Positions 1-64,000 of a DNA stretch of 64,000 nucleotides are shown one piece after another (position 1 is the first letter of the stretch; each line of letters begins with the position of its first letter). The DNA comes from Mesorhizobium mediterraneum (GTDB lineage Bacteria > Pseudomonadota > Alphaproteobacteria > Rhizobiales > Rhizobiaceae), in NCBI RefSeq assembly GCF_002284565.1, contig NZ_NPKI01000011.1, forward strand, positions 186,001 to 250,000, given 5' to 3'. The notes under the pieces are model-generated. The model saw only the letters and a program-made list of their open reading frames with translations, was not told the DNA's origin and did no database searches. Made by a program: the position numbers and the translations under genes.

Positions 1-1
1 C

Positions 2-310
2 GCTGTTGCCAGAGCGGCACTATTCGCCAAGAAACTTGCGATCATGGATGAGCCCACAGCAGCACTCGGCGTGCGGGAAACTGGCCAGGTTCTCGACCTG
101 ATCCAGGCAATCCGGCAGCGTGGACTGCCGGTAGTCCTGATCAGCCACAACATGCCGAACGTCTTCGAAATCGCCGACCGCATCCACATCATGCGGCTCG
201 GCAAACGTGCGGCCGTGGTCAGTCCGAAAACCCACACCATGGCCGATGTCGTCGCCATCATGACCGGCGCGGCGAAGTTCGAAGAACCGGCAGCATCAGC
301 TTCTCGGTAG
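2..310 (+). CDS. sugar ABC transporter ATP-binding protein, C-terminal part
   Basis: Only the last ~102 codons are in the window; the reading frame is open from base 2. Visible are the Walker B region (LAIMDEPTAALG), a D-loop-like stretch and the switch His (VLISHNMP), then the tail of the second half of an RbsA/FrcA-type ATPase. It would hydrolyse ATP for a CUT2-type (ribose/fructose-like) sugar importer at the inner membrane. The rest of its operon lies upstream of the window. It converges on the dehydrogenase gene that ends only 17 bp away. The family is clear; the exact sugar cannot be told from this fragment. Confidence 0.85.
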   Translation, partial: AVARAALFAKKLAIMDEPTAALGVRETGQVLDLIQAIRQRGLPVVLISHNMPNVFEIADRIHIMRLGKRAAVVSPKTHTMADVVAIMTGAAKFEEPAASASR

Positions 311-327
311 GACCGCCGTCATAGGCC

Positions 328-1056
328 TCATCGGCAGGTATAGCCGCCATCGATGGGTAGCGACACGCCGGTGATCATCGAGGCCGTATCGCTGAGCAGG
401 AACACGATCGGGCCGGCGATTTCGTCCTCTGTTGCCCACCGGCCGAGCGGCATCTGCTTCAGGAACGGTTCGGCGACATGCGGCTGGCTCCAGTGGCCGG
501 ATGAGATTGGTGTCATGACGACCGTTGGATTAACGCTATTGACCCGAATTCCGTATTTGCCCAACTCCAAGGCCGAACAGCGCGTGATGTTTTCGAGCGC
601 CGCCTTCGAAGAGCCGTAGGAAATGTGCCCCTCGAGCGCGACGAGCGCTGCCTGGCTGGAGACGTTGACGATCGCGCCGCCCTTGCCGATGCGCACCATT
701 TGCTGCGTTGCATATTTGGTGACCAACAACGCGCCACGCGCATTGATGGTGATGGCCTTGTCGAAAATCGCGATGTCGGTGTCCATGGGCGTTGCGATCT
801 CGCCGCCGAAGCCGCCGCAATTGACCACTCCCCAGAGTTCGAGGCCTTCCAGGGCAGTTCGGATATCGTCTTCCGAGGCAAGGTCGAAGGTCACAGTGCG
901 GCAGCCCGTCTCCTTTGCGATCGCAACGAGCGCTTCGCGGGAGCGTCCGGCCGCGATGACGTTGGCGTTTGCACGCACCAGGTGCCGCACGGTGGCGCCA
1001 CCGATACCGCCGCTGCCCCCCGTCACCAGAATCTTTCTTCCCTGAAAATCCGTCAT
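328..1056 (-). CDS. short-chain dehydrogenase/reductase (SDR), xylulose-reductase-like
   Basis: A 242-residue classical SDR. The N-terminal cofactor loop TGGSGGIGG, the catalytic Ser (NVSSQAA) and the YGSSK catalytic Tyr/Lys pair are present, and the protein ends with a typical ITGVSLPIDGGYT. The usual NNAG motif reads NCGG here, an uncommon change in a structural element. It is the last gene of the minus-strand sugar ABC operon, 54 bp after the ATPase gene, so it probably oxidises or reduces the imported sugar or polyol, or a derivative, in the cytoplasm. Overall pattern resembles carbonyl/L-xylulose reductases; the substrate is inferred from context only. Confidence 0.85.
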   Translation of the reverse strand: MTDFQGRKILVTGGSGGIGGATVRHLVRANANVIAAGRSREALVAIAKETGCRTVTFDLASEDDIRTALEGLELWGVVNCGGFGGEIATPMDTDIAIFDKAITINARGALLVTKYATQQMVRIGKGGAIVNVSSQAALVALEGHISYGSSKAALENITRCSALELGKYGIRVNSVNPTVVMTPISSGHWSQPHVAEPFLKQMPLGRWATEDEIAGPIVFLLSDTASMITGVSLPIDGGYTCR

Positions 1057-1109
1057 GATTTCCTCCTAGCCCCTGTTTGAAGTCTTGCGCTGGTGTCGCG
1101 GCAGCCCGA

Positions 1110-2240
1110 TCAGTTGACACGCTCCTTGAGCAGGACGCGTTCCGCATGCGCGGCGGCTGCATTGGAAATTCTGTCTCCGGCCTCGTTGAAAAGGTGGCAG
1201 ACGTCAGCCGGCAGCGTGATTGCGATGCGTTCGCCCGCCCGCACGATCCGGCCTCGGCTGTCACGAATGATCAGGCTTTCCTCGCGTTCATTGGCATGTA
1301 TGAATGTGTCGCTGCCAAGCAGTTCGACCATGGAAGCCTGCACGACATGGGCATCGGCCTGTCCGTGGCCCGCAAGCACGACATGTTCCGGCCGAATGCC
1401 CAGCGTAACGCGATCGCCGGGCTCGACATGCCGCTCGACCGGAATGTCTAGTACCGGTCCCCAGGAAAGAGCCACGGTCACGACCATCTCGCGAATGGCA
1501 GCAACCTTGCCGTTCAGGAAATTCATCGCCGGCGAACCAATGAATCCGGCAACGAACAAATTGGCTGGCCGATGGTAAAGCTCGAGCGGTGTGCCGACCT
1601 GTTCGATGCGCCCGCCATTCATCACCACGATGCGGTCGGCAAGCGTCATGGCTTCCACCTGATCGTGCGTGACGTAGACCATGGTGGATGCCAGTTCAGC
1701 CTTCAGCCGCGCGATCTCCACCCGCATGCCGACACGCAATGCCGCGTCGAGATTGGAAAGTGGCTCATCGAGCAAGAAGAGTTTCGGCTTGCGTGTCATG
1801 GCGCGGCCGATCGCGACACGCTGGCGCTGTCCGCCGGAAAGCTCTCGTGGCTTGCGCTTGAGATAGGAACCGAGCCGCAGTTTCTCGGCAGCACGCCTTA
1901 CGCGTTCAACGATTTCGGCGGCGGGCGTCCGTGCGATCTTCAGGCCGAAACCGATGTTGCGGCCGACATCCATGTGCGGATAGAGCGCGTAGGACTGGAA
2001 CACCATGGCCACGCCTCTTGCCGGTGGCTCGGCACCGCTCATATCCGCGCCATCGATCAGGATACGGCCGGAGCTGATCGGCTCCAGCCCGGCGATGATC
2101 CGAAGCAGTGTGGACTTGCCGCAGCCCGACGGTCCCACCAGGACGCAGAACTCACCGTCCTCGATTGTCAGCGACAGTTCCGGAATGACGGTCGTATTGC
2201 CGAAGGCCTTGGTGACTTTGTCGATCGAAAGCGTTGCCAT
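1110..2240 (-). CDS. ugpC: sugar ABC transporter ATPase, UgpC/MalK type
   Basis: A 376-residue MalK/UgpC-family ATPase powering a CUT1 sugar importer. Seen: Walker A GPSGCGKST, Q-loop in MVFQSYALYPHM, signature LSGGQRQRVAIGRA, Walker B LFLLDEPLSNLD, the switch His in VYVTHDQ, and a C-terminal regulatory (TOBE-type) region. A longer frame begins upstream at 2303, but those codons overlap the permease gene and do not look like family sequence, so the start MATLSIDK at 2240 is preferred. It lies 4 bp after the second permease gene. UgpC here is a family name; the transported sugar is not known. Confidence 0.92.
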   Translation of the reverse strand: MATLSIDKVTKAFGNTTVIPELSLTIEDGEFCVLVGPSGCGKSTLLRIIAGLEPISSGRILIDGADMSGAEPPARGVAMVFQSYALYPHMDVGRNIGFGLKIARTPAAEIVERVRRAAEKLRLGSYLKRKPRELSGGQRQRVAIGRAMTRKPKLFLLDEPLSNLDAALRVGMRVEIARLKAELASTMVYVTHDQVEAMTLADRIVVMNGGRIEQVGTPLELYHRPANLFVAGFIGSPAMNFLNGKVAAIREMVVTVALSWGPVLDIPVERHVEPGDRVTLGIRPEHVVLAGHGQADAHVVQASMVELLGSDTFIHANEREESLIIRDSRGRIVRAGERIAITLPADVCHLFNEAGDRISNAAAAHAERVLLKERVN

Positions 2241-2244
2241 GGGT

Positions 2245-3078
2245 CTAGCCTTTGACCGCACCGGCGAGCAGGCCCCGCACGAAGGCGCGCTGCACCAGCA
2301 CATAAAGGAGGATGAGGGGAAGTGCGATGAGCGTCAGGATTGCGAAGAGGGCGCCGGGATTGGCCATATAGAGGCCGGAGTACTGCATGGGCACGATGGT
2401 GAGCGTCTTCATCTCGCTCTTAGTGAGAACGATGAGGGCGAGGAAGAACTCGTTCCACGTCACGATGAACTGCCAGATCGTGACGAAGACCAGGGCCGGC
2501 CGCACCAGCGGCAAGGCCACGTGCCAATAGGTTTGCCAGGCGTTGCAGCCATCTACCCGCGCCGCCTCGAAGAGTTCACGCGGGGCATCTTCCATGAAGG
2601 ACTTGAGGATGACCATGGCAAACGGCACGCCGAGCGCCGCGTAGGGCAGGATGAGTCCGATATAGGTGTTCACCCAGCCGAAATTCTGAAGGAGGATGGC
2701 GAGCGGCAGGACCATGGAGGCGAGCGGAACCATCAAGGTCGTGAGCAGCGTGGTGTAGAGGAAGATCGAGCCCTTCAGCCTCAGGATTGCGCAGGCGAAG
2801 GCGAACAGCGAGGAGACCGCGACCACGATCACCACTGTCGCAACCGTGATGATCAGGCTGTTCAGAAAAATGGCCCCCAGCGGATTGTCGCGAATGACGG
2901 TGACGAAGTTGTCGAAGGTCACCGGCCAGGTGAAGAGCTCTGCGTCGAAGGCCTGAGCCGGGGTGCGCAGCCCGATCGACAGCATGTAGATCTGGGGCAC
3001 CATCCAGAAGCCGAGCACGATGAAGAGGACGGCATGGATGAGCATGCCGCGGATTCGGAGGCGGGTGAGGGGCATCAT
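2245..3078 (-). CDS. sugar ABC transporter permease, MalG type
   Basis: A 277-residue CUT1 inner-membrane permease with about six hydrophobic segments. The EAA loop that docks on the ATPase is readable (EAARVDGCNAWQTYWHVALP). The start at 3078 (MMPLTRLR) overlaps the stop of the partner permease in an ATGA arrangement, which implies translational coupling. Upstream codons in the same frame overlap the partner gene and are not family sequence. The substrate path should lie between this subunit and the MalF-like partner. Confidence 0.92.
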   Translation of the reverse strand: MMPLTRLRIRGMLIHAVLFIVLGFWMVPQIYMLSIGLRTPAQAFDAELFTWPVTFDNFVTVIRDNPLGAIFLNSLIITVATVVIVVAVSSLFAFACAILRLKGSIFLYTTLLTTLMVPLASMVLPLAILLQNFGWVNTYIGLILPYAALGVPFAMVILKSFMEDAPRELFEAARVDGCNAWQTYWHVALPLVRPALVFVTIWQFIVTWNEFFLALIVLTKSEMKTLTIVPMQYSGLYMANPGALFAILTLIALPLILLYVLVQRAFVRGLLAGAVKG

Positions 3079-4028
3079 CACGGATGCTGCCTTGCCGCGG
3101 GCGTCAGGCGGGCGCCCAGCGCTGCGATCTGGATCAGCGAGAGGGTGAGCGCGATGACCAGCACGATGACGGAGAGCGCGGCCCCGCTGCCTGTGTCGCC
3201 CAGCACGAAGCTCTGCTTGAAGATGAATGTGCCGAAGACCTCGCTGGCCCGGTTCGGTCCGCCGCCGGTCATCAGGTGCACGATGGGGAAGGTCTGCAAT
3301 GTGCCGATAACGCCCAGGAGCAGCAGGGATTTCGTTGCAGGGGCAAGCATCGGCACGATCACATGCACGGCAAGCCGCCAGCCCTTCGCTCCGTCTATGC
3401 GGGCGGCATCGAGCACTTCGCTCGGCAGGTTGGCGATGCCGGCGATGTACATGAGCATCGAGAAGCCGGTCCATTGCCAGATGTTGACGATGATCAGCGC
3501 ATAGATCGCCGTCTCCGGGTCGCCGATCGGTGACGTCGCCATGACGATGCCGACGCGCTTCAAATACTCCTGGGCAATGCCATAGTAGGGCGCGTAAATT
3601 TGCACCCAAACCAGGCTGATGACCGAAACCGAGGTCACCACGGGCAGGAAGAACATGGTGCGAAAGAAGCCGCGAAGGGCGTGGGTATGGCGCTCGATGA
3701 AATAGGCGAGCAGCCCGCCAATCAGCATCTGCACCGGTATGGTGATGACGCCCCACAGAAACATGTTGCGCACCACGGTCCAGAAGGTCGGATCGCCGAG
3801 AACCGTCCTGTAGTTGGCAAGTCCGGCAAAGACCGCTCCGGCGCTTGTGCCGACATAGAGGCTCTGCCCGGCGACCCAGAGAATCGGATAGGCGATGAAG
3901 ACGACAAACAGAAGCGTCGCCGGAAGCACGAAAAGATAGAGCCGCGAAGCTCTGGATGCCGATCGCCGCCCGACCTTCGCGATGGTGGATCCGGCTCGCA
4001 TAGCTTCTGTGCTCATGATGCTTGCCAT
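3078..4028 (-). CDS. sugar ABC transporter permease, MalF type
   Basis: About 316 residues with a short N-terminal arm, a first membrane segment (LYLFVLPATLLFVVFIAY) and about five more. The EAA loop (DAARIDGAKGWRLAVHVIVP) marks it as an ABC importer permease. The start is ambiguous: ATG at 4028 (MASIMSTEAM) or ATG at 4016 (MSTEAMRAG), and neither has a strong ribosome site. It follows the binding-protein gene after a perfect stem-loop and overlaps the next permease by an ATGA. Confidence 0.9.
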   Translation of the reverse strand: MASIMSTEAMRAGSTIAKVGRRSASRASRLYLFVLPATLLFVVFIAYPILWVAGQSLYVGTSAGAVFAGLANYRTVLGDPTFWTVVRNMFLWGVITIPVQMLIGGLLAYFIERHTHALRGFFRTMFFLPVVTSVSVISLVWVQIYAPYYGIAQEYLKRVGIVMATSPIGDPETAIYALIIVNIWQWTGFSMLMYIAGIANLPSEVLDAARIDGAKGWRLAVHVIVPMLAPATKSLLLLGVIGTLQTFPIVHLMTGGGPNRASEVFGTFIFKQSFVLGDTGSGAALSVIVLVIALTLSLIQIAALGARLTPAARQHP

Positions 4029-4040
4029 TTCAGAATGAAG

Positions 4041-4066
4041 CGACCGGGCGCGTCTGCGCCCGGTCG
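4041..4066 (-). repeat. perfect intercistronic stem-loop after the binding-protein gene
   Basis: A 10-bp perfect inverted repeat (CGACCGGGCG, 6-nt loop, CGCCCGGTCG) starts 12 bp past the stop of the solute-binding protein gene and precedes the permease gene. There is no U-run, so it is more likely an mRNA-stabilising or partial-attenuation hairpin than a full terminator. That would explain the higher level of binding protein usually needed relative to the membrane subunits. Confidence 0.6.
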
Positions 4067-4077
4067 TTCGTCCCAGG

Positions 4078-5361
4078 TTACTTTGCAGCAAGTGCCTTCT
4101 CGGTCGCCGCCTGCACGGTGGCGAGCGCTGCTTCCGGCTCGATGCTGCCAGCCGCGACGCCGGCAAGCGCATTGTCGAGCGCCTCGGCGACTGCCGGCGA
4201 GGCAAAGCGCTGGTTTTCCGCCTTGGGCAGGTCTGCCATGAAGCGGGCCGACATCTCCTTCACGTGATCGGTAATGTCGCCCTTCGGCGAATAGCCCTCG
4301 AACGCCGGGAGGTCGTTGAGGTCATTCAACGCCTCCTGAAGGCCAACGCCGTTGGTGAGTTCGGCAAGAAAAGTCCAGGCTTCGGGGTTCTTGCCACCAT
4401 TCTTGGTCAGGCCGTAGCCGATGTCGATGCCGCCGACGGGCGGGCTCGCTGGATTGCCGTCCTTGACAGGAGGCAGATAAAAAAAGTCGAAGCCGTCCAT
4501 GTTCTGGACAAACTCGGACAGTGGGGGAGGGAACTTGCTTTCCTGCATCCACCAGGAGCCGAGCGCCATCATGCCGACCCTGCCCTGTGCAAAGAGCTGA
4601 GCGCCCGTCGGATAGGCATGCGCCCCAAGCGCTCCCTGTTGGAAGATGCCGTCGTCGAAAAGGCCTTTCCAGGCCTTCATCGCCTCGACGAGTTCCGGTG
4701 CTGTCCAGGGCGTTTCGCCCGCCTGGGCCTTGTCGACGATGCCCGGCGAGAACTGGTTGGCGAGCATGAGGAAAACGTTCTCGTTCTGCCAGCCGTCGGC
4801 CGCGCCCTGGAACATCGGAATATAGCCGTTGTCGGTCAGCGCCTTGGCCGCAGCTTTCAACTCGTCATAGGTCTTTGGTGCCGAAAGATTGAGCTTTTCG
4901 AAGACCTTGCGGTTGTACCAGATGCACAGAACCTGGGATTCCTGGGGGATGATGTAATAATTTTCGTCGCCCTTCGGATTGCCCATCAGCATCTGCTTGC
5001 GGTTGACCGGGAAGATCTTTTCCGCCCACTTGTCGCCCCACTGCTTGGCGGCGCGCTCGTTCACCGCTTCAAGATTTTCGCGATATTGTTGGGTGAGCGA
5101 TCCCGGCTGCAGGCCGATCACGTCAGGCAGGCTCCCGGACGCCGCCGCCGCCTTCAGGGCCGTGATGTATTCAGGCGAATAGTTGTAGTAGGTATATTTC
5201 ACCTTGACGTCCGGATGTGCCTTCTCGAAGGCGGCGATGGACTTGTTCATCGTGCTCTGCACGAACCATGACCAGACGGTCACCTCTTTCTGCTCGGCAT
5301 TCGCCGAAGCAGAAAGAGCGGCGGCGAGGATCGTCGTCGCAAGAAACAGCATCTTCCTCAT
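4078..5361 (-). CDS. sugar ABC transporter periplasmic binding protein, family 1
   Basis: A 427-residue extracellular solute-binding protein. The signal peptide is clear (MRKMLFLATTILAAALSASANA, cleavage after ANA). The mature part starts with EVTVWSWF and carries the family signature LPDVIGLQPG. The start at 5361 is chosen because a strong ribosome site, GGGAGGAA, lies 6 bp upstream; the longer frame to 5385 lacks one. It is the first gene of the five-gene sugar transport operon (binding protein, two permeases, ATPase, SDR). The ligand is unknown; monosaccharides, polyols or oligosaccharides are all possible. Confidence 0.9.
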   Translation of the reverse strand: MRKMLFLATTILAAALSASANAEQKEVTVWSWFVQSTMNKSIAAFEKAHPDVKVKYTYYNYSPEYITALKAAAASGSLPDVIGLQPGSLTQQYRENLEAVNERAAKQWGDKWAEKIFPVNRKQMLMGNPKGDENYYIIPQESQVLCIWYNRKVFEKLNLSAPKTYDELKAAAKALTDNGYIPMFQGAADGWQNENVFLMLANQFSPGIVDKAQAGETPWTAPELVEAMKAWKGLFDDGIFQQGALGAHAYPTGAQLFAQGRVGMMALGSWWMQESKFPPPLSEFVQNMDGFDFFYLPPVKDGNPASPPVGGIDIGYGLTKNGGKNPEAWTFLAELTNGVGLQEALNDLNDLPAFEGYSPKGDITDHVKEMSARFMADLPKAENQRFASPAVAEALDNALAGVAAGSIEPEAALATVQAATEKALAAK

Positions 5362-5488
5362 AGTATTCCTCCCTTTTTCTACCACGTAGTGAGCGTCGCG
5401 AGCCTCCTACTCGCGGGCGCAATGACCCATTGGAGGGTCGCTTTCCTAACCGACAGCGTTTTGCATGCGCCGCTCACCAGTTCCGGCG

Positions 5489-6505
5489 TCAGGCGGCCTT
5501 GGCGGCTGCGACCGTCAACACGTCTTCCGTGATCACCCGGTCGTCCGCGAGCGGGCGGTTTGGCGTCAGGCCGAGCTTCTGCAGGTCGCCGTGATAGGCG
5601 CGCACGGCTTCCTCCGGGCCAATTGTGCCGTCAGCAACCGCCCGCATCAAAACGATGAGGTGAAGCGGCGCCTCGGCGAGGTTGATCTTGCGGCCGAAGA
5701 GCGCCAGGCGAGCGCCATAGCGCTGCGACTGGGCGACGAGCTCGAACGTGTCGCGGGTGGTGCCAGCCCCGCCGCCGAGCACGCCGACGATCAACTCGGA
5801 ATCGAAATTGGCGAGTTCTTCCATCGCCTTCGGCCCGTTATACGGTGTCTTCAGGAACAGCGGACGCTCGGCCTTCGGCACGCTCGCCAATGACTTGATG
5901 ATGTTGTCGTTGACGAATTCGCCGATTTGCTCGCTGCTGAGACCGATATCGACGCTTGGATTGAAGACCTCGTAGAAATATTTGAAGTTGGTCCGAGCCG
6001 CCTCGGCGCGGAACTCGGCAAAGGCATTCAACGTGCGGATGTCGAGTTCGACATCGTTGCTGAAGGAAACTGAATAGAGAGCAAGGTCCGTGCCGCGCGT
6101 CGGATAGTTGGCGATAGCGCGCGAAAGATTGGCATCGCGGAATGGCGCCGACGGCTTCTGGGTATAGACGCCGTGACGCACGGCGCCCCAGCACATCGTT
6201 TCCAGATTGCCGCGGATCGCCGGTTTCATCTCACTGCCGAAGAAAGCGCCACGCTCGTCGAGAAGATCAAGGTTGGACTGCGACACCAGCATGATGTCGA
6301 CGATGTCCTGTTTGATGATCTCCTCGATCTGGGCGATGAACTCCTGGCGGCTACGGCGGCGCGGCGGCTTGACCGAATAGTCGAAGCCTGTAGCGGTCAC
6401 GCCGGCGCCAACGTCGCTGTCCTTGGCATCGGCAATGACGAAATCGGTCGGCTTGTAGCGGCCGGCGCGAATGTTTGCCAGCTTCCTGTCGAGTCTCGTG
6501 ACCAT
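5489..6505 (-). CDS. aldolase-like (beta/alpha)8 barrel protein
   Basis: A 338-residue cytoplasmic protein with no signal peptide. It has alternating strand/helix segments typical of a TIM barrel, for example DIVDIMLVSQSN, LFLKTPYNGPKAM (a Lys in a class I aldolase-like position) and ELIVGVLGGGAGTT (a glycine-rich phosphate-binding-like loop). It resembles LacD/DeoC-type aldolases in layout, but this was not tested. A ribosome site GAGGAAC sits just before the ATG. It lies upstream of the sugar ABC operon on the same strand (127 bp gap) and divergent from the sugar kinase, so kinase plus aldolase is a sensible pathway pair. Confidence 0.55.
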   Translation of the reverse strand: MVTRLDRKLANIRAGRYKPTDFVIADAKDSDVGAGVTATGFDYSVKPPRRRSRQEFIAQIEEIIKQDIVDIMLVSQSNLDLLDERGAFFGSEMKPAIRGNLETMCWGAVRHGVYTQKPSAPFRDANLSRAIANYPTRGTDLALYSVSFSNDVELDIRTLNAFAEFRAEAARTNFKYFYEVFNPSVDIGLSSEQIGEFVNDNIIKSLASVPKAERPLFLKTPYNGPKAMEELANFDSELIVGVLGGGAGTTRDTFELVAQSQRYGARLALFGRKINLAEAPLHLIVLMRAVADGTIGPEEAVRAYHGDLQKLGLTPNRPLADDRVITEDVLTVAAAKAA

Positions 6506-6903
6506 AGTTGTTCCTCGGTGGACATGTTGGGCGGCTCTGTTGCCGCGCTCTTGCTTCGCCGTTCCAACGTCATAGGCAGATATTTCTCACAATCTGTCAA
6601 TAGCTACCTAAATCTTTCTAATTTGCGTGATGAGGGCACGTGGCGGCGCGCCAATCTCATTCATCTGCCATAAGTTAGGATTTGCCTAGAATTAACACGT
6701 TGTTTTCATTATAAAATATTCAGGAGCCCCAATGAATGGCGCACTCTGAGCATTTGCACGAATTGCGTGCTGCGATGCCCATGAGCCGGCTCCGCAACGC
6801 CATTTCTGCGCAATTCCGGCGCGAAACTACAGAATTGCATTGACGCTGTGGAAGATAATGATAGCAATTGGCAGTGTCGGCAGAGGTGAGGAGGAGCGCG
6901 GCC
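6506..6903. promoter_or_regulatory. divergent promoter region of the sugar locus
   Basis: About 400 bp without a convincing gene, AT-rich for this window between about 6590 and 6720. It separates the aldolase-like gene (minus) from the sugar kinase gene (plus). A TTGACA hexamer on the minus strand lies at 6596-6601 but has no good -10 at 17 bp. A CAGAT-N10-ATCTG inverted repeat at 6578-6597 overlaps that hexamer and may be an operator for the DeoR regulator encoded at 9020. The promoter assignment is tentative. Confidence 0.4.
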
Positions 6904-8172
6904 GTGAGTGATGGTTTCGTCGCATCGTGCGCAGAACGCTATCGCGCCCTGATCGATCCGCGGTCCGGTTCGCTTGGCGCGGATGCCCTTGCGTCGGCGG
7001 GCCTGTTCCTGTGCGGCATCAGCGCATGTATCGATGCGCGGGTCGAGATGCACGACATGCAGCCGCTTCTGGGCGCACCGAACTGCAGCCCTGCGGCGCA
7101 ACTCGCCGATCTTCTTCTTTCGCGTGCCGCGCGCGGGGTGGGCGGCGAGGTGCGGTTCGACTGGCCGGAAGGCCCGGCGTGGCTGCGCGAGCGCTTGCCG
7201 CTGCACTATGCACTGGGCGGAACCGGTCCTCAGGCGGCTTGGGTGCTAGGGCAACTTGGGGTCCGCTCCCTGGTCGCCATCGAGGATCGTCACGCGGCAA
7301 TGCTGCGGTTGATACCGGCCGGCGTTCTGCTGGCGGAAAGCGGGACGCTCAAGACGCCGGATGCAGTGTCCCCGGCTGGTCCGCACATCCCGGAAATCTT
7401 CATTTTCGAATTCACCGCCGGCCGCGCGATCGGCGCCGTCGTGCCGACCCGCTCCTCACGTGTCATCGTCCGCTTCTGCGACCGCGGAATTCAGCATGAC
7501 CAGGATTTCGAGACCATGTCGCGCCGGCTGGCGCCGTCAGCCGCAGCCGGGCTTCTTGCCGGGCTGAACGACGAGGCGGTGGAGAATGTCGGCGCCGCCA
7601 GCCGGCACGTCTTCGCTCTCAGCCGCGACTGGAAGGCAGCCGGCCTCAAGACGATCCATTTCGAGCTGGCGGGCTATGCCACGCAGCAGGCAGTCGAGGA
7701 GCTTTTTTCCCATTCCCGCGGTGCGATCACCTCGCTCGGAATGAGCCATTCCGAACTGCTCGCCATGAGCCCGTCCGCCCACCATCCCATGGAGGCTCTT
7801 GTGGCGCTAGGCGAGCGTCTCGATCTCGAGCGGGTGTGCGTGCATGCCGATACATGGGCCGCCGCCGCAACCTTAAACGATCCAAAGGAAGAGGAACGCG
7901 CACTGATGGCAGGCTGCGCTATCGCCAGCGCCAGGGCGGCGAATGGAGAACCCGCACGAACCATCGCGATCGCACCGGCGGCCGAATTCCATCCACTTCC
8001 TTTCGAAACGCCCGTCCGCAAGGGACGCTGGACCTTCGTTGCCTGCGCTTCTCCCTACTTGGAGAAGCCAGTGACGACGCTCGGCCTGGGTGACAGCTTC
8101 ACCGCAGGCTGTCTGCTCATCCTCGGACAACACCGCCACGCCGACGCCGGTCCCGCACTCCAACGCGCCTGA
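6904..8172 (+). CDS. ADP-dependent glucokinase/phosphofructokinase family sugar kinase
   Basis: A 422-residue protein. The catalytic GLGDSFTAG near the C-terminus matches the GxGD motif of ribokinase-like sugar kinases in the ADP-dependent form. The motifs HFELAG and ALGGTGPQAA also fit the ADP-PFK/GK family, in which ADP replaces ATP as phosphate donor. GTG at 6904 is the chosen start because AGGAGG lies 9 bp upstream; an earlier TTG at 6868 has no such site. It is followed after 12 bp by an SDR gene and then a DeoR regulator. Most characterised members are archaeal or eukaryotic, so nucleotide preference here is inferred. Confidence 0.65.
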   Translation: MSDGFVASCAERYRALIDPRSGSLGADALASAGLFLCGISACIDARVEMHDMQPLLGAPNCSPAAQLADLLLSRAARGVGGEVRFDWPEGPAWLRERLPLHYALGGTGPQAAWVLGQLGVRSLVAIEDRHAAMLRLIPAGVLLAESGTLKTPDAVSPAGPHIPEIFIFEFTAGRAIGAVVPTRSSRVIVRFCDRGIQHDQDFETMSRRLAPSAAAGLLAGLNDEAVENVGAASRHVFALSRDWKAAGLKTIHFELAGYATQQAVEELFSHSRGAITSLGMSHSELLAMSPSAHHPMEALVALGERLDLERVCVHADTWAAAATLNDPKEEERALMAGCAIASARAANGEPARTIAIAPAAEFHPLPFETPVRKGRWTFVACASPYLEKPVTTLGLGDSFTAGCLLILGQHRHADAGPALQRA

Positions 8173-8184
8173 AGGACAAATTCC

Positions 8185-8958
8185 ATGTTTCTCGAACGGT
8201 TCCGACTTGACGGTAAAACTGCCTTCATCACCGGCGGCGGCCGCGGCATCGGCCTGTCGACGGCCGAAGCGCTCGCGGAGGCTGGCGCACGGGTTACCAT
8301 ATCGGACATGGATCCTCAGGTGTTGGAGGCGGGGCGTGACGAGCTAAAGCGGAAGGGCCATCAGGTCGAAGCGGTACAGCTCGACGTAACCGATTCCAAG
8401 GCCGTTGCCGCAGCCGCTCGATCTGCCAATGAGCGTCACGGCGCGGTCGATATCCTGATCGCCAATGCGGGGATCGCCTGGCCCGACACAGGCGGGGAGG
8501 ATATGAGCGACGACGTATGGCTGAAGGTGATCGACGTCGACCTGAATGGCGCCTATTGGTCATGCCGGGAGTTCGCAAGACCCATGCTCGAACGTGGCCG
8601 TGGCGCGATCGTCACGCTGGGTTCCATGTCCGGATTGATTTCCAACAAGCCGCAGCGTCAGGTGCACTACAACACCGCAAAGGCCGCCGTTCACCACATG
8701 ACACGCAGCCTTGCCGGAGAATGGGCCGAGCGCGGCGTGAGGATAAACTGTGTCGCGCCGACCTATGTCGATACTGTCATGTCGCGCGGCGGCTTCACTG
8801 ACAACAAGCTGATGCCGGTGTGGATGGAGATGACGCCGATGAAGCGCGTTGCGCGCCCCGACGAGATTGCCGCTTCCATCCTCTTCCTTGCCTCGGATGC
8901 AGCGAGCGCTATGACCGGCGCGGTTGTGGTTGTGGATTGCGGCTATACGATTTGGTAG
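8185..8958 (+). CDS. short-chain dehydrogenase, polyol-dehydrogenase-like
   Basis: A 257-residue classical SDR with TGGGRGIG (cofactor loop), ANAG, the catalytic Ser in LGSMSG, and Tyr/Lys in YNTAK. The D in ITISDMD-type position after the second strand favours NAD(H) over NADP(H). A ribosome site AAGGA precedes the ATG by 8 bp, and the gene follows the ADP-dependent kinase after 12 bp, so the two are probably co-transcribed. Likely role: oxidation of an imported sugar alcohol or sugar before phosphorylation. Substrate not determined. Confidence 0.85.
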   Translation: MFLERFRLDGKTAFITGGGRGIGLSTAEALAEAGARVTISDMDPQVLEAGRDELKRKGHQVEAVQLDVTDSKAVAAAARSANERHGAVDILIANAGIAWPDTGGEDMSDDVWLKVIDVDLNGAYWSCREFARPMLERGRGAIVTLGSMSGLISNKPQRQVHYNTAKAAVHHMTRSLAGEWAERGVRINCVAPTYVDTVMSRGGFTDNKLMPVWMEMTPMKRVARPDEIAASILFLASDAASAMTGAVVVVDCGYTIW

Positions 8959-9019
8959 AGATTGAACGATCTGGCCTGAAATCCGTCGACCTCGCCGTCG
9001 GCTACCGAGCGGGTGAAGC

Positions 9020-9853
9020 ATGGACTCTCCAAGCAGACGCGTCGAGATGCTTCCCGCCAAGCGGCGGGCTCTCATCCTGGAGCACCTGCGGGTCAGCGGG
9101 GCGGCCAGCATCCAGGAGCTCGCCGACACGATTGGCGGATCGCAATCAACGGTAAGGCGCGACCTCGAACACCTGGTGGAAAAGGGGTATCTCGAACGCA
9201 CCCACGGTGGCGCACATTTGCTGCAGCCGATGCGCGCCACCTTCGAACGCGAGATGACCGTCAATGCGGAACTGCAGCACGCCGAGAAGGTAGCGATCGG
9301 GCGCGAGGCCGCGCAGCGGCTGAGTGCTCGCGACAGCGTCATCTTCGACAGTTCCTCGACCGTCATGGAGGTGGTGCGCGCCGCCGCCGAGCGGGATTTG
9401 CCGCTGACCGTGGTGACGAACAGTCTCCAGATCGCCGATTTCGCGGCCGACATCAAATCCTGGCGCATCATCCTGCCGGGCGGCACTGTCCGTCCTGGCT
9501 ATCGGCACCTTGCCGGTGAGCCGGGCGAGAGTTTCATCAGAACGCTTCATGCCGACCTCTGCATGACCGGCGCTTCGGCCGTCACGGGCACGCTGCTGAC
9601 GGAAACCTCGCTCGAGGTGGCGTCGCTCAAGCGCGCCATGATCTCTTCCGCCCGCAAGACGATCCTGCTCGTCGACAGCTCGAAGTTCACCGCACCTGGT
9701 TTCTGCACGCTTTCGGATATTTCCGAAATCGACGAGGTGATCACCGACGAGGGCATTTCCCAGGACGCACTTTCGTCCTTGCGCTCCGCTGAGCGAAAAG
9801 TGACGGTGGTTAGCGCCAGCTCTTTGCCGGCTTCAGGGCGTTCCAAATTGTGA
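9020..9853 (+). CDS. DeoR-family transcriptional regulator
   Basis: A 277-residue sugar-responsive repressor. The N-terminal winged helix-turn-helix reads RRALILEHLRVSGAASIQEL then STVRRDLEHL, followed by a DeoR sensor domain that binds phosphorylated sugars. The GGxxR-like and DSSST segments of the ligand pocket are present (FDSSSTVMEV). It ends the plus-strand arm of the locus and most likely controls both arms from the 6506-6903 region, with a sugar phosphate made by the adjacent kinase as inducer. That last step is inference from family behaviour. Confidence 0.88.
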   Translation: MDSPSRRVEMLPAKRRALILEHLRVSGAASIQELADTIGGSQSTVRRDLEHLVEKGYLERTHGGAHLLQPMRATFEREMTVNAELQHAEKVAIGREAAQRLSARDSVIFDSSSTVMEVVRAAAERDLPLTVVTNSLQIADFAADIKSWRIILPGGTVRPGYRHLAGEPGESFIRTLHADLCMTGASAVTGTLLTETSLEVASLKRAMISSARKTILLVDSSKFTAPGFCTLSDISEIDEVITDEGISQDALSSLRSAERKVTVVSASSLPASGRSKL

Positions 9854-10194
9854 TGGCCTGACGACGGGACGCTCGGTTGATTCGAGTGCATCCGACGCGG
9901 CAAAGTGAGCGTTAGCGGTCGCGACCTGTTCGCTGCAGGCAGGAATTTTGTTGTCCCGTAGAGTGCGCCTCGCCGCGCGCAGGCGTAAGTTGCATGTCGA
10001 TTGGCACATTGAAACGACGCGGGAAATTCGCCGCGCTTCTCCATCTCGTAGTTGTTGAGGCTTGAAATGGCGCTGGTCGGTTTCCACACCGTCGCCGGGC
10101 AGCTGCAGCCCGTCTCGCCGACCTTCGAATCCTTCCATCCTTTCATCGGGAAGGCTTGTCATCGGGAAGGCTTGGGCGCTGATCCCCCGCGATG
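9854..10194. other. intergenic stretch with a short tandem duplication
   Basis: A gap of 341 bp between the convergent DeoR and T-TE genes. No supported gene was found; frames on both strands are low-complexity and look like shadows. A 16-bp unit, CATCGGGAAGGCTTGT, occurs twice in tandem at 10144-10175, the second copy differing only in its last base. No strong terminator was identified. Confidence 0.5.
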
Positions 10195-11253
10195 CTATGG
10201 CGAGGCGGGTTCGCGCATCACGGCAACATCTCTGGCCGCCAGGAATGCGATGATCTCGTCGTCGATCGCCTGCATGTTGGCTTCGCGAAACTTGTCGTGC
10301 GTGCCCGGGACGACAACGGTTTTTATCCTGGTTTTTTCAGACGCCCAGCCCCTGTATTGCTCCACCGTTGCGGCGCTCCATTCCGAACTGGCGAGAACCA
10401 GGATATCGCAGGGGTAAGACGAAGGCGAGAATCCGGCAGCGGCGCGGACGAGGGCGCTCTTGAATGCTTTCTGCCGGGTGTGACGCCCGATGCGCGTTTG
10501 TCCCAGCCCAGCGGCATTCAAGCCGTCGCGAAGCAGGCGCCAATAGACGACCTTGCGCGTGATCTGGCGCCGCCTGCTGGCGGTCATGCGGTCGTCCGGT
10601 ATCGGCTTCAGCCAGGCCGAGCCGAGCGGCGGCGGATCGATGAGCAGCAGCGCAGGCCGCTCGCCAGTCACTTCATAGGTGAGGCGCCCGACCTCGATCG
10701 CAAGCAAACCGCCAAGGCAGATACCGCCGATTATATGTGGGTGTCGGCCTGTCACTGAGGTCAGGCCTTCAAAATAGTTGGCGCTTATTTCGTCCAGATT
10801 GGAATACGGTGTTTCGCCGGGCTCAAGACCCATGCCGCGCACGGCCATCACCGCGTATTTCTCCTTGAGGCGCTTTCCGAAGCGATTGGCGAACAGCGCC
10901 GATCCCGAAATGCCGTGGATCATTGCGATCGGCTCATGGCCGGAACTGCCGGATACCGGCACAATGAGTTGCCGTGCGGGGTGGGTTGGCGTCAAGGACG
11001 CGACCAGCCTGCCAAATTCACGCGGCGTCGGCGCCGCCAGCAGGACCGAAGTCTGGAGCTTGATGCCGAACCGGTTTTGGACGGCAAGAACGAGAGTTTC
11101 GGCGGTTAGCGAATCGCCCCCGAGATCGAAGAAACTATCGTCGATGTCCGCGGTCGGAATTTGCAGTTCCGTGGCGAAGATGCCGGCAATAACATGCGCG
11201 GGACCGTCGCTCGGTATCGCACGGATAGGCTGGATAATTGGCCGCACGTTCAT
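10195..11253 (-). CDS. NRPS T-TE protein with a Cys-type thioesterase
   Basis: A 352-residue two-domain protein. Residues ~15-90 are a carrier (T) domain with DDSFFDLGGDSL, Ser48 being the phosphopantetheine site. Residues ~105-340 are a type I thioesterase of alpha/beta-hydrolase fold. The nucleophile elbow reads GGICLGG, so the nucleophile is Cys179 instead of the usual Ser; Asp206 (LLIDPPP) and His319 (PGTHDKF) complete a triad. ATG at 11253 is preferred to a TTG at 11259. It is the last gene of the cluster and should release, cyclise or dimerise the product. Cys thioesterases are known for making strained or thioester-linked products; the outcome here is open. Confidence 0.85.
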   Translation of the reverse strand: MNVRPIIQPIRAIPSDGPAHVIAGIFATELQIPTADIDDSFFDLGGDSLTAETLVLAVQNRFGIKLQTSVLLAAPTPREFGRLVASLTPTHPARQLIVPVSGSSGHEPIAMIHGISGSALFANRFGKRLKEKYAVMAVRGMGLEPGETPYSNLDEISANYFEGLTSVTGRHPHIIGGICLGGLLAIEVGRLTYEVTGERPALLLIDPPPLGSAWLKPIPDDRMTASRRRQITRKVVYWRLLRDGLNAAGLGQTRIGRHTRQKAFKSALVRAAAGFSPSSYPCDILVLASSEWSAATVEQYRGWASEKTRIKTVVVPGTHDKFREANMQAIDDEIIAFLAARDVAVMREPASP

Positions 11254-11437
11254 CGGCAAGCCCCCTGGATCGATGATCGTCCGCCTTTTGGGAAGCTTGG
11301 CGGTACATCGAATGCTTGCGTGCTTTTAACTCACAGCCTGTGCGGCTAACAAGGACTCATCGCAGCGACCAAGCGGGCGCTGTTCCTTTGATCGAGAGAC
11401 GCAGCAGGTATGCCGATCCTGAATGGTCGCTCGCCTT

Positions 11438-13132
11438 TCACCGAATACCAGCCCAGGCAAAAAGCCCTTTCCATCTCTTGATCAGTTTTGCAGTTGGCCC
11501 GTTCACTTTCCTGTCGGACGATTGCGCGGTCTGGCCGTTGTTGGTGGGGCCACTAGGTGCCTGCAAATATTGCTGCAGAAGCAGCCTGTCTATCTTGCCG
11601 GTTGGCGTCAGCGGCAACGACTCGATCGCGTGGATTCGGCCCGGAATTTTCCACTGTGGGAGGATCGACCTCAAGCTGGCCCTTAATGCGTCAGTCTGAA
11701 ACAAGGCTCCCTGTTTTATCACGACGAAGGCGGCAAGGGAGTGCGCATCCTGGCGAAGTTCGGTGATGACCGCGACTTCATTCACCATTGGAAGCAGCAG
11801 GAAAGCCTGCTCGATTTCCCGCGTTTCAACGCGATACCCGCGAATCTTGACCTGGTCGTCGCGCCGTCCGAGGAATTCAAGACCGTTGCTCGATAAACGC
11901 CCGATATCGCCGGTGTGAAACACACGCTGATCGGGAAAATTGAGGTCGGTGCCGAAATGCTTTGCCGTTTCGGACGCCTGCCGCCAATAACCGTCTGCCA
12001 GGAAAGCGCTGCGGACGACGAGTTCGCCGACGCCTCCCTGTTCGACCGGCTGGCCATCTTCATCGACGACCAGGAGAGACTTGTCCGCGACTGGTCGCGG
12101 CGCCGGTACCGTGCCTGGCGCGAGCAACTCGCCCGGAGCTACCGAAGCCACCGCGATGTGACCGGCTTCGGTGGAAGAGAAGCGATGGCGCAAGGCACAG
12201 GACCTCGCGAAGTGATGGCGCCATTGCTCGACGTCCGAGGCAACGACCGTTTGACCCGCCAGCGCCACCAAGCGTACCGATGGATGCAGGCCCGAGCCCG
12301 CGAGCATCGACAGATACTTGCGAAACAACATCACCGGAGGGTGCAGTAAGGTTACGCGACGCTTATCAATCCACGCCCCGAGACCACCGAGACCACCCGA
12401 TGCAGCATCGTAGAGTTCCAGCGTGGCTCCGTTGAGAAGCGCGCCGAAGACGTCCGCCTCCGATGAGGCGAAACTGCAATATGTCAGGAGGGACTGCCGG
12501 TCTGTGGAGTTCACCCCGTCATACCGGGCACAAAGCCAGGCCCGATGCAGCACGGTGCGATGGCTTTTCACGACCCCTTTCGGCCGCCCGGTGCTTCCAG
12601 AGGTGTAGAAGATTGCGGCCGGGTCACCCGGGTCCATCGGAATATGCAACGCATCAGCCGAATAACGCGCGTCGATGTCCTCAAGCAGGAGAACCCGCCT
12701 GTGGTCATCGACAAGGTCATGCGCGGCAGGCGCGTGAGACGCATCGGTAAGCAGCAGATCCGGCGCCGCATCGCTGAGTATGTCGCGCTGTGCTGCAAGC
12801 GGCATACCAGGATGGAGGCAAAGGAATGCCTTTGCCGCCTTGAGCGCCGCCAGCGCGCAGATCACCATGTCCGGCGAATGGTCGACAAGATAGGCGACGC
12901 ATCCGCGCCCGGGCTGCGTGTGCTCGAGGATTGCCCGGGCCAGCTGATTGGAGCGTCGTTTAACGTCGTCGTATGTCCATCGATGCCGGTCGCCGCCAAT
13001 CGCCACGTGCGAGCCATACCTGCGGACCACTGTGTCGAAACGCGCCGGGATGGTCTGCTCCAACTCGGCCCGGTCGAACGCCATCATGCGACCATTCAGA
13101 TCGGGCGCGGGATCGTGCAAGTGTTCAGCCAT
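11438..13132 (-). CDS. free-standing NRPS adenylation domain
   Basis: A 564-residue AMP-forming adenylation enzyme. Core motifs: FYTSGSTGRPKGVV (A3), SSTE where most NRPS A domains have GPTE (A5), HTGDIGR (A7), and TPTGKIDR with the catalytic Lys (A10). By eye the A4 segment SFASSEADVF aligns with SFDASVWEMF, so the residue equal to Asp235 of GrsA is Ala; an alpha-amino acid would not be held normally. ATG 13132 overlaps the synthetase stop by 8 bp. It has no carrier domain and must load a T domain in trans, most simply the T-TE protein encoded next. Substrate unknown; a keto, hydroxy or aryl acid is possible. Confidence 0.85.
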   Translation of the reverse strand: MAEHLHDPAPDLNGRMMAFDRAELEQTIPARFDTVVRRYGSHVAIGGDRHRWTYDDVKRRSNQLARAILEHTQPGRGCVAYLVDHSPDMVICALAALKAAKAFLCLHPGMPLAAQRDILSDAAPDLLLTDASHAPAAHDLVDDHRRVLLLEDIDARYSADALHIPMDPGDPAAIFYTSGSTGRPKGVVKSHRTVLHRAWLCARYDGVNSTDRQSLLTYCSFASSEADVFGALLNGATLELYDAASGGLGGLGAWIDKRRVTLLHPPVMLFRKYLSMLAGSGLHPSVRLVALAGQTVVASDVEQWRHHFARSCALRHRFSSTEAGHIAVASVAPGELLAPGTVPAPRPVADKSLLVVDEDGQPVEQGGVGELVVRSAFLADGYWRQASETAKHFGTDLNFPDQRVFHTGDIGRLSSNGLEFLGRRDDQVKIRGYRVETREIEQAFLLLPMVNEVAVITELRQDAHSLAAFVVIKQGALFQTDALRASLRSILPQWKIPGRIHAIESLPLTPTGKIDRLLLQQYLQAPSGPTNNGQTAQSSDRKVNGPTAKLIKRWKGLFAWAGIR

Positions 13133-16100
13133 GGCCCTCTGCAAGCTGGTTTTCGGTCACGGCACTCAGTTCGGCGTCGAGCTTTGCCTTCCGTCCATAG
13201 GCGACGAGAGCCCTGTAAGTTGATGAGCGCAACCGCACACCTTCCCTCAGGCTCTCCTCGCGGGCGCGCAATTCCATTTCGCCGGGGATCAGGATTTCGG
13301 TGGCGCCTTCGGCACGTTCGCCGTTCCTGGTCTGCTCGATCAGGCGGTCGACGCGCTCGGTGAATTCCGACGCCGGCATGAATCGCTGTGGATCCAGCGC
13401 CATGAAGAAATGGCCGTAGTCGGGCGCCTGGGCGCTCTCGCGCAATCTGTCCTGATGGTGATCGCTGCCAAAACCCGCGCCGCTGAGCACGCCCGCAAGC
13501 ACCTCCATCACCAGGGCCAGGCCATATCCCTTGTGTCCGCCGATCGGCACGCCAAGCCCTGCGGCGAGATCGCCGAGATCGGTCGAAGGGCGCCCCGACC
13601 GGTCGAGAATCCAGCCCGGCGGCAACGGACTGCCTTCCGCCACGGACAGGCCGATCTTGCCGCGAGGCGCGACGCTCATGGCGACGTCGAGAAGGATAGG
13701 GAAATGTCGCCCTGCCGGAATGCCGACACCGAGCGGATTGTTGCCGAATGTCGGCGTGACCCCGCCCGTCGGTGCCAGGATCAGCGGTCCGTTGGTCGTG
13801 CAGAGCCCGATGAGACCGTTCTTCGCTGCCTGCCAGACATAGTGGCCGGCGGCGCCGAAATGGTTGGAGCGGCGGACGCCGACAATTCCAACGCCGTGCC
13901 TGCCCGCCTTTTGAATGGCGAGGTCCATCGCCACCGTGCTGACCCACTGGCCCGGGCCGTTGTCGCCATCGATCCGCGCGATGGTGGCGGTCTCGTGCTC
14001 GATCCGTATTTGAGGATCGGCGTTGATCTTGCCCGAGGCAATCCGCACGGCATAACGCGGAATGCTGACCATGTCGTGCGTCGGCTGTCCGCGCAGGCTC
14101 GCCTCGAGTTGGACTTCCGCGACGATTTCCGCACCCTTGAGGCTCAATCCAGCCCGTGTCAGCGCTTCGCGACCGTAGACGCGAAGGCTTTCAATCGTCA
14201 CCAGAATTTTCCCGCCATTTCCGCTCGATGCCGGTGCAGCCGCGACGGTTGGCCCGATGTCATGCCGTGCCTGGGCGACTGCGCGAGCCAGATCGGTGAT
14301 CGTCTGATGCTGATAGAGCTGACGCAGATCGACGTGCAGACCGGCCCTGCTGGCTTCGACAACAACATTGATGCTCAGGATGGAATTGCCGCCTAGGTCG
14401 AAGAAGTTGTCGTGTAGCCCAACCTCATCGAGCCGCAACACCTTTTTCCAGACCCCCGTCAGGATCGTCTCGTCGTCGGTTGGCGCGACCACGCGCAGAT
14501 CGACCCGGCTGGAGGGATGCGTCACGACAGTTGATCGAGCCGTCTGCGCCTCCTTGGTGAGCAGTGCCCGTCGGTCGACTTTTCCGTTCGACGTGCGAGG
14601 CAAGCGCTGCAGCATGACGATGCGTTGCGGCAGCATGTATTCCGGGAGCTGCTGCTTCAGAAATTCGCGCAGGCGCCCGGACAGAGCAGGCACTTGCGCA
14701 TCATGCTGCTCATTGGCCGCAACGAAGGCCACCAGACATTTGCGATCGCCGATATTATCGTCTGTGGCAGCATCCTCCACCACGCCGACGACACATTCGC
14801 GCACGTCCGGGTGTGTGTGAATCGCAACCTCGATCTCGCCCAGTTCGATACGGAAACCGCGAATCTTCACCTGTTCGTCGGCGCGGCCGAGAATTTCGAT
14901 CGTCCCGTCAGGCCGGTATCGGGCCAGATCGCCGGTTCGATGGAGCCGCGCGCCGTCATGCGGGCTGAACGGATTTCGGACGAAGTTCTTCGCCGTATGC
15001 TCCGGATGATTGATGTAGCCGGCTCCAATACCGCCGCCGCCGACATACAAGTGACCGCCGATGCCAACCGGCACCGGGCGGCGGGACGTGTCCAGCACAT
15101 AGGCCTGCGTATTGGCAATCGGCCGACCGATCGGGACGACCTTCGCCGCGCCGCCCTCGGCCGGGACGGGATAGATCATCACGATCCCTGTCGTCTCGGT
15201 CTGGCCGAACATATTGATGAATCTTGTCCCGGGTCTGCAGAGGTGCCGCCATTTTTCTATCAAGGCGCTGGGCAAGGGCTCGCTGGCTGAAAGCACGAGC
15301 CGTAGCTGATTGTCGAGCAAGCTTGCCCGCACGGGTTGATCGAGCGACATCAAGACCTGCAGGCAGCCGGCCGAGAATGATGGAACAAGGTCCAGCACTG
15401 ATACGCGCTGGTGGCGTACCATCTCGAACAGCAAATGCGGATCGCGGAGTTCCTCGGCCGAAGCAACGGCCACGGCCGCACCGCAGGAGAGCGGAACGGC
15501 AAACTGCCGTATCGAGGAGGAAAACGAGAACGAAGCCGTGTGCAGGTAGATGTCGTCCGGACGGATTGCGACAGCGCGGACCATCGCCTGCGCATAGTGG
15601 CCGACATTCGCCTGCGTGATCATCGCGCCTTTGGGTTTGCCTGTGGAGCCTGACGTGTAGATCACGTAGGCAAGCGCGTCGGACGCAGGGATGGTGCCAA
15701 CGTTGTGACTGTCCTCCAGCGCTAGGGAAGCATGGCAGGCGTCGATGCAGATGGTTCGGGTGTGGTCGGAGCTGTCGATGGCCATCGACTGAAACGTGGA
15801 GGGGAATTTTGGCAGCAGCGATGTCTCGGTGATGAGCAAGCTCACGCCGGCGTCACGCAGCATAAAAGCAATACGTTCGGACGGATGTTCGGGGTCGAGG
15901 GGCAGAAACGCACCGCCGGCCTTCCACACCCCGAGCAGCACCGCCAGCATCTCGGCAGACCTCGGCAGGCAGATCGCTGTCAATGTCTCGCGGGCAACGC
16001 CGCTGCGGCGAAAATACCGCGCGAACCGGCTGGCTCGCTCGTTGAGCTCCCGATAAGTGAACTGCCGGTCCCCGCCCAGCACGGCTGTGGCATCAGGTGT

Positions 16101-19100
16101 TCGCTCGACCTGCGCTTCGAACAGCTGGACATAATCCTGCCCCAGCAATTCGCTGGCTTCGGTGTGGTTCCAGTCGATTTCGACCTGGCGGCGGTCGACC
16201 TCAGGCAACAGGGACAGTTCCGACAGTCTTTGCCCGGGATCGCTTCCTATGCTTTCGAGCAAGGTCTGGAAATGCCGTGCCAGCCGGTCGATCGCGGCCG
16301 GCTCGTACAGATCAGCGTTGAATTGCCAAGTCGCGGACATCCCTTCCGGGGTTTCCGACAGGTACAGAGTAAGGTCGAACTTCGCCGTCACCTTGTCGAT
16401 GCGCACAGGTTCCGCTGAGAGACCTTGCGCGAGATCGAAGCAAGGTCCCGCCACGTGATCAGTTGCCGACTGAGCGGGCAAGACCGAGCCTGGCAACCCT
16501 GGGATGTTCTGAAACGCGAACATGACTTGGAACAACGGCGCGTGGCCGGGATCGCGCGGGATATTCAACTGTTCAACGATGCGCTCGAGAGGAACATCCT
16601 GGTGCGCGTAGGCGTCAAGCGCCGTCGACCGGACGCGGCCGAGCAATTCCAGGAATGACGGGTCGCCCGCAAGCGGCGTTCGCAAAACCAGCGTGTTGGC
16701 GAAGAACCCGATCAGCGGCTCCAACTCCTTGCTCGGGCGGTTTGCGATCGGCACGCCGACGGCGCAATCGTCTTGCCCGTTGTAGCGGTGGAGCAATGTC
16801 TTGAAGGCCGCCAGAAACGTCATGAACACGGTCGCATTATGGCTTTGACCCAGCGCCTTAAGTTGATCCGTCGTTTGACGGTCGATCAGGGCCTGTATGG
16901 TGCCGCCGCGATAGGATTGAATGGCCGGGCGAGGGCGGTCCGTCGGAAGCGTGAAGGCCGGCGGCATCTCCTTGAGCTGACGGATCCAGTAACCGGTCTG
17001 GCGCTCGAATTCGCCGGCCTCGACGCCGTGCTGCTGCCAGGCTGCGAAGTCGCCGTACTGAAGCGGCAAGTCGTCGAGCGGCGACGCCCTGTCGTCATGA
17101 AATGCTTCGTACAGTTGCCTCAACTCGGTGTAGAGGACGCCGATCGACCAGCCGTCGGAAACGATGTGGTGCATCGTCAGAAGCAGGACGTGCTCGTCGG
17201 ATGTCAGCCGGATCAGCTTGGCGCGAAACAGGGGACCTTGCGCCAGGTCGAACGGTTCGCCAGCGTCCTGGCTGGCGAGGTGCTTTGCCTCGGCGGTTCG
17301 TGCGTCCGCCTTGTGGCCGGACAGATCAATCATCACCAGCCTGGTTTCCTGAAATTCGGAAACCACTTGCACTGGTCCGCCCTCGCGCATGTGAAAGGTC
17401 GTGCGCAGGATGTCGTGACGTCGGCGAATTTCGTCGAGGCACAGCGCCAATGCACGCTCGTCGAGCGGGCCTGTCAGCCAGAGCGAGGCCGACATATTGT
17501 AGGCGCCGCCGGCACCCATCCGATCAAGAAAATAGACGCGCTTTTGCACGGAGGAGAGCCGTGCGAGCGTTCCTCCTTGCCGCCGGGGGATGTGTTTCGC
17601 GGCCTGCGTAGAAGTCGTCGATCCTTGCTCCAGTCGCGCTCTGCCATCCGCTACGAGATCGGCCATCTGCTCGCCGATGCGCTCCGAAAGTCGCGCAGTG
17701 GTCGGGCGTTCAAACATGCAATCGATCGGCAACGTAACCTGGAATATCTCCTGCAACCTGGCGAGAACCTGCATGGCGATAAGTGAATGACCGCCCAGGT
17801 CGAGGAAATCGTCATGAATGCCGGGCGGTTCGATTCCCAGAACTTCGGCAAAAACCGCCGCCACCCGGCGCTCAGTGGCGGTTCGGGCAATCACTTTGCC
17901 AGTCTGTGGCGGATCGCGTTGAGCGTTCTGTTGTTGCAGAGCGAGCGTCAGGGCCAGATGTTTGCGATTGACCTTTCCGCTGGAATCGACGGGGATCTCA
18001 TCCACCACAACGATCCACTGCGGCACCTTCGAGCGTGCCAGCCGCTCGGCGACAAAGTCGCGGATCTGCTGAACCGGCGTAAATTGTTTCTGCCCCGCCT
18101 TGAGCACGACCGCTGCGGCGACCGTCTCGCCGAGCACCAGGTGGGGAACGCCGAAAACAACCGCCTGTCCGATCGCGGCATGCTGGAGCAGGATCTGCTC
18201 CACCAGCCGCGGCGAGATCTTTTCGCCGCCGTGATTGATGATATCCTTCAGGCGGCCGGTGACGAACAGATAACCTTCGGCATCGAGGTGGCCTATGTCG
18301 CCTGTCCGCAGCCAGCCATCGATGAAAGCGGCTTGGTTGTCAGTGCGATCATCATAATCGTGCATGACATTTGGGCCGCGAATGACCACCTCGCCACTCC
18401 CGCCGGGCGGCAACAGACGTCCGGCTTCATTCATAATGGCAATTTCTGGACCGGCAGCCTTGCCCACGGAGCCTGGCTTGCGTTCGAACGGCGGAAGGCG
18501 ATTGCTCGCAATCTGCGGCGCCGCCTCGGTCATCCCGTAGGCTTCGACAAACGGTACGCCGAACGCGCTTTCGGTATCCGCGATCAGCTGTGGCGGCATT
18601 GGCGCCGAAGCCGAGCGAATGAAGCGCAATCCGCTCTGGCGCGGGTCTTCGCGGCAGAGACGGATCTGATCGAGGATCGTGCGATGCACGGCCGGGGAAG
18701 CCGTATACCAGGTCGGCTTGAGGTCGCTGAGACAGCTAAAGAAGCGGTCGGCGGAAAAGCCCTCCACGCTGATATAAGAGCCTCCGCATACCAGCGATGA
18801 CAAAAGGCTGCTGATGCCATGGATATGAAACAGGGGCATCATGCCCAAGCACCGGTCGGTGTGCCGGAGATCCACCGCCGCGCAAATGTTGCGCGCCGAA
18901 ACGCAAAGGTTTCGATGTGTCAGCGGTACCAGCTTGGGCCGCGCAGACGTGCCCGATGTGAACAAGAGCAGTGCGGCATCGTCAGGCGCAGCCAACGGCT
19001 GGTCACCGCGATGCCCTCGACCAGCGGCTGTCAGCGAGAAGGTCCCGGCCGCCGCATCGGGCTGCGAAACGAGTTGCAGGATCCGGATGTTCAGTGACGC

Positions 19101-19451
19101 CGCCAAGGCGAGCAACGGCGATTCCCAGCCGTGCGGCACGATCAGGACTTGGGCACCTAGCGCGCTGAGCTGTGCTTCAAGCTCAGATGCGGGCCATGCC
19201 GGGTTCAGCGGAGCGCATGCCGCATTGGCTACCACCGCCACGATCGCAACCGCTGCTTCCGCTCCTTCGGGCAGGATGAGCGCGACGCGGCCCGTTGGCC
19301 CGACAGCTTCCAGCGCCAGCTTTTCGCCGACATAGTGGATCTGGCGCCCCAGCCCTTCATAGGTGAGGGGTGGGCGTCCCGCGGCCAGAACGGCCACCGA
19401 TTGCGGATTGTGTCCGGCATGCCGGTCCACATGGCCACGTATAGTGTCCAT
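13125..19451 (-). CDS. hybrid NRPS: acyl ligase-ACP-C-A-T-Ldh_2 reductase
   Basis: 2108 residues. 1-500: AMP-forming acyl ligase of the Pcs60/AAE3-like type (FTSGTSARPKLVPLTHRN, PLFHIHG, WYTASPAVHR; Lys493). ~520-600: carrier, Ser556 in DLGGHSL. ~625-1080: condensation domain, active HHIVSDG at 761-767. ~1100-1632: adenylation domain with IYTSGSTGKPKG, RTGDLARY and NGKVDR. ~1655-1735: carrier, Ser1690 in DLGGNSI. ~1748-2095: complete Ldh_2 (malate/L-lactate dehydrogenase, DpkA-like) NAD(P)H oxidoreductase with RSNHFGAAG, FGNNPLG and GGHKGYGLAL. The A4 segment SFSSSIRQF has Ser where GrsA has Asp235. A ribosome site GGAGCGG precedes the ATG. The C-terminal reductase fusion is very unusual. Likely product: an acyl cap joined to one residue, then passed on. 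Confidence 0.93.
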   Translation of the reverse strand: MDTIRGHVDRHAGHNPQSVAVLAAGRPPLTYEGLGRQIHYVGEKLALEAVGPTGRVALILPEGAEAAVAIVAVVANAACAPLNPAWPASELEAQLSALGAQVLIVPHGWESPLLALAASLNIRILQLVSQPDAAAGTFSLTAAGRGHRGDQPLAAPDDAALLLFTSGTSARPKLVPLTHRNLCVSARNICAAVDLRHTDRCLGMMPLFHIHGISSLLSSLVCGGSYISVEGFSADRFFSCLSDLKPTWYTASPAVHRTILDQIRLCREDPRQSGLRFIRSASAPMPPQLIADTESAFGVPFVEAYGMTEAAPQIASNRLPPFERKPGSVGKAAGPEIAIMNEAGRLLPPGGSGEVVIRGPNVMHDYDDRTDNQAAFIDGWLRTGDIGHLDAEGYLFVTGRLKDIINHGGEKISPRLVEQILLQHAAIGQAVVFGVPHLVLGETVAAAVVLKAGQKQFTPVQQIRDFVAERLARSKVPQWIVVVDEIPVDSSGKVNRKHLALTLALQQQNAQRDPPQTGKVIARTATERRVAAVFAEVLGIEPPGIHDDFLDLGGHSLIAMQVLARLQEIFQVTLPIDCMFERPTTARLSERIGEQMADLVADGRARLEQGSTTSTQAAKHIPRRQGGTLARLSSVQKRVYFLDRMGAGGAYNMSASLWLTGPLDERALALCLDEIRRRHDILRTTFHMREGGPVQVVSEFQETRLVMIDLSGHKADARTAEAKHLASQDAGEPFDLAQGPLFRAKLIRLTSDEHVLLLTMHHIVSDGWSIGVLYTELRQLYEAFHDDRASPLDDLPLQYGDFAAWQQHGVEAGEFERQTGYWIRQLKEMPPAFTLPTDRPRPAIQSYRGGTIQALIDRQTTDQLKALGQSHNATVFMTFLAAFKTLLHRYNGQDDCAVGVPIANRPSKELEPLIGFFANTLVLRTPLAGDPSFLELLGRVRSTALDAYAHQDVPLERIVEQLNIPRDPGHAPLFQVMFAFQNIPGLPGSVLPAQSATDHVAGPCFDLAQGLSAEPVRIDKVTAKFDLTLYLSETPEGMSATWQFNADLYEPAAIDRLARHFQTLLESIGSDPGQRLSELSLLPEVDRRQVEIDWNHTEASELLGQDYVQLFEAQVERTPDATAVLGGDRQFTYRELNERASRFARYFRRSGVARETLTAICLPRSAEMLAVLLGVWKAGGAFLPLDPEHPSERIAFMLRDAGVSLLITETSLLPKFPSTFQSMAIDSSDHTRTICIDACHASLALEDSHNVGTIPASDALAYVIYTSGSTGKPKGAMITQANVGHYAQAMVRAVAIRPDDIYLHTASFSFSSSIRQFAVPLSCGAAVAVASAEELRDPHLLFEMVRHQRVSVLDLVPSFSAGCLQVLMSLDQPVRASLLDNQLRLVLSASEPLPSALIEKWRHLCRPGTRFINMFGQTETTGIVMIYPVPAEGGAAKVVPIGRPIANTQAYVLDTSRRPVPVGIGGHLYVGGGGIGAGYINHPEHTAKNFVRNPFSPHDGARLHRTGDLARYRPDGTIEILGRADEQVKIRGFRIELGEIEVAIHTHPDVRECVVGVVEDAATDDNIGDRKCLVAFVAANEQHDAQVPALSGRLREFLKQQLPEYMLPQRIVMLQRLPRTSNGKVDRRALLTKEAQTARSTVVTHPSSRVDLRVVAPTDDETILTGVWKKVLRLDEVGLHDNFFDLGGNSILSINVVVEASRAGLHVDLRQLYQHQTITDLARAVAQARHDIGPTVAAAPASSGNGGKILVTIESLRVYGREALTRAGLSLKGAEIVAEVQLEASLRGQPTHDMVSIPRYAVRIASGKINADPQIRIEHETATIARIDGDNGPGQWVSTVAMDLAIQKAGRHGVGIVGVRRSNHFGAAGHYVWQAAKNGLIGLCTTNGPLILAPTGGVTPTFGNNPLGVGIPAGRHFPILLDVAMSVAPRGKIGLSVAEGSPLPPGWILDRSGRPSTDLGDLAAGLGVPIGGHKGYGLALVMEVLAGVLSGAGFGSDHHQDRLRESAQAPDYGHFFMALDPQRFMPASEFTERVDRLIEQTRNGERAEGATEILIPGEMELRAREESLREGVRLRSSTYRALVAYGRKAKLDAELSAVTENQLAEGHG

Positions 19452-19531
19452 CAGATACCGCTCCGGGATCGAGGTTGATTAGGAATAGAGCCCATGCCGG
19501 GTTCACTGAGTGCTGGCTGGCTGCGTGGCTG

Positions 19532-20233
19532 TCAATGCGCAGAGACGTCAAAACACGAGAACAAGGTTCCATCGCTGTTGCCGAAGCGGCCTTCAAAGCA
19601 GCCATTGTCGGCCGCCGCCAGGCGGCTTGATCGAATGACCATGGCTTTGGCGTTCTCCACATCCAGTTCGATACGAACATCATGAAACGTCAAAAAGCGC
19701 CGGTTGAGCGGGAAATGCATTTTGTAGAAGGCTTCCTTTATCACGAACAGAAGCTTTGGCAGGTCGTAGCCTAGGCGCCCTTCGATCACGTCCCGCTCTT
19801 TCAATTCCGAAGCACGCGACACCAGTTTTGTCAGTTCGTCGGAAAGCGGAGAATCTTCCTCGATGTCGATTCCGATGCCGAGGCAATCGGCGGACAATCC
19901 GACGGCGACAGCGCACAGGCTTCGGGTATGAGAGATTGAACCGACAATACCTGTCGGCCAGACCGGCGCCCGATCGTGTCCAATCGGGATGACGCTTTCA
20001 GGAATGCCCAGGCCCCGCAATGCCTGCCTTGCGTAAATGCGTCCGGCGCGAAACTCACGACGTCGCGCCGGCACGACATTGCCCAGAGACAGTTCTTCTT
20101 CGAGCAGCCAATCTCGATCTGCTGGTTTGAAATCGCCGCCCTCGATGACGATGCCATCCGCAACCAATTGTCGAATGGCTGCTATCAGGCGGGCTGGCGA
20201 AGAGTCGTCGCGGACTTTCGGTTCACCAGGCAA
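19532..20233 (-). CDS. 4'-phosphopantetheinyl transferase, EntD/Sfp class
   Basis: About 233 residues. It adds the phosphopantetheine arm from CoA to the Ser of carrier domains. Signatures seen: the magnesium/CoA motif GIGIDIEED, the upstream SISHTRSLCAVAV, and the C-terminal KEAFYK. TTG at 20233 is chosen because AAGGAG lies 5 bp before it; a GTG at 20239 overlaps that site. It lies 80 bp before the synthetase gene on the same strand, so it is presumably the dedicated activator of the three carrier domains in this cluster. It marks the upstream end of the NRPS operon. Confidence 0.9.
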   Translation of the reverse strand: MPGEPKVRDDSSPARLIAAIRQLVADGIVIEGGDFKPADRDWLLEEELSLGNVVPARRREFRAGRIYARQALRGLGIPESVIPIGHDRAPVWPTGIVGSISHTRSLCAVAVGLSADCLGIGIDIEEDSPLSDELTKLVSRASELKERDVIEGRLGYDLPKLLFVIKEAFYKMHFPLNRRFLTFHDVRIELDVENAKAMVIRSSRLAAADNGCFEGRFGNSDGTLFSCFDVSAH

Positions 20234-20295
20234 TACCACTCCTTCACCGATCCAAACTGCTGCTGTCTTGCGTTGTAACAGAACGTCGACGAACC

Positions 20296-20314
20296 GGGCA
20301 ACGCCAGGTTGCCC
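20296..20314. promoter_or_regulatory. inverted repeat upstream of the NRPS operon
   Basis: A perfect 7-bp inverted repeat, GGGCAAC-gccag-GTTGCCC, 60-80 bp before the phosphopantetheinyl transferase start. It could be an operator for the NRPS operon or simply a stem-loop. No regulator gene is next to the cluster apart from the AraC gene at 20733, which probably serves the hydantoinase genes. Confidence 0.3.
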
Positions 20315-20374
20315 AGGGCACCCGTTTAGCGGGGCCCGCCAAGGTGCGCGTCATCGTAGTGGATCGGTTATGAC

Positions 20375-20640
20375 GCAATCGGCCTGTCGATGCTTTTCAT
20401 CGCCCACGATCTTCGCGTGGCGTCGGTAATCGCCAGCCGCGTTGTCGTCATGCAAGGTGAAAGATCGTGGAGAACGGGTCCGTGGAGCGGGTGCTTGCGC
20501 ATCCTCAATCCGATTACACGCGTGCCCTGCTGGCTTCGGTCCCGGGACTTTCCTGGGAGCGTAGCCGCAGGGAACCAAGCCGGGATGCTGCTCTCCACGC
20601 GAACCTGCCGAAAGCGAGCCAACTGCCAAACGACCACATA
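20375..20640 (+). pseudogene. remnant of an oligopeptide ABC transporter ATPase
   Basis: A C-terminal fragment of a Dpp/Opp-type ATPase split over two frames. The first frame reads GLSMLFIAHDLRVASVIASR then VVVMQGE, the switch-His region of the family. The reading then continues one frame over as VENGSVERVLAHPQSDYTRA and LLASVPGL, the usual end of DppD/DppF proteins. A single-base deletion near 20457 accounts for the shift. Everything N-terminal is missing, so the gene is dead. It marks a recombination edge between the NRPS cluster and the hydantoinase locus. Confidence 0.65.
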
Positions 20641-20732
20641 AGTTTATTCGTTTTTGACCAATACGCGCCGGCGAATTCCTGTAATCTTCAGAAAAACACC
20701 GGGACAACCGGGCCAAACAGAAAGGTCGGGGA

Positions 20733-21713
20733 ATGAAATACGTCGTCGATACGATCGGCGGTCCCGCAGGCGGTGATGCCTGGCAAGCCGCTGTTACCGA
20801 AGCCTATTTTCCGCTCGACACCGAGTATCGGAACCGTCGTGAATTTTCAGGCACGCTGGAAACCTTCTCTCTCGGGCTCGTCAGCGTGTCTAAAATGCGC
20901 TGCGATGCTGTAAGCTATCGTCGCCATCGCCGCCACTTCCTCAACGAGCGTGACGCCAGCCTGCTCGTCACCATCCCGGAGATGTCGGAGGTGAATTTCT
21001 CGCAAGGATCGAGGACCGTCAATTGCGGTCCGGGGGGCTTCCTCCTTGAGAGGGGAGATGCGCCTTACGAATTCTGGCACGGCAAGCCAAACGCGCTGTG
21101 GGTCCTGAAGGTGCCGTCATCGAGCGTTCGGGCACGGATCGGATCTGCCGAACGGCTCAGTGCACTCAGTTTCGACGCTACCCAAGGCATCGCCGCGCTC
21201 TTTCTCGACACGGTGCGAACCACGATCGGCCATGTCGATGAGATCACTGAAGTCGCTCGTGAGATGATGGGCAGGCACATCCTGGAAATGCTGTGCCTGT
21301 CGATCGTGAGTGACGATCGCGTGCTGGACAGCAGCATCTCGTCGATCCGGGCCGGCCATTTGCATCGCGCCGAGCAGTATATTCGCGACAACCTGAAGAA
21401 TTCCGGCCTCGGCCCGCAGGCTGTGGCCGATGCCTGCGGCATCTCCCTGCGTTACCTGCAGGTTCTTTTTCAGGACAGCAACCAGTCGATCAACGGCTTC
21501 ATCCGCGACGCCCGGCTTGAACTTTGCGCCGAGGAGCTGATGTCGGTGACCAACATCAGCAGCGTTGCCGAGATCGCTTACCGCTGGGGCTTCGCCGACC
21601 AGTCTCAGTTCTGCAAGCACTACCGGACGCGGTTCGGCTGCGCACCGACCGATACCCGTCGCGAAGCAGCGAGCCGGGCGGGTCGCGCTTCGACCTCGAG
21701 AGAGCGGCACTAG
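20733..21713 (+). CDS. AraC-family transcriptional regulator
   Basis: A 326-residue protein with an N-terminal AraC-binding-like sensor half and a C-terminal pair of helix-turn-helix motifs (VADACGISLRYLQVLFQ, then SVAEIAYRWGFADQSQFCKH). A GGTCGGGGA ribosome site precedes the ATG. It lies about 100 bp upstream of hyuA in the same direction and probably activates hyuAB in response to the lactam or hydantoin substrate. The N-terminal half looks like the FeaR/AraC_binding_2 class. The inducer is unknown. Confidence 0.88.
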   Translation: MKYVVDTIGGPAGGDAWQAAVTEAYFPLDTEYRNRREFSGTLETFSLGLVSVSKMRCDAVSYRRHRRHFLNERDASLLVTIPEMSEVNFSQGSRTVNCGPGGFLLERGDAPYEFWHGKPNALWVLKVPSSSVRARIGSAERLSALSFDATQGIAALFLDTVRTTIGHVDEITEVAREMMGRHILEMLCLSIVSDDRVLDSSISSIRAGHLHRAEQYIRDNLKNSGLGPQAVADACGISLRYLQVLFQDSNQSINGFIRDARLELCAEELMSVTNISSVAEIAYRWGFADQSQFCKHYRTRFGCAPTDTRREAASRAGRASTSRERH

Positions 21714-21816
21714 ACCCGACGAAGTCCGGGCCAATTCCACCATTTACTGCGACGTCACCCCGGCAAGGGGCGATGGGGCCGGGCTTTGCCCGCAAAGACC
21801 CTACGAAGGAACTGTC

Positions 21817-23844
21817 ATGAGCCGAATAAGAGTTGCCGTCGATGTCGGAGGGACCTTCACCGACATCTGTATCATGGACGAAGATAGCGGCGCGATCCGC
21901 ATCGAGAAGACCGCCTCCACGCCTGATGATCCCATGCAGGCCATCATGAATGGCGTGGAGCAGGGCCGCATCGATCTTTCCGAGGTGACGATGTTCTCTC
22001 ATGGCACGACGGTTGCCACCAATGCGCTGATCACCCGCCGCCTGCCACGCACCGCAATGGTCTGCACCGAGGGTTTCCGTGACGTTGTCGAGATCCGTCG
22101 CGCCAACAAGGAAGACCTCTGGGACACCTACAAGGATGTCGCCAAGCCCTATATCCCGCGCCGCGACCGGCTGACAGTCCGGGAACGGGTCAGTGCCGAG
22201 GGCACGATCCTGGAAGCGCTGGACGAAGAGGCTGCGCGCCGCGTCGCGGAAATTCTCGTGAAACGGCAGGTCAAGTCCATAGCCGTCTGCTTCATGAACT
22301 CCTATGTCAACGGTGCCAATGAGCGCCGCATGCGTGAGATCCTGAAGGAGGCCATGCCGGATCTGCCGGTCTCGATCTCCTCGGAAGTGATGCCGGAAAT
22401 CTTCGAGCACGAGCGTTTTTCCACCACCATGGCGAACGCCGTCTGCGCCCCGGTCGTCGTCGACTACGTGTCGCGTCTCGGAGAAAAGCTTGCAGCGGCC
22501 GGATACAAGCGAGATCTCCTGTTGCTGCACAGCGGTGGCGGGGTCATGACACCCGCAAGCGTCAGGGATTTCTCAGCTCGGCTCGCAGGATCGGGCATCG
22601 CTGCCGGCGCGATCGCAAGCCGCTTCATCGGAAATCTCTGTGGCTTCCCGAACTCGATCGGCTTCGACATGGGCGGTACCAGCACCGACGTCTCGCTCGC
22701 ATGGAACGGGGAGTCGCGCATCACAAAAGACTGGTACATCGAATTCGGATATCCGATCCGCTTTCCCTCCATCGAGGTGCTGACCATCGGTGCAGGCGGC
22801 GGGTCGTTGGCATGGCAGGACGAAGGCGGCAGCTTGCGCAACGGACCGCAGTCCGCCGGCGCTTTTCCAGGTCCGGCCTGCTACAAGAATGGCAACCGCA
22901 CTGCCACCAACACCGACGCCAATGTCGTGCTCGGCCGTCTCGGCACCAGCCTTGCGGGCGGCAAGATCACGCTCGACCCCGCCTTGGCCGCCCAGGCGGT
23001 GCAGGAGACGGTGGCGGCACCCTTCGGCATGGAAATCCACAAAGCGGCCGAGGCGATCATCGCCGTCGCCAACGCCAATATGGGCAATGCCGTCCGGCTT
23101 CTCTCCATCAGCCGAGGCTATGACCCGCGCGACTTTGCGCTCGTCGCATTCGGCGGTGCAGGCGCATTGCACGGAGCGGCCGTGGCGAAGGAGCTTTCGA
23201 TTCCAACCGTGATCGTGCCGCCCAATCCCGGCGTCACCTCCGCGCTCGGTTGCCTTCTCGTCGACGTGCAGCACGATTTCTCCGAAAGCTTCATGGCCGA
23301 TGCTTCGACGGTCTCGCCCGCCGAGATGCAGACAGCCTTTGTTCTGATGGAAGAACAGGCCGTTGAGCGTCTGACCCATGAGGGCGTGGCGCGGGAAGAC
23401 ATGGCGCTGCAGCGTACGGTCGAGATGATGTACCAGGGACAGTGGCGCTCGCTTGCGGTGTCAGCGCCGGCGCGGATCGAGAGCATCTGCTCGCTGATCG
23501 AGGCATTCCACAACGAGCACGAACGCGAGTTCAACTACCGCCGCGAAGAGGCGCCGGTGTCGATCTTCCGCATCGCGGTCAAGGCGATCGGCATCGTCCC
23601 GAAAGCCGAGATACCGCGGCATGAAGTCTTGCCGCATAAGCCACAGCCGGTCGGCCGCCGCAGCGTCTGGTTCGACGGCGCATCTCATGACGCGGCCGTG
23701 TATGAGCGTGAGCAACTCAGCGCCGGCGCTGCCTTCACAGGGCCCGCCATTGTCGAACAGTTCGATTCCACCACCGTGGTTCCGCCGGGAATGAGCGCGA
23801 CCGTCGATGGCTTCCTGAACATTCTCATCGTGACGAAAGGCTGA
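21817..23844 (+). CDS. hyuA: hydantoinase/oxoprolinase subunit A
   Basis: 675 residues, the usual length for HyuA. The ASKHA-type ATP site is shown by AVDVGGTFTDICI at the N-terminus, a repeat of the phosphate loop at FDMGGTSTDVSL, and LVAFGGAGALHGA. With HyuB it should hydrolyse a cyclic amide (hydantoin, 5-oxoproline or another lactam) using ATP in the cytoplasm. The start is ATG 21817, behind GAAGGAA; upstream codons in the same frame belong to the AraC gene region. HyuB follows after 3 bp. Acetone carboxylase beta subunits are related, but the partner here is HyuB-type. Confidence 0.92.
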   Translation: MSRIRVAVDVGGTFTDICIMDEDSGAIRIEKTASTPDDPMQAIMNGVEQGRIDLSEVTMFSHGTTVATNALITRRLPRTAMVCTEGFRDVVEIRRANKEDLWDTYKDVAKPYIPRRDRLTVRERVSAEGTILEALDEEAARRVAEILVKRQVKSIAVCFMNSYVNGANERRMREILKEAMPDLPVSISSEVMPEIFEHERFSTTMANAVCAPVVVDYVSRLGEKLAAAGYKRDLLLLHSGGGVMTPASVRDFSARLAGSGIAAGAIASRFIGNLCGFPNSIGFDMGGTSTDVSLAWNGESRITKDWYIEFGYPIRFPSIEVLTIGAGGGSLAWQDEGGSLRNGPQSAGAFPGPACYKNGNRTATNTDANVVLGRLGTSLAGGKITLDPALAAQAVQETVAAPFGMEIHKAAEAIIAVANANMGNAVRLLSISRGYDPRDFALVAFGGAGALHGAAVAKELSIPTVIVPPNPGVTSALGCLLVDVQHDFSESFMADASTVSPAEMQTAFVLMEEQAVERLTHEGVAREDMALQRTVEMMYQGQWRSLAVSAPARIESICSLIEAFHNEHEREFNYRREEAPVSIFRIAVKAIGIVPKAEIPRHEVLPHKPQPVGRRSVWFDGASHDAAVYEREQLSAGAAFTGPAIVEQFDSTTVVPPGMSATVDGFLNILIVTKG

Positions 23845-23847
23845 GAC

Positions 23848-25815
23848 ATGACAAAGCTGATTGAAACGAGCCCTGGCCTCGATCCGGTAACGTTCGAGGT
23901 GCTGAAGAACTCCTTCATCACCACTGTCGACCAGATGGCCGAACAGATGCTTCGCACCTGCTATTCCTTCGTCATCTACAACCGAGACTTTTCGAACGCC
24001 CTGCACGACGCCGATGGCAACTCTGTCGCCCAGGGCAACTACGACATCGCGGTCCATGTCGGCACGCTGCACAACACGTGCAAGGAGGTGATCCGAGTCT
24101 TCGAAGGCGATATGGCACCCGGCGACGTCTACGCAATCAACGATCCCTATGCCGGCGGTACGCATTTCAGCGATGTTCGGCTCGTCCGGCCGATCTTCGA
24201 CGAAGACAAACTGATCGGCTTCTCCCAGTCGAACGGACACTGGTCGGATCTTGGAGGCTCAGTGCCGGGTTCCTTCGACGTCACCGCCCGCGACATGTTC
24301 CGCGAAGGCCTGCGGATCACGCCGTTGCGCCTTTTCCAGCGCGGCCGATTCTGCTCCGACGTCGCCAACATGATTGCGGCCAACACGCGCGATCCGGCAT
24401 CGATCATTGGCGACATCCATTCCCAGGCGCAGGCGACGCAGGCTGCCGAGCGCGAGCTGTTGCGGCTGGTCAAGAAGTATGGGCGCGGCCAGGTCATGCG
24501 CGGTATGGAGGAGGTTCAGGACTACGTCGAACGTGCCGTGCGAAAGCGTCTCGCGGAGCTGCCCGACGGCACCTGGGAGACGGTCGACTACATCGACCGG
24601 GATCTCGGTGCCGGCGAAGGCATGATCCCGATCCGCATCAAGATGACGATCAAGGGCGACACGATCCACTACGATTTTACGGGAAGCCATTCGACCATTG
24701 CCTCGATGTACAATTCAGCCCCGGGCGCGACCTTCTCGGCCGTGGTCGCCGGCATGAAGACCTTCTTCCCGGACCTTCCACTCAACAGTGGGTTTTACCG
24801 GATGATCGAGGTGACCGCGCCGAAGAACAGCGTCGTCAGCGCGGAATGGCCGGTGGCGGTGACCGGGTTCCTGATGCCGTTCGAAAAGATCATGAACGCG
24901 ATCTTCGAGATGTGGTCGAAGATCATGCCCGAACGCGCTATCGCCTGCGCCTTCAACCTAGAATATCTGCTGGCCGGGGGACGGGACGCGCGCAAACCCG
25001 AAAAGCCGATCTTCATGTTCTACGAATGGCTGCCCGGCGGTTGGGGCGGGCGCAACGGCAAGGATGGTGCCGATGTCACCACCGCCTGCTTCGGAACCGG
25101 GCTGATGTCGCAACCGAACGAAGGCAACGAGCGGGTGAATCCGACTCGGACGATCGAGTTCCAGATCAAGCAGGATTCAGCCGGTCCCGGCAAATGGCGG
25201 GGCGGCGTCGGCGTGCAGAAGACCTCGTTGTTGCTTGAGGCTGAAAATGCCGTCATGTCCTATATTTGCGACCGCGAGCGCGCTGTCGTCTGGGGTGTCG
25301 AAGGAGGCCTGCCGTCGATGCCACACGGCTTGACCATGAAGCGCGCGGGAGAAGAGACCGAGATCTGGCTCGGCTCCGTGTTCTCCGATTACTCCGTCCA
25401 CACAGGCGACCAGTTCGCTCGTCCGACGGCCGGCGGCGGCGGTTTCGGCGATCCACTGGAGCGCGAGCCCCGCAAGGTGATGGAGGACGTGATCGACGAC
25501 TATGTTTCTCTGGAGCGCGCCAAGATTGACTACGGCGTGGTGATCCGCGAAATCGACCGCGACCTGTGCCAGTACGAAATCGACGATATGGCTACCGAAG
25601 CCTGCCGTGCCGACATCCGGGCGAAACGGAAGGACTGGGCACGCATGGATCCTGAGGAGGTCGCGCGCAAATACCGCTCCGGCGAGATCGATACGCTCGA
25701 TGCGGTTCGGCACTATGCCGTGATCCTCGATTGGGAGACTGGCGAACTCCTTCCCAAAACCACCGCCCAGTTCCGTGAGAGCTTTGAGAAACGGACGGTC
25801 AGTCACTGGGCCTGA
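23848..25815 (+). CDS. hyuB: hydantoinase/oxoprolinase subunit B
   Basis: 655 residues. The HyuB signature NDPYAGGTHFSDVRLVRPIF is at residues ~95-115, followed by FSQSNGHWSDLGG. A glycine-rich GGGGFGDPLEREP lies in the C-terminal third, as expected. It is the catalytic partner of HyuA and is almost certainly translated with it (3-bp gap). Related HyuAB-type pairs such as OplBA open delta-valerolactam and caprolactam, others open N-methylhydantoin or 5-oxoproline, so the ring opened here is not fixed by sequence. Confidence 0.92.
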   Translation: MTKLIETSPGLDPVTFEVLKNSFITTVDQMAEQMLRTCYSFVIYNRDFSNALHDADGNSVAQGNYDIAVHVGTLHNTCKEVIRVFEGDMAPGDVYAINDPYAGGTHFSDVRLVRPIFDEDKLIGFSQSNGHWSDLGGSVPGSFDVTARDMFREGLRITPLRLFQRGRFCSDVANMIAANTRDPASIIGDIHSQAQATQAAERELLRLVKKYGRGQVMRGMEEVQDYVERAVRKRLAELPDGTWETVDYIDRDLGAGEGMIPIRIKMTIKGDTIHYDFTGSHSTIASMYNSAPGATFSAVVAGMKTFFPDLPLNSGFYRMIEVTAPKNSVVSAEWPVAVTGFLMPFEKIMNAIFEMWSKIMPERAIACAFNLEYLLAGGRDARKPEKPIFMFYEWLPGGWGGRNGKDGADVTTACFGTGLMSQPNEGNERVNPTRTIEFQIKQDSAGPGKWRGGVGVQKTSLLLEAENAVMSYICDRERAVVWGVEGGLPSMPHGLTMKRAGEETEIWLGSVFSDYSVHTGDQFARPTAGGGGFGDPLEREPRKVMEDVIDDYVSLERAKIDYGVVIREIDRDLCQYEIDDMATEACRADIRAKRKDWARMDPEEVARKYRSGEIDTLDAVRHYAVILDWETGELLPKTTAQFRESFEKRTVSHWA

Positions 25816-25860
25816 GCGCTAGAGAGCGCGCCCCAAACCTTGCGGGCGCTCGCAGGAGTT

Positions 25861-25971
25861 ATCTGTTTTTTAGATACCATTTTCAAGGAATTACTATTTC
25901 ACAGGAGCCTAAAGCTGGAGCAACAATGTTGCAACGCTGCGAAAGTCGGCTGCTTCCGAGGGGTATGACAG
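25861..25971 (+). promoter_or_regulatory. promoter/leader with LysR-type ATC-N9-GAT box, copy 1
   Basis: An ATC-N9-GAT box (25861-25875), a TACTATTTCACA element (25892-25903, TACTAT a likely -10), TGCAACGC (25930-25937) and GAGGGGTA (25958-25965, ribosome site) precede the Mo-hydroxylase genes. The same elements occur in the same order at the same spacing upstream of the second pxpA gene (41907-42017, minus strand). The box fits the T-N11-A rule of LysR-type activators and lies just upstream of the -35 position, as an activation site should. Confidence 0.65.
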
Positions 25972-26823
25972 ATGGCAACAAGCGTGGGACGATTGTTCAC
26001 CGCAGCCAGCACTATTGAAGAGGCAATGGCCGCACGCCGGCAAGGTGCGGCGGTGCTTGCCGGCGGCACCTGGATGATGCGTGATCCACGGCGTGGGGTC
26101 GACCTTCCCGAGGCGGTGGTCGCACTCCACCGAATACCGGCCTTGTCCAAGGTCGAAATCGGCTCGGACCATGTCGTGATCGGCGCAGCTGTTACCCACG
26201 CAGTACTTGGTCGCGAGTTGCACGGGGCAGCGGGTTTCGAAGGTTTGGTTGCCGCGGCGGAGGGTGCGGCCAATCCCGGCATCCGAAGGGTCGCCACCGT
26301 GGGCGGCAACCTTTGTGCCCTCGACTTTGCCGCCGCCGATCTCGCCCCTGTGCTTCTCGTCTGTGAGGCGACGGTGGAACTGGAGACGTTCAAAGGGCCA
26401 AAACTCCTTGGCATTTCGGATTTCCTCAAAGACAGGCATACGCTGCTGGCCGAAGCGATTGTGACGAGAATTCATCTGCGCCGCGACCTCGTCGCAAGTG
26501 CTCATATTCGCCTGCCGCTTCGGAAAGCCGGCGACTATCCGGTCGCCATCGTCGCCCTCGGGGTGGACAAGGACAAACGATGTCGCATCGCCGTCGGCTC
26601 GGTGGAGCCGGTAGCGCGGCGCTGGACGGCGCTCGAACAGGCCATGAGGGCAGGCCCGGCCTCCGCGCTCGATCCGGAACGCGCCGCCGAGCTTGCACTG
26701 GAGCACAATGATTTTCAGGGCCGCGACGGCAAGGAAGCGGAGGGTTGGTACCGGCGCCAGGTTCTTCCGCCGCTGGTCAAGCGCGGTGTTGCCGCACTTC
26801 TCAAGACCGGGGGCCTGGCATGA
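25972..26823 (+). CDS. molybdenum hydroxylase FAD subunit (CoxM/CutM type)
   Basis: 283 residues, the medium subunit of a three-part xanthine-dehydrogenase-family enzyme. It binds FAD and passes electrons from the iron-sulfur subunit to the acceptor. Motifs: AAVLAGGTW (first FAD loop) and RRVATVGGNLCALDFAAADL (second FAD loop, normally TIGGN). First gene of an operon with the 2Fe-2S and molybdopterin subunits, pxpA, an aminotransferase and a cupin protein. It overlaps the next gene by an ATGA. It starts 8 bp after a GAGGGG ribosome site shared with the second pxpA leader. Confidence 0.9.
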   Translation: MATSVGRLFTAASTIEEAMAARRQGAAVLAGGTWMMRDPRRGVDLPEAVVALHRIPALSKVEIGSDHVVIGAAVTHAVLGRELHGAAGFEGLVAAAEGAANPGIRRVATVGGNLCALDFAAADLAPVLLVCEATVELETFKGPKLLGISDFLKDRHTLLAEAIVTRIHLRRDLVASAHIRLPLRKAGDYPVAIVALGVDKDKRCRIAVGSVEPVARRWTALEQAMRAGPASALDPERAAELALEHNDFQGRDGKEAEGWYRRQVLPPLVKRGVAALLKTGGLA

Positions 26824-27317
26824 CCGTGACATTCCAGCTGAATGGCGAGGACTGCCGCTTTGATGGCGATCCGATGACGCCGCTCGTCGACATCTTGCGG
26901 CAGGAACGATTCCTGACGGGGACCAAAGCCGTGTGCCGTGAAGGCTTTTGCGGCGCGTGCACGGTGCACGTCGACGATGAAGCGGTGCCGTCCTGCCTGA
27001 AGCCGGTTGGACTCGTCCATGGATGCGCGGTGACGACCATCGAGGGAATGAGTTCTGGAAACCAGGCGCTGCACCCGCTCCAGGTCAATTTCGAGGCGGC
27101 CGATGCCGTGCAATGCGGCATGTGTTTTCCGGGAATGGTCATGAGCCTTTCGGCGTTCGTGCGTGACAATCCGCATGCGAGCCGTCCCGAAATCAAGGCG
27201 GCGATGGTCGGCAACATCTGCCGCTGCACAGGATACGAGCGGATCGTCGACGCCGTGGCCGAATGCCTCGACCAAGCGCGGAAGGCTGGCCAGTTGGTGG
27301 GAGGCATCCATGTCTGA
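26820..27317 (+). CDS. molybdenum hydroxylase 2Fe-2S subunit
   Basis: 165 residues, small subunit of the Mo-hydroxylase. The plant-type cluster is bound by Cys39, Cys44, Cys47 and Cys59 (CREGFCGACTVH). The second cluster is bound by Cys99, Cys102, Cys134 and Cys136 (CGMC, CRCTGYE). All eight ligands are present. Start ATG 26820 overlaps the preceding stop. It carries electrons from the Mo centre of the large subunit to FAD. Confidence 0.95.
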   Translation: MTVTFQLNGEDCRFDGDPMTPLVDILRQERFLTGTKAVCREGFCGACTVHVDDEAVPSCLKPVGLVHGCAVTTIEGMSSGNQALHPLQVNFEAADAVQCGMCFPGMVMSLSAFVRDNPHASRPEIKAAMVGNICRCTGYERIVDAVAECLDQARKAGQLVGGIHV

Positions 27318-29658
27318 GCTGTCCGCCACGGTGATGAATCTTCCCCGCCGCGATGCGCAGGACAAGCTGCGCGGGCGGACGAAATACACCAACGACCGGA
27401 TTCGCCCCGACATGTTGCATGCCGTGCTGCTGCGGTCGACCGTTCCCGCGGGGCGTATCCGCAAGCTCGACGTTTCGGCGGCACTTCGCTGTCCTGGCGT
27501 GCGCGCGGTGGCGACTGGCGCCGATGCGCCAGGGCTCTACGGCATCGGCATTGCCGATCATCCGCTCTTGGCGATCGACACGATCCGCTATCACGGCGAG
27601 CCAATCGCCGTCATCGCCGCCGAGACGGAGGAGCAGGCGCGGGCGGCACTTGCCGCCATCATGCTCGAGGTCGAGCCGCTGGCACCGGTGTTCACCATGG
27701 CCGAAGCGCTCCAGCCCGCCGCCCGCCTCGTCCACGAGGGCTGGCGCGGCTATGAGGTGATCACGGAGGGCGGTGCACGTGCCGGCAACATCGCATGGGA
27801 GGCAAAATCCAGCCGCGGTGACGTCGATGCGGCCTTCGCCCGTCCCGATATACGCATTGTCGAGAGCAGCTTCACCGTCGGTCGGCAGAGCCATGTGCCC
27901 TTCGAACCGCGCGTTGCCATCGGCTCCTGGGAGGACGGCCGTGCTCACATCCAGACCTCGACGCAGGTGCCTTGGACCGTGCGCAACGTCACCGGAAGGG
28001 TCATGCAGCTTTCACCCGGGCGTGTGCGGGTCACTGTACCCCCTGTCGGTGGCGGGTTCGGCCTGAAGTTCGATGCGTCCATCGAGCCTATCACGGCACT
28101 TCTGGCGCGGATGACCGGGCGCACGGTGGTCCTGGAAAACACCCGGCAGGAAGAGATGGCAACCTGCCTCTGCCGCGAGAATGCGGAAATCCGCATTCGG
28201 TCCGCTGTCACCGCCGAAGGATACATCGCCGGGCGCGAAGCGGTCGTGCTGATGGATTGCGGCGCGTATGGCGGTGAGCAGGTCTTCCTGACGACGATGA
28301 CGGCGCACACGCTGGGCGGCAATTACAGGGTTGGCGCAACGCGGCTCGTCAGCCGCGCCGTATACACCAACACACCACCCAACGGTGCTTTCCGAGCTTG
28401 CAACGGCGTCTACAACACATTCGCGTTGGAGCGACACACCGACGAAATCTGCGGTGCGCTAGGCTTCGACCCAATGGAGTTCCGGAAGAAAAATGTCCTG
28501 GGAGATGGTGATCTCGGTGCCACGGGCCAGGTTTTCGAGGCCGACGTGCTGGGTCCGATGCTCGATCGTATGGAGGCGTTGCGTGCCAGTACCGGCACAT
28601 CCGAAGCGAAGGCCGACGGCAGGCTCTATGGAATTGCGACCACGGTCGGCACATGGTTCGTGTTTGTCGGACCCTCGGCGGCAACGGTGAACTTGAACGC
28701 CGACGGCAGCGCAACGCTGGTCACGTCGGGTGTGGAGATCGGATCGGGCACGATGGTGCAATCCCTGCCGCAGATGGTGGCTGGGCAGCTTGGCCTCGCT
28801 CCCGACCAGGTGATCGTGCGCGAAGCCGATACAGATGCCGCCGGCCTCGATGTCGGCGTTGGCGGTGGGCGCACCACCGTGTCCATTGGTGCTGCGAGCA
28901 TCGCCGCCTGTGCAGAGGTGCGGGAGAAGCTGCTGCGGACCGCCGGCGAGATGCTCCAGACCCGACCGGAAGACCTGGTGCTGCGGGACGGTCGTGTCGA
29001 GATCACCGGACGTCCCGGTTCCGGCATGTCGATCCCCGCCGTCGTCGCCCATGCGCAGGCCACCATCGGCCCGATCACAGGAAGTGGAGCCTTTACCGCC
29101 AGGAACACTCCGGCAATGTCCGGCTGCGCCATGGGGCATTTCATCGATGCGCTCGACATCCCCGTCTTCGTCGTTCACGAGGCCGAGGTGGCGGTTGATC
29201 CGGACACCGGTCATGTCGAGGTGCTGGCCTATCGCGTGGTTCAAGATGTCGGCCGCGCGCTCAACCCACGCGCCATCCTGGGCCAGATACAGGGCGGCGT
29301 GGTGCAGGGGCTGGGCTATGCGTTGCATGAGGAGGTGACGCTCACCGCCGACGGACGCATCGCACAGGACGATTTCGAGACCTATCGCCTGCCGCTGGTG
29401 CAGGACGTGGTTCCGGTCGCCGCCGACCTCTACGAGGGCGCGCCGTCGATGGGGCCTCTAGGCACCAAGGGCGCGGGCGAGGTCCCAATCCTGGCCGTGG
29501 GCGCGGCGATCGGCTGTGCGGTGGCGCGCGCCATCGGCAAGCCGGTGCAGCAACTGCCACTGACGCCGCCGCGCGTGCTTCGACTGCTGCACGAGCGCGA
29601 ACCACCGCCGGAATTCCCGCACATCGCCCCCGGCTGGGCAGCAAACACTCTGGGCTGA
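27310..29658 (+). CDS. molybdenum hydroxylase large (molybdopterin) subunit
   Basis: 782 residues, the catalytic subunit of the XDH/CO-dehydrogenase superfamily; it hydroxylates a carbon next to nitrogen in heterocycles or aldehydes, taking oxygen from water. Molybdopterin contacts are seen in GGGFGLKFDAS and VGGGRTTVSIGAAS, and the probable catalytic Glu in LGTKGAGEVP near the C-terminus. The CO-dehydrogenase loop AYRCSFR is absent (here GAFRACNG), so it is not a CO oxidiser. Start ATG 27310 overlaps the small-subunit gene by 8 bp. Next to lactamase genes, its likely product is a lactam. Confidence 0.92.
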   Translation: MSELSATVMNLPRRDAQDKLRGRTKYTNDRIRPDMLHAVLLRSTVPAGRIRKLDVSAALRCPGVRAVATGADAPGLYGIGIADHPLLAIDTIRYHGEPIAVIAAETEEQARAALAAIMLEVEPLAPVFTMAEALQPAARLVHEGWRGYEVITEGGARAGNIAWEAKSSRGDVDAAFARPDIRIVESSFTVGRQSHVPFEPRVAIGSWEDGRAHIQTSTQVPWTVRNVTGRVMQLSPGRVRVTVPPVGGGFGLKFDASIEPITALLARMTGRTVVLENTRQEEMATCLCRENAEIRIRSAVTAEGYIAGREAVVLMDCGAYGGEQVFLTTMTAHTLGGNYRVGATRLVSRAVYTNTPPNGAFRACNGVYNTFALERHTDEICGALGFDPMEFRKKNVLGDGDLGATGQVFEADVLGPMLDRMEALRASTGTSEAKADGRLYGIATTVGTWFVFVGPSAATVNLNADGSATLVTSGVEIGSGTMVQSLPQMVAGQLGLAPDQVIVREADTDAAGLDVGVGGGRTTVSIGAASIAACAEVREKLLRTAGEMLQTRPEDLVLRDGRVEITGRPGSGMSIPAVVAHAQATIGPITGSGAFTARNTPAMSGCAMGHFIDALDIPVFVVHEAEVAVDPDTGHVEVLAYRVVQDVGRALNPRAILGQIQGGVVQGLGYALHEEVTLTADGRIAQDDFETYRLPLVQDVVPVAADLYEGAPSMGPLGTKGAGEVPILAVGAAIGCAVARAIGKPVQQLPLTPPRVLRLLHEREPPPEFPHIAPGWAANTLG

Positions 29659-29670
29659 GGCAAGCAAACC

Positions 29671-30402
29671 ATGGTCACCCTGAACTGCGACATGGGGGAA
29701 AGTTACGGCAACTGGCGCTTCGGCGACGATGCCGGCATCATGCCTCATATCGATTGCGCCAACATCGCCTGCGGCTTCCACGCCTCCGATCCATGGACGA
29801 TGCTGAAGACCGTGCGGCTCGCGCTTTCTCATGGAAAGCAGGTTGGCGCGCATCCTTCCCTTCCCGATCGCGAGGGGTTCGGTCGGCGCGAAATGAAACT
29901 TCAGCCGGAGGAACTGACAGCCGCCTTCCTCTACCAAATCGGTGCGCTGACAGGAATGCTGGCCGCCGAGGGCGGGCAACTCAGCCATGTCAAACCGCAT
30001 GGCATCATCTACGGCATGGCCGCGCACGACATGGACACTGCCCGGGCGATTGCCGCGGCGGTCAAGCCGTTCGGCATCCCGCTCTTCGGCATGGCAGGAA
30101 CCTGTCACGAGACGGCAGCAGTTGAACTCGGCGTTGCCTTCGTGGGCGAGTTCTTTCCCGATCTTGCCTACGCTCCCGGCGGCAGCCTGATCATCCCGCG
30201 CGTACAGTCGGCCATCGACCTGACGCTTGCCGAGCACCGCATGGTGGGGGCGCTTGCCCGACGCGAACTCGTCACCACAGACGGCACGGTCCGCCCGGTC
30301 GACTTCGACACCGTCTGCATCCACTCCGATCCGCCGAATGCGCGCGACGTCGCCGCGCTGATGCGGCGGATCATCGACACCCATTCCAAAAGCCTCCCAT
30401 GA
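29671..30402 (+). CDS. pxpA: 5-oxoprolinase subunit A / LamB-YcsF family
   Basis: 243 residues. The family opening is textbook (LNCDMGESYGNWRFGDDAGI, then IACGFHASDP), and KPHGIIYGMA follows. PxpA with PxpB and PxpC forms an ATP-dependent 5-oxoprolinase that opens the lactam ring of pyroglutamate. A second pxpA is at 41184-41906; this copy is separated from pxpBC and is instead 12 bp after the Mo-hydroxylase large subunit. It may pair with PxpBC on a different lactam or serve under other conditions. Confidence 0.9.
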   Translation: MVTLNCDMGESYGNWRFGDDAGIMPHIDCANIACGFHASDPWTMLKTVRLALSHGKQVGAHPSLPDREGFGRREMKLQPEELTAAFLYQIGALTGMLAAEGGQLSHVKPHGIIYGMAAHDMDTARAIAAAVKPFGIPLFGMAGTCHETAAVELGVAFVGEFFPDLAYAPGGSLIIPRVQSAIDLTLAEHRMVGALARRELVTTDGTVRPVDFDTVCIHSDPPNARDVAALMRRIIDTHSKSLP

Positions 30403-30497
30403 TTCATTTTTCCGAATCGTGAAAGCTCCACGCATGGGATCGAGGACTATCTCGAACTCACAGCCCGAACCATTTCCACAAGCCGCTGAGGACTTCC

Positions 30498-31880
30498 ATG
30501 GAAGCGCTTTCCAACTCTCTTGCCGCCGCCGACATCGCCACCACCATGCACCCTTACACCAACCTGCGTCAGCACGAAAAAGCCGGGCCGCTGATCATCA
30601 GCCGCGGCGACGGCATCCGTGTGTATGACGAACGCGGCAAGGAATATATCGAAGGGCTCGCCGGGCTCTGGTCGGTGGCCGTCGGCTTTTCGGAAAAACG
30701 GTTGGCCGACGCTGCCTATCAGCAGATGCTGAAGCTGCCCTACTACCACACCTTCTCCTCCAAGGCGCATGAGCCGTCCATCCGGCTCGCGGAGAAACTC
30801 GTGGAGATGACGCCGGAAAACCTGACGCGTGTTTTCTTCACGTCGTCGGGTTCGGAAGCCAACGACAGCATCGTCAAGATGATGTGGTTCATGAACAACG
30901 CGCTCGGCCGGCCCAAGAAGAAGAAATTCTTGGCGCGGACCAAGGGCTATCACGGTATCACCGTCGCCTCCGGCAGCCTGACGGGCCTGCCGATCAACCA
31001 TCGCGACTTCGACCTGCCGGCGATTCCCGTTCGCCACCTGACCTGCCCGCACTTCTATCGTTTCGGCATGGAAGGCGAAGACGAGGCCGCCTTCACGGCG
31101 CGTCTGCTCGCCGAGCTGGAGGCGGTGATCGCGGAAGAAGGGGCTGATACCATCGCAGCCTTCATAGGAGAGCCGCTTATGGCAGCCGGCGGCGTTCTGC
31201 CGCCGCCGGTCGGGTACTGGGAAGGCGTGGAGAAAATCTGCCGGGCAAATGATATCATTCTGATAGCAGATGAGGTGATCTGTGGCTTCGGGCGGCTCGG
31301 CACGCCCTTTGGCTGCCAGAAATTCAGCTTCACGCCTGATATCATGACGCTTTCCAAGCAGATCACCTCCTCCTACATGCCGCTGGCCGCGGTGGTGTTC
31401 TCGGAGGCGATCTACCAGGCGATCGCCGACAACACCGCAACGATCGGCAATTTCGGCCACGGCTTCACGGCGTCGGGTCATCCGGTCGCCACGGCAGTGG
31501 GTCTCGAAAACCTCGCCATCTTCGAGGAGCGGGACTTGATCGGAAACGCGGCCCGCCTTGAGACGTCGTTCCAGCTCGGCATCCGCTCATTCGCCGATCA
31601 CCCACTTGTCGGCGAAGCGCGGGGCACCGGTCTTATCGGCGCCGTTGAGCTGGTGGCAGACAAGGCGACGAAACGCCCCTTCGCCAAGGTTGGGTGCGCA
31701 GGGACTATCGCAGGAGGGATCGGCCACGAGGAAGGCCTCATCTTCCGCGCCATCGGCGACCAGCTCGCGCTCTGTCCGCCGATGATCTCGACAGAAGACG
31801 ATGTGAAGGAAATCATGACGCGCATGGGCCGGACGCTTGAGCGCCTGACCGGTGCGGTTGCCAAGGAGGGACTTGAATGA
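30498..31880 (+). CDS. class III (omega) aminotransferase
   Basis: 460 residues, PLP-dependent fold type I. Motifs: FFTSSGSEANDSIVKM (phosphate-cup region), LIADEVICGFGR (Asp that pairs with the pyridine N), and LSKQITSSYMPLAA with the Schiff-base Lys. It moves an omega-amino group onto pyruvate or a similar acceptor. A GAGGAC ribosome site precedes ATG 30498. In context it would remove the amino group freed when a lactam ring is opened, feeding the carbon chain to central metabolism. The amino donor is not defined by sequence. Confidence 0.92.
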   Translation: MEALSNSLAAADIATTMHPYTNLRQHEKAGPLIISRGDGIRVYDERGKEYIEGLAGLWSVAVGFSEKRLADAAYQQMLKLPYYHTFSSKAHEPSIRLAEKLVEMTPENLTRVFFTSSGSEANDSIVKMMWFMNNALGRPKKKKFLARTKGYHGITVASGSLTGLPINHRDFDLPAIPVRHLTCPHFYRFGMEGEDEAAFTARLLAELEAVIAEEGADTIAAFIGEPLMAAGGVLPPPVGYWEGVEKICRANDIILIADEVICGFGRLGTPFGCQKFSFTPDIMTLSKQITSSYMPLAAVVFSEAIYQAIADNTATIGNFGHGFTASGHPVATAVGLENLAIFEERDLIGNAARLETSFQLGIRSFADHPLVGEARGTGLIGAVELVADKATKRPFAKVGCAGTIAGGIGHEEGLIFRAIGDQLALCPPMISTEDDVKEIMTRMGRTLERLTGAVAKEGLE

Positions 31881-32545
31881 CCCGTATGAAAGCCGAACCG
31901 GTCGTCCATATCGACGACGAACGCTTCCGGGTCACCGAATGGCGCTTTGCCGCCGGGGCCGAGACCGGCTGGCACATCCATGGCTATGACTACGTCATCG
32001 TGCCGCTTACGGACGGCAAGCTCGGTCTCGAAGGCCCGGACGGCGCGCAATCGCAAGCCGCTCTCACCCAAGGGGTGCCCTATTCGCGGCGGACAGGTGT
32101 GGCTCACAACGTCATCAATGCCGGCAATGCGCCGCTCGCATTCTTGGAGGTTGAGGTCGTGGAGGCTGGCGACCTCACAGCCAGGCGGCTCGCCGTGCTC
32201 GACCGGTTCCTCGCGGCCTGGAACGCCCGGGACGTGGGCGCGCTGATGGACTGCATGGCTGAGAATTGCGCTTTCCACGGCTCGGCCGGCCTCGATGCCG
32301 AAGGGCGCAAGCATATGGGGCGTGACGCCGTGCGCGTCGCCTATGCAGCGCTGTTCGATGCCTTCCCGAAAGCCGTGTGGACCAGGGGACGGCACGTCGT
32401 GACGGGCGACACCGGGCTTTCATCATGGCGCTTCGTCGGCACCACGGCAGCCGGGCAGCAAATCGAAGTCGACGGCTGCGATATCTTCGCTTTCTCGGGG
32501 GAACTCATAGCGCTCAAGGATTCCTACCGCAAAGCGCGAGGGTAG
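31877..32545 (+). CDS. cupin / SnoaL-like (NTF2 fold) fusion protein
   Basis: 222 residues. Residues ~10-105 form a cupin barrel (GAETGWHIHGYDYVIVPL, a HxH metal motif; GVAHNVINAG, second motif). Residues ~110-220 form an NTF2/SnoaL-type domain (VLDRFLAAWNARDVGALMDC, then GRDAVRVAYAALF). Start ATG overlaps the aminotransferase stop by 4 bp. It is the last gene before a strong terminator. Function unknown; the pair of small barrels suggests a lyase, isomerase or sensor for a small pathway intermediate. Confidence 0.75.
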   Translation: MTRMKAEPVVHIDDERFRVTEWRFAAGAETGWHIHGYDYVIVPLTDGKLGLEGPDGAQSQAALTQGVPYSRRTGVAHNVINAGNAPLAFLEVEVVEAGDLTARRLAVLDRFLAAWNARDVGALMDCMAENCAFHGSAGLDAEGRKHMGRDAVRVAYAALFDAFPKAVWTRGRHVVTGDTGLSSWRFVGTTAAGQQIEVDGCDIFAFSGELIALKDSYRKARG

Positions 32546-32571
32546 CGAAAATTTGAATTCATCGGGCGATA

Positions 32572-32606
32572 AGGGTGGTCCGAGCGGGCCACCCTCATTT
32601 TTTGTC
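32572..32606 (+). terminator. rho-independent terminator of the hydroxylase/aminotransferase operon
   Basis: Stem AGGGTGGTCC / GGGCCACCCT (10 bp, one G-T pair) with a GAGC loop at 32572-32595, followed by CATTTTTTTG. It lies 26 bp past the cupin-fusion stop and ends the plus-strand operon. Confidence 0.85.
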
Positions 32607-32672
32607 CAAAAGGCGAGATCCTCAAACGACGGAAGGCCCGGTCCCAAAGGAACAGGGCCTCTCGCATATAAA

Positions 32673-32692
32673 GGGCCGGGCTTATCCGGCCC
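32673..32692 (-). terminator. stem-loop after the Liv-type binding protein gene
   Basis: A perfect 7-bp stem, GGGCCGG / CCGGCCC with a 6-nt loop, lies 8 bp past the stop of the binding-protein gene and is followed on the minus strand by TTTATA. It is a probable terminator of the minus-strand transporter operon, facing the plus-strand terminator at 32572. Confidence 0.6.
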
Positions 32693-32700
32693 ATCTTCTA

Positions 32701-33894
32701 TTACTTGAGCAAGGCTTCCATCGGTACCGGCTCCGAAATCGTCCAGTTGCCTACAACGCCCGGCTTGCCGGCCTTGGTCTCGACGATCAGGTAGCGCGTC
32801 TGGTTCTGGTGATGCAGTTCCGGCGTGAAGGTGCGAGGCCCGAACAGCGTCGGCTCATCCTTCATCTTTTCCAGTTCCGCGACGACTGCGTCGGCATCGG
32901 TCGTGCCTGCACGCTCCACCGCCTTGGCCCAGACGTCGACCATGACGTAGCCCGGAAAGACATACTGGCTCGAGGGATCGGCGCCTGTCTTCTCCTTGTA
33001 TGAGGCATTGAACTTCAGCACGGCCGGATTGGGATCGTCGCCATAGATCGATCCCTGAACGGGGACGTAGAAGTTCGTCAGATCGGACACGGCCGAGAGC
33101 CAATAGCTACCGTCGACGCCCGAGCCGTTCAGGATCATGGAGTTGATACCCGCGGCGCGAAGCTGCTTGATGGCCGAGACAGCGCCCGGCATCATCGTGC
33201 AAAGCATGATCGCATCCGGCTCCTTCGGCAGAGACTTGATGCGGGTGATCTGCGCGGCGATGGAGGCGTCCTCGTTCTTGAAGGTGTCTTCACCGACAAG
33301 CTTCGCGCCCTGGGCTTCGAGCTTCGGCATCATCCAGTCGAAGCCGTCGCAGATGCCCTTGTTGTAGGCCGTCCAGGTATCGAGCAGACGGTAGAAGTCC
33401 TTTGCGCCCTTTTCCTTGAATGCCCACTCGGCCATGGTCGCTCCCTGCACTGCCGCCAGCACCGACGCAGAGAAGCTGTGCGGGCCGACACCCTGGATAC
33501 CGGCCTTGACCGATTCCGCGCACAGGAAGAAGGAGATATTGCCCGCGTCCTCGGCCGCGAGCGCAGCCGGCGATCCGAAGTCGTAGTCGCAGGAGACGAC
33601 CACGAGATCGGCGTCCTGGTCGAGCACGGAGAGGCCCGCCTTGGCGCCTTCGGCCCGGTCGGACTTGGTGTCGGCCTTGACAACCTTGATCTGCTTTCCA
33701 AGCAGACCGCCAGCCGCATTGATCTCGTCGATGCGAATCAAGGCCGCCTCTTGGGCAGGCTTGTCATAGGCTTCCATGAAGCCCGACTCCGCAGTGGCGA
33801 AGCCGATGACGATAGTCTCGTCATCGGCCAGGGCCGGGTATGCGATGGACATCGAGGCCAGAGCGGTTGCGACAATTCTCATTTTGTATGTCAT
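32701..33894 (-). CDS. Liv-type ABC transporter periplasmic binding protein
   Basis: 397 residues. An N-terminal signal peptide (IVATALASMSIAYPALA, cleavage near ALA-DD), then a type I periplasmic binding fold as in LivJ, AmiC and UrtA (IVIGFATAESGFMEAYDKPA, EINAAGGLLGKQIKVVKADT). It is the last gene of the five-gene transporter operon, unusual since the binding protein is often first. It likely captures an amide, lactam or amino-acid-like substrate for the catabolic genes around it. Confidence 0.88.
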   Translation of the reverse strand: MTYKMRIVATALASMSIAYPALADDETIVIGFATAESGFMEAYDKPAQEAALIRIDEINAAGGLLGKQIKVVKADTKSDRAEGAKAGLSVLDQDADLVVVSCDYDFGSPAALAAEDAGNISFFLCAESVKAGIQGVGPHSFSASVLAAVQGATMAEWAFKEKGAKDFYRLLDTWTAYNKGICDGFDWMMPKLEAQGAKLVGEDTFKNEDASIAAQITRIKSLPKEPDAIMLCTMMPGAVSAIKQLRAAGINSMILNGSGVDGSYWLSAVSDLTNFYVPVQGSIYGDDPNPAVLKFNASYKEKTGADPSSQYVFPGYVMVDVWAKAVERAGTTDADAVVAELEKMKDEPTLFGPRTFTPELHHQNQTRYLIVETKAGKPGVVGNWTISEPVPMEALLK

Positions 33895-33937
33895 GCACGT
33901 CTCCTTTTTTGTTTTCCGGTCGGGCTTGTGCCGCCGG

Positions 33938-35029
33938 TCACTTGTTGCGACTGCTGCGGGGTAAGGCGAGCTCGCGGTTGCCCATGAGTCCGGATGGGCG
34001 AAGCGCCAGGATCACGATCATGATGACGCCGAGGGCTATTTCCTGAACCCCTTTCGGGAGGGCGAAAGTGGACTCGCCGAGCGATACGCCTGCCTCCAGC
34101 CAGCGCAGCGCCTGGATGAGGGCGGACAGCAGGACGACACCCACCACACCCCCCGACAGGCTGCCCATGCCGCCGACGACGAGCATGGAAAGGGTGATGA
34201 AGGTGAGACCGAGATAGAATGTATCGGGTGTGACCACGCCGATGGAATGAGCCATGAGCGCACCGCCCAGTCCCATCACCGCGCCTGATACGACGAACGC
34301 CACCAGTCTTTCCCTGGGAATGTCGACTCCGGAAGCCGCGGCGGCGGTGGGCTCGTCGCGGGCAGCACGAAGGGCCAGGCCGGACCGGGAGATCGCGTGC
34401 GCCCAGGCGATGAAGATTGCGACCACGGCGCCGATGAGATACGGCCAGATCACGCGCACGATCGGAATGCCGACGACCGATGAGGTCGCTCCGGTCACGC
34501 TCTCCCAGTTGGAATAAATTGTGTTGATCATGGCGAGCATCGCGAAGGTCGCGATCGATGCTGCGATGCCCGATAGCCGCATCAGCACCCGCCCGAAAAT
34601 GAGAGCGGCGAGGGCGGCGAACAACGCCGCCAGCACAGCCGATTGCCAGTACGGCAAACGGGTCGCCAGCAGCCATTCGGGCAGTCCCGGCAACGAACCG
34701 CGTTTCATCATCGGATTGATGGTGAGCCACGCGGCCGCGTAGGCGCCAAGGCAGGTGAAGCCGATATGGCCGAAGCTGAGAACGCCCGAATTTCCGATAA
34801 AGATGTATAGGCCCACGACGAGGATGACACGGACGAACACGTCGATCACAGTCTGGTTGAAGGGCCGCGATCCGGTCGTCACCGTGATCAGCGCGATGGC
34901 CAGCAGCAGCAGAGAAAGCAGGACCGGCGTCAGGATTGTGCGGCGGGCAAGCGCGAAGCGGGCGGGCTTTCGCTCGGCAGCCGCGGCACCGGCAGCGGTA
35001 GAGTTGGCAAGGGAGGCGGCGACAGCCAT
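33938..35029 (-). CDS. livM: Liv-type ABC transporter permease (LivM)
   Basis: About 363 residues, hydrophobic, ~9 membrane segments. Typical LivM stretches are GLYIFIGNSGVLSFGHIGFT and GGMGSLSGGVVGVVLLSALI. Start ATG 35029 is chosen; the frame is open further upstream but that overlaps the partner permease gene. An N-terminal Ala-rich arm (AAGAAAAERKPARF) precedes the first membrane segment. Pairs with LivH to form the inner-membrane channel. Confidence 0.88.
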   Translation of the reverse strand: MAVAASLANSTAAGAAAAERKPARFALARRTILTPVLLSLLLLAIALITVTTGSRPFNQTVIDVFVRVILVVGLYIFIGNSGVLSFGHIGFTCLGAYAAAWLTINPMMKRGSLPGLPEWLLATRLPYWQSAVLAALFAALAALIFGRVLMRLSGIAASIATFAMLAMINTIYSNWESVTGATSSVVGIPIVRVIWPYLIGAVVAIFIAWAHAISRSGLALRAARDEPTAAAASGVDIPRERLVAFVVSGAVMGLGGALMAHSIGVVTPDTFYLGLTFITLSMLVVGGMGSLSGGVVGVVLLSALIQALRWLEAGVSLGESTFALPKGVQEIALGVIMIVILALRPSGLMGNRELALPRSSRNK

Positions 35030-35033
35030 GAAA

Positions 35034-35939
35034 TCAGACCCTTTCCTTGGTGCCGCGCGCGGCAATGAGCCCTTGCGGGCGGAAGAGGAGAACGAGGATG
35101 ACCGCTCCATAGACAAAGGCATCGCGGAATGGCCGGGCGTCGATGGGCAGCATGACCTGCATGATCACCGAGGCGGCACCCAGCAGGAAGCCGGCGAGCA
35201 CGGCCCCCCCGAGGCTGCCGAGGCCGCCAATGACGGTGGCGATGAAGGCCATCAACATGATCGAGGCGCCCATCTGGATGTCCAGCGTGCCTGTCTGGGC
35301 GCCAAAGATCAGCGCAATGGCTGCGGCCAACGCGCCGGAGAGGGCGAACGCTCCCATGATAACCCGGTTCGCACGCACACCCAGCATGCGGGCCATCGAG
35401 AAGTTCTCGGCCGCCGCCCGCATCTCCAGGCCGAAGCGGGTTTGACGCAGGAACAGTGTCAGGCCGATCAGGATGACCATCGTAGTGACGATCGTTATGA
35501 GCTGGAGGAGGGGAAGCCGGGCACCAAGGATCTCCACCGGTTGGGACAGTTCGGGCAACAGCGAGATCGATTTCGGCCGACTGGAGAAAAGCATGAGCAG
35601 GAAGTAGCGAATTACGAAACCGAGCGCGAAGGAGGCGATCATCATGGTTGCCGGATTTGCCTGGCGGAACCGCCTGAAGACGACGATTTCGCACAGCACC
35701 GACAGCCCGGCCCCGCAGAGGAGCACGAAGGGCACCAGCAGGTACCACGGCAATTGGCCGGCGAAGACGATGGCCATTGCGTCCGTAGACGGCCACAACA
35801 GGGCGAAGACGCAGAACGCGATGACGTCGCCATGCGCGAAGTTCACGAGCCGCATGACGCCGAAGATGAGGGCAATGCCGAGCGCCCCGAGCGCGTAGAG
35901 CGAACCAAGCGAGAGTGCGTCGAACAGGATCTGAAGCAT
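35034..35939 (-). CDS. livH: Liv-type ABC transporter permease (LivH)
   Basis: 301 residues, ~8 membrane segments. Family signatures SLGSLYALGALGIALIFGVM and LVNFAHGDVIAF near the N-terminus, and GGLGSLGGAVLAGFLLGAAS near the C-terminus. Start ATG 35939 lies 1 bp past the LivF stop, so the genes are coupled; a GAGGAC ribosome site lies within the end of livF. Confidence 0.9.
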   Translation of the reverse strand: MLQILFDALSLGSLYALGALGIALIFGVMRLVNFAHGDVIAFCVFALLWPSTDAMAIVFAGQLPWYLLVPFVLLCGAGLSVLCEIVVFRRFRQANPATMMIASFALGFVIRYFLLMLFSSRPKSISLLPELSQPVEILGARLPLLQLITIVTTMVILIGLTLFLRQTRFGLEMRAAAENFSMARMLGVRANRVIMGAFALSGALAAAIALIFGAQTGTLDIQMGASIMLMAFIATVIGGLGSLGGAVLAGFLLGAASVIMQVMLPIDARPFRDAFVYGAVILVLLFRPQGLIAARGTKERV

Positions 35940-35940
35940 C

Positions 35941-36675
35941 TCAATTGTCCTCGTAACCGAAATAAGCAGCCTGGATCGCCTCGCCGTTGCCGAGCGTCCG
36001 GGCGTCGCCATCGAGCACGATCTGTCCGCCACGCATCAGGATCATCCGCCCGCCCACCATCATCGCCCGGGCCGAGCTCTGCTCAACGATCAGGAGCGTG
36101 AGCTGGCGCTGCGCACGCAGCGCGATCAGCCGCTCGTAGACCTGGTCGTTGATGTTGGGGGCGAGGCCCAGCGAAGGCTCGTCGATGGCTACAAGCCGCG
36201 GATTGGTCATCAGCGCGCGTCCGATGACCAGCATTTGCTGCTGCCCGCCGGACAGCAATCCCGCCTGCCCGTGCCGCCTCTCTTTCAGCATCGGGAAGGT
36301 TGCGTAGACGGCTTCGAGCTCGTCGGCAGCTCGGCTGCGCCAGCCGCGTTCGCGGGCGTGCATGCCAGTTCCGACCAGGAGGTTCTCTTCGGTCGTCAGC
36401 GAGCCGAAGACATCGCGCCCCTCCGGCACCATGGAGAATCCGAGCCGGGCGATGTTCTCCGGCGCCTGGCCGGTGATCTCATGACCTGCAAGATCGATTC
36501 GGCCGCCCGCAACCGGCGTAACACCGGCGATCGCGCGCAGCAGTGAAGACTTCCCGGCTCCGTTCGGGCCGGTGATGAACAGGATCTCTCCCTCGTCCAT
36601 GGAGAAGGAGACATTGCGGACCGCCGTGAGACGGCTGTAGCGGATGGTGATATCGGAAAGGGCGAGCAGGCTCAT
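35941..36675 (-). CDS. livF: Liv-type ABC transporter ATPase (LivF)
   Basis: 244 residues. Walker A GPNGAGKSS, signature LSGGQQQMLVIGRALM, Walker B LVAIDEPSLGLAP, all of LivF type. Start ATG 36675 overlaps the livG stop by 4 bp. A heterodimer of LivF and LivG drives import. Confidence 0.92.
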   Translation of the reverse strand: MSLLALSDITIRYSRLTAVRNVSFSMDEGEILFITGPNGAGKSSLLRAIAGVTPVAGGRIDLAGHEITGQAPENIARLGFSMVPEGRDVFGSLTTEENLLVGTGMHARERGWRSRAADELEAVYATFPMLKERRHGQAGLLSGGQQQMLVIGRALMTNPRLVAIDEPSLGLAPNINDQVYERLIALRAQRQLTLLIVEQSSARAMMVGGRMILMRGGQIVLDGDARTLGNGEAIQAAYFGYEDN

Positions 36676-37424
36676 TCCATCGCCTCCAGCACAGGCAGGT
36701 CGGTGTTCGCGGCCGTGCCCATATAGGCGTGGCGCACCTTCTCGCTGTCGCGGATCGCGGCAGGCGGGCCTTCCTCGATGATCGCTCCGGAATCGAGCAC
36801 GACGATATGCTCGCAAAGGCCGAGCACCAGCCCGACATTGTGCTCGATGAGCAGGACACCGCAGCCGAGATCGGCGGCGATGTGTCTTATCAGGGCCGAC
36901 AGCTCCCGCGCCTCCAGCGCGCTCATGCCAGCCGCGGGCTCGTCGAGCAGGATGTATGCGGGCCGTCCCATCAGGGCGCGGCCAATGGCGACGCGGCGCT
37001 CGTCCGTATATGGCAACGTCCCGGCGATGCGGGTGCCCAGCGCACCGATGCCTATCCAGTCTAGCATCGCTTCCGCTTCGGCGATGGCAGCGCGCCGGCT
37101 CATTCCCAGACCAACGCCGGTTACCTCCAGGTTGTCCAGCACAGGCAGGTCGCGGAAGAGCCGCCCACCCTGGAAGGTGCGGGCGATGCCGCGCCGCCGG
37201 ACCTGATGCGGCTTGAGACCCGTGAGTGCTGCCCCGTCGAGCTTGATGGTGCCTTCCGTTGGTGCCTGGAAGCCGGTCAGCACGTTGACGAGTGTGGTCT
37301 TGCCGGCGCCATTCGGGCCGATAAGGCCACTGATGCGGCCGGGCGTGATTTGGAGGTCTACCGATGACAGGGCCTTCAGCCCCGCAAACGATACCGAGAC
37401 GTTCTCCGCGCTCAGATGACTCAT
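36672..37424 (-). CDS. livG: Liv-type ABC transporter ATPase (LivG)
   Basis: 250 residues. Walker A GPNGAGKTTLVNVLTGF, the LivG-type RRRGIARTFQGGRLF, and Walker B AYILLDEPAAGMSALEARE. The signature motif is weak: where LSGGQQR is expected the sequence reads LPYTDERRVAIGRALM, as in some LivG proteins. First gene of the transporter operon, about 250 bp after pxpC on the same strand. Confidence 0.9.
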   Translation of the reverse strand: MSHLSAENVSVSFAGLKALSSVDLQITPGRISGLIGPNGAGKTTLVNVLTGFQAPTEGTIKLDGAALTGLKPHQVRRRGIARTFQGGRLFRDLPVLDNLEVTGVGLGMSRRAAIAEAEAMLDWIGIGALGTRIAGTLPYTDERRVAIGRALMGRPAYILLDEPAAGMSALEARELSALIRHIAADLGCGVLLIEHNVGLVLGLCEHIVVLDSGAIIEEGPPAAIRDSEKVRHAYMGTAANTDLPVLEAME

Positions 37425-37663
37425 GTCCCTTTCCTTCTTTTTACCGACGGAAAGGCGCGAAGCATCCAGCCTTGCGGCCAGTCACGTTGCAAATGTCTTC
37501 CCCTGTCGGTTCCGGCGGTCTCTAGCGGACTGCTTGGATGCCAAATTCACGCCGTTGCCCGGCGTCGTCTTGTCGTTTCGCGCACCGGATTTTGTCTTCC
37601 GCCACGCGCGGTCGGTTTTGGCCGACCGATCTCCTCGCCTCCGGCTCCTCCGCCGGCATTTTC

Positions 37664-37681
37664 CCGGCTGACGTCAGCCGG
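37664..37681. repeat. 18-bp perfect palindrome at the end of pxpC
   Basis: CCGGCTGACGTCAGCCGG is fully self-complementary and contains the pxpC stop codon on the minus strand, followed there by GAAAA. It may be a transcript-end hairpin or an operator for the downstream liv-type operon. The rest of the 37425-37673 gap holds no gene; a further CCGGC/GCCGG stem lies at 37641-37656. Confidence 0.4.
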
Positions 37682-38645
37682 CCAGATGCCCTTCAGCACG
37701 CGCCAGCGCGGCGCGCTGTTCGGTTCGCGCGGCAAGCGCGTCTTCCAGCGTTACCGGAACGAAGCGCGCCGGGGTGTGCGGCTGGAGCTGGGCGATCAGG
37801 TCCATGTCGGCCGATATTACCACGCCCAGCATCATGTACCCGCCACCCGAAACTGCGTCCCGGTGAAGGACGATCGGCTCTGTGCCGCTCGGCACCTGGA
37901 CGGATCCATAAGGATAGCAGGCATCGACGATGTTCGAGGGGTCGGAGCCTGCACCGAAAGGCTGCTCGCGCTCAACGAACTCCAGCGCCGTTCCGCCACG
38001 GAAGCGATAGCCGATGCGGTCAGCTTCGGGCGCGACCTTCCAGGTTTCCTCAAAGAACCGGTTGCCGGCAGCTTCAGTGATCCGATGCCAGTACATGCCG
38101 GGCAGCATTCTCAGTTCCGCCAAACTACTCCGCGCGCGGCGCAGATTTGCAGGCAGCGAAAGACCGGCTTTGCCGGAACCTTCGCCGACGGGAAGCTCAT
38201 CGCCCGCCTTCAGCGTGCGGCCCTGATGGCCGCCGAGTGCGCCCAGAATGTAAGTTGAGCGCGAACCGAGAACCACCGGTACGTCGATGCCGCCGGAGAC
38301 GGCCAGATAAGCGCGCGCGCCGCCCTTGAGGAAGCCGAAGGAAAGCCGGTCACCCGCCTTCACCGGAAAACTTTCCCAGGTCGGCCGTTCCTCGCCATTA
38401 AGTTTGGGTGGGAGGTCTCCTCCCGTGACGGCGATGATTGCGGATTGGGTGAATTCGAGTTCGGGGCCCATGAAGGTGGCTTCGAGCACCGCAGCATCCG
38501 GATCGTTGCCGACAAGCAGGTTTGCGATGCGTGTGGCAAAGCGGTCCATGCCGCCGCCTTCGGGAATGCCAACATGATAGTGGCCTGGTCGGCCAAGGTC
38601 CTGCACGGAAGTGGACAGGCCGGGAGAGATTACCTTAACGGCCAT
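37674..38645 (-). CDS. pxpC: 5-oxoprolinase subunit C (KipA/urea-amidolyase-like)
   Basis: 323 residues of the KipA/AHS2 family. Signatures: VISPGLSTSVQDLGRPGHYH at the N-terminus and GVPEGGGMD-like GIPEGGGMDRFATRIANLLV just after it, then MYWHRITEAA and the GY(R/M)MLG-like SGGGYMMLGVVIS near the C-terminus. With PxpB and PxpA it forms ATP-dependent 5-oxoprolinase. Its start overlaps the end of pxpB. Directly upstream lie biotin carboxylase genes, a neighbourhood shared with urea-carboxylase-type enzymes. Confidence 0.9.
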   Translation of the reverse strand: MAVKVISPGLSTSVQDLGRPGHYHVGIPEGGGMDRFATRIANLLVGNDPDAAVLEATFMGPELEFTQSAIIAVTGGDLPPKLNGEERPTWESFPVKAGDRLSFGFLKGGARAYLAVSGGIDVPVVLGSRSTYILGALGGHQGRTLKAGDELPVGEGSGKAGLSLPANLRRARSSLAELRMLPGMYWHRITEAAGNRFFEETWKVAPEADRIGYRFRGGTALEFVEREQPFGAGSDPSNIVDACYPYGSVQVPSGTEPIVLHRDAVSGGGYMMLGVVISADMDLIAQLQPHTPARFVPVTLEDALAARTEQRAALARAEGHLAG

Positions 38646-39510
38646 TGATAAGCTCCATCAGCTTTGCATTGGTGCCGTAAATATCGCTGTTGAAGTCCTT
38701 TAGGCTGAAGGTGCAATCGCGAACCGTCGGCTGCCACCGATTGGCTTCGATTTCCTCCAGCGTGGCGTCGTAGTCATCGCGGCCAATGGCCTTGAACTTG
38801 ACGATGTCGCCTGGCTTGAACAGGCACATATCATCGGAGAGGTAGCGCACCTTCCTGGTCGGGTCGTAGATCGGGGCCGGGGTTATGCCATACATCTGGT
38901 AGCCGCCAGCGCCGCGCACCGAATAGATCGCTGCAAAGCAGCCGCCATGGCCAATGGTGAGCTTGGGAGTGTCGGTGCGTGGACGCAAGTATTTCGGCGC
39001 CTGAATCTGTTTCTTGCGCTCAACCATCTGGTACAGGAAGGGCAGTCCAGCGACGAAGCCGACCATGGATACGAACCAGGGCTGGCCGGAATAGGCAGCG
39101 ATAAACTCTTCCACCGTGGCGTAGCCGTTGATGCGTGCCGAATATTCAAGATCGGTGGAGGACGGGTCCTGATGGCGCTCGCGGAAGCGCAAGCAGGTTT
39201 CACGCGTCCACGGATCCTGGAAATAAACCGGCAGTTCGATGATCCGGGTCTTCAGCACCGGGTCCGCCTTTGAGGCCGCCTCTTCCATCGACTTCAGTTC
39301 GCTGAGCAAATCCTGGGGCTTGACGATGTCGGGGTTGAAGCGAATCTGGAAGCTGGCGTTGGCTGGGCAGATCTCGGTGACACCTCGGATGCCTGCCGTA
39401 CGCACCGCATTGGTCATCGAAAGGCCGGTAAAGAAGGAGGTGAGCGACATTTCCTCGGACACCTCGCCGAAGATATGTTCGTCACCGCCGAAGTTGAATC
39501 GTATCGACAT
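38635..39510 (-). CDS. pxpB: 5-oxoprolinase subunit B (KipI-like)
   Basis: 291 residues, somewhat longer than typical KipI (~240). The AHS1-family core is seen in ELPVYFQDPWTRETCLRFRE and the conserved C-terminal block GHGGCFAAIYSVRGAGGYQM followed by YGITPAPIYDP. AAGGAGGA lies 5 bp before ATG 39510. The extra length is mainly in the C-terminal part (DDMCLFKPGDIVKFKAIG). Partner of PxpC (11-bp overlap). Confidence 0.88.
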   Translation of the reverse strand: MSIRFNFGGDEHIFGEVSEEMSLTSFFTGLSMTNAVRTAGIRGVTEICPANASFQIRFNPDIVKPQDLLSELKSMEEAASKADPVLKTRIIELPVYFQDPWTRETCLRFRERHQDPSSTDLEYSARINGYATVEEFIAAYSGQPWFVSMVGFVAGLPFLYQMVERKKQIQAPKYLRPRTDTPKLTIGHGGCFAAIYSVRGAGGYQMYGITPAPIYDPTRKVRYLSDDMCLFKPGDIVKFKAIGRDDYDATLEEIEANRWQPTVRDCTFSLKDFNSDIYGTNAKLMELINGR

Positions 39511-39519
39511 CGATCCTCC

Positions 39520-40884
39520 TTAACCCGCCAATGCTGCGGCGTTTTCGATGAGCCAGCCTTCCAGCCAGCGGGTATGCACGTCTCCCGCCCGCACCGCCGG
39601 ATCGGCGGCCAGCGCAAGAAACAGCGGCTTGGTGGTATTGAGCCCGCCGATCTTCAACTCGTTGAGCGCGCGGATCAGGCGCACTATCGCCGCCTCGCGC
39701 GTCTCTGCATGCACGATCAGCTTGGCAAGCAGCGAGTCATAAAAGGGCGGCACCTGATAGCCTTGGTAGAGCATCGAATCGAAGCGTACGCCCGGACCGC
39801 CGGGAATGCGAAGCTCGGCCACCTGCCCGGGGAATGGAGCGAACTCCTTCGCCGGGTCTTCGGCATTGAGCCGGACTTCGATCGCATGCCCCTTGACGGA
39901 GACATCGCCTTGCCGAATCCGCAGCTTCTCGCCGCCGGCGATGCGAAGCATCTCCGCAACGAGGTCGATGCCGGTGATCGCCTCGGTGACCGGGTGCTCA
40001 ACCTGGATACGGGTGTTCATCTCGATGAAGTAAAAGCGGTCTGCTTCATCGTCATAAAGATACTCCACCGTGCCGGCACCAGAGTATTTGACCGCCTTGG
40101 CCAAAGCGACCGCCGAAGCGCAGAGCTCCTCGCGCAGCCTGTCGGAAAGTGCGCGCGACGGCGCCTCCTCCCAAACCTTCTGGCGTCGCCGCTGCAGCGA
40201 GCACTCCCGCTCGTAGCAGTGGATGGCATCGCTTCCGTCTGCCAGTACCTGCACTTCGATATGGCGGGCCTTGCCGATCACCTTTTCCATGTAGAGACCA
40301 CCGTCGCCAAAGGCGGCGAGAGCTTCTGCTTCGGCCTGAGGAAAGGCTTGTTCGAACTCTGCGAGCGAGTTCGCAATGCGGATGCCCCGCCCGCCGCCGC
40401 CCGCCGCAGCCTTGATCATCACCGGAAAACCGGTTTCGGTCAGCACCTCGTGGCCAGCCTTGAGGCCCTCGACCCGGCCAGCCGAGCCAGGCACCACAGG
40501 GACACCTGCAGCGGCAGCGGCCGATCGCGCCGAGACCTTGTCTCCCATCATCCGGATCGCATCTCCCGACGGGCCGACGAAGACCAATCCAGCGCCTGTG
40601 ACCGCGTCGGAAAACGCGGCATTCTCGGCAAGGAAACCATAGCCAGGATGAACGCTGTCGCAACCGGTGTCGCGGGCAGCCTTCAGAATTGCTTCGACGT
40701 TGAGATAGGACTTCTTTGCTGCCGGTGGGCCGATGTTGACCGCTTCGTCTGCAAGCTGGACGTGGAGCGATCCCGCGTCTGCGGCCGAGTACACCGCCAC
40801 GGTGGCGATGCCCAGATCTTGTGCGGCCCGGATGATCCTGACCGCTATCTCGCCCCGGTTGGCAACCAGAAGCTTTTTCAGCAT
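39520..40884 (-). CDS. accC: biotin carboxylase (AccC-like)
   Basis: 454 residues, full-length ATP-grasp biotin carboxylase: LLVANRGEIAVRIIRAAQDL at the N-terminus, the glycine-rich loop AAAGGGGRGIRIA, EVQVLADG, ERECSLQRRRQK, and the catalytic FIEMNTRIQVEHPVTEAITG. It carboxylates the biotin on a carrier, probably the 77-residue protein encoded just upstream. It sits between the carrier and pxpBC, so its role is presumably tied to the lactam pathway, not fatty acid synthesis. No carboxyltransferase gene is nearby unless PxpBC itself serves as one. Confidence 0.9.
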   Translation of the reverse strand: MLKKLLVANRGEIAVRIIRAAQDLGIATVAVYSAADAGSLHVQLADEAVNIGPPAAKKSYLNVEAILKAARDTGCDSVHPGYGFLAENAAFSDAVTGAGLVFVGPSGDAIRMMGDKVSARSAAAAAGVPVVPGSAGRVEGLKAGHEVLTETGFPVMIKAAAGGGGRGIRIANSLAEFEQAFPQAEAEALAAFGDGGLYMEKVIGKARHIEVQVLADGSDAIHCYERECSLQRRRQKVWEEAPSRALSDRLREELCASAVALAKAVKYSGAGTVEYLYDDEADRFYFIEMNTRIQVEHPVTEAITGIDLVAEMLRIAGGEKLRIRQGDVSVKGHAIEVRLNAEDPAKEFAPFPGQVAELRIPGGPGVRFDSMLYQGYQVPPFYDSLLAKLIVHAETREAAIVRLIRALNELKIGGLNTTKPLFLALAADPAVRAGDVHTRWLEGWLIENAAALAG

Positions 40885-41117
40885 CAGTCGAGATCCGCAA
40901 TAGGTGCGCCGGCCATGATGGGGTCCTCATTGTCGGCAATGAAGCGGATGTTCGTACCGGCCGTCTCGGCCCTCACTTCGTGGAACGACTTCATCACTTC
41001 GATGAGACCGATTACGTCTCCGGCAGAAACCGCGTCGCCATCCGCCTTGTAGGGCGGCTGGTCTGGCGAAGCGCTCCGATAAAAAGTGCCGGGAAGAGGC
41101 GAAAGGATCTGGGCCAT
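40884..41117 (-). CDS. accB: minimal biotin carboxyl carrier protein
   Basis: Only 77 residues, essentially the lipoyl/biotinyl domain alone. LSPLPGTFYRSASPDQPPY and the biotinylation motif IEVMKSFHEVRA (Lys in EVMKSF) are clear. Typical AccB has an N-terminal linker of 70 or more residues that is absent here. It ends exactly where the carboxylase gene begins (1-bp overlap). Its partner should be the adjacent AccC-like protein. Confidence 0.88.
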   Translation of the reverse strand: MAQILSPLPGTFYRSASPDQPPYKADGDAVSAGDVIGLIEVMKSFHEVRAETAGTNIRFIADNEDPIMAGAPIADLD

Positions 41118-41153
41118 AAAAAGCTCCGGAAAACTGCTGACAGGCTAATTTGT

Positions 41154-41173
41154 AACCGCCTGCGCGGGCGGTT
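41154..41173 (-). repeat. intercistronic stem-loop between pxpA and accB
   Basis: A perfect 7-bp inverted repeat (AACCGCC, 6-nt loop, GGCGGTT) lies in the 66-bp gap on the minus strand, with no U-run. It probably affects relative transcript levels within the operon. Confidence 0.4.
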
Positions 41174-41183
41174 TCGGTCGACT

Positions 41184-41906
41184 TCAGTGCCAAGGGGCGA
41201 TTGCAGTGCGCACGGCCCTGGCTATTTCGATGGCGTTCGGCGTATCGGAATGCACGCAGATGGTTTCGCAGCGTACAGGGAAGAAACTGCCGTCCTCTGC
41301 GGTGCCCTCACCCTCGCTGATGGCGCGCACGCAACGCTCGGCCATCTCTGCGGGGTCCTTAGCGTCATGAACGCGTGTCAGAATCAGCTTGCCGGAGGCA
41401 TCGTAGTCGAGATCGGCATAGAACTCGGCGACGAATGGGATACCGCGCTCTTGATAGATCTCCTCGTGCAGGGTGCCCGTCATGCCGAAGAGGGGTACGC
41501 CGAAAACCTCTGCCGCGTCGCACACGCCATGGGCGATTGCCTCCTGCTGCATTGCCATGAAGTAAAGGCTGCCATGCGGCTTGATATGGTGGAGTTCCAC
41601 ACCCTCGGCCTTGAGGAATCCGGCAAGCGCTCCCACCTGGTAAATGATGGTGTTCCTGACTTCGTCGCGGGTCAGCCGCATCTCGCGCCGGCCGAAACCC
41701 TGAATGTCCGGCAAGCCTGGATGGGCGCCGATCTTTACGCCACTCGCCTTGGCGCTGCGGACGGCGGCGTGCATGTGATCCGGATCGGAAGCGTGAAAAC
41801 CACAGGCGACATTGGCAACGTCGATGATCGGCATCATGCCCACATCATCACCAACCTTGTAGAGGCCAAAGCTTTCGCCCATGTCGCAGTTTAGCGTCAC
41901 CGCCAT
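41184..41906 (-). CDS. pxpA: 5-oxoprolinase subunit A / LamB-YcsF family, second copy
   Basis: 240 residues. The same family signatures as the copy at 29671 (LNCDMGESFGLYKVGDDVGM, VACGFHASDP, KPHGSLYFMA). Start ATG 41906 is preferred over longer frames because GAGGGGTA lies before it and the upstream codons are promoter sequence. This copy opens the accB-accC-pxpB-pxpC operon and so is the natural partner of PxpBC. It shares its promoter/leader with the Mo-hydroxylase operon. Confidence 0.92.
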   Translation of the reverse strand: MAVTLNCDMGESFGLYKVGDDVGMMPIIDVANVACGFHASDPDHMHAAVRSAKASGVKIGAHPGLPDIQGFGRREMRLTRDEVRNTIIYQVGALAGFLKAEGVELHHIKPHGSLYFMAMQQEAIAHGVCDAAEVFGVPLFGMTGTLHEEIYQERGIPFVAEFYADLDYDASGKLILTRVHDAKDPAEMAERCVRAISEGEGTAEDGSFFPVRCETICVHSDTPNAIEIARAVRTAIAPWH

Positions 41907-42017
41907 CGCATTGTTACCCCTCGAAGCTGCCGTCTTTGCGGCGTTGCAGCATTTTTTGCGCATGCGCGGGCATTTGTGAAATAGTAGTTTATTGATTGTC
42001 ATATCAAAAAAACAGAT
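41907..42017 (-). promoter_or_regulatory. promoter/leader with LysR-type ATC-N9-GAT box, copy 2
   Basis: On the minus strand: ATC-N9-GAT (42003-42017), TACTATTTCACA (41975-41986), TGCAACGC (41941-41948) and GAGGGGTA before pxpA. Order and spacing match the leader at 25861-25971: 31 bp from the start of the ATC box to TACTAT and 26 bp from that element to TGCAACGC in both. The box lies 25 bp before the LysR start codon on the other strand, the normal place for an autoregulated divergent LysR operator. Confidence 0.7.
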
Positions 42018-42041
42018 AATGGTTCTGGGCCGGAGCGCACC

Positions 42042-42947
42042 ATGACCATCACCTTGAAACAGCTTGATTATTTTATCGCGACCGCCGAGAGCGGACAGGT
42101 CAGTCATGCCGCGGTGGAACTCAACATCTCACAATCGGCGGTCACTGCGGCGATAAAGACGCTTGAGGCTGACCTGGGCGTACGGCTTTTGGAGCGTAAC
42201 CACGCTGGCGTAAGATTGACGATGGAGGGCGCGCGGTTTCTTGAACATGCGCGTGTTATCACCGGGGCCGTCGCGGCCGCCGTCCGAAGCCCGTTGCGCG
42301 ATAGGAAAGGCCTGGCGGGCAAGCTGCGGCTGGGCATGACCTACACGGTCGTCGGCTACTACATGTCGCGCCACTACGCGCGGTTTCGAAAGACCTATCC
42401 CGAAATCGAGGTCGAGGTGCTGGAACTGCCCCGAGACGCTCTCGAAAGCGGCTTGATGTGCGGGGACATCGACATGGCCGTGATGCTGGTGTCCAACCTG
42501 GAGCACACCGAGGAATTGGCGCAGGAGGTCTTGATGCGGTCGAACCGCCGGCTCTGGCTTTCGGCTGATCATCATCTGCTCGCGCGGCAGGAAATCAGCC
42601 TCGCCGATGTGGCGGCGGAAGATTATGTCATGCTGACGGTGGACGAGGCACGCACGACGGCCGCCCGTTACTGGGATGCCGCGGGCCTTTCGCTCCGCGC
42701 CGTCCTTACCACCAGTTCGGTCGAGGCCGTGCGGTCGCTCGTGGCTGCCGGCATGGGGGTCACTGTCCTGTCCGACATGGTTTACCGCCCCTGGTCCCTG
42801 GAGGGGCAGCGCATCGAAGTGCGCGGGCTTGTCGAGCCGATCCCCACTATGGATGTCGGCCTGGCCTGGTCGCGTGACAGACCAATCGACCCGGCGGCAG
42901 CGGCCTTCCGGGCCTTCATGTCCGTGACCATGGGCGGCGGCGGCTAA
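42042..42947 (+). CDS. LysR-family transcriptional regulator
   Basis: 301 residues. The N-terminal helix-turn-helix reads LKQLDYFIATAESGQVSHAA, then LNISQSAVTAAIKTLEADLG, followed by a ligand-binding region of the usual length. It is divergent from the pxpA-accBC-pxpBC operon with the ATC-N9-GAT box in between. The same box precedes the Mo-hydroxylase operon, so this protein probably controls both. Inducer likely a lactam or a ring-opened product. Confidence 0.9.
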   Translation: MTITLKQLDYFIATAESGQVSHAAVELNISQSAVTAAIKTLEADLGVRLLERNHAGVRLTMEGARFLEHARVITGAVAAAVRSPLRDRKGLAGKLRLGMTYTVVGYYMSRHYARFRKTYPEIEVEVLELPRDALESGLMCGDIDMAVMLVSNLEHTEELAQEVLMRSNRRLWLSADHHLLARQEISLADVAAEDYVMLTVDEARTTAARYWDAAGLSLRAVLTTSSVEAVRSLVAAGMGVTVLSDMVYRPWSLEGQRIEVRGLVEPIPTMDVGLAWSRDRPIDPAAAAFRAFMSVTMGGGG

Positions 42948-42979
42948 CCGCCGGCCCGTCAGACAGACGCTCTACCTCA

Positions 42980-43062
42980 GGCTCGCTGGTTGGACAGCGG
43001 ATGGTCGTGAAATAGTCCGCGACGATCGCGTCCTTCTGCTCATCGGTCCAGTCACCAGCCAC
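42980..43062 (-). pseudogene. N-terminal fragment of a hypothetical protein
   Basis: From a GTG at 43062 the minus strand reads VAGDWTDEQKDAIVADYFTT, resembling the opening of a family of conserved hypothetical proteins (W-[ST]-D-E-x-x-D-A-I-V-A-D-Y-F). The similarity stops after ~25 residues and the frame runs into the LysR end. It is a remnant only; assignment from memory of the motif. Confidence 0.35.
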
Positions 43063-43099
43063 GGGCGCCCGGCATGGTCGGCGGGGCAGGAGGGCTGGA

Positions 43100-43435
43100 T
43101 CATGCCAGCAGCTGCGTCGGCACGCCGAGCATCGGACCGGCCTCGGCAAGCCGCTGGTCGAGCGTGTGTACCGTGGCGCCATGCTCCGACGCTGTCGCTA
43201 GATGCAGAGCATCGCCGGCGCGAAGTCCGAGCGTATGCTGATCGGCGAACTTCGCCGCCGCCCGGAAATGCCCGCCCGTCACTGGCAGCACGTTGAAGCT
43301 CTCGGTGATCAGCTTGTTGAACATGGCGAGCGCCGCCGCGTGCTGCTCCAGGTTGACCTGCCCGGTCCGCAGCTTGATAGCCATCGCCGAGGACATCTCG
43401 GTGATGGTCCAGTCGCTGATCAGAAGCGGGGTTCT
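43100..43435 (-). pseudogene. truncated PIN-domain (VapC-like) toxin gene
   Basis: 111 readable residues: [20 protein letters not shown] near the start, [20 protein letters not shown] (PIN acidic motif and the D-Q end), ending GVPTQLLA. The N-terminal ~30 residues with the first catalytic Asp are missing, since a stop codon (43436-43438) lies directly before RTPLLISDW. No antitoxin gene is next to it. An internal ATG at 43396 could still start a 98-residue product, but it would lack the active site. Confidence 0.65.
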
Positions 43436-43438
43436 TCA

Positions 43439-43908
43439 GCCCATTCCATCCTGCGAACCTACTGCCGTGACGGAGAACAAGCTGTCCTCCAAATTGCACG
43501 CTTCGCGATGCACGCCCCTGATCGCTCGCCAGCACAAAGCCCGTGAGTCTTTAGGAGATGTAATATGATGATCGATCAAACTTCCTGCGAACTCCGTGAT
43601 GTACACAGTTGGACTAGTGACGGATCGTTGATCCCGGACTGGGTGTGCAGTCAGCGATGACTGTGTCCTCGCTGACCTCGGTAAGCGCTGCGCCACCGGT
43701 CGCCGCCTTCTCGTTGTCGACGAGATCCGCCTCGTTCCGCTTCACCGACATCGACATGGCGCAGCTCTGCGCGTCGAGCGGCGCCATCGCTTCCCGCCAG
43801 GAGGCGCCTGGGAGCGGCTTCCCACTGGCGAGCCACGCTACAGGCGTCGCGAGTTGGTTCCGCGCCCGCCGGCGCGGTCGTCCGGGCTGAACCATTGCGC
43901 GACCATGT
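43439..43908. other. gene-poor scar between toxin fragment and IclR gene
   Basis: About 470 bp with open frames on both strands but none with a recognisable family, ribosome site or codon pattern that stands out. Probably decayed sequence left by rearrangement. Nothing is called here. Confidence 0.4.
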
Positions 43909-44670
43909 TCAGCGTAGGATTTCCTGCATTCTCGAGCTGACGGTCTGAAGCGCCGAGAGATAGCGCGCTGCGAGCTCTTCGATCGGCTCGCTGCGGGCCG
44001 GCAACCCGAGATTGACGGCAGCGACGATGACACGGCGTGCCGTCACCAGGGGAACCGCGATGGAGCGGAGGCCGACCTCGACCTCTTGGTCGATGACGGC
44101 ATAGCCTTCTGCCCGAACGCGAGCCAGCTCGGCCATGACCGCCTCGGGCTCCGTAAGCGTATGCGGGGTGCGACGGGGCAGGGGGACGGAACCGAGCCGC
44201 TCCCGCGCCTGGGCCTCGGGCAGGGCGGCGAGCAGCACACGGCCCATCGAGGTGCAATAGGCCGGCAGGCGCGAGCCGGGCATCAACGTGATCGACATCA
44301 CCTTTCGCTGCGCCGCGCGGGCGACATAGACGATCTCGGCGCCATCGAGGATCGAGACCGAGGAGCTTTCCCCGATCTCGTCGGACAACTGGTCGAGCAA
44401 CGGCTGCACGAGTTGCGGCAGCGGCATGGTGGCGAGGCAAGCCGTGCCCAGCCGCAGCACGCGCGGGGTCAGCGTGAAGAACTTCCCGTCATAATCGGCA
44501 TAGCCGAGATGTGCGAGCGTCAGCAGGCACCGCCGTGTCGTCGCCCGATCTAGCCCGGTGGCCGCCGCGACCTTGGAGATCGACTGGCGCGGGTGGTTGG
44601 GGCTGAACGTCTCGATCACAGCCAGGCCCTTGGCGAGGCCGCCCATCAGGTCGCGTTCGGACACGGTCAT
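43909..44670 (-). CDS. pcaR: IclR-family regulator of the beta-ketoadipate genes
   Basis: 253 residues. An N-terminal winged helix (LAVIETFSPNHPRQSISKVA, GLDRATTRRCLLTLAHLGYA) and a C-terminal IclR effector domain (GSRLPAYCTSMGRVLLAALP; DQEVEVGLRSIAVPLV). The ADYDGKFFTLTPRVLRLG stretch is typical of PcaR/PobR proteins. Start ATG 44670 is preferred to longer frames. Divergent from pcaIJ, which it probably activates in response to beta-ketoadipate. Symbol by family resemblance and position. Confidence 0.82.
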   Translation of the reverse strand: MTVSERDLMGGLAKGLAVIETFSPNHPRQSISKVAAATGLDRATTRRCLLTLAHLGYADYDGKFFTLTPRVLRLGTACLATMPLPQLVQPLLDQLSDEIGESSSVSILDGAEIVYVARAAQRKVMSITLMPGSRLPAYCTSMGRVLLAALPEAQARERLGSVPLPRRTPHTLTEPEAVMAELARVRAEGYAVIDQEVEVGLRSIAVPLVTARRVIVAAVNLGLPARSEPIEELAARYLSALQTVSSRMQEILR

Positions 44671-44693
44671 GCTGCTTCTTACGTCAATGTTGA

Positions 44694-44722
44694 GCGATAT
44701 GCGAACAAATGCTTCATATCGC
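44694..44722. promoter_or_regulatory. probable IclR/PcaR operator between pcaR and pcaI
   Basis: A perfect 8-bp inverted repeat, GCGATATG-N13-CATATCGC, in the 138-bp divergent gap. Position and symmetry fit an IclR-type binding site controlling pcaIJ and pcaR itself. Confidence 0.5.
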
Positions 44723-44808
44723 ACAAGCTGAATGGACGGAAGCTCGGGCCGGGCCTATCCCTCGCTTTGCCGCAGGCGTTTTGTGCCACGGAACTGAGAG
44801 GAACTCGG

Positions 44809-45540
44809 ATGGACAAGACAGTCGCAGACCCCGCCACGGCGGTGGCGGGGATCGGAGACGGCATGACCGTGATGATCGGAGGCTTTGGGGGGGCGGGTTC
44901 GCCCATCGAGTTGATCCACGCGCTCATCGACCGTTTCCGCACCACGGGGCACCCGAAGGACCTGACGATCATCAACAACAATGCGGGCAACGGCCATGTC
45001 GGCCTCGCCGCGCTGATCGGGGCCGGGATGGTGAAGAAGCTGATCTGCTCCTTCCCGCGCTCTGCTGATCCGGTGGTGTTCACCGATCTCTATCTGTCCG
45101 GGAAGATCGAGCTGGAGCTGGTGCCGCAGGGCACGCTTGCCGAGCGCATCCGCGCGGGTGGGGCAGGAATCCCGGCCTTCTATACGCCGACGTCCTACGG
45201 AACGGATCTCGCGAAGGGCAAGCCGGTCGCTGAATTCGACGGACGGTGCTATGTGCAGGAACGCTGGCTGAAGTGCGATGTAGCGCTCGTGAAGGCGGAG
45301 ATTGCCGACGCCCATGGCAATCTCACCTATCGGGCGGCCGCGAGGAACTTCAATCCGCTGATGTGCATGGCGGCGGCGGAGACCGTCGTGCAGGCGACGC
45401 GGATCGTGCCGGCGGGAGGGATCGACCCCGAAATCGTCATCACCCCCGGCATCTTCGTCCAGAAGGTGGTCGCGGTCGCCCATCCGCGGCAGGAAGAAGA
45501 TCTGAACCGCGCGAACGCCGTCTATCCGGAAATTGCCTGA
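44809..45540 (+). CDS. pcaI: 3-oxoadipate CoA-transferase subunit A
   Basis: 243 residues. The CoA-transferase signature VMIGGFGGAGSPIELIHALI is near the N-terminus. It moves CoA from succinyl-CoA to 3-oxoadipate together with PcaJ. Start ATG 44809 with AGAGGAA 6 bp before. The stop is followed at once by pcaJ. The subunit is of the longer (~240) PcaI type seen in rhizobia and pseudomonads. Confidence 0.93.
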   Translation: MDKTVADPATAVAGIGDGMTVMIGGFGGAGSPIELIHALIDRFRTTGHPKDLTIINNNAGNGHVGLAALIGAGMVKKLICSFPRSADPVVFTDLYLSGKIELELVPQGTLAERIRAGGAGIPAFYTPTSYGTDLAKGKPVAEFDGRCYVQERWLKCDVALVKAEIADAHGNLTYRAAARNFNPLMCMAAAETVVQATRIVPAGGIDPEIVITPGIFVQKVVAVAHPRQEEDLNRANAVYPEIA

Positions 45541-45541
45541 G

Positions 45542-46213
45542 ATGATTGTGAAGCTGACCAACAACCAGATCGCCTGGCGCGCCGCGCAGGACATTCAGGA
45601 CGGCGCCTATGTCAATCTCGGCATCGGCTTTCCCGAGAAGGTGGCGCAGTATCAGCCGCCCGGTCGGGAGGCGATCTTTCACACCGAAAACGGCATCCTG
45701 AACTTCGGCGAGCCTCCGCCGAAAGACGAAGAGGACTGGGATCTAATCAATGCCGGCAAGAAGGCGGTGACGCTGAAGCCTGGCGCCGCGTTCTTCCACC
45801 ACGCGGACAGCTTCGCCATGGTGCGGGGCGGCCATCTGGATGTGGCGATCCTCGGCGCCTATGAGGTAGCCGAGAGTGGCGACCTCGCCAACTGGTCGAC
45901 AGGGCCAAATGGGGTGCCAGCGGTAGGCGGCGCGATGGACCTCGTCCATGGCGCCCGGCGCGTTGCGGTGATTACCGATCACGTGACGAAAGACGGCAAG
46001 CCGAAGCTTCTGAGGCGCTGCACCCTGCCTCTGACCGGCGTCGGCTGCGTGACGCGCGTCTATACCTCGCTTGCGGTGATCGACATCGAGGGCGGGCGCT
46101 TCGTCATGCGCGAGAAGCTGCCCGCATTGTCCCTCGATGATCTGCAGTCCGTCACTGGCGCCGAATTGCTGGTGACCGGCACTGTTGCCGACCTGATCGT
46201 CCCGGAACTCTAG
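45542..46213 (+). CDS. pcaJ: 3-oxoadipate CoA-transferase subunit B
   Basis: 223 residues. The catalytic Glu lies in IFHTENGILNFGEPP (ENG motif of family I CoA-transferases); NLGIGFPEKVAQY precedes it and GGHLDVAILGAYEVAESGDL follows. ATG 45542, one base after the pcaI stop, is preferred to TTG 45533 in the same frame. Confidence 0.93.
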   Translation: MIVKLTNNQIAWRAAQDIQDGAYVNLGIGFPEKVAQYQPPGREAIFHTENGILNFGEPPPKDEEDWDLINAGKKAVTLKPGAAFFHHADSFAMVRGGHLDVAILGAYEVAESGDLANWSTGPNGVPAVGGAMDLVHGARRVAVITDHVTKDGKPKLLRRCTLPLTGVGCVTRVYTSLAVIDIEGGRFVMREKLPALSLDDLQSVTGAELLVTGTVADLIVPEL

Positions 46214-46214
46214 G

Positions 46215-46420
46215 ATGACGGACGTTTCCATTTGCGACTATATCCGCACGCCGATCGGCCGCTTTGGCGGGGCATTCTCTTCGGTACGGGCCGACGATCT
46301 TGGCGCCATTCCGCTCAAGGCGTTGCTAGCGCGCAACGGCGGCGTCGATTGGGAGGCCGTGGACGATGTGATCTTCGGCTGCGCCAATCAGGCGGGCGAA
46401 GACAATCGCAACGTGGCGCG
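46215..46420 (+). pseudogene. pcaF: 5' fragment of beta-ketoadipyl-CoA thiolase
   Basis: The frame from 46215 begins as a normal PcaF (ICDYIRTPIGRFGGAFSSVR, then VIFGCANQAGEDNRNVAR) but leaves the family after ~68 codons, just before the catalytic Cys region. The frame runs on for 34 unrelated codons through a palindromic repeat to a stop at 46523. About 330 residues are gone, so no thiolase activity is possible. The last step of the pathway must be supplied from elsewhere in the genome. Confidence 0.88.
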
Positions 46421-46522
46421 AGCATTTTGCAGCCAAGTGGAATCAATTGGCGTCGCAGAAATGCAGCTAAAACAAATAGATAGAGCGGGACGCCCAGTTC
46501 AATTTGAATGCATCCCGCTCTA
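46421..46522. repeat. RIME-like rhizobial intergenic mosaic element
   Basis: About 100 bp with two palindromic halves. First half: GCATTT / AAATGC outer arms and GCCAA / TTGGC inner arms (46432-46451). Second half: AGAGCGGGA (46482-46490) / TCCCGCTCT (46513-46521). The motif AGCTAAAACAAATAGATAGA between them is typical of short repeats scattered between genes in Rhizobiaceae. It lies exactly between the broken pcaF and the last codon of pcaB. Its end supplies the pcaB stop codon. Confidence 0.7.
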
Positions 46523-47569
46523 GGCTCCGATCGCCGTAATGTTGCTCAGCAGCCTGTCCGCGACACAGGTCGATGCTCCAGCCGCCATGAGCATCTGCGG
46601 CAGGATCAACCATTCCAGCGTCCAGGCGGCGCCAGAGCGCTCCTGCTCGTGGACGAGCGCATGATGCATCCCCGAGAGCTGGACGGCGTTGTAGCGGGCG
46701 AGCGTCACCAGCATCTCGGCATCGATGGGATTGCGCTTGTGCGCCATGGCGGACGATGAACCGCCGCCCGCCAGTTGCAGCTCGTCGCCTGCCTGCGCCA
46801 TCAGCGCAATGTCCTGCCCGAGCTTGCCGAGGCCGCCCGTCACAAGCGACAGCCAGTTGGCCAGCTCAGCGATGCGGTCGCGCTGGCTGTGCCATTGCGG
46901 CGCGTCGCCGAGGCTCAGCCGCTCGGCCACCGCGGCACGGACGGCGGCTCCCTTGTCTGCGAACTTCTCGAGTGTCCCGACGGCGCCGCCGAACTGGATG
47001 ACGAGAACCGATCTTCGCATCGATTGAAGCCGCTCGTGGTGGCGCACGAGCGGTTCGCGCCAGCTTGTGACGCGGTCGGCTACGGAAATCGGGATCGCTG
47101 CCTGCATTCGGGTTCGGGCCATCAGCGGGCGATCGCCAAACCGATGACCGAGATCGGCAAAGGCGACCACCAGTGCCGAAAGCCGTTCTTCCAACAGGTC
47201 GATACAGGCGCGAATTCGCAGGATCATGGCCGTGTCGATCACGTCCTGGCTGGTCGCACCGAAATGCACATGCTCCGAATGCGGCTCTCCCACGGCATGC
47301 CTGATCTGCCGCACCAGCTCCGGCACCATGACGCCGTCGCGCGCTGTCGCGTCCCTCAGGGCCGGGATTTCCGGCTGGAAGTTGTCGAGGACGCGTCCGA
47401 TTGCGCTTGCTGCAGCCGCGGGGACGATGCCGAGCGCACCCTCTGCGTCGGCGAGCGCTTTCTCGAATTGCAGCATCGTCGCAAGTTCGGCCTCGACGCC
47501 GAGCAGCGTCGCCATCTTCTCATCGCCGAGAAGCCCGGACAGGAGGGGACTGTCGAATGCTGCGATCAT
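46520..47569 (-). CDS. pcaB: 3-carboxy-cis,cis-muconate cycloisomerase
   Basis: 349 residues of the fumarase/aspartase superfamily; it cyclises 3-carboxymuconate to 4-carboxymuconolactone. Superfamily signature GGGSSSAMAHKRNPIDAEML, with HFGATSQDVIDTAM further up. Its stop codon TAG falls in the end of the RIME-like repeat, so the original C-terminus may have been longer by some residues; family members range from about 350 to 450. Last gene of quiC-pcaDCHGB; overlaps pcaG by 4 bp. Confidence 0.9.
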   Translation of the reverse strand: MIAAFDSPLLSGLLGDEKMATLLGVEAELATMLQFEKALADAEGALGIVPAAAASAIGRVLDNFQPEIPALRDATARDGVMVPELVRQIRHAVGEPHSEHVHFGATSQDVIDTAMILRIRACIDLLEERLSALVVAFADLGHRFGDRPLMARTRMQAAIPISVADRVTSWREPLVRHHERLQSMRRSVLVIQFGGAVGTLEKFADKGAAVRAAVAERLSLGDAPQWHSQRDRIAELANWLSLVTGGLGKLGQDIALMAQAGDELQLAGGGSSSAMAHKRNPIDAEMLVTLARYNAVQLSGMHHALVHEQERSGAAWTLEWLILPQMLMAAGASTCVADRLLSNITAIGA

Positions 47570-48180
47570 ATGTCGAAGAAGACCGTCTCGTTCATGCCCT
47601 GAAGATGAATGTCGAACTTATAGATGTCGCCATCGCGCGGCGCGACCAGCGTTGACACGCGCTCTCTTTGCTCAATACGCATCAGGACGGGATCCTCGGC
47701 GTTGGCCGTTTCCTCGTCGCCGAAATACATGCGGGTGTGAAGGCCAATGTTGATGCCACGCGCGACGATCCAGACTGTCAAATGCGGCGCCATCTTGCGG
47801 CCGTCAAAAAAGGGCACGCGACCGGGTTTGATGGTCTCGAACATGCATTCGCCCGTCGTCATGTCGGTGGGCAGCCGGCCCCAGCCGGTAAAATTCGGGT
47901 CGGCGGAGCCACGCAGATCCGAGGGCGAATTGTAGATGCCGGCGGCGTCCGCCTGCCAGATCTCCACAAGCGCGTCTTTCAGCGGCGAGCCGGCGCCGTC
48001 GATCACCCGGATGTTGACCCTGATGCGCTCGCCCTTGGTCTTGTCGGCGACCATCGCGGCGCCAAGGTCGCGTTCATAGACGCCCGAGATGCCGACAAAG
48101 TTGGGCGTCAGCCCTATATGGACGTAAGGTCCCGCAGTCTGCGAGGCGCTTTCCTTCAGCCGGCTGAGACCCTGGACCAT
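47566..48180 (-). CDS. pcaG: protocatechuate 3,4-dioxygenase alpha subunit
   Basis: 204 residues, intradiol dioxygenase fold: DALVEIWQADAAGIYNSPSD, WGRLPTDMTTGECMFETIKP, LTVWIVARGINIGLHTRMYF. The alpha chain lacks a complete iron site, as expected. It pairs with PcaH to split the protocatechuate ring between the two hydroxyls. Adjacent to pcaH with overlapping stop/start. Confidence 0.94.
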   Translation of the reverse strand: MVQGLSRLKESASQTAGPYVHIGLTPNFVGISGVYERDLGAAMVADKTKGERIRVNIRVIDGAGSPLKDALVEIWQADAAGIYNSPSDLRGSADPNFTGWGRLPTDMTTGECMFETIKPGRVPFFDGRKMAPHLTVWIVARGINIGLHTRMYFGDEETANAEDPVLMRIEQRERVSTLVAPRDGDIYKFDIHLQGMNETVFFDI

Positions 48181-48938
48181 CAGCTGCCCTCGATGCGGTT
48201 TTCGAACGGCGTCGAGCGGCGGCCGCGCAGCACGATGTCGAATTTGTATGCCCGCGCATCCATCGGCATCGTTGCCTCCATGTCGAGCGCGGCGGTGAGG
48301 CCTTCAATAGCGCGGCGGTCGTTGATGGTCCGCACGATCGGGCACCTCCAGATCATCGGGTCGCCCTCGAAATACATCTGGGTGATCAAGCGCTGCGCGA
48401 AGCCGTGCCCGAAGATCGAGAAATGGATGTGGGCTGGGCGCCAGTCGTTGGGTCCGTTGGGCCAGGGATATGGCCCCGGCTGGACCGTGCGGAAACAATA
48501 GGAGCCATCCTCGCCGGTGATGGTGCGGCCGCAGCCGCCGAAGTTCGGATCGAGCGGCGCGAGATAGGTTTCCTTCTTGTGTCGGTAGCGTCCGCCTGCG
48601 TTGGCCTGCCATATCTCCAGCAGCGCACCGGCGACGCCGATGCCGCGCTCATCGAGTACGCGGCCATAGACGAGGATGCGCGGCCCGATCGCGCTTTCGC
48701 CCGGCCCGGCAAAATTGTATATGAGGTCATTGTCCAGCTCACCGAGAATATTGTGGCCGAAGACCGGCCCCGTAAGCTCCGACAGGGTGTTGTCGAGGGA
48801 AAGAAGCGGCCGTTGCGGCGAGCGCAGCACCGAAGTCTTGTAGGCTGGCGTGAAAGCCGGCGGATGCCAGTTGCGGTCGCGCTGAAAGAAGGCGCCGATT
48901 TCCGGCGTGCGGTTGGCGGGAAAGCGCGACTTGGTCAT
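48180..48938 (-). CDS. pcaH: protocatechuate 3,4-dioxygenase beta subunit
   Basis: 252 residues, the iron-carrying subunit. The tyrosine ligand region [20 protein letters not shown] and the His pair [11 protein letters not shown] are both seen, as is the intradiol signature [13 protein letters not shown]. Start ATG 48938 overlaps the pcaC stop (ATGA). Confidence 0.94.
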
Positions 48939-49339
48939 GATTTGCCGGCTTGAGCATCCATTTCGTCGAACGTCTTCCTGGCGATCTTCATCGCGTGATT
49001 TGCCGCCGGCACGCCGGCATAGATTGCCACATGCAGTAGCGCCTCGCGTATGTCGTCGCGCGTCGCTCCGGTATTGACGCTGGCGCGGATATGCATCGCG
49101 ACTTCTTCATCCTGCTTCAGCGCGGCGAGCAGCGCGATGGTGATCATAGAACGCTCGCGCTTGGTGATGTTCGGCCGCGACCAGACGTGGCTCCATGCAG
49201 CCTCCGTGATCAGTTCCTGGAAAGGAATGTCAAATTCGGTCTTGGCCGCCTCTGCGCGGTCGACATGGGCGTCACCCAGCACCGAACGGCGCGTCGTCAT
49301 CCCTTCGACGTATCGGGCGCCGTGTTGTTGCTTGCTCAT
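48935..49339 (-). CDS. pcaC: 4-carboxymuconolactone decarboxylase
   Basis: 134 residues, AhpD-like fold. PcaC signatures [33 protein letters not shown] and [20 protein letters not shown]. Start ATG 49339 with GGGAG upstream; a longer frame overlaps pcaD. Converts 4-carboxymuconolactone to 3-oxoadipate enol-lactone. Confidence 0.94.
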
Positions 49340-50145
49340 TCGCGCTCCCTTCGCATGTCGTTCAGGAAGCCACGGATCAGCCCTGCGAGCCTTCCCGGCT
49401 GCTCGACGCATGGGATGTGGCCCGCACCGGCGATGACCTCGAACCGTGAGGCGGGGATTGAGAGGGCCAGCGATTCCACCAGTTCAGGCGGCGTCGATCC
49501 GTCTTGATCGCCGACAATGCAGAGTGTCGGCACTTTGATCGCGGCGGTCGTAGCGGTCAAATCGGCGTCGCGGATAGCTGCGCAGGCAGCAGCGTAGCCG
49601 GCCGGATCCTGGCGCGTCAGCATCGTTTTATACCCGGCCAGTTCCTCGCCGCGATTCTTATGGAAATCCGGTGTGAACCATTTTCGCATCACGTCGTCGG
49701 CAAAGCTCGCGATGCCCTCCGACAGCGCCGCGTTGATGCGCCCGTTCCACATCTCGGCCGTGCCGATTTTCGCTGCCGTATCGCAAAGGATCAACCCCTC
49801 GATCAAATCCGGCCGCGTCTTGTAAAGGCATTGCGCAATGACGCCGCCGATCGAAAGCCCGCAGATCACAGCGCGTTTTACGCCAAGATGGTCGAGCAGC
49901 CCTGCAAGGTCCGTCGCATGGGTCTCGATTGTTTGCGGCGCGTCACCCAGCTCGCTCAGACCGTGTCCGCGCTTGTCAAATGCAACGAACGTGCAGTCGT
50001 TGGCGAGCCTTCGCTCGACCTCGTTCCAGATGCGCATATCCGTGCCGAGCGAGTTCGCGAAGACGACCGTCGGCCTGCCAGCTGCGGGACGATACCGATA
50101 GTGGATCGTCGCGTCGTTGATGCGAGCAAAGTTCATAGCGGTCAT
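49336..50145 (-). CDS. pcaD: 3-oxoadipate enol-lactonase
   Basis: 269 residues, alpha/beta hydrolase: VVFANSLGTDMRIWNEVERR (oxyanion region), nucleophile elbow CGLSIGGVIAQ, the acidic residue in IVGDQDGSTPPE, and His in GAGHIPCVEQP. Start ATG 50145 overlaps the quiC stop by 4 bp; a second ATG lies at 50136. It opens the enol-lactone to 3-oxoadipate. Confidence 0.93.
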   Translation of the reverse strand: MTAMNFARINDATIHYRYRPAAGRPTVVFANSLGTDMRIWNEVERRLANDCTFVAFDKRGHGLSELGDAPQTIETHATDLAGLLDHLGVKRAVICGLSIGGVIAQCLYKTRPDLIEGLILCDTAAKIGTAEMWNGRINAALSEGIASFADDVMRKWFTPDFHKNRGEELAGYKTMLTRQDPAGYAAACAAIRDADLTATTAAIKVPTLCIVGDQDGSTPPELVESLALSIPASRFEVIAGAGHIPCVEQPGRLAGLIRGFLNDMRRERE

Positions 50146-52034
50146 ATCTTTGGCATTCCTTTGGGCCGCATCAGCCGCTTTTGCGCGGCGATGCGGAATG
50201 GTGCGTTCGGCGCACCATATCCTGCATACGCGCTGCGCCGTTCAACAAACTCGATAATGAACCCCTCTCCGAATGTCGGCGCATAGAGCTGAAAAAATTC
50301 GCCGTTGTCGTCGCGGTCATAAAGAATATTGGCTGAGCGCAACCGATCGGCGACCTCCGGATCCAAACCGAAGCGCGCCTCTACGTCGTCGTAGTAGTTC
50401 ATCGATATCTGAAGCGGTTCGAAGCCGTTGGCCTGCAGCTTCGCCGCCGTCGCAAAGATGTCATCGGTCGCGAGTGCGAAATGCTGGACGCCGGAACCAA
50501 AGGTTTCGGCGATGAAATGGCCAGCCAGGGTGCGGTGACTCTCGGCGCCGTTCAGCGTGAGGCGGAAGCGCTTGTCCAGACCTTCGATCACCTGGCTGCG
50601 CACGAGGCCGGCCGGATCGACGATGTCGACCATAGGGGTCTTGGTCGTCCTGAAGATCGAGACATAGAACAGCAGCCAGCTCGGCATCTCCTCCTGTGCC
50701 ATGGTCTGCCCGACATGATCGATGCGGGTGAGGCCGACGCCATTGCCGGAACTTGTCGGCATGACCGGCGTGAACTCTATGTCCCAGACCTTCGCCAGGT
50801 CGGTCTTGGCGTCGAGGAAGTAGATCAGTCCGCCACCGACGCCGCGGATCGCCGGGATCGACAGCTCGCCAGGGCCGACCCGCTGGTGAAAGATCTCCGC
50901 GCCCAGCGCCTCGGCGCGCGCAACCGTGGCGGCGGCGTCCTCGACCTTCAGGCCCATCGCATATGCCGATGTGCCATGGACAACAAAGGAAGAATGGGCG
51001 AAGCCCTGCCGCTCCGTATTGATGACAATATTGATCTCGCCCTGGCGGTAGAGCGTGACGTCCTTCGAGACGTGTCGACCGGCCTCGACAAAGCCGAGCA
51101 TGCGCAACAGCGATCCAAGCTGTCCGGCGTCCTGGCGATCGGCCGCGAACTCGATGAACTCGACCCCTCCAACCGAGATGCGGTCGGGCATGGGCGGGAT
51201 AGCAACGTCAAGTGCCGGTTCTTCACGCCGCACCTGATCCATCAACCACACGAGCGAACGCCGTCCGTCGACGGAGATCGCCTTTGCCGACCCGCCACGG
51301 AACTGGTCGTTGAAAATCTCGAGCGACAGATAGCCATCATAACCGGTTGCCGCGACCGCCTGCATGAACTGTCGCACCGGCAGATCGCCTTCGCCTGGCA
51401 TGTTGCGGAAGTGCCGGCTCCAATAGAGCAAGTCCATTTCGATCAACGGCGCGTCGGCGAGTTGGACAATGAAGATCTTGTCGGCGGGTATCGAACGGAT
51501 GGAGCCGAGCTCAATCCTGCGGGCTAGCGTGTGGAAAGAATCGAGAACCAGCCCGATGTTCGGATGCGCAGTCCTGCGCACGATTTCCCACGCATCGCGA
51601 TGATCGTTGACGTGACGCCCCCAGGCCAATGCCTCGTAGCCGACGCGCAGGCCGCGCTTGGCGGCGCGCTCGCCAAGCTCGTGAAAGTCCATGGCCGCCC
51701 GGTCGATCCCGCCAAGCGAGACCGGCGATACCGACGAGCATACCAGCATCAGGTCGGTGCCGAGTTCCTGCATGACGTCGAACTTGCGCTCGGCACGGTC
51801 GAAGGCGCGGCTACGCTGGGGCTCCGGCAAACCCTCGAAGTCCCTGAACGGCTGGAAGAGCGTTATGGTCAAACCTGCGTCATCAGCCATTCGGCCGACG
51901 TCGCGCGGTGAGCCGTCAAAGGCGAGGAAATCGTTCTCGAAGATTTCAACACCGTCGAAGCCCGCGGCGGAAATTGCCGCGAATTTCTCCGCCAGGTCAC
52001 CGGCGATCGACACCGTCGCGATCGAAGTCTTCAA
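50142..52034 (-). CDS. quiC: 3-dehydroshikimate dehydratase fused to HPPD-like domain (QuiC1 type)
   Basis: 630 residues. The N-terminal ~290 residues form a xylose-isomerase-like TIM barrel (AAISAAGFDGVEIFENDFLA; LSLEIFNDQFRG), the catalytic half that turns dehydroshikimate into protocatechuate. The C-terminal ~330 residues form a VOC/4-hydroxyphenylpyruvate-dioxygenase-like part (GVGLTRIDHVGQTM; GVQHFALATDDIF; GEGFIIEFVERR), as in Pseudomonas QuiC1. TTG 52034 is the chosen start because GGGAGGAGG lies 5 bp before it. First gene of the operon, with a TetR-type palindrome 27 bp upstream. Confidence 0.9.
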   Translation of the reverse strand: MKTSIATVSIAGDLAEKFAAISAAGFDGVEIFENDFLAFDGSPRDVGRMADDAGLTITLFQPFRDFEGLPEPQRSRAFDRAERKFDVMQELGTDLMLVCSSVSPVSLGGIDRAAMDFHELGERAAKRGLRVGYEALAWGRHVNDHRDAWEIVRRTAHPNIGLVLDSFHTLARRIELGSIRSIPADKIFIVQLADAPLIEMDLLYWSRHFRNMPGEGDLPVRQFMQAVAATGYDGYLSLEIFNDQFRGGSAKAISVDGRRSLVWLMDQVRREEPALDVAIPPMPDRISVGGVEFIEFAADRQDAGQLGSLLRMLGFVEAGRHVSKDVTLYRQGEINIVINTERQGFAHSSFVVHGTSAYAMGLKVEDAAATVARAEALGAEIFHQRVGPGELSIPAIRGVGGGLIYFLDAKTDLAKVWDIEFTPVMPTSSGNGVGLTRIDHVGQTMAQEEMPSWLLFYVSIFRTTKTPMVDIVDPAGLVRSQVIEGLDKRFRLTLNGAESHRTLAGHFIAETFGSGVQHFALATDDIFATAAKLQANGFEPLQISMNYYDDVEARFGLDPEVADRLRSANILYDRDDNGEFFQLYAPTFGEGFIIEFVERRSAYAGYGAPNAPFRIAAQKRLMRPKGMPKI

Positions 52035-52060
52035 ACGCGCCTCCTCCCTGGTTGTTATGA

Positions 52061-52074
52061 ACGAACCAGTTCGT
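52061..52074. promoter_or_regulatory. TetR operator candidate, upstream of quiC
   Basis: ACGAACCAGTTCGT: perfect 6-bp arms with a CA centre, in TGA-[box]-ACA. One of three matching palindromes in this region (see 52849 and 57303). Confidence 0.65.
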
Positions 52075-52118
52075 ACATAATTAAGGCAACGCTGGCAGCA
52101 CCGCAAGTTTTGGCGCGC

Positions 52119-52805
52119 TCAGCGTTCTGCGGGAGCTTCGTCCTTCGCGACAAAGCGCAACAGCATCTCCACGCTGTTGCGCTTGAGCCGCTCGAGTTGT
52201 GCCGGAGCGCCAAAGTCGCGTCCGAAGATCATCGAAAAGGTGGCGCGGTTGGAAACGTTGAAGAAGCACAGCGCGCTTACCTGCCAATGGAGTTCGACCG
52301 CGTCGAGCCCCGGCCGGAAGACCCCCTCTTCGACACCGCGTGAATAGATGCGAGAGATATGGTCGATCGCAGTCACGTTCAGTTCGCGGATCGCATCCGA
52401 TTGTTCGAGGTATTGGCCGTGATGGATGTTCTCGATCATCACCATGCGGATAAATTCCTCGTGTCGGTGATGGTGGTCGAACGTGAACTCCACTAGGCGC
52501 GTCAGTGCCGCCACGGGGGGCAAACCTTCGATATCGAGTTGGGCCTCGCCCTCGCGCACCTGGCGATACGCGTTCTCGAGCGCGCGCAGGTAGAGGCCCT
52601 CTTTGTCACCAAAGTAGTAGTAGATCATGCGCTTGCTGAAGCGTGTGCGCGCCGCAATCTCGTCTATGCGCGCGCCCGACAAGCCGTTCAGGGCAAACTC
52701 CTTGGAGGCGATCTCCAGGATGTTGCGGCGCGTGCCCTCAGGGTCCTGGATACGCGTCGTGCCCGCGTCCGGCTTCGTCTTTCGTTCCTTCTTGATAACG
52801 GCCAT
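52119..52805 (-). CDS. TetR-family transcriptional regulator
   Basis: 228 residues. An N-terminal TetR helix-turn-helix: RRNILEIASKEFALNGLSGA, RIDEIAARTRFSKRMIYYYF, GDKEGLYLRALENAY. The C-terminal ligand domain is unassigned. It sits between quiC (same strand) and the quinate/shikimate dehydrogenase (divergent), with a palindrome on either side. Probably represses the quinate/shikimate genes until a pathway metabolite binds. The inducer is inferred from location only. Confidence 0.88.
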   Translation of the reverse strand: MAVIKKERKTKPDAGTTRIQDPEGTRRNILEIASKEFALNGLSGARIDEIAARTRFSKRMIYYYFGDKEGLYLRALENAYRQVREGEAQLDIEGLPPVAALTRLVEFTFDHHHRHEEFIRMVMIENIHHGQYLEQSDAIRELNVTAIDHISRIYSRGVEEGVFRPGLDAVELHWQVSALCFFNVSNRATFSMIFGRDFGAPAQLERLKRNSVEMLLRFVAKDEAPAER

Positions 52806-52848
52806 GCAGTTTGAGTTCCCGCCCCGGCGCCAGCCGGCAATTGACTAA

Positions 52849-52862
52849 ACTAACCAGTTAGT
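52849..52862. promoter_or_regulatory. TetR operator candidate, between tetR and the dehydrogenase
   Basis: ACTAACCAGTTAGT: perfect 6-bp arms with a CA centre, followed by ACA, 43 bp from the TetR start and 120 bp from the dehydrogenase start. A TTGACT hexamer at 52841 overlaps it on the plus strand. Confidence 0.65.
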
Positions 52863-52982
52863 ACATCATTCGCAAATCGCGACGGACTTATTTACCGGCG
52901 CGTTTGACGTGAACACAAGGGCGATCCAAGAATTGCCGCATTTGGGCCAGGAGGCGGCCCGCACAGGGAGGAATCTCGGGAG

Positions 52983-53891
52983 ATGGGCGACAGCCTTGTC
53001 GACCTCCTTTGCCGTCTTGCGGACGAGCACAAGGGTGCCGCCAGCTGCGACAGCGAAAAGGTCGTGATTGGCCTTGTCGGACGCGGCATTCAGTCCTCGC
53101 GCACTCCCGGCATGCATGAGCGTGAAGCCCGGCGCCTTGGCATCGGCTATTCGTACCTTTTGCTCGATTTCGACAGGCTCGGATTTCCGGACGCGGCGAT
53201 CGGCGACTTGATCGCGGCGGCGCAAATTGCGGGCTTTCAGGGCCTCAACGTCACTCATCCGTTTAAACAGGCTGTTATTCCCGTCCTCGATGCGCTGTCG
53301 CCAGAAGCGCGCGCGATAGGCGCGGTGAATACGATCGTGTTCGCTGGCGGACGCAAGGAAGGCCACAACACCGACGGCTGGGGTTTCGCGGAGAGTTTTC
53401 GCGAAGCGATGACAGGCGCATCGATGGGCAGTGTCGCCATGTTCGGCGCCGGCGGAGCGGGCGCCGCAGTCGCAAACGCGCTGATGGAGATGGGCGTTGG
53501 CCGGCTGTTCGTCGTCGACAGCCAACCCGATCGCGCCTCGGATCTTGCGTCGCGCATGGGCGCCTTGTTCGGCGGCCGCGTCGAGGCGTGGCCGGACCTG
53601 GCCGCAGCGGTGCGCATGGCAAACGGCATCGTCAACACGACCCCGGTGGGCATGGCGAAATACCCCGGAACACCGTTCGACACGGCTCTTCTGACGGCCG
53701 AAAAATGGGTCGCCGACATAGTCTATTTTCCGATGGAAACGGAGTTGTTGATCGCGGCCCGTAAGATCGGCTGCAGAACGCTGCCGGGCATCGGCATGGC
53801 GATCTATCAGGCCGTCCGCGCGTTCGAGCTCTTCACCGGGCGCAAGGCCGACCGCCGCGCCATGGCAGATCACTTCGAGGCCGCCGCATGA
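52983..53891 (+). CDS. quinate/shikimate dehydrogenase
   Basis: 302 residues of the AroE/YdiB superfamily. Substrate-binding SSRTPGMHEREARR, catalytic Lys in LNVTHPFKQAVIP, Asp in GHNTDGWGFAES, and Rossmann loop MFGAGGAGAAVANAL followed by VVDSQPDRA (Asp at the strand end suggests NAD(H)). The SRTPxMHE form is typical of catabolic quinate/shikimate dehydrogenases. It starts the plus-strand operon with TRAP transporter and dehydroquinase genes. Oxidises quinate and/or shikimate to the dehydro acids. Confidence 0.88.
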   Translation: MGDSLVDLLCRLADEHKGAASCDSEKVVIGLVGRGIQSSRTPGMHEREARRLGIGYSYLLLDFDRLGFPDAAIGDLIAAAQIAGFQGLNVTHPFKQAVIPVLDALSPEARAIGAVNTIVFAGGRKEGHNTDGWGFAESFREAMTGASMGSVAMFGAGGAGAAVANALMEMGVGRLFVVDSQPDRASDLASRMGALFGGRVEAWPDLAAAVRMANGIVNTTPVGMAKYPGTPFDTALLTAEKWVADIVYFPMETELLIAARKIGCRTLPGIGMAIYQAVRAFELFTGRKADRRAMADHFEAAA

Positions 53892-53939
53892 ACTCAATGA
53901 CGCCTATAGCCGCATGAAGACCACTGGGAGGAAATCGAC

Positions 53940-54926
53940 ATGAAAGCTGAAATGAACCGACGCATGTTTATGATCGCTGCCGGCGCATTTGCCGCCGGAA
54001 CCGCTGTCCCCGCCTTCGCGCAGGACAAACCAAAGCTGCGTTTCTCGGCCGTGTTCTCGGAACAGGACATCCGGGCTGAGATGATGAAAATGTTCGCTGA
54101 CGCCATCAAGGACGACTTTGCTTTCGAGGGCTACTACGGCGGCAACCTGTTCAAGCAGGGCACCGAGCTTGTCGCCATCCAGCGCGGCAACCTCGAAATG
54201 GGCAACATCGCCCCGCAGGACATCTCCAAGCAGATTCCGGCCTGGTCTATCGTCACCGTCGGCTACCTGTTCCGCGACGCCGCGCATCTCAAGGCCTTCT
54301 TTGCCAGCGACGCCGGCGCGGAGCTGAAGAAGATGACCGAGGACCAACTCGGCGTGAGGGTGCTCGGCCCCACCTATTTCGGCCTGCGTCAGGTCGGCCT
54401 GAAGCCCGATAAGGAAATCAAGACTCCCGCCGACTTGGCCGGCGTCAAGCTGCGCATGCCGGGTGGCGACGCCTGGCAATTCCTCGGCCAGGCGCTCGGC
54501 GCGAATCCTACGCCGATGGCCTACGCAGAGGTCTATACTGGCCTGCAGACAGGAGCGATCGATGGGCAGGACAACCCTCTGCCCAACGTCGAGAACATGA
54601 AGTTCTACGAGGTCATGTCGCAGATCGTGCTGACCTCGCACCTTGTCGGCTTCGACCTCCTCAGCATCTCGAAGAAGGTGTGGGACGAGATGGGGGCCGA
54701 GAAGCAGGCAAAGGTCCAGGCCGCGGCGGACAAGGCGATCGACTTCTCGACAGAGAAACACCTGACGCGCGAGAAGGAACTCGTTGAAACATTCAAGGGC
54801 AAAGGCCTGAAGATCTACGAGCCCGACGTCGCTGCATTCCGCAAGCACGTGCAGGAGCAATATCTTGCCTCTGACCTCGCCAAGGAATGGCCGGCCGGGA
54901 TGATCGACAAGATCAACGCGCTTTGA
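53940..54926 (+). CDS. TRAP transporter substrate-binding protein (DctP family)
   Basis: 328 residues. An N-terminal signal (RRMFMIAAGAFAAGTAVPAF, cleavage near AFA-QD) and the DctP fold. The conserved LKLRMPGG-like segment GVKLRMPGGDAWQFLGQALG with the substrate-binding Arg, and QTGAIDGQDNPLPN, are present. GGAGGAA precedes ATG. Likely ligand: quinate, shikimate or protocatechuate, from the neighbouring genes. Confidence 0.9.
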   Translation: MKAEMNRRMFMIAAGAFAAGTAVPAFAQDKPKLRFSAVFSEQDIRAEMMKMFADAIKDDFAFEGYYGGNLFKQGTELVAIQRGNLEMGNIAPQDISKQIPAWSIVTVGYLFRDAAHLKAFFASDAGAELKKMTEDQLGVRVLGPTYFGLRQVGLKPDKEIKTPADLAGVKLRMPGGDAWQFLGQALGANPTPMAYAEVYTGLQTGAIDGQDNPLPNVENMKFYEVMSQIVLTSHLVGFDLLSISKKVWDEMGAEKQAKVQAAADKAIDFSTEKHLTREKELVETFKGKGLKIYEPDVAAFRKHVQEQYLASDLAKEWPAGMIDKINAL

Positions 54927-54940
54927 CGCGCCAAAACTCG

Positions 54941-54967
54941 CCAGCCGGTCCGCTTGTGACCGGCTGG
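54941..54967 (+). repeat. perfect stem-loop after the TRAP binding-protein gene
   Basis: 10-bp perfect arms CCAGCCGGTC / GACCGGCTGG with a 7-nt loop, 14 bp past the stop, no U-run. The same layout as at 4041-4066: an mRNA-stabilising or attenuating hairpin that separates an abundant binding protein from its membrane subunits. Confidence 0.6.
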
Positions 54968-55002
54968 CCCAAACTCGTTTAGCCAGACGACGCCAGGGAG
55001 GC

Positions 55003-55524
55003 ATGATGAACCCGGGATTGAGAAAGGTCGGCGGCTGGCTATACCGGCGCGCCGAGAACGCCATCGCCATCGCAATCGGCGCCATGTTCGCCGCGTTTCT
55101 TCTGCAGGTTGCTTTTCGTTACCTTCTCAACTGGCCGACCGGCTGGAGCAACGAGCTCACCGTCGTGCTCTGGATTTGGGTTGTGCTGTTCGGCGCAGCG
55201 TTCGTCGTTCGTGAGGAAGAGGAAATCCGTTTTGATCTCCTCTATGCCGCAGTCGGTCCGAACATAAGGCGAGCGATGACGCTCGCCTTCGCGATCGCTC
55301 TCGTCGCGCTCTATGGCTGGTCCTTTCCGGCCGTCTTCGACTATGTGACCTTCATGAAGGTCGAGAGCACCGCCTACCTCAAGATACGCTTCGACTGGCT
55401 GTTCTCGATCTACCTCGTCTTCGTGGTCGCCGTGATTGCCCGCTACCTATGGCTCGCGTGGCGTGCTCTCCGGGGCGAAGCGCCGGCGGAATTTGACCCG
55501 ACGAAAGCGAGTTCCGGCGTATGA
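55003..55524 (+). CDS. TRAP transporter small membrane subunit (DctQ family)
   Basis: 173 residues, four hydrophobic segments; NELTVVLWIWVVLFGAAFVV is typical of DctQ. A GGGAGG ribosome site precedes ATG 55003. Stop overlaps the DctM start (ATGA). Confidence 0.9.
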   Translation: MMNPGLRKVGGWLYRRAENAIAIAIGAMFAAFLLQVAFRYLLNWPTGWSNELTVVLWIWVVLFGAAFVVREEEEIRFDLLYAAVGPNIRRAMTLAFAIALVALYGWSFPAVFDYVTFMKVESTAYLKIRFDWLFSIYLVFVVAVIARYLWLAWRALRGEAPAEFDPTKASSGV

Positions 55525-56822
55525 GCCTCGCGAGTCCCTTTTCGCTGTCGGTCGTTGCGATCACAGCGCTGGCCCTGCTTGGCCTGCCGATCGGTCACTC
55601 GATGATCGCCGGGTCGATCCTCTATCTCTGGCTAGCAGGGCTCGACATGGGCACGTCCGCCGAGCAGCTCCTCAACGGGCTCTACACGAGCTACATTCTG
55701 CTTGCCGTGCCGATGTTCATTCTCGCCGCGGAGTTGATGAACGCCGGAACAATGACCGACCGGCTGCTGCAATTCTGCAACGCTGTCGTCGGCCGTTTCC
55801 GCGGCGGCCTGGCGCAGGTCAACGTGCTGCAGTCGATCATCTTCGCCGGCATGTCCGGCTCGGCCATTGCCGACGCCGCGGGCACCGGCAAGATGATGCA
55901 GCAGCTCATGACCAAGGATGGCAAGTACCCGGCGAGCTATGCCGCTGCGCTGACAGCCGTCACCTCCGTGATCGGCCCGATCATTCCTCCGTCAATTCCG
56001 CTGGTCATCTATGCGCTGATCTCGGATGCATCCATCGGCTACCTCTTCATTGCGGGTATCGTGCCGGGCCTTCTTCTCGCCCTGTCGCAGATGATCATCG
56101 TCGCCATCGATGCGCGCCGGAAGAACTTTCCGGTCGAGAAGCCGGTGCCGCTCAGGGAATTTCCGGGGATCACCTTGCGAGCGTTTCCGGCGCTGATGCT
56201 GCCGGTCGTTCTGCTGGTCGGCATAAGGGGCGGCGTGATGACCCCGACCGAGGCTGCGGCGGTCGCCGCCGGCTACGCGCTGCTCATCTCGGTCGCGATC
56301 TATCGCAGCGTGACGCCGGTTCAGCTCTACCATGCGCTTCTCAACAGCGCCCGCACCACGGCCTCGATCGGCATGCTCATCGCCGGCGCCCTGGTGTTCA
56401 ACTACGTTGTCACGGTTGAGAACATTCCGCAGTCCCTGTCGGTGATCCTGCAGTCCTGGGATCTTTCGCCGATGGGTTTCCTGATCCTCGTCAACATCCT
56501 GCTGCTGATCCTGGGCTGCGTGCTGGAGGGCACGACTATTCTGCTGGTGATCGTGCCGGTGCTGATTCCGACGGCGAAGGCGCTCGGTGTCGACATGGTG
56601 CATTTCGGCGTGATGGTCGTCGTCAACATCATGCTCGGCCTCGTCACCCCGCCATACGGGTTGCTGCTGTTCATCATGACCCGCATCGCAGAGGTGCCGC
56701 TGCGCGACCTGGTGCATGACGTAATGCCGTTTCTCTACGCCATGATTGCCGCCCTGATGCTGATCACCTTCTTCCCATCGCTGGTGCTGTGGCTGCCGCG
56801 CCTGCTGGGCTATCAAGGATAG
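55521..56822 (+). CDS. TRAP transporter large membrane subunit (DctM family)
   Basis: 433 residues, about 12 membrane segments. DctM marks: FAGMSGSAIADAAGTGKMMQ and ITSVIGPIIPPSIPLVIY-like sequence (VTSVIGPIIPPSIPLVIYAL), and LGLVTPPYGLLLF near the C-terminus. It forms the sodium-driven translocation channel with DctQ. Confidence 0.93.
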   Translation: MSLASPFSLSVVAITALALLGLPIGHSMIAGSILYLWLAGLDMGTSAEQLLNGLYTSYILLAVPMFILAAELMNAGTMTDRLLQFCNAVVGRFRGGLAQVNVLQSIIFAGMSGSAIADAAGTGKMMQQLMTKDGKYPASYAAALTAVTSVIGPIIPPSIPLVIYALISDASIGYLFIAGIVPGLLLALSQMIIVAIDARRKNFPVEKPVPLREFPGITLRAFPALMLPVVLLVGIRGGVMTPTEAAAVAAGYALLISVAIYRSVTPVQLYHALLNSARTTASIGMLIAGALVFNYVVTVENIPQSLSVILQSWDLSPMGFLILVNILLLILGCVLEGTTILLVIVPVLIPTAKALGVDMVHFGVMVVVNIMLGLVTPPYGLLLFIMTRIAEVPLRDLVHDVMPFLYAMIAALMLITFFPSLVLWLPRLLGYQG

Positions 56823-56826
56823 GACC

Positions 56827-57261
56827 ATGACCAAGCCAATCTTCGTTCTCAACGGTCCAAACCTCAATCGCTTGGGCAGCCGCGAGCCGGAAATCTACGG
56901 GACGACGACGCTTGCCGAGATCGAGACGATGTGCCGGAAGGCCGCAGACGGGCTTCCAGTCCGCTTTCACCAGTCGAATTTCGAGGGTGAGATCGTCGGC
57001 TGGATCCACGAGGCGATCGACGACGGCGCCGGCATCATCATCAACCCGGCGGGCTTCTCGTTCACCTCGATTGCCATCCTCGACGCGCTCAAGATGTTTC
57101 CTGGGCCGATCGTTGAGCTCCACATTTCCAACATCCACCGACGCGAGGAAATCTATCACAAATCGCTCGTCTCGACGGTGGCGACGGCGGTCATCGCCGG
57201 TTTGGGGCCGCGGGGATACGCCACCGCGGTCAATTCGCTGAAGCAACTGATGGAAGGTTAG
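56827..57261 (+). CDS. aroQ: type II 3-dehydroquinate dehydratase, variant active site
   Basis: 144 residues. The family is clear: NGPNLNRLGSREPEIYG (with the catalytic Tyr), FHQSNFEGEIVGWIHEA and ELHISNIHRREE. But the usual NPG-x-x-THTS block reads NPAGFSFTS: the conserved His that contacts substrate is Phe79 and Gly/Ala are swapped, while His99 is kept. It may belong to a catabolic subgroup or have altered activity. It follows dctM after 4 bp, so it is in the same operon and should dehydrate dehydroquinate made from quinate. Confidence 0.87.
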   Translation: MTKPIFVLNGPNLNRLGSREPEIYGTTTLAEIETMCRKAADGLPVRFHQSNFEGEIVGWIHEAIDDGAGIIINPAGFSFTSIAILDALKMFPGPIVELHISNIHRREEIYHKSLVSTVATAVIAGLGPRGYATAVNSLKQLMEG

Positions 57262-57302
57262 GTAAGGCCACAGGCAAGGCGTGAAATCCGCAGCGGGAAT
57301 AT

Positions 57303-57316
57303 ACTAACTGGATAGT
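57303..57316. promoter_or_regulatory. TetR operator candidate, upstream of the cyclase-family gene
   Basis: ACTAACTGGATAGT: matches the palindromes at 52061 and 52849 with one arm mismatch, followed by AC. It is 43 bp before the start of the Tat-exported hydrolase. Confidence 0.5.
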
Positions 57317-57359
57317 ACGACAATCGTCTCGTCAAGATCGCCAATGGGAAGGAAAAAAC

Positions 57360-58190
57360 ATGTGCCCTCCGGGATGCCTGCATTCAATCTGTGAGAAAGC
57401 CACACGTAGAGGTCTTCTCAAAACCGGCTTCACTTTGGGCCTCGGCGCCGCCGCCGCGGCGTTTCCTGGCACGCCACAAGCCCAGGCCGCTCCAACGAGC
57501 TTCAGCGAGACGGTCGACCTTTCGCACGCGCTCTATGAAGGGTTTCCGACCTTTAGCGGCGAGAAATGGTTCACCGTCGAGCATTTGGTCACCTTCGCAA
57601 AGGACAAGGTGAACCTGAACCGCTGGACGATCGTCGAACACAGTGGCACCCATATGGACGCGCCCATCCATTTTTCTGCCGATGGCTTGACGGCCGATCT
57701 GATTCCCATCTCCGACCTGATCGTGCCTGTCGCGGTCATCAATATTGCTTCGCGGGCGGCCGAGAATGCGGACACATCTCTCACCCCCGACGATATCAAA
57801 GCGTGGGAGGCAAAGAACGGGCCTCTTCCGGAGGGATGCTGTGTGGTGATGAATTCCGGATGGCACAAGCTTCTGGACGATCCAAAGTTCACCGGCAATG
57901 ACGGCGAGAAGAGAAATCATACCCCCGGCTTTCACGTCGAGACTGCGCAATTCCTGATAGGCGAGCGAAATGTTAAGGGCATTGGGGTCGACACCCTCTC
58001 CCTCGACACGGGGCTTAATTCGGGCGGGGCGTTTCCCGTCCACTACGAATGGCTTGGAAGCGGTCGCTGGGGCGTCGAGTGCCTTGCAAATCTAGACGCG
58101 ATTCCTGAAGTCGGGGCGCGTCTCTTCCTCGGGATTCCGAAGGTGAGGGGCGCGACGGGCGGGCCGACTCGGGTGATCGCGCTTCTCTAG
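57360..58190 (+). CDS. Tat-exported cyclase-family metal hydrolase
   Basis: 276 residues. The N-terminus carries a twin-arginine signal (TRRGLLKTGFTLGLGAAAAA, cleavage near AQA). The mature protein is of the cyclase/kynurenine-formamidase family, with the metal motif EHSGTHMDAPIHF. GGAAGG precedes ATG 57360. A matching TetR operator lies upstream. Related enzymes hydrolyse N-formylkynurenine, isatin or cyclic imides; a periplasmic amide or lactone hydrolase is plausible. Substrate unknown. Confidence 0.85.
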   Translation: MCPPGCLHSICEKATRRGLLKTGFTLGLGAAAAAFPGTPQAQAAPTSFSETVDLSHALYEGFPTFSGEKWFTVEHLVTFAKDKVNLNRWTIVEHSGTHMDAPIHFSADGLTADLIPISDLIVPVAVINIASRAAENADTSLTPDDIKAWEAKNGPLPEGCCVVMNSGWHKLLDDPKFTGNDGEKRNHTPGFHVETAQFLIGERNVKGIGVDTLSLDTGLNSGGAFPVHYEWLGSGRWGVECLANLDAIPEVGARLFLGIPKVRGATGGPTRVIALL

Positions 58191-58262
58191 ATCCACCCGG
58201 TGGCGACTGCGGTAAAAAGACGATCTGCGGGCTTGAGAGCCGTTTGAAAAATCGAGGGCTGG

Positions 58263-58613
58263 ATGGCCCAGATCGCCAAGAAGACCAAGCGCAATCACCA
58301 CGGACTCCTCTGCGCGCACGAGTATGACGACGTCTTCGCCGATTCCATCAACGAGCCCGAGGCGACGGCTATCTTCGCCAACGGATTGGAGCGTGCGGGT
58401 ATTGGGCGGCGCGACCAGAAGGTGCCGTCGGTCGGTTCGGAGGATTTCGGGCAGTTCGGGCTGAGCGGCGCAAAGGCCGCGATGCTCTTTCTCGGGTCCA
58501 GCCCCGACTGGCCACGGTTCCATCCTCCTGATTATGACTTCCGCGACGAACTGATTCCGGTGGGTATCCGGATATTCTCGGAGACGCTGGCGGCCTGTCT
58601 GGATAACAGCTGA
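58263..58613 (+). pseudogene. C-terminal fragment of an M20 amidohydrolase
   Basis: 116 residues that match only the end of M20 hippurate-hydrolase-like proteins: VPSVGSEDFGQFGLSGAKAA (metal Glu region), FHPPDYDFRDELIPVGIRIF. The intact family is about 390 residues; the metal-binding N-terminal half is absent. An ATG starts the frame but there is no ribosome site. Dead remnant. Confidence 0.75.
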
Positions 58614-58705
58614 ATGCGATCGTCTGCGATGTCCTGCCGACCGATGCCGCCGGCAGAAGTGTGCGGATAAGGTGTCGATGTGACCAAGAGAAAGACAGGC
58701 TGCCA

Positions 58706-60052
58706 TTGACAACCTTCCCGTTCAGCGAAGCCATCCCGGTGCAGTTTCAGGCGCTGCTGCCGAAGACATCCGACGTCGTGATCGTTGGCGGAGGCATCAT
58801 CGGCGTGATGACGGCACTGTTTCTGGCGCGACGGAACATCTCGGTCACGCTTGTCGAGAAGGGCCGCATCGCGGCCGAGCAGTCATCGCGCAACTGGGGT
58901 TGGATCCGGCAGCAAGGCCGCGACGCTGACGAACTGCCGATCATGATCGAAGCGCGCCAACTCTGGCAGCAACTTGCCGAAGAGTGCGGCGAGGATATCG
59001 GTCTGAGGCAGACCGGCATCACATACCTTGCGCGGACCGACACGGAGATGGCCGCGTTTGCTGCGTTCGTGCGGATCGCCGGCGCACACGGTGTCGACAC
59101 ACGCCTCCTCGACCCGAATGAGGTCGTGGATCTGATCCCCGCCATGTCGCGGCGCTACAAGGGCGGAATGATAACCCCGTCGGACATGCGGGCCGAGCCT
59201 TGGGTTGCCGTGCCGGCGATCGCTCGCCTGGCCGCCCGGGAAGGCGTCACGATCATCGAGAATTGCGCGGCGCGGATGCTTGACCGATCCGGCGGTCGGA
59301 TCAGCGGCGTCTGGACCGAGAAGGGCCGCATCGCTACCTCGAATGTTCTCGTCGCCAGCGGCGCGTGGACATCGCTCTTCCTGCGCGCGCATGGCATCTC
59401 GATCCCGCAGCTCAGCGTCAGGTCGACCGTCGCCGCGACCGAGCCGATGCCCGAGATCTATGCGGGGGCAGCCACCGACGAACACATCGCCTTCCGGCGG
59501 CGGCAGGATGGCGGCTATACGCTCGCGTCGGGCGGTGCCAGCCAGCTCTATGTCGGCCCGGACGCATTCCGGCATGCGATCAAATACGTTCCCGCCTTGA
59601 GGGCAAATCCCCTGGGCACGCGATACCTGCCGGCGGCGCCAATGGGATATCCGGATGCCTGGTCGACGCCGCGCAAGTGGGACGCGACCCAGGAAAGTCC
59701 GTTCGAGCGGATGCGCATCCTGAACCCCGCTCCCGAACCCTCCGGGCTCCGCTCGATCGAGCGCGGGTTCAGGGAGCTTTTCCCTCAGGTCAAGGACGTG
59801 CGGCTGAAGGCGAGCTGGGCGGGCATGATCGATGCGATGCCGGACGTGGTGCCCATCGTCGACCGCGTAGCCGAGATTCCAGGCCTCGTCGTTGCGACCG
59901 GGATGAGCGGCCACGGTTTCGGCATCGGGCCCGGCATGGGCCGCGTCGTGTCGGACCTGATCCAGGGTAATGAGGTTGGCCACAACCTCAATCGGTTCCG
60001 CATCTCGCGATTCAGCGACGGCAGCCCGATCCGATTGGGGCCAGCCTTGTAG
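58706..60052 (+). CDS. FAD-dependent amino-acid oxidase-like protein (DadA family)
   Basis: About 448 residues. The dinucleotide-binding loop DVVIVGGGIIGVMTALFLAR, then EQSSRNWGWIRQQGRD, a stretch typical of a DAO subgroup, and the C-terminal VVATGMSGHGFGIGPGMGR. It should oxidise an amino acid or amine in the cytoplasm. Start uncertain: TTG 58706 (TTFPFSEAIP) matches usual N-termini; a GTG begins the frame at 58661. Stands alone between a pseudogene and the convergent deaminase gene. Confidence 0.85.
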   Translation: MTTFPFSEAIPVQFQALLPKTSDVVIVGGGIIGVMTALFLARRNISVTLVEKGRIAAEQSSRNWGWIRQQGRDADELPIMIEARQLWQQLAEECGEDIGLRQTGITYLARTDTEMAAFAAFVRIAGAHGVDTRLLDPNEVVDLIPAMSRRYKGGMITPSDMRAEPWVAVPAIARLAAREGVTIIENCAARMLDRSGGRISGVWTEKGRIATSNVLVASGAWTSLFLRAHGISIPQLSVRSTVAATEPMPEIYAGAATDEHIAFRRRQDGGYTLASGGASQLYVGPDAFRHAIKYVPALRANPLGTRYLPAAPMGYPDAWSTPRKWDATQESPFERMRILNPAPEPSGLRSIERGFRELFPQVKDVRLKASWAGMIDAMPDVVPIVDRVAEIPGLVVATGMSGHGFGIGPGMGRVVSDLIQGNEVGHNLNRFRISRFSDGSPIRLGPAL

Positions 60053-60123
60053 CCCCCATACCGACCATAATGACGGTGCTTGAGGCATGTCGCCGGCGGA
60101 ATGATGGTGCCCGCTACGCAGGC

Positions 60124-61641
60124 TCATGCGCCATGATTTCCGGCATAGCGGTTCATCCCGATGTCCTTCGACGTGGCGCGCCGATGGATTTCCGCCATGG
60201 CGGAGTGGAACACCGCGTTCCGTGTCTCCAGTTCGGCGTGCGCGGCGAGGTGCGCCGGGACAAGCTCACGGATCTCGGCCAGTATGGCGGCTTCGTCGAT
60301 CGTTTGCAGGCGGCCGTCATGGACGACGATCTGCCCCGCTATCATCACCGTTTCGATGGAAGAACCGTTCTCGGCATAGACGAGATGCTTGGCGATATCG
60401 TTGAGCGGGGTGAAGCTGAGGGTGGTGAGATCGAGGATCAGCAGATCAGCGGCCTTGCCGACTTCGAGCGAACCGGTGACATTCTCCAGCATGGCACTGC
60501 GTGCGCCGCCGATCGTCGCCATGGTCAGGATTTCCTCAGCACGGATCCACTGGTCATAATCCGGGCCGGAAACACTGTGGATCAGCCCGGCCACCCGCAT
60601 GACGTCGAAGATGCGCGCCGTGTCGTTCGACGACATGCCATCGGTCCCGAGACCAACGGTTATGCCTGCATTCATCAGGCGGCGAATGGGAGCAATGCCG
60701 GCGCCGAGCTTCTGGTTGGAAATGGCATTGTGGGCAACGGAGCACCCTGCCTCGCCCATCGTCGCGATGTCCTTGTCGCTCACCCAGACGGAATGGGCGA
60801 TCGTCGTGTTGCGCGACAGCACGCCGAGATCGCTCATATAGCCGATCAGGCTCTTGCCGTAGACTTCATGGCCGGTCACGGCCTGTGTCTTGGTTTCCAG
60901 GATATGCGTGTGTAGCGGCACGCCCATGTCAACGGCGAGTGCATGGCAGGCTTGCAGCAAGTCCGGGGTACAGCGTTGCGGCGCTGACGGTGCGATCATG
61001 AAATTGAGCCGGCCGGCCCTGCCATGCAGCGACGCGAAGGCGGAACGGCAGTAGTCCATATAGGCGTCGGTCGACATCGGCGGCCCGAAATCGAGCTTCT
61101 GCTGCAGGTGGAGCGGCATCACCTCGCGGGCGTAGGGCAGGGCGTCCAGCGCATGCACGTTCATGGCCGCGCTCGACACATTGGCGCGGATGCCCGCGTC
61201 CTCATAGGCCCTGAAGACGGCTGACAGCCGTGAGAGGTCGTGCGCAGGCGGATCGAAGAAGTCGTCGCATATCGTCGTGACGCCGCTGCGCAGCGATTCC
61301 ATCGCGAGGAGAAGGCTGCGCAGGTAGAGAAGTCGCTCGTCGACGACAGGGCCCATCAGCAGGGGGTAGGCGTAGAGAAGCCAGAGCTCTAGCGGCATGC
61401 CTTCATATCGGCCGCGAAAGAAGGTTTCGCCCGAATGGGCATGGGCATTGACGAGGCCCGGCATTACCAGCCGGTTTTGGCCGTCGATTAAGGTGGCATC
61501 CGGCGCAGCCACGAGGTTCTGTCCGACGGCAGAGATGCGGCCGTCCTCGATAAGAATGTCGCCTTGGAACGGCTTGCTTCCGTTCCGGGCGCACATCGTC
61601 AAAAGGGTGGCGTTCTTGATCAGTGTCTGGGGCATGGGCAT
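60124..61641 (-). CDS. amidohydrolase of the guanine/SAH-deaminase class
   Basis: 505 residues, TIM-barrel metal hydrolase of the TrzA/AtzB/MtaD group: HAHSGE (first metal pair), HTHILETKTQ, TIAHSVWVSD, and GTDGMSSNDTARIF (catalytic Asp). It probably deaminates a purine, pyrimidine or SAH-like nucleoside. Start ATG 61641; a second ATG lies at 61635. It is 62 bp past the nucleoside-type ABC permease gene on the same strand, so it belongs to that uptake operon. Confidence 0.87.
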   Translation of the reverse strand: MPMPQTLIKNATLLTMCARNGSKPFQGDILIEDGRISAVGQNLVAAPDATLIDGQNRLVMPGLVNAHAHSGETFFRGRYEGMPLELWLLYAYPLLMGPVVDERLLYLRSLLLAMESLRSGVTTICDDFFDPPAHDLSRLSAVFRAYEDAGIRANVSSAAMNVHALDALPYAREVMPLHLQQKLDFGPPMSTDAYMDYCRSAFASLHGRAGRLNFMIAPSAPQRCTPDLLQACHALAVDMGVPLHTHILETKTQAVTGHEVYGKSLIGYMSDLGVLSRNTTIAHSVWVSDKDIATMGEAGCSVAHNAISNQKLGAGIAPIRRLMNAGITVGLGTDGMSSNDTARIFDVMRVAGLIHSVSGPDYDQWIRAEEILTMATIGGARSAMLENVTGSLEVGKAADLLILDLTTLSFTPLNDIAKHLVYAENGSSIETVMIAGQIVVHDGRLQTIDEAAILAEIRELVPAHLAAHAELETRNAVFHSAMAEIHRRATSKDIGMNRYAGNHGA

Positions 61642-61703
61642 GTCCTGCTCGTGTCGCGCTGTACGCGCCCGGCTGCCGGTCCGGTGCGATGCCAGCCTGG
61701 TGT

Positions 61704-62597
61704 CTATTGGTCGCGCAGCTCACCGAAGCCGCTGGCGGCCTTGGTGCCGCCGCGCAGCTGCGTGCTGAGCCAGATGCCGAGAACGGTGGCTATGTAAGGC
61801 AAGGCGAGCAGCAGATCGTGCGGGACGCGGTCGCCGAAGGCGAGCTGCGCCCTGATGCCGAGCGCACCAACGACGGCGAAGAACACGGCTGCCAGAGTCG
61901 CGCCAATTGGATGACCCGCGCCGAATATGACGGCGGCAAATCCCATGAAGCCGCGGCCGGCTGTCATGTTCTGCGCAAAGATCTGAAGGCTCCCCGCAGC
62001 AAGCTCAGCGCCGGCGAGCGCGCAAAGCACGCCGCCGGTCATCAGCGCGACGAGGCGCATTGCCGCTGGATTGACACCCACACCGCGCGCGGCAAAGGGA
62101 TGCTCGCCCGATGCCGCCAGACGCAGGCCGAAACGGGTTCGCCGCAAGACAACCCACATCGCGAAGACGATCGCCGGCATCATGACGACGAGGATCGAAA
62201 GCGACCCGAACGCCCCGAAGGCGGGTCCTATGCGCGGCAGGCCGAAGGGTGCGCTCACTGCGGCCTGCGTTCCAAAAATCGACTGCACGGCAAGCGCGGT
62301 TCCTCCGAGGCCGAGCCCTGTAAGCCCGAGGCCGGCAATGATCTGGTTGGCCTTGAGCTTCTCCACCACGAACCAGAACAGGATTGAGCCGAGGACGCAC
62401 GCCGTGATCGCACCGAAAAGCGCGATCCAAATCGATTGCGTAAGCACGATGCCGAGGATCGTTGCGCATGCGCCGGTAATCATCAGGCCTTCGAGGCCGA
62501 GATGCCAGATGCCGGCTCGCTGGGCGATGACGCCGGCAAGGGTCACGTAGATCAGCGGAGTGCCCGACCGCAGGATGGCGATTACGAAGTCTTCCAT
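61704..62597 (-). CDS. nucleoside/purine ABC transporter permease, subunit 2
   Basis: 297 residues, ~8 membrane segments; LIYVTLAGVIAQRAGIWHLG then LEGLMITGA is the hallmark of BmpC/NupQ-like permeases of nucleoside ABC importers. GGAGGA precedes ATG 62597. It overlaps the preceding permease by 16 bp. Confidence 0.9.
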   Translation of the reverse strand: MEDFVIAILRSGTPLIYVTLAGVIAQRAGIWHLGLEGLMITGACATILGIVLTQSIWIALFGAITACVLGSILFWFVVEKLKANQIIAGLGLTGLGLGGTALAVQSIFGTQAAVSAPFGLPRIGPAFGAFGSLSILVVMMPAIVFAMWVVLRRTRFGLRLAASGEHPFAARGVGVNPAAMRLVALMTGGVLCALAGAELAAGSLQIFAQNMTAGRGFMGFAAVIFGAGHPIGATLAAVFFAVVGALGIRAQLAFGDRVPHDLLLALPYIATVLGIWLSTQLRGGTKAASGFGELRDQ

Positions 62598-63628
62598 ATC
62601 CGTCCTCCGAGTTTTGCTATCCGGTCGACGGCGCTGGATTTCGCGGTGATGAACAGAGCAATGGCTGCGTTGATGATGTCGATTGCCGACGACGGCAGGC
62701 CGGCCATGATCGGCAGGTAGAGGGCGGCGGACGCTAGCCCACCGAAGAACAGCGACACGATAGCCGTGCCGACGACCGAGAAGTTGGCGACGAGTGCGAT
62801 CAGGATTGCGGTGAAGCCGTGGCCCGGCAGGAAACCGCCGGTCAGTCGTCCGTTGGGGCCCATGAACTCTATCGTGCCGGCAAGACCGGCGAGCGCGCCG
62901 CTGAGCAGGAAACTTGCGAGCCCGATGCGCCATGTCTTCGCGCCCTGCCACTCGACCATCGTCGGATTGCGACCGGCAAGGCCAGAGAGCACGCCGAAGG
63001 CGGTTCTGTTGACCAGAAACCACATTGCCAGGCCGACCAGAACGGCGATGGCGATGATCGTCGGAGACAATCCGAGCGAGTCGCTGATCCGGTAAGCGCT
63101 GTCGAGCGGGCGGCTTGACGCCTGCTGCCCGGTGCCCGATGGGTCCTTGAGCGGTCCGGCCGTCACATAAAGCAGCACCAGACCGGCAATGAAATTGCCC
63201 ATAAGCGTGGTGATCACCTCGTCCGCGCCGGATTTCAGCCGCAGGAGCCCGGGCCAGAAAGCCCACAACGCACCACCCGACATGCCGGCGAAGAAGCAGG
63301 CGGTCATGAGGATCGGCGCCGGTGCGCCGTCAAGCCATTCGGCCATGAACGCGGCCGCGATGGCTCCCATGTAGAACTGGCCCTGGGCGCCGATGTTGAA
63401 GTAGCCCGCCCGGAAGGAGACGGCCACGCCGACAGCCGTGATGAACAGGGGAAGCCCCCAACGAAGTGCCTGTTGCAGGGCGCCGGGTCTGAGGAAAGCG
63501 CCATCGGCGATCGACTGGAACATCAGGGGCGCCGAATAGCCGGCGGCCTGAAAGATAACCCCGCAAAGCGCAAGGGCGATCAGGATGAAGATCAGCGCGC
63601 GGAAAACGGAGACGAACCGATCGATCAT
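62582..63628 (-). CDS. nucleoside/purine ABC transporter permease, subunit 1
   Basis: 348 residues, BmpB/NupP-like (YFNIGAQGQFYMGAIAAAFM; GFTAILIALVANFSVVGTAI). Start ATG 63628 overlaps the upstream ATPase stop by 4 bp. Pairs with the subunit encoded next. Confidence 0.9.
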   Translation of the reverse strand: MIDRFVSVFRALIFILIALALCGVIFQAAGYSAPLMFQSIADGAFLRPGALQQALRWGLPLFITAVGVAVSFRAGYFNIGAQGQFYMGAIAAAFMAEWLDGAPAPILMTACFFAGMSGGALWAFWPGLLRLKSGADEVITTLMGNFIAGLVLLYVTAGPLKDPSGTGQQASSRPLDSAYRISDSLGLSPTIIAIAVLVGLAMWFLVNRTAFGVLSGLAGRNPTMVEWQGAKTWRIGLASFLLSGALAGLAGTIEFMGPNGRLTGGFLPGHGFTAILIALVANFSVVGTAIVSLFFGGLASAALYLPIMAGLPSSAIDIINAAIALFITAKSSAVDRIAKLGGRIWKTS

Positions 63629-64000
63629 CCGAGCACTCCTGTCATGGCTGCGCCGACGGCTGTGATGTCATAGGGTGGACGGAACTCGGCGACGATGCGC
63701 CCGGACAGCATGACAACGACGCGGTCCGAGATATCGAAGATCTCGTCGAGATCCGAAGAGATGAACAGCAGGCCGCAACCGCGCGCCCGCGCATCGAGCA
63801 TCGATTGCCATACGAACGACGTTGCGCCGATATCGAGACCTCGCGTGGGCTGCGCCGCAAGAATAAGGCGGGCGTTTTCGTCCATCTCACGCGACAGGAT
63901 CACCTTCTGGGCGTTCCCGCCCGATAGCGAGCCGGCCCGCTGACCGACATCGGAATAGCGGACATCCCATTGCTTGAGGGCGGTATCGCATTGCTTGCGC
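63625..64000 (-). CDS. nucleoside/sugar ABC transporter ATPase, C-terminal part
   Basis: The frame is open to the window edge (first complete codon at 63999). Signature LSGGNAQKVILSREM, Walker-B-like LILAAQPTRGLDIGA and D-loop region LLFISSDLDEI match the second half of RbsA/YufO-type double ATPases (~510 residues). The N-terminal ~385 residues and probably a BMP-type binding protein lie beyond the window. Confidence 0.9.
   Translation of the reverse strand, partial: RKQCDTALKQWDVRYSDVGQRAGSLSGGNAQKVILSREMDENARLILAAQPTRGLDIGATSFVWQSMLDARARGCGLLFISSDLDEIFDISDRVVVMLSGRIVAEFRPPYDITAVGAAMTGVLG

Follow-up and report, generated by a model that had tools for sequence, protein, structure and literature searches.

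An NRPS of Mesorhizobium mediterraneum carries a conserved C-terminal Ldh_2 domain that may reduce a carrier-bound acyl group

An NRPS encoded by Mesorhizobium mediterraneum carries a complete dehydrogenase domain of the Ldh_2 type after its last carrier domain, and this fusion is conserved, with 13 loci known in total (the window and 12 others). We propose, with a probability of about 0.45, that Ldh_2 is an integral reductive tailoring domain, the second adenylation domain (A2) loading a 2-oxo acid that would be reduced on the carrier T2 and then esterified by the condensation (C) domain. To our knowledge, the reductases integral to NRPSs are SDR-type KR or R domains. The features of the window, which is the whole stretch of 64,000 nucleotides that was analysed, are the following:

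10195..11259, minus strand: T-TE protein (ORF list, Pfam)
11438..13132, minus strand: A3, stand-alone adenylation protein, code ASAHAARHIK (Pfam, code extraction)
13125..19451, minus strand: NRPS gene, A1-T1-C-A2-T2-Ldh_2, 2108 aa (ORF list, Pfam, sequence)
13206..14198, minus strand: Ldh_2 domain, residues 1752-2082 (Pfam, alignment, model)
14277..14474, minus strand: T2 carrier domain, Ser1690 in GGNS (Pfam, motif)
14562..16121, minus strand: A2, code SSRDLAMGIK, no Asp235, FGQTE for YGPTE (code extraction, motif)
16185..17561, minus strand: condensation domain, HHIVSDG (Pfam, motif)
17676..17867, minus strand: T1 carrier domain, Ser556 in GGHS (Pfam, motif)
17931..19445, minus strand: A1, acyl-AMP-ligase type, residues 3-507, code IHSTRAAIAK (sequence comparison)
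19532..20239, minus strand: 4'-phosphopantetheinyl transferase (Pfam)

The single uninterrupted frame of the original prediction was borne out, the NRPS gene running from an ATG start over 2108 aa with no internal stop, and Pfam assigns to its product two AMP-binding, two PP-binding, one Condensation and one Ldh_2 domain, with no KR match at an E-value of 0.001. The motifs of a C-A-T elongation module are found in the window protein, with HHIVSDG at 761, YTSGSTG at 1265 and GGNS with Ser1690. The Ldh_2 domain, predicted to be complete and to contain RSNHFGAAG, FGNNPLG and GGHKGYGLAL, indeed covers positions 2-332 of the 333 of the PF02615 profile (374 bits; cut-off 38.8), and all three motifs are present in the NRPS protein. 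Its placement after the last carrier holds for the NRPS protein but not for the gene group, since a third adenylation domain, A3, follows the NRPS protein. Two other Ldh_2 genes were found in the same genome, both stand-alone frames (388 and 344 aa). Within the four-gene run, Pfam detected no oxidoreductase besides Ldh_2; an SDR gene lies at 8185-8958 on the opposite strand, past a DeoR-type regulator gene.

The original prediction had allowed for an assembly join, or for a want of conservation in related strains. Neither was found, and a chance or assembly join is ruled out because the same fusion occurs in 12 further loci. With Ldh_2 as query, 7 of 146 Mesorhizobium genomes were found to carry the T-Ldh_2 fusion, and A2 as query (1e-110) retrieved the same seven out of 144, each with one long frame. 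Outside the genus, it is present in six metagenome-assembled genomes titled Acidobacteria, Terriglobia, Bryobacteraceae, Phycisphaerales or uncultured, which were located with the Ldh_2 query, a search that would miss forms devoid of this domain. One locus (L041) covers A2-T-Ldh_2 only, its contig beginning inside A2, and an A1-T-C match lies in the same genome on a separate contig (L116) not joined to it; another (L042) ends inside Ldh_2 at the contig end. The carrier motif GG.S with its Ser is also present in copies that strict patterns had missed. All 13 fused copies group in a single clade of an Ldh_2 tree that was built without L120-L129, gave long-branch warnings from the program and was rooted for drawing only. 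In samples of the window's own family and order (394 and 397 genomes; 1e-60), which left out the six other fused Mesorhizobium genomes and say little on the genus, the sole long-frame match was the window's own. A plasmid origin was considered and dropped: of 72,556 plasmid records, two matched at an E-value of 1e-60, both annotated 'Ldh family oxidoreductase' and with less than 60% identity.

The surroundings of the fusion are less constant. A 4'-phosphopantetheinyl transferase homologue adjoins the NRPS in 7/7 Mesorhizobium loci, and in the window the A3 and NRPS frames share 8 bases, where the ATG of the one meets the stop of the other. The order A3, then T-TE, is seen in the window and in L025, the two of the seven Mesorhizobium loci in which T-TE adjoins the NRPS and A3; the nucleophile motif of the window T-TE is GICLG, with Cys in the usual place of Ser. 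In L026-L029, A3 is present and no T-TE was found inside the 19-kb locus. The genomes G022, G029, G035 and G049 have a T-TE homologue at another place, and none was found in the G034 genome. A3-T-TE forms one protein in L030, L038 and L043, its TE motif having Ser, while L039 encodes A3-T-thiamine diphosphate enzyme and L042 a differing A-T; for L040, a whole-genome A3 search gave a best match of 32%, which is A2 itself. Deducing the product from a constant partner was tried and given up, because A3 and the parts that follow vary among loci.

The PF02615 family includes malate/L-lactate dehydrogenase type 2, L-sulfolactate dehydrogenase (ComC), AllD, YiaK and DpkA. The model of the Ldh_2 domain (pLDDT 84.5, with a poorly predicted linker after T2 at model residues 78-92, pLDDT <50) aligns with 3i0p at Z 45.2 and an rmsd of 1.8 over 347 residues, the malate/lactate dehydrogenase type 2 fold, and with 1vbi at Z 44.5. 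Five NCBIfam equivalog models (sulfolactate, ureidoglycolate, malate/lactate/ureidoglycolate and 3-dehydro-L-gulonate dehydrogenase) matched, all under their cut-offs, the best with 248.8 bits against 500. His1792, His1864, Asp1922 and Lys1974 are retained in the window, and the equivalents of AllD His44, Tyr52, His116, Pro158, Asp174 and Lys224 are present in 13/13 fused copies; according to the available part of PMC3527362, the two histidines (AllD His44 and His116) are invariant. The equivalent of Arg48, on which AllD depends, is absent from all 13 copies. In the window, Arg48, Ser140 and Asp141 of AllD correspond to Ser1796, Gly1888 and Pro1889, a departure from the AllD residue set. Gly45 and Arg48 are both replaced in the fused copies and in 0/89 other Ldh_2 rows, which come mostly from a scan with query patterns rather than from a random sample of Ldh_2, and in which E. 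coli AllD is counted twice while L117, the second copy of L042, is left out.

The absence of Arg48 was rejected as proof of a carrier-bound thioester substrate, since free-standing Chloroflexota relatives also lack this residue. Nine of these (L044, L045, L120, L121 and L124-L128; 54-61% identity for seven, 48-52% for two) share with the fused copies the RGQPTHN motif and the missing Arg48, which is likewise absent from the more distant L129, in a comparison that covers these nine and L129 and leaves out hits G1116 and G1120, for which there is no locus. Unlike the fused copies, they are single-domain proteins in catabolic-looking loci; HpcH/HpaI-type aldolase genes, found in three of the nine loci (Pfam-confirmed for L134 and L135), suggest free acids as the ancestral substrate. 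At AllD position 141, in the substrate shell, Pro occupies 13/13 fused copies and Gly 9/9 free-standing ones, so the pocket differs between the two. The original prediction offered on-line reduction or in situ supply as alternatives: its basis stands, the fusion being complete and conserved with catalytic and cofactor residues intact, but sequence alone does not choose between a bound and a free substrate, the free-standing relatives being without Arg48 as well.

Asp235 is absent from every A domain read, which speaks against ordinary alpha-amino acids. The closest solved relatives of A1 are oxalate-CoA ligases (332 bits for the best, 5ie0, down to 267; next family 187), a resemblance of sequence only. 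In the 13 fused loci, residue 235 of A2 is always Ser, and the Pro of YGPTE is replaced by Gln (12) or His (1); A2, being devoid of Asp235, would fit a non-amino acid substrate. The codes of A1, A2 and A3 match none known to us, and Arg239 of A2 presumably resembles codes for acidic amino acids that are bound via the side chain. We hypothesise the following sequence of events, for which we infer the 2-oxo substrate, the on-carrier timing, the reductive direction and the ester product. The acid that A2 would activate and load onto T2 would have no alpha-amino group and would most likely be a small 2-oxo acid whose tail is polar or acidic; Ldh_2, with NAD(P)H, would convert the 2-oxo into a 2-hydroxyacyl group while on T2, His1792 and His1864 being the acid/base candidates; the C domain would then form an ester between the A1-T1 acyl group and the newly made hydroxyl. 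Ldh_2 would thus take the role of the SDR-type KR in cereulide- or valinomycin-type modules, with an unrelated fold derived from a free-standing dehydrogenase. Several points weigh against on-carrier reduction: Ldh_2 sits after T, whereas the KR lies inside A; the NRPS would have to accommodate a dimeric domain, known Ldh_2 enzymes being dimers; and we know of no Ldh_2 enzyme that uses thioesters. In addition, residue 235 of A2 is Ser, compatible with a hydroxy acid or another acid, whereas the available parts of the sources give an aliphatic residue for keto-acid A domains.

That Ser235 is small, as are the Ala and Gly of the two hydroxy-acid A domains described in the accessible portion of the literature, is in favour of an in situ supply, in which Ldh_2 would reduce a free 2-oxo acid and A2 then activate the 2-hydroxy acid, the fusion merely keeping supply and use together. 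The Arg48-less free-standing relatives with their catabolic-looking loci point the same way. We nevertheless regard such a supply as unlikely, though not negligible: in the Mesorhizobium genomes searched, A2 and Ldh_2 were found only together and fused, whereas supply of a free acid needs no fusion, and the Pro/Gly contrast at position 141 separates fused from free-standing copies. Imine reduction, such as DpkA performs on piperideine-2-carboxylate, is improbable; the substrate here would be a 2-imino acyl group, cyclic or N-substituted, either on the carrier or free. DpkA is itself an Ldh_2-family enzyme and gives a good structural alignment (1wtj, Z 37.5), but this is the lowest Z among the Ldh_2 rows listed and its sequence match is among the weaker ones (131 bits against 213 for 1v9n); A2 is without Asp235, no imine-forming gene was noticed by eye in the gene group, and the imine variant of the original prediction found no specific support here. 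Comparably poor prospects attach to oxidation, whereby Ldh_2 with NAD+ would turn a carrier-bound 2-hydroxy acid into a 2-oxo acid, by analogy with AllD and ureidoglycolate; the direction is not fixed by the fold, and AllD runs oxidatively according to the part of its description available, but nothing was found downstream that needs a 2-oxo product. Reductive release, in which Ldh_2 would replace an R domain and free the product from T2 by thioester reduction, is very improbable: it agrees with the C-terminal position after a T domain, and a 2055-aa relative has the same layout, with an A-T-TE query matching to the end and a TE seemingly there, but the Ldh_2 enzymes known so far have 2-oxo or 2-imino carbons as their target, R domains are typically SDR-type, and in the window a coupled A3 comes next. 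An inert, accidentally kept passenger, for which no support was found, is scarcely credible, since Ldh_2 is under the strongest purifying selection of all domains (median dN/dS within Mesorhizobium 0.132, against 0.168-0.261 for the others) and the catalytic residues persist in 13/13 copies, whose loci bear titles from at least three phyla.

Returning to on-carrier reduction, it can be hypothesised, more tentatively, that the fusion represents a second, fold-unrelated on-line NRPS ketoreductase, recruited once from an Arg48-less dehydrogenase and spread between phyla within a small mobile gene group whose product would be built from three acids, none an ordinary amino acid. The direction of recruitment, like the roles of A3 and T-TE, is what we infer, and the loss of Arg48 before recruitment is a possible pre-adaptation to a thioester. 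A conserved Ldh_2-type reductase would add a new and possibly exchangeable NRPS domain that differs in fold and cofactor geometry, and genome-mining tools would gain a domain that they may not expect. The fusion would also point to a family of gene groups, as yet unstudied, that occur in Mesorhizobium and in uncultured bacteria and have A domains without Asp235. Among the matches listed from open-licence PubMed Central, none named an NRPS-Ldh_2 fusion in its title or the start of its abstract.

Compared with the Ldh_2 family, the domain is full length, with the same fold, both histidines and the cofactor residues, but it is fused to an NRPS, has both Gly45 and Arg48 replaced and falls below the matched NCBIfam cut-offs. 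Terminal R domains (thioester reductases) resemble it as NAD(P)H-type domains placed C-terminally after T; they are typically SDR-type, however, whereas Pfam finds only Ldh_2 after T2 here. The KR of A-KR-T keto-acid modules is likewise SDR-type. Such modules (cereulide, valinomycin, hectoramide B) similarly hold a reductase within a module bearing C and T, and usually an A domain without Asp235, hectoramide B HcaB being described as an exception that retains it in the part of the source available. By the features of the cereulide type, A2 has lost Asp235 and exchanged the Pro of YGPTE for Gln, but has Ser rather than an aliphatic residue at 235. In keto-acid depsipeptide modules the KR is embedded in the A domain, as stated in the accessible part of PMC4455996, whereas here a reductase of the Ldh_2 type follows T, and the Ldh_2-bearing NRPS looks like a working, so far undescribed mode of reduction.

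The NRPS occupies a stop-free frame of 2108 residues on the minus strand (window 13125-19451), in which a Pfam search recognised two A domains, two T domains, one C domain and a complete Ldh_2 domain. The original prediction of an Ldh_2 domain placed after a carrier domain in a single frame is borne out by both the profile search and the frame.

Domains of the window NRPS and neighbouring genes
Residues 3-507, minus strand: A1, adenylation domain
Residues 529-592, minus strand: T1, carrier domain
Residues 631-1089, minus strand: C domain
Residues 1111-1630, minus strand: A2, adenylation domain
Residues about 1660-1725, minus strand: T2, carrier domain
Residues 1752-2082, minus strand: Ldh_2 domain after T2 (Pfam)
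Window 10195-11259, minus strand: T-TE (carrier-thioesterase) gene, next after the adenylation gene A3
Upstream of the NRPS: phosphopantetheinyl transferase gene

Among the 13 loci with Ldh_2 on an NRPS (the fused copies), the carrier serine is found in 12/12 T1 and 13/13 T2 domains covered, and a motif check located HHxxxDG in all 12 copies spanning C. The possible ATG start of A3 shares 8 bases with the NRPS stop; with A3 there are three A domains for one C domain, and the partner of A3 varies from locus to locus. The thioesterase nucleophile motif of the T-TE protein is GICLG, with Cys for Ser. A T-TE homologue (78-79%) is located elsewhere in four other Mesorhizobium genomes (L141-L144); by eye, it adjoins a likely AMP ligase in L143, and no further NRPS gene was recognised around it in L141, L142 and L144, the last lying near a contig end. 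Window 20733-31880 (plus strand), also read by eye, holds an apparent AraC-type regulator, a hydantoinase/oxoprolinase pair, molybdenum-type dehydrogenase subunits, a LamB/YcsF protein and an aminotransferase.

The fusion, whose conservation in other genomes the original prediction had left as a question, recurs in 7/146 Mesorhizobium genomes, the window's own counted, and in six metagenome-assembled genomes. The six other Mesorhizobium copies have frames of 2100-2185 aa and 86-91% identity over Ldh_2. A scan of 84,980 species genomes with Ldh_2 gave 272 relatives, and the best 80 of these include four Mesorhizobium already known from the genus search and the six metagenomic fusions (62-72% identity over Ldh_2), titled Phycisphaerales, Bryobacteraceae, Acidobacteria (two), Terriglobia and uncultured bacterium; the last also appeared in the phylum sample taken around the Phycisphaerales genome. 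Next in this ranking stand two stand-alone Chloroflexi proteins (60% and 59%), followed by a fall to 41%, and NRPS domains were not found in the annotated loci L044-L059, which comprise this pair and lower matches. At E 1e-90, the phylum samples around the fused loci L039 and L038 gave two matches each (2/396, in a sample without the genomes of L041 and L043, and 2/189), all fused, and that around the Chloroflexi locus L044 gave 12/301, all in frames of 357-552 aa. In a midpoint-rooted tree of 105 rows, with long-branch warnings in other parts, all 13 fused copies cluster together (97/93) beside the two Chloroflexi rows, and a long branch (1.85, 100/100) splits these from all remaining rows. 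Flanking genes compared by eye differ among the window and the Mesorhizobium loci L025 and L030, which together with the patchy spread suggests that the fused gene moved horizontally. Two further architectures were observed. At L039 (1211-4843), directly upstream of the A-T-C-A-T-Ldh_2 gene, an A-T unit is joined to a thiamine-diphosphate enzyme that scores above the NCBIfam PRK08327 threshold ('thiamine pyrophosphate-requiring protein'). Genome G911, which also carries the Ldh_2 form, encodes on contig 271 a 2055-aa A-T-C-A-T NRPS (L115; 42% identity over residues 3-1749) that seems to bear a TE where the window NRPS bears Ldh_2, since an A-T-TE query aligns up to the protein's end.

By profile, fold and histidines, the window domain is a member of the Ldh_2 family, lying under the cut-off of every NCBIfam model matched. 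An AlphaFold2 model of T2-Ldh_2 built from 26 sequences (mean pLDDT 84.5) shows both domains well formed and joined by a loose linker; in structure comparison the carrier part resembles PCP domains and the Ldh_2 part malate/lactate dehydrogenases (Z 45.2 against 3i0p, 44.5 against 1vbi). Over 21 pairs from seven Mesorhizobium copies, the median dN/dS of Ldh_2 is 0.132, against 0.168 for T2, 0.193 for T1, 0.216 for A2, 0.236 for C, 0.261 for A1 and 0.475 for the linker. In AllD, an Ldh_2 ureidoglycolate dehydrogenase, excerpts of PMC3527362 describe His44 and His116 as invariant across the family and the H116A and R48A mutants as inactive, and they place Arg48 3.4 Å from the carboxylate group of the bound ligand glyoxylate. 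The carboxylate role of Arg48 is not certain, because the true-substrate model of the same source sets it beside the ureido tail and its conservation holds among AllD-like enzymes, not in the wider family. All 13 fused copies retain equivalents of His44, Tyr52, His116, Pro158, Asp174 and Lys224. Gly45 is replaced by Asp, Asn or His and Arg48 by Ser (11) or Asp (2); the other Ldh_2 rows have Gly45 in 89/89 and Arg48 in 83/89. Our first reading, that loss of Arg48 may mark a thioester substrate without a free carboxylate, was weakened because nine free-standing Chloroflexota relatives (Asp, Ser, Gly or Ala) and the more distant L129 also lack it. Four positions, AllD position 141 among them, distinguish all 13 fused from all nine free-standing copies. 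The Chloroflexota loci L132-L140, from the L044 phylum sample, carry a free-standing Ldh_2 subfamily with RGQPTHN and without Arg48, and HpcH/HpaI-type aldolase genes occur at 3/9 of them (Pfam-confirmed for L134 and L135).

We propose that Ldh_2 serves as the reductase of the second module: A2 would place a 2-oxo acid on T2, Ldh_2 would reduce it there, and C would then form an ester of the reduced acid with the A1 acyl group. Read against GrsA (DAWTIAAICK), the A1 code is IHS[S/T]RAA[I/V]AK in 12/12 fused copies (the L041 row, which is the A2 of L041, being excluded), the A2 code SSRDLAMGIK in 12/13 (SSRDLALGIK in L043) and the A3 code ASAHAARHIK in 8/11 (L039, L042 and L043 deviate); Asp235 is absent from all. 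The nearest solved proteins to A1 by sequence comparison are oxalate-CoA ligases. Where alpha-amino-acid A domains have the Pro of YGPTE, 12 of the A2 domains carry Gln and one carries His. In the keto-acid domain StsA, as excerpted from PMC11253843, Ile replaces Asp235 and Met replaces a conserved Pro, which we infer to be that of YGPTE. However, A2 has Ser at 235, where an aliphatic residue is expected for a keto acid, so that keto-acid use by A2 is plausible at most. The leading alternative is that the free acid is reduced before it is activated. Against it, A2 is strictly paired with the fused Ldh_2 in the genus: an A2 query returned the same seven genomes as the Ldh_2 query (7/144), and A2 without Ldh_2 was not seen in these 144 Mesorhizobium genomes (1e-110). 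Moreover, AllD position 141, a substrate-shell residue in AllD, is Pro in all 13 fused copies and Gly in all nine free-standing ones. On both grounds we prefer reduction on the carrier, although the sequence evidence does not choose firmly. The NRPS-Ldh_2 fusion was not found among the listed matches of a literature search of open-licence papers. The proposed sequence of A2, Ldh_2 and C parallels the keto-acid modules described in the excerpts of PMC4455996, PMC10949194 and PMC11355689. As an NRPS tailoring domain, Ldh_2 would represent a variation on a known type of step, built on an unrelated fold.
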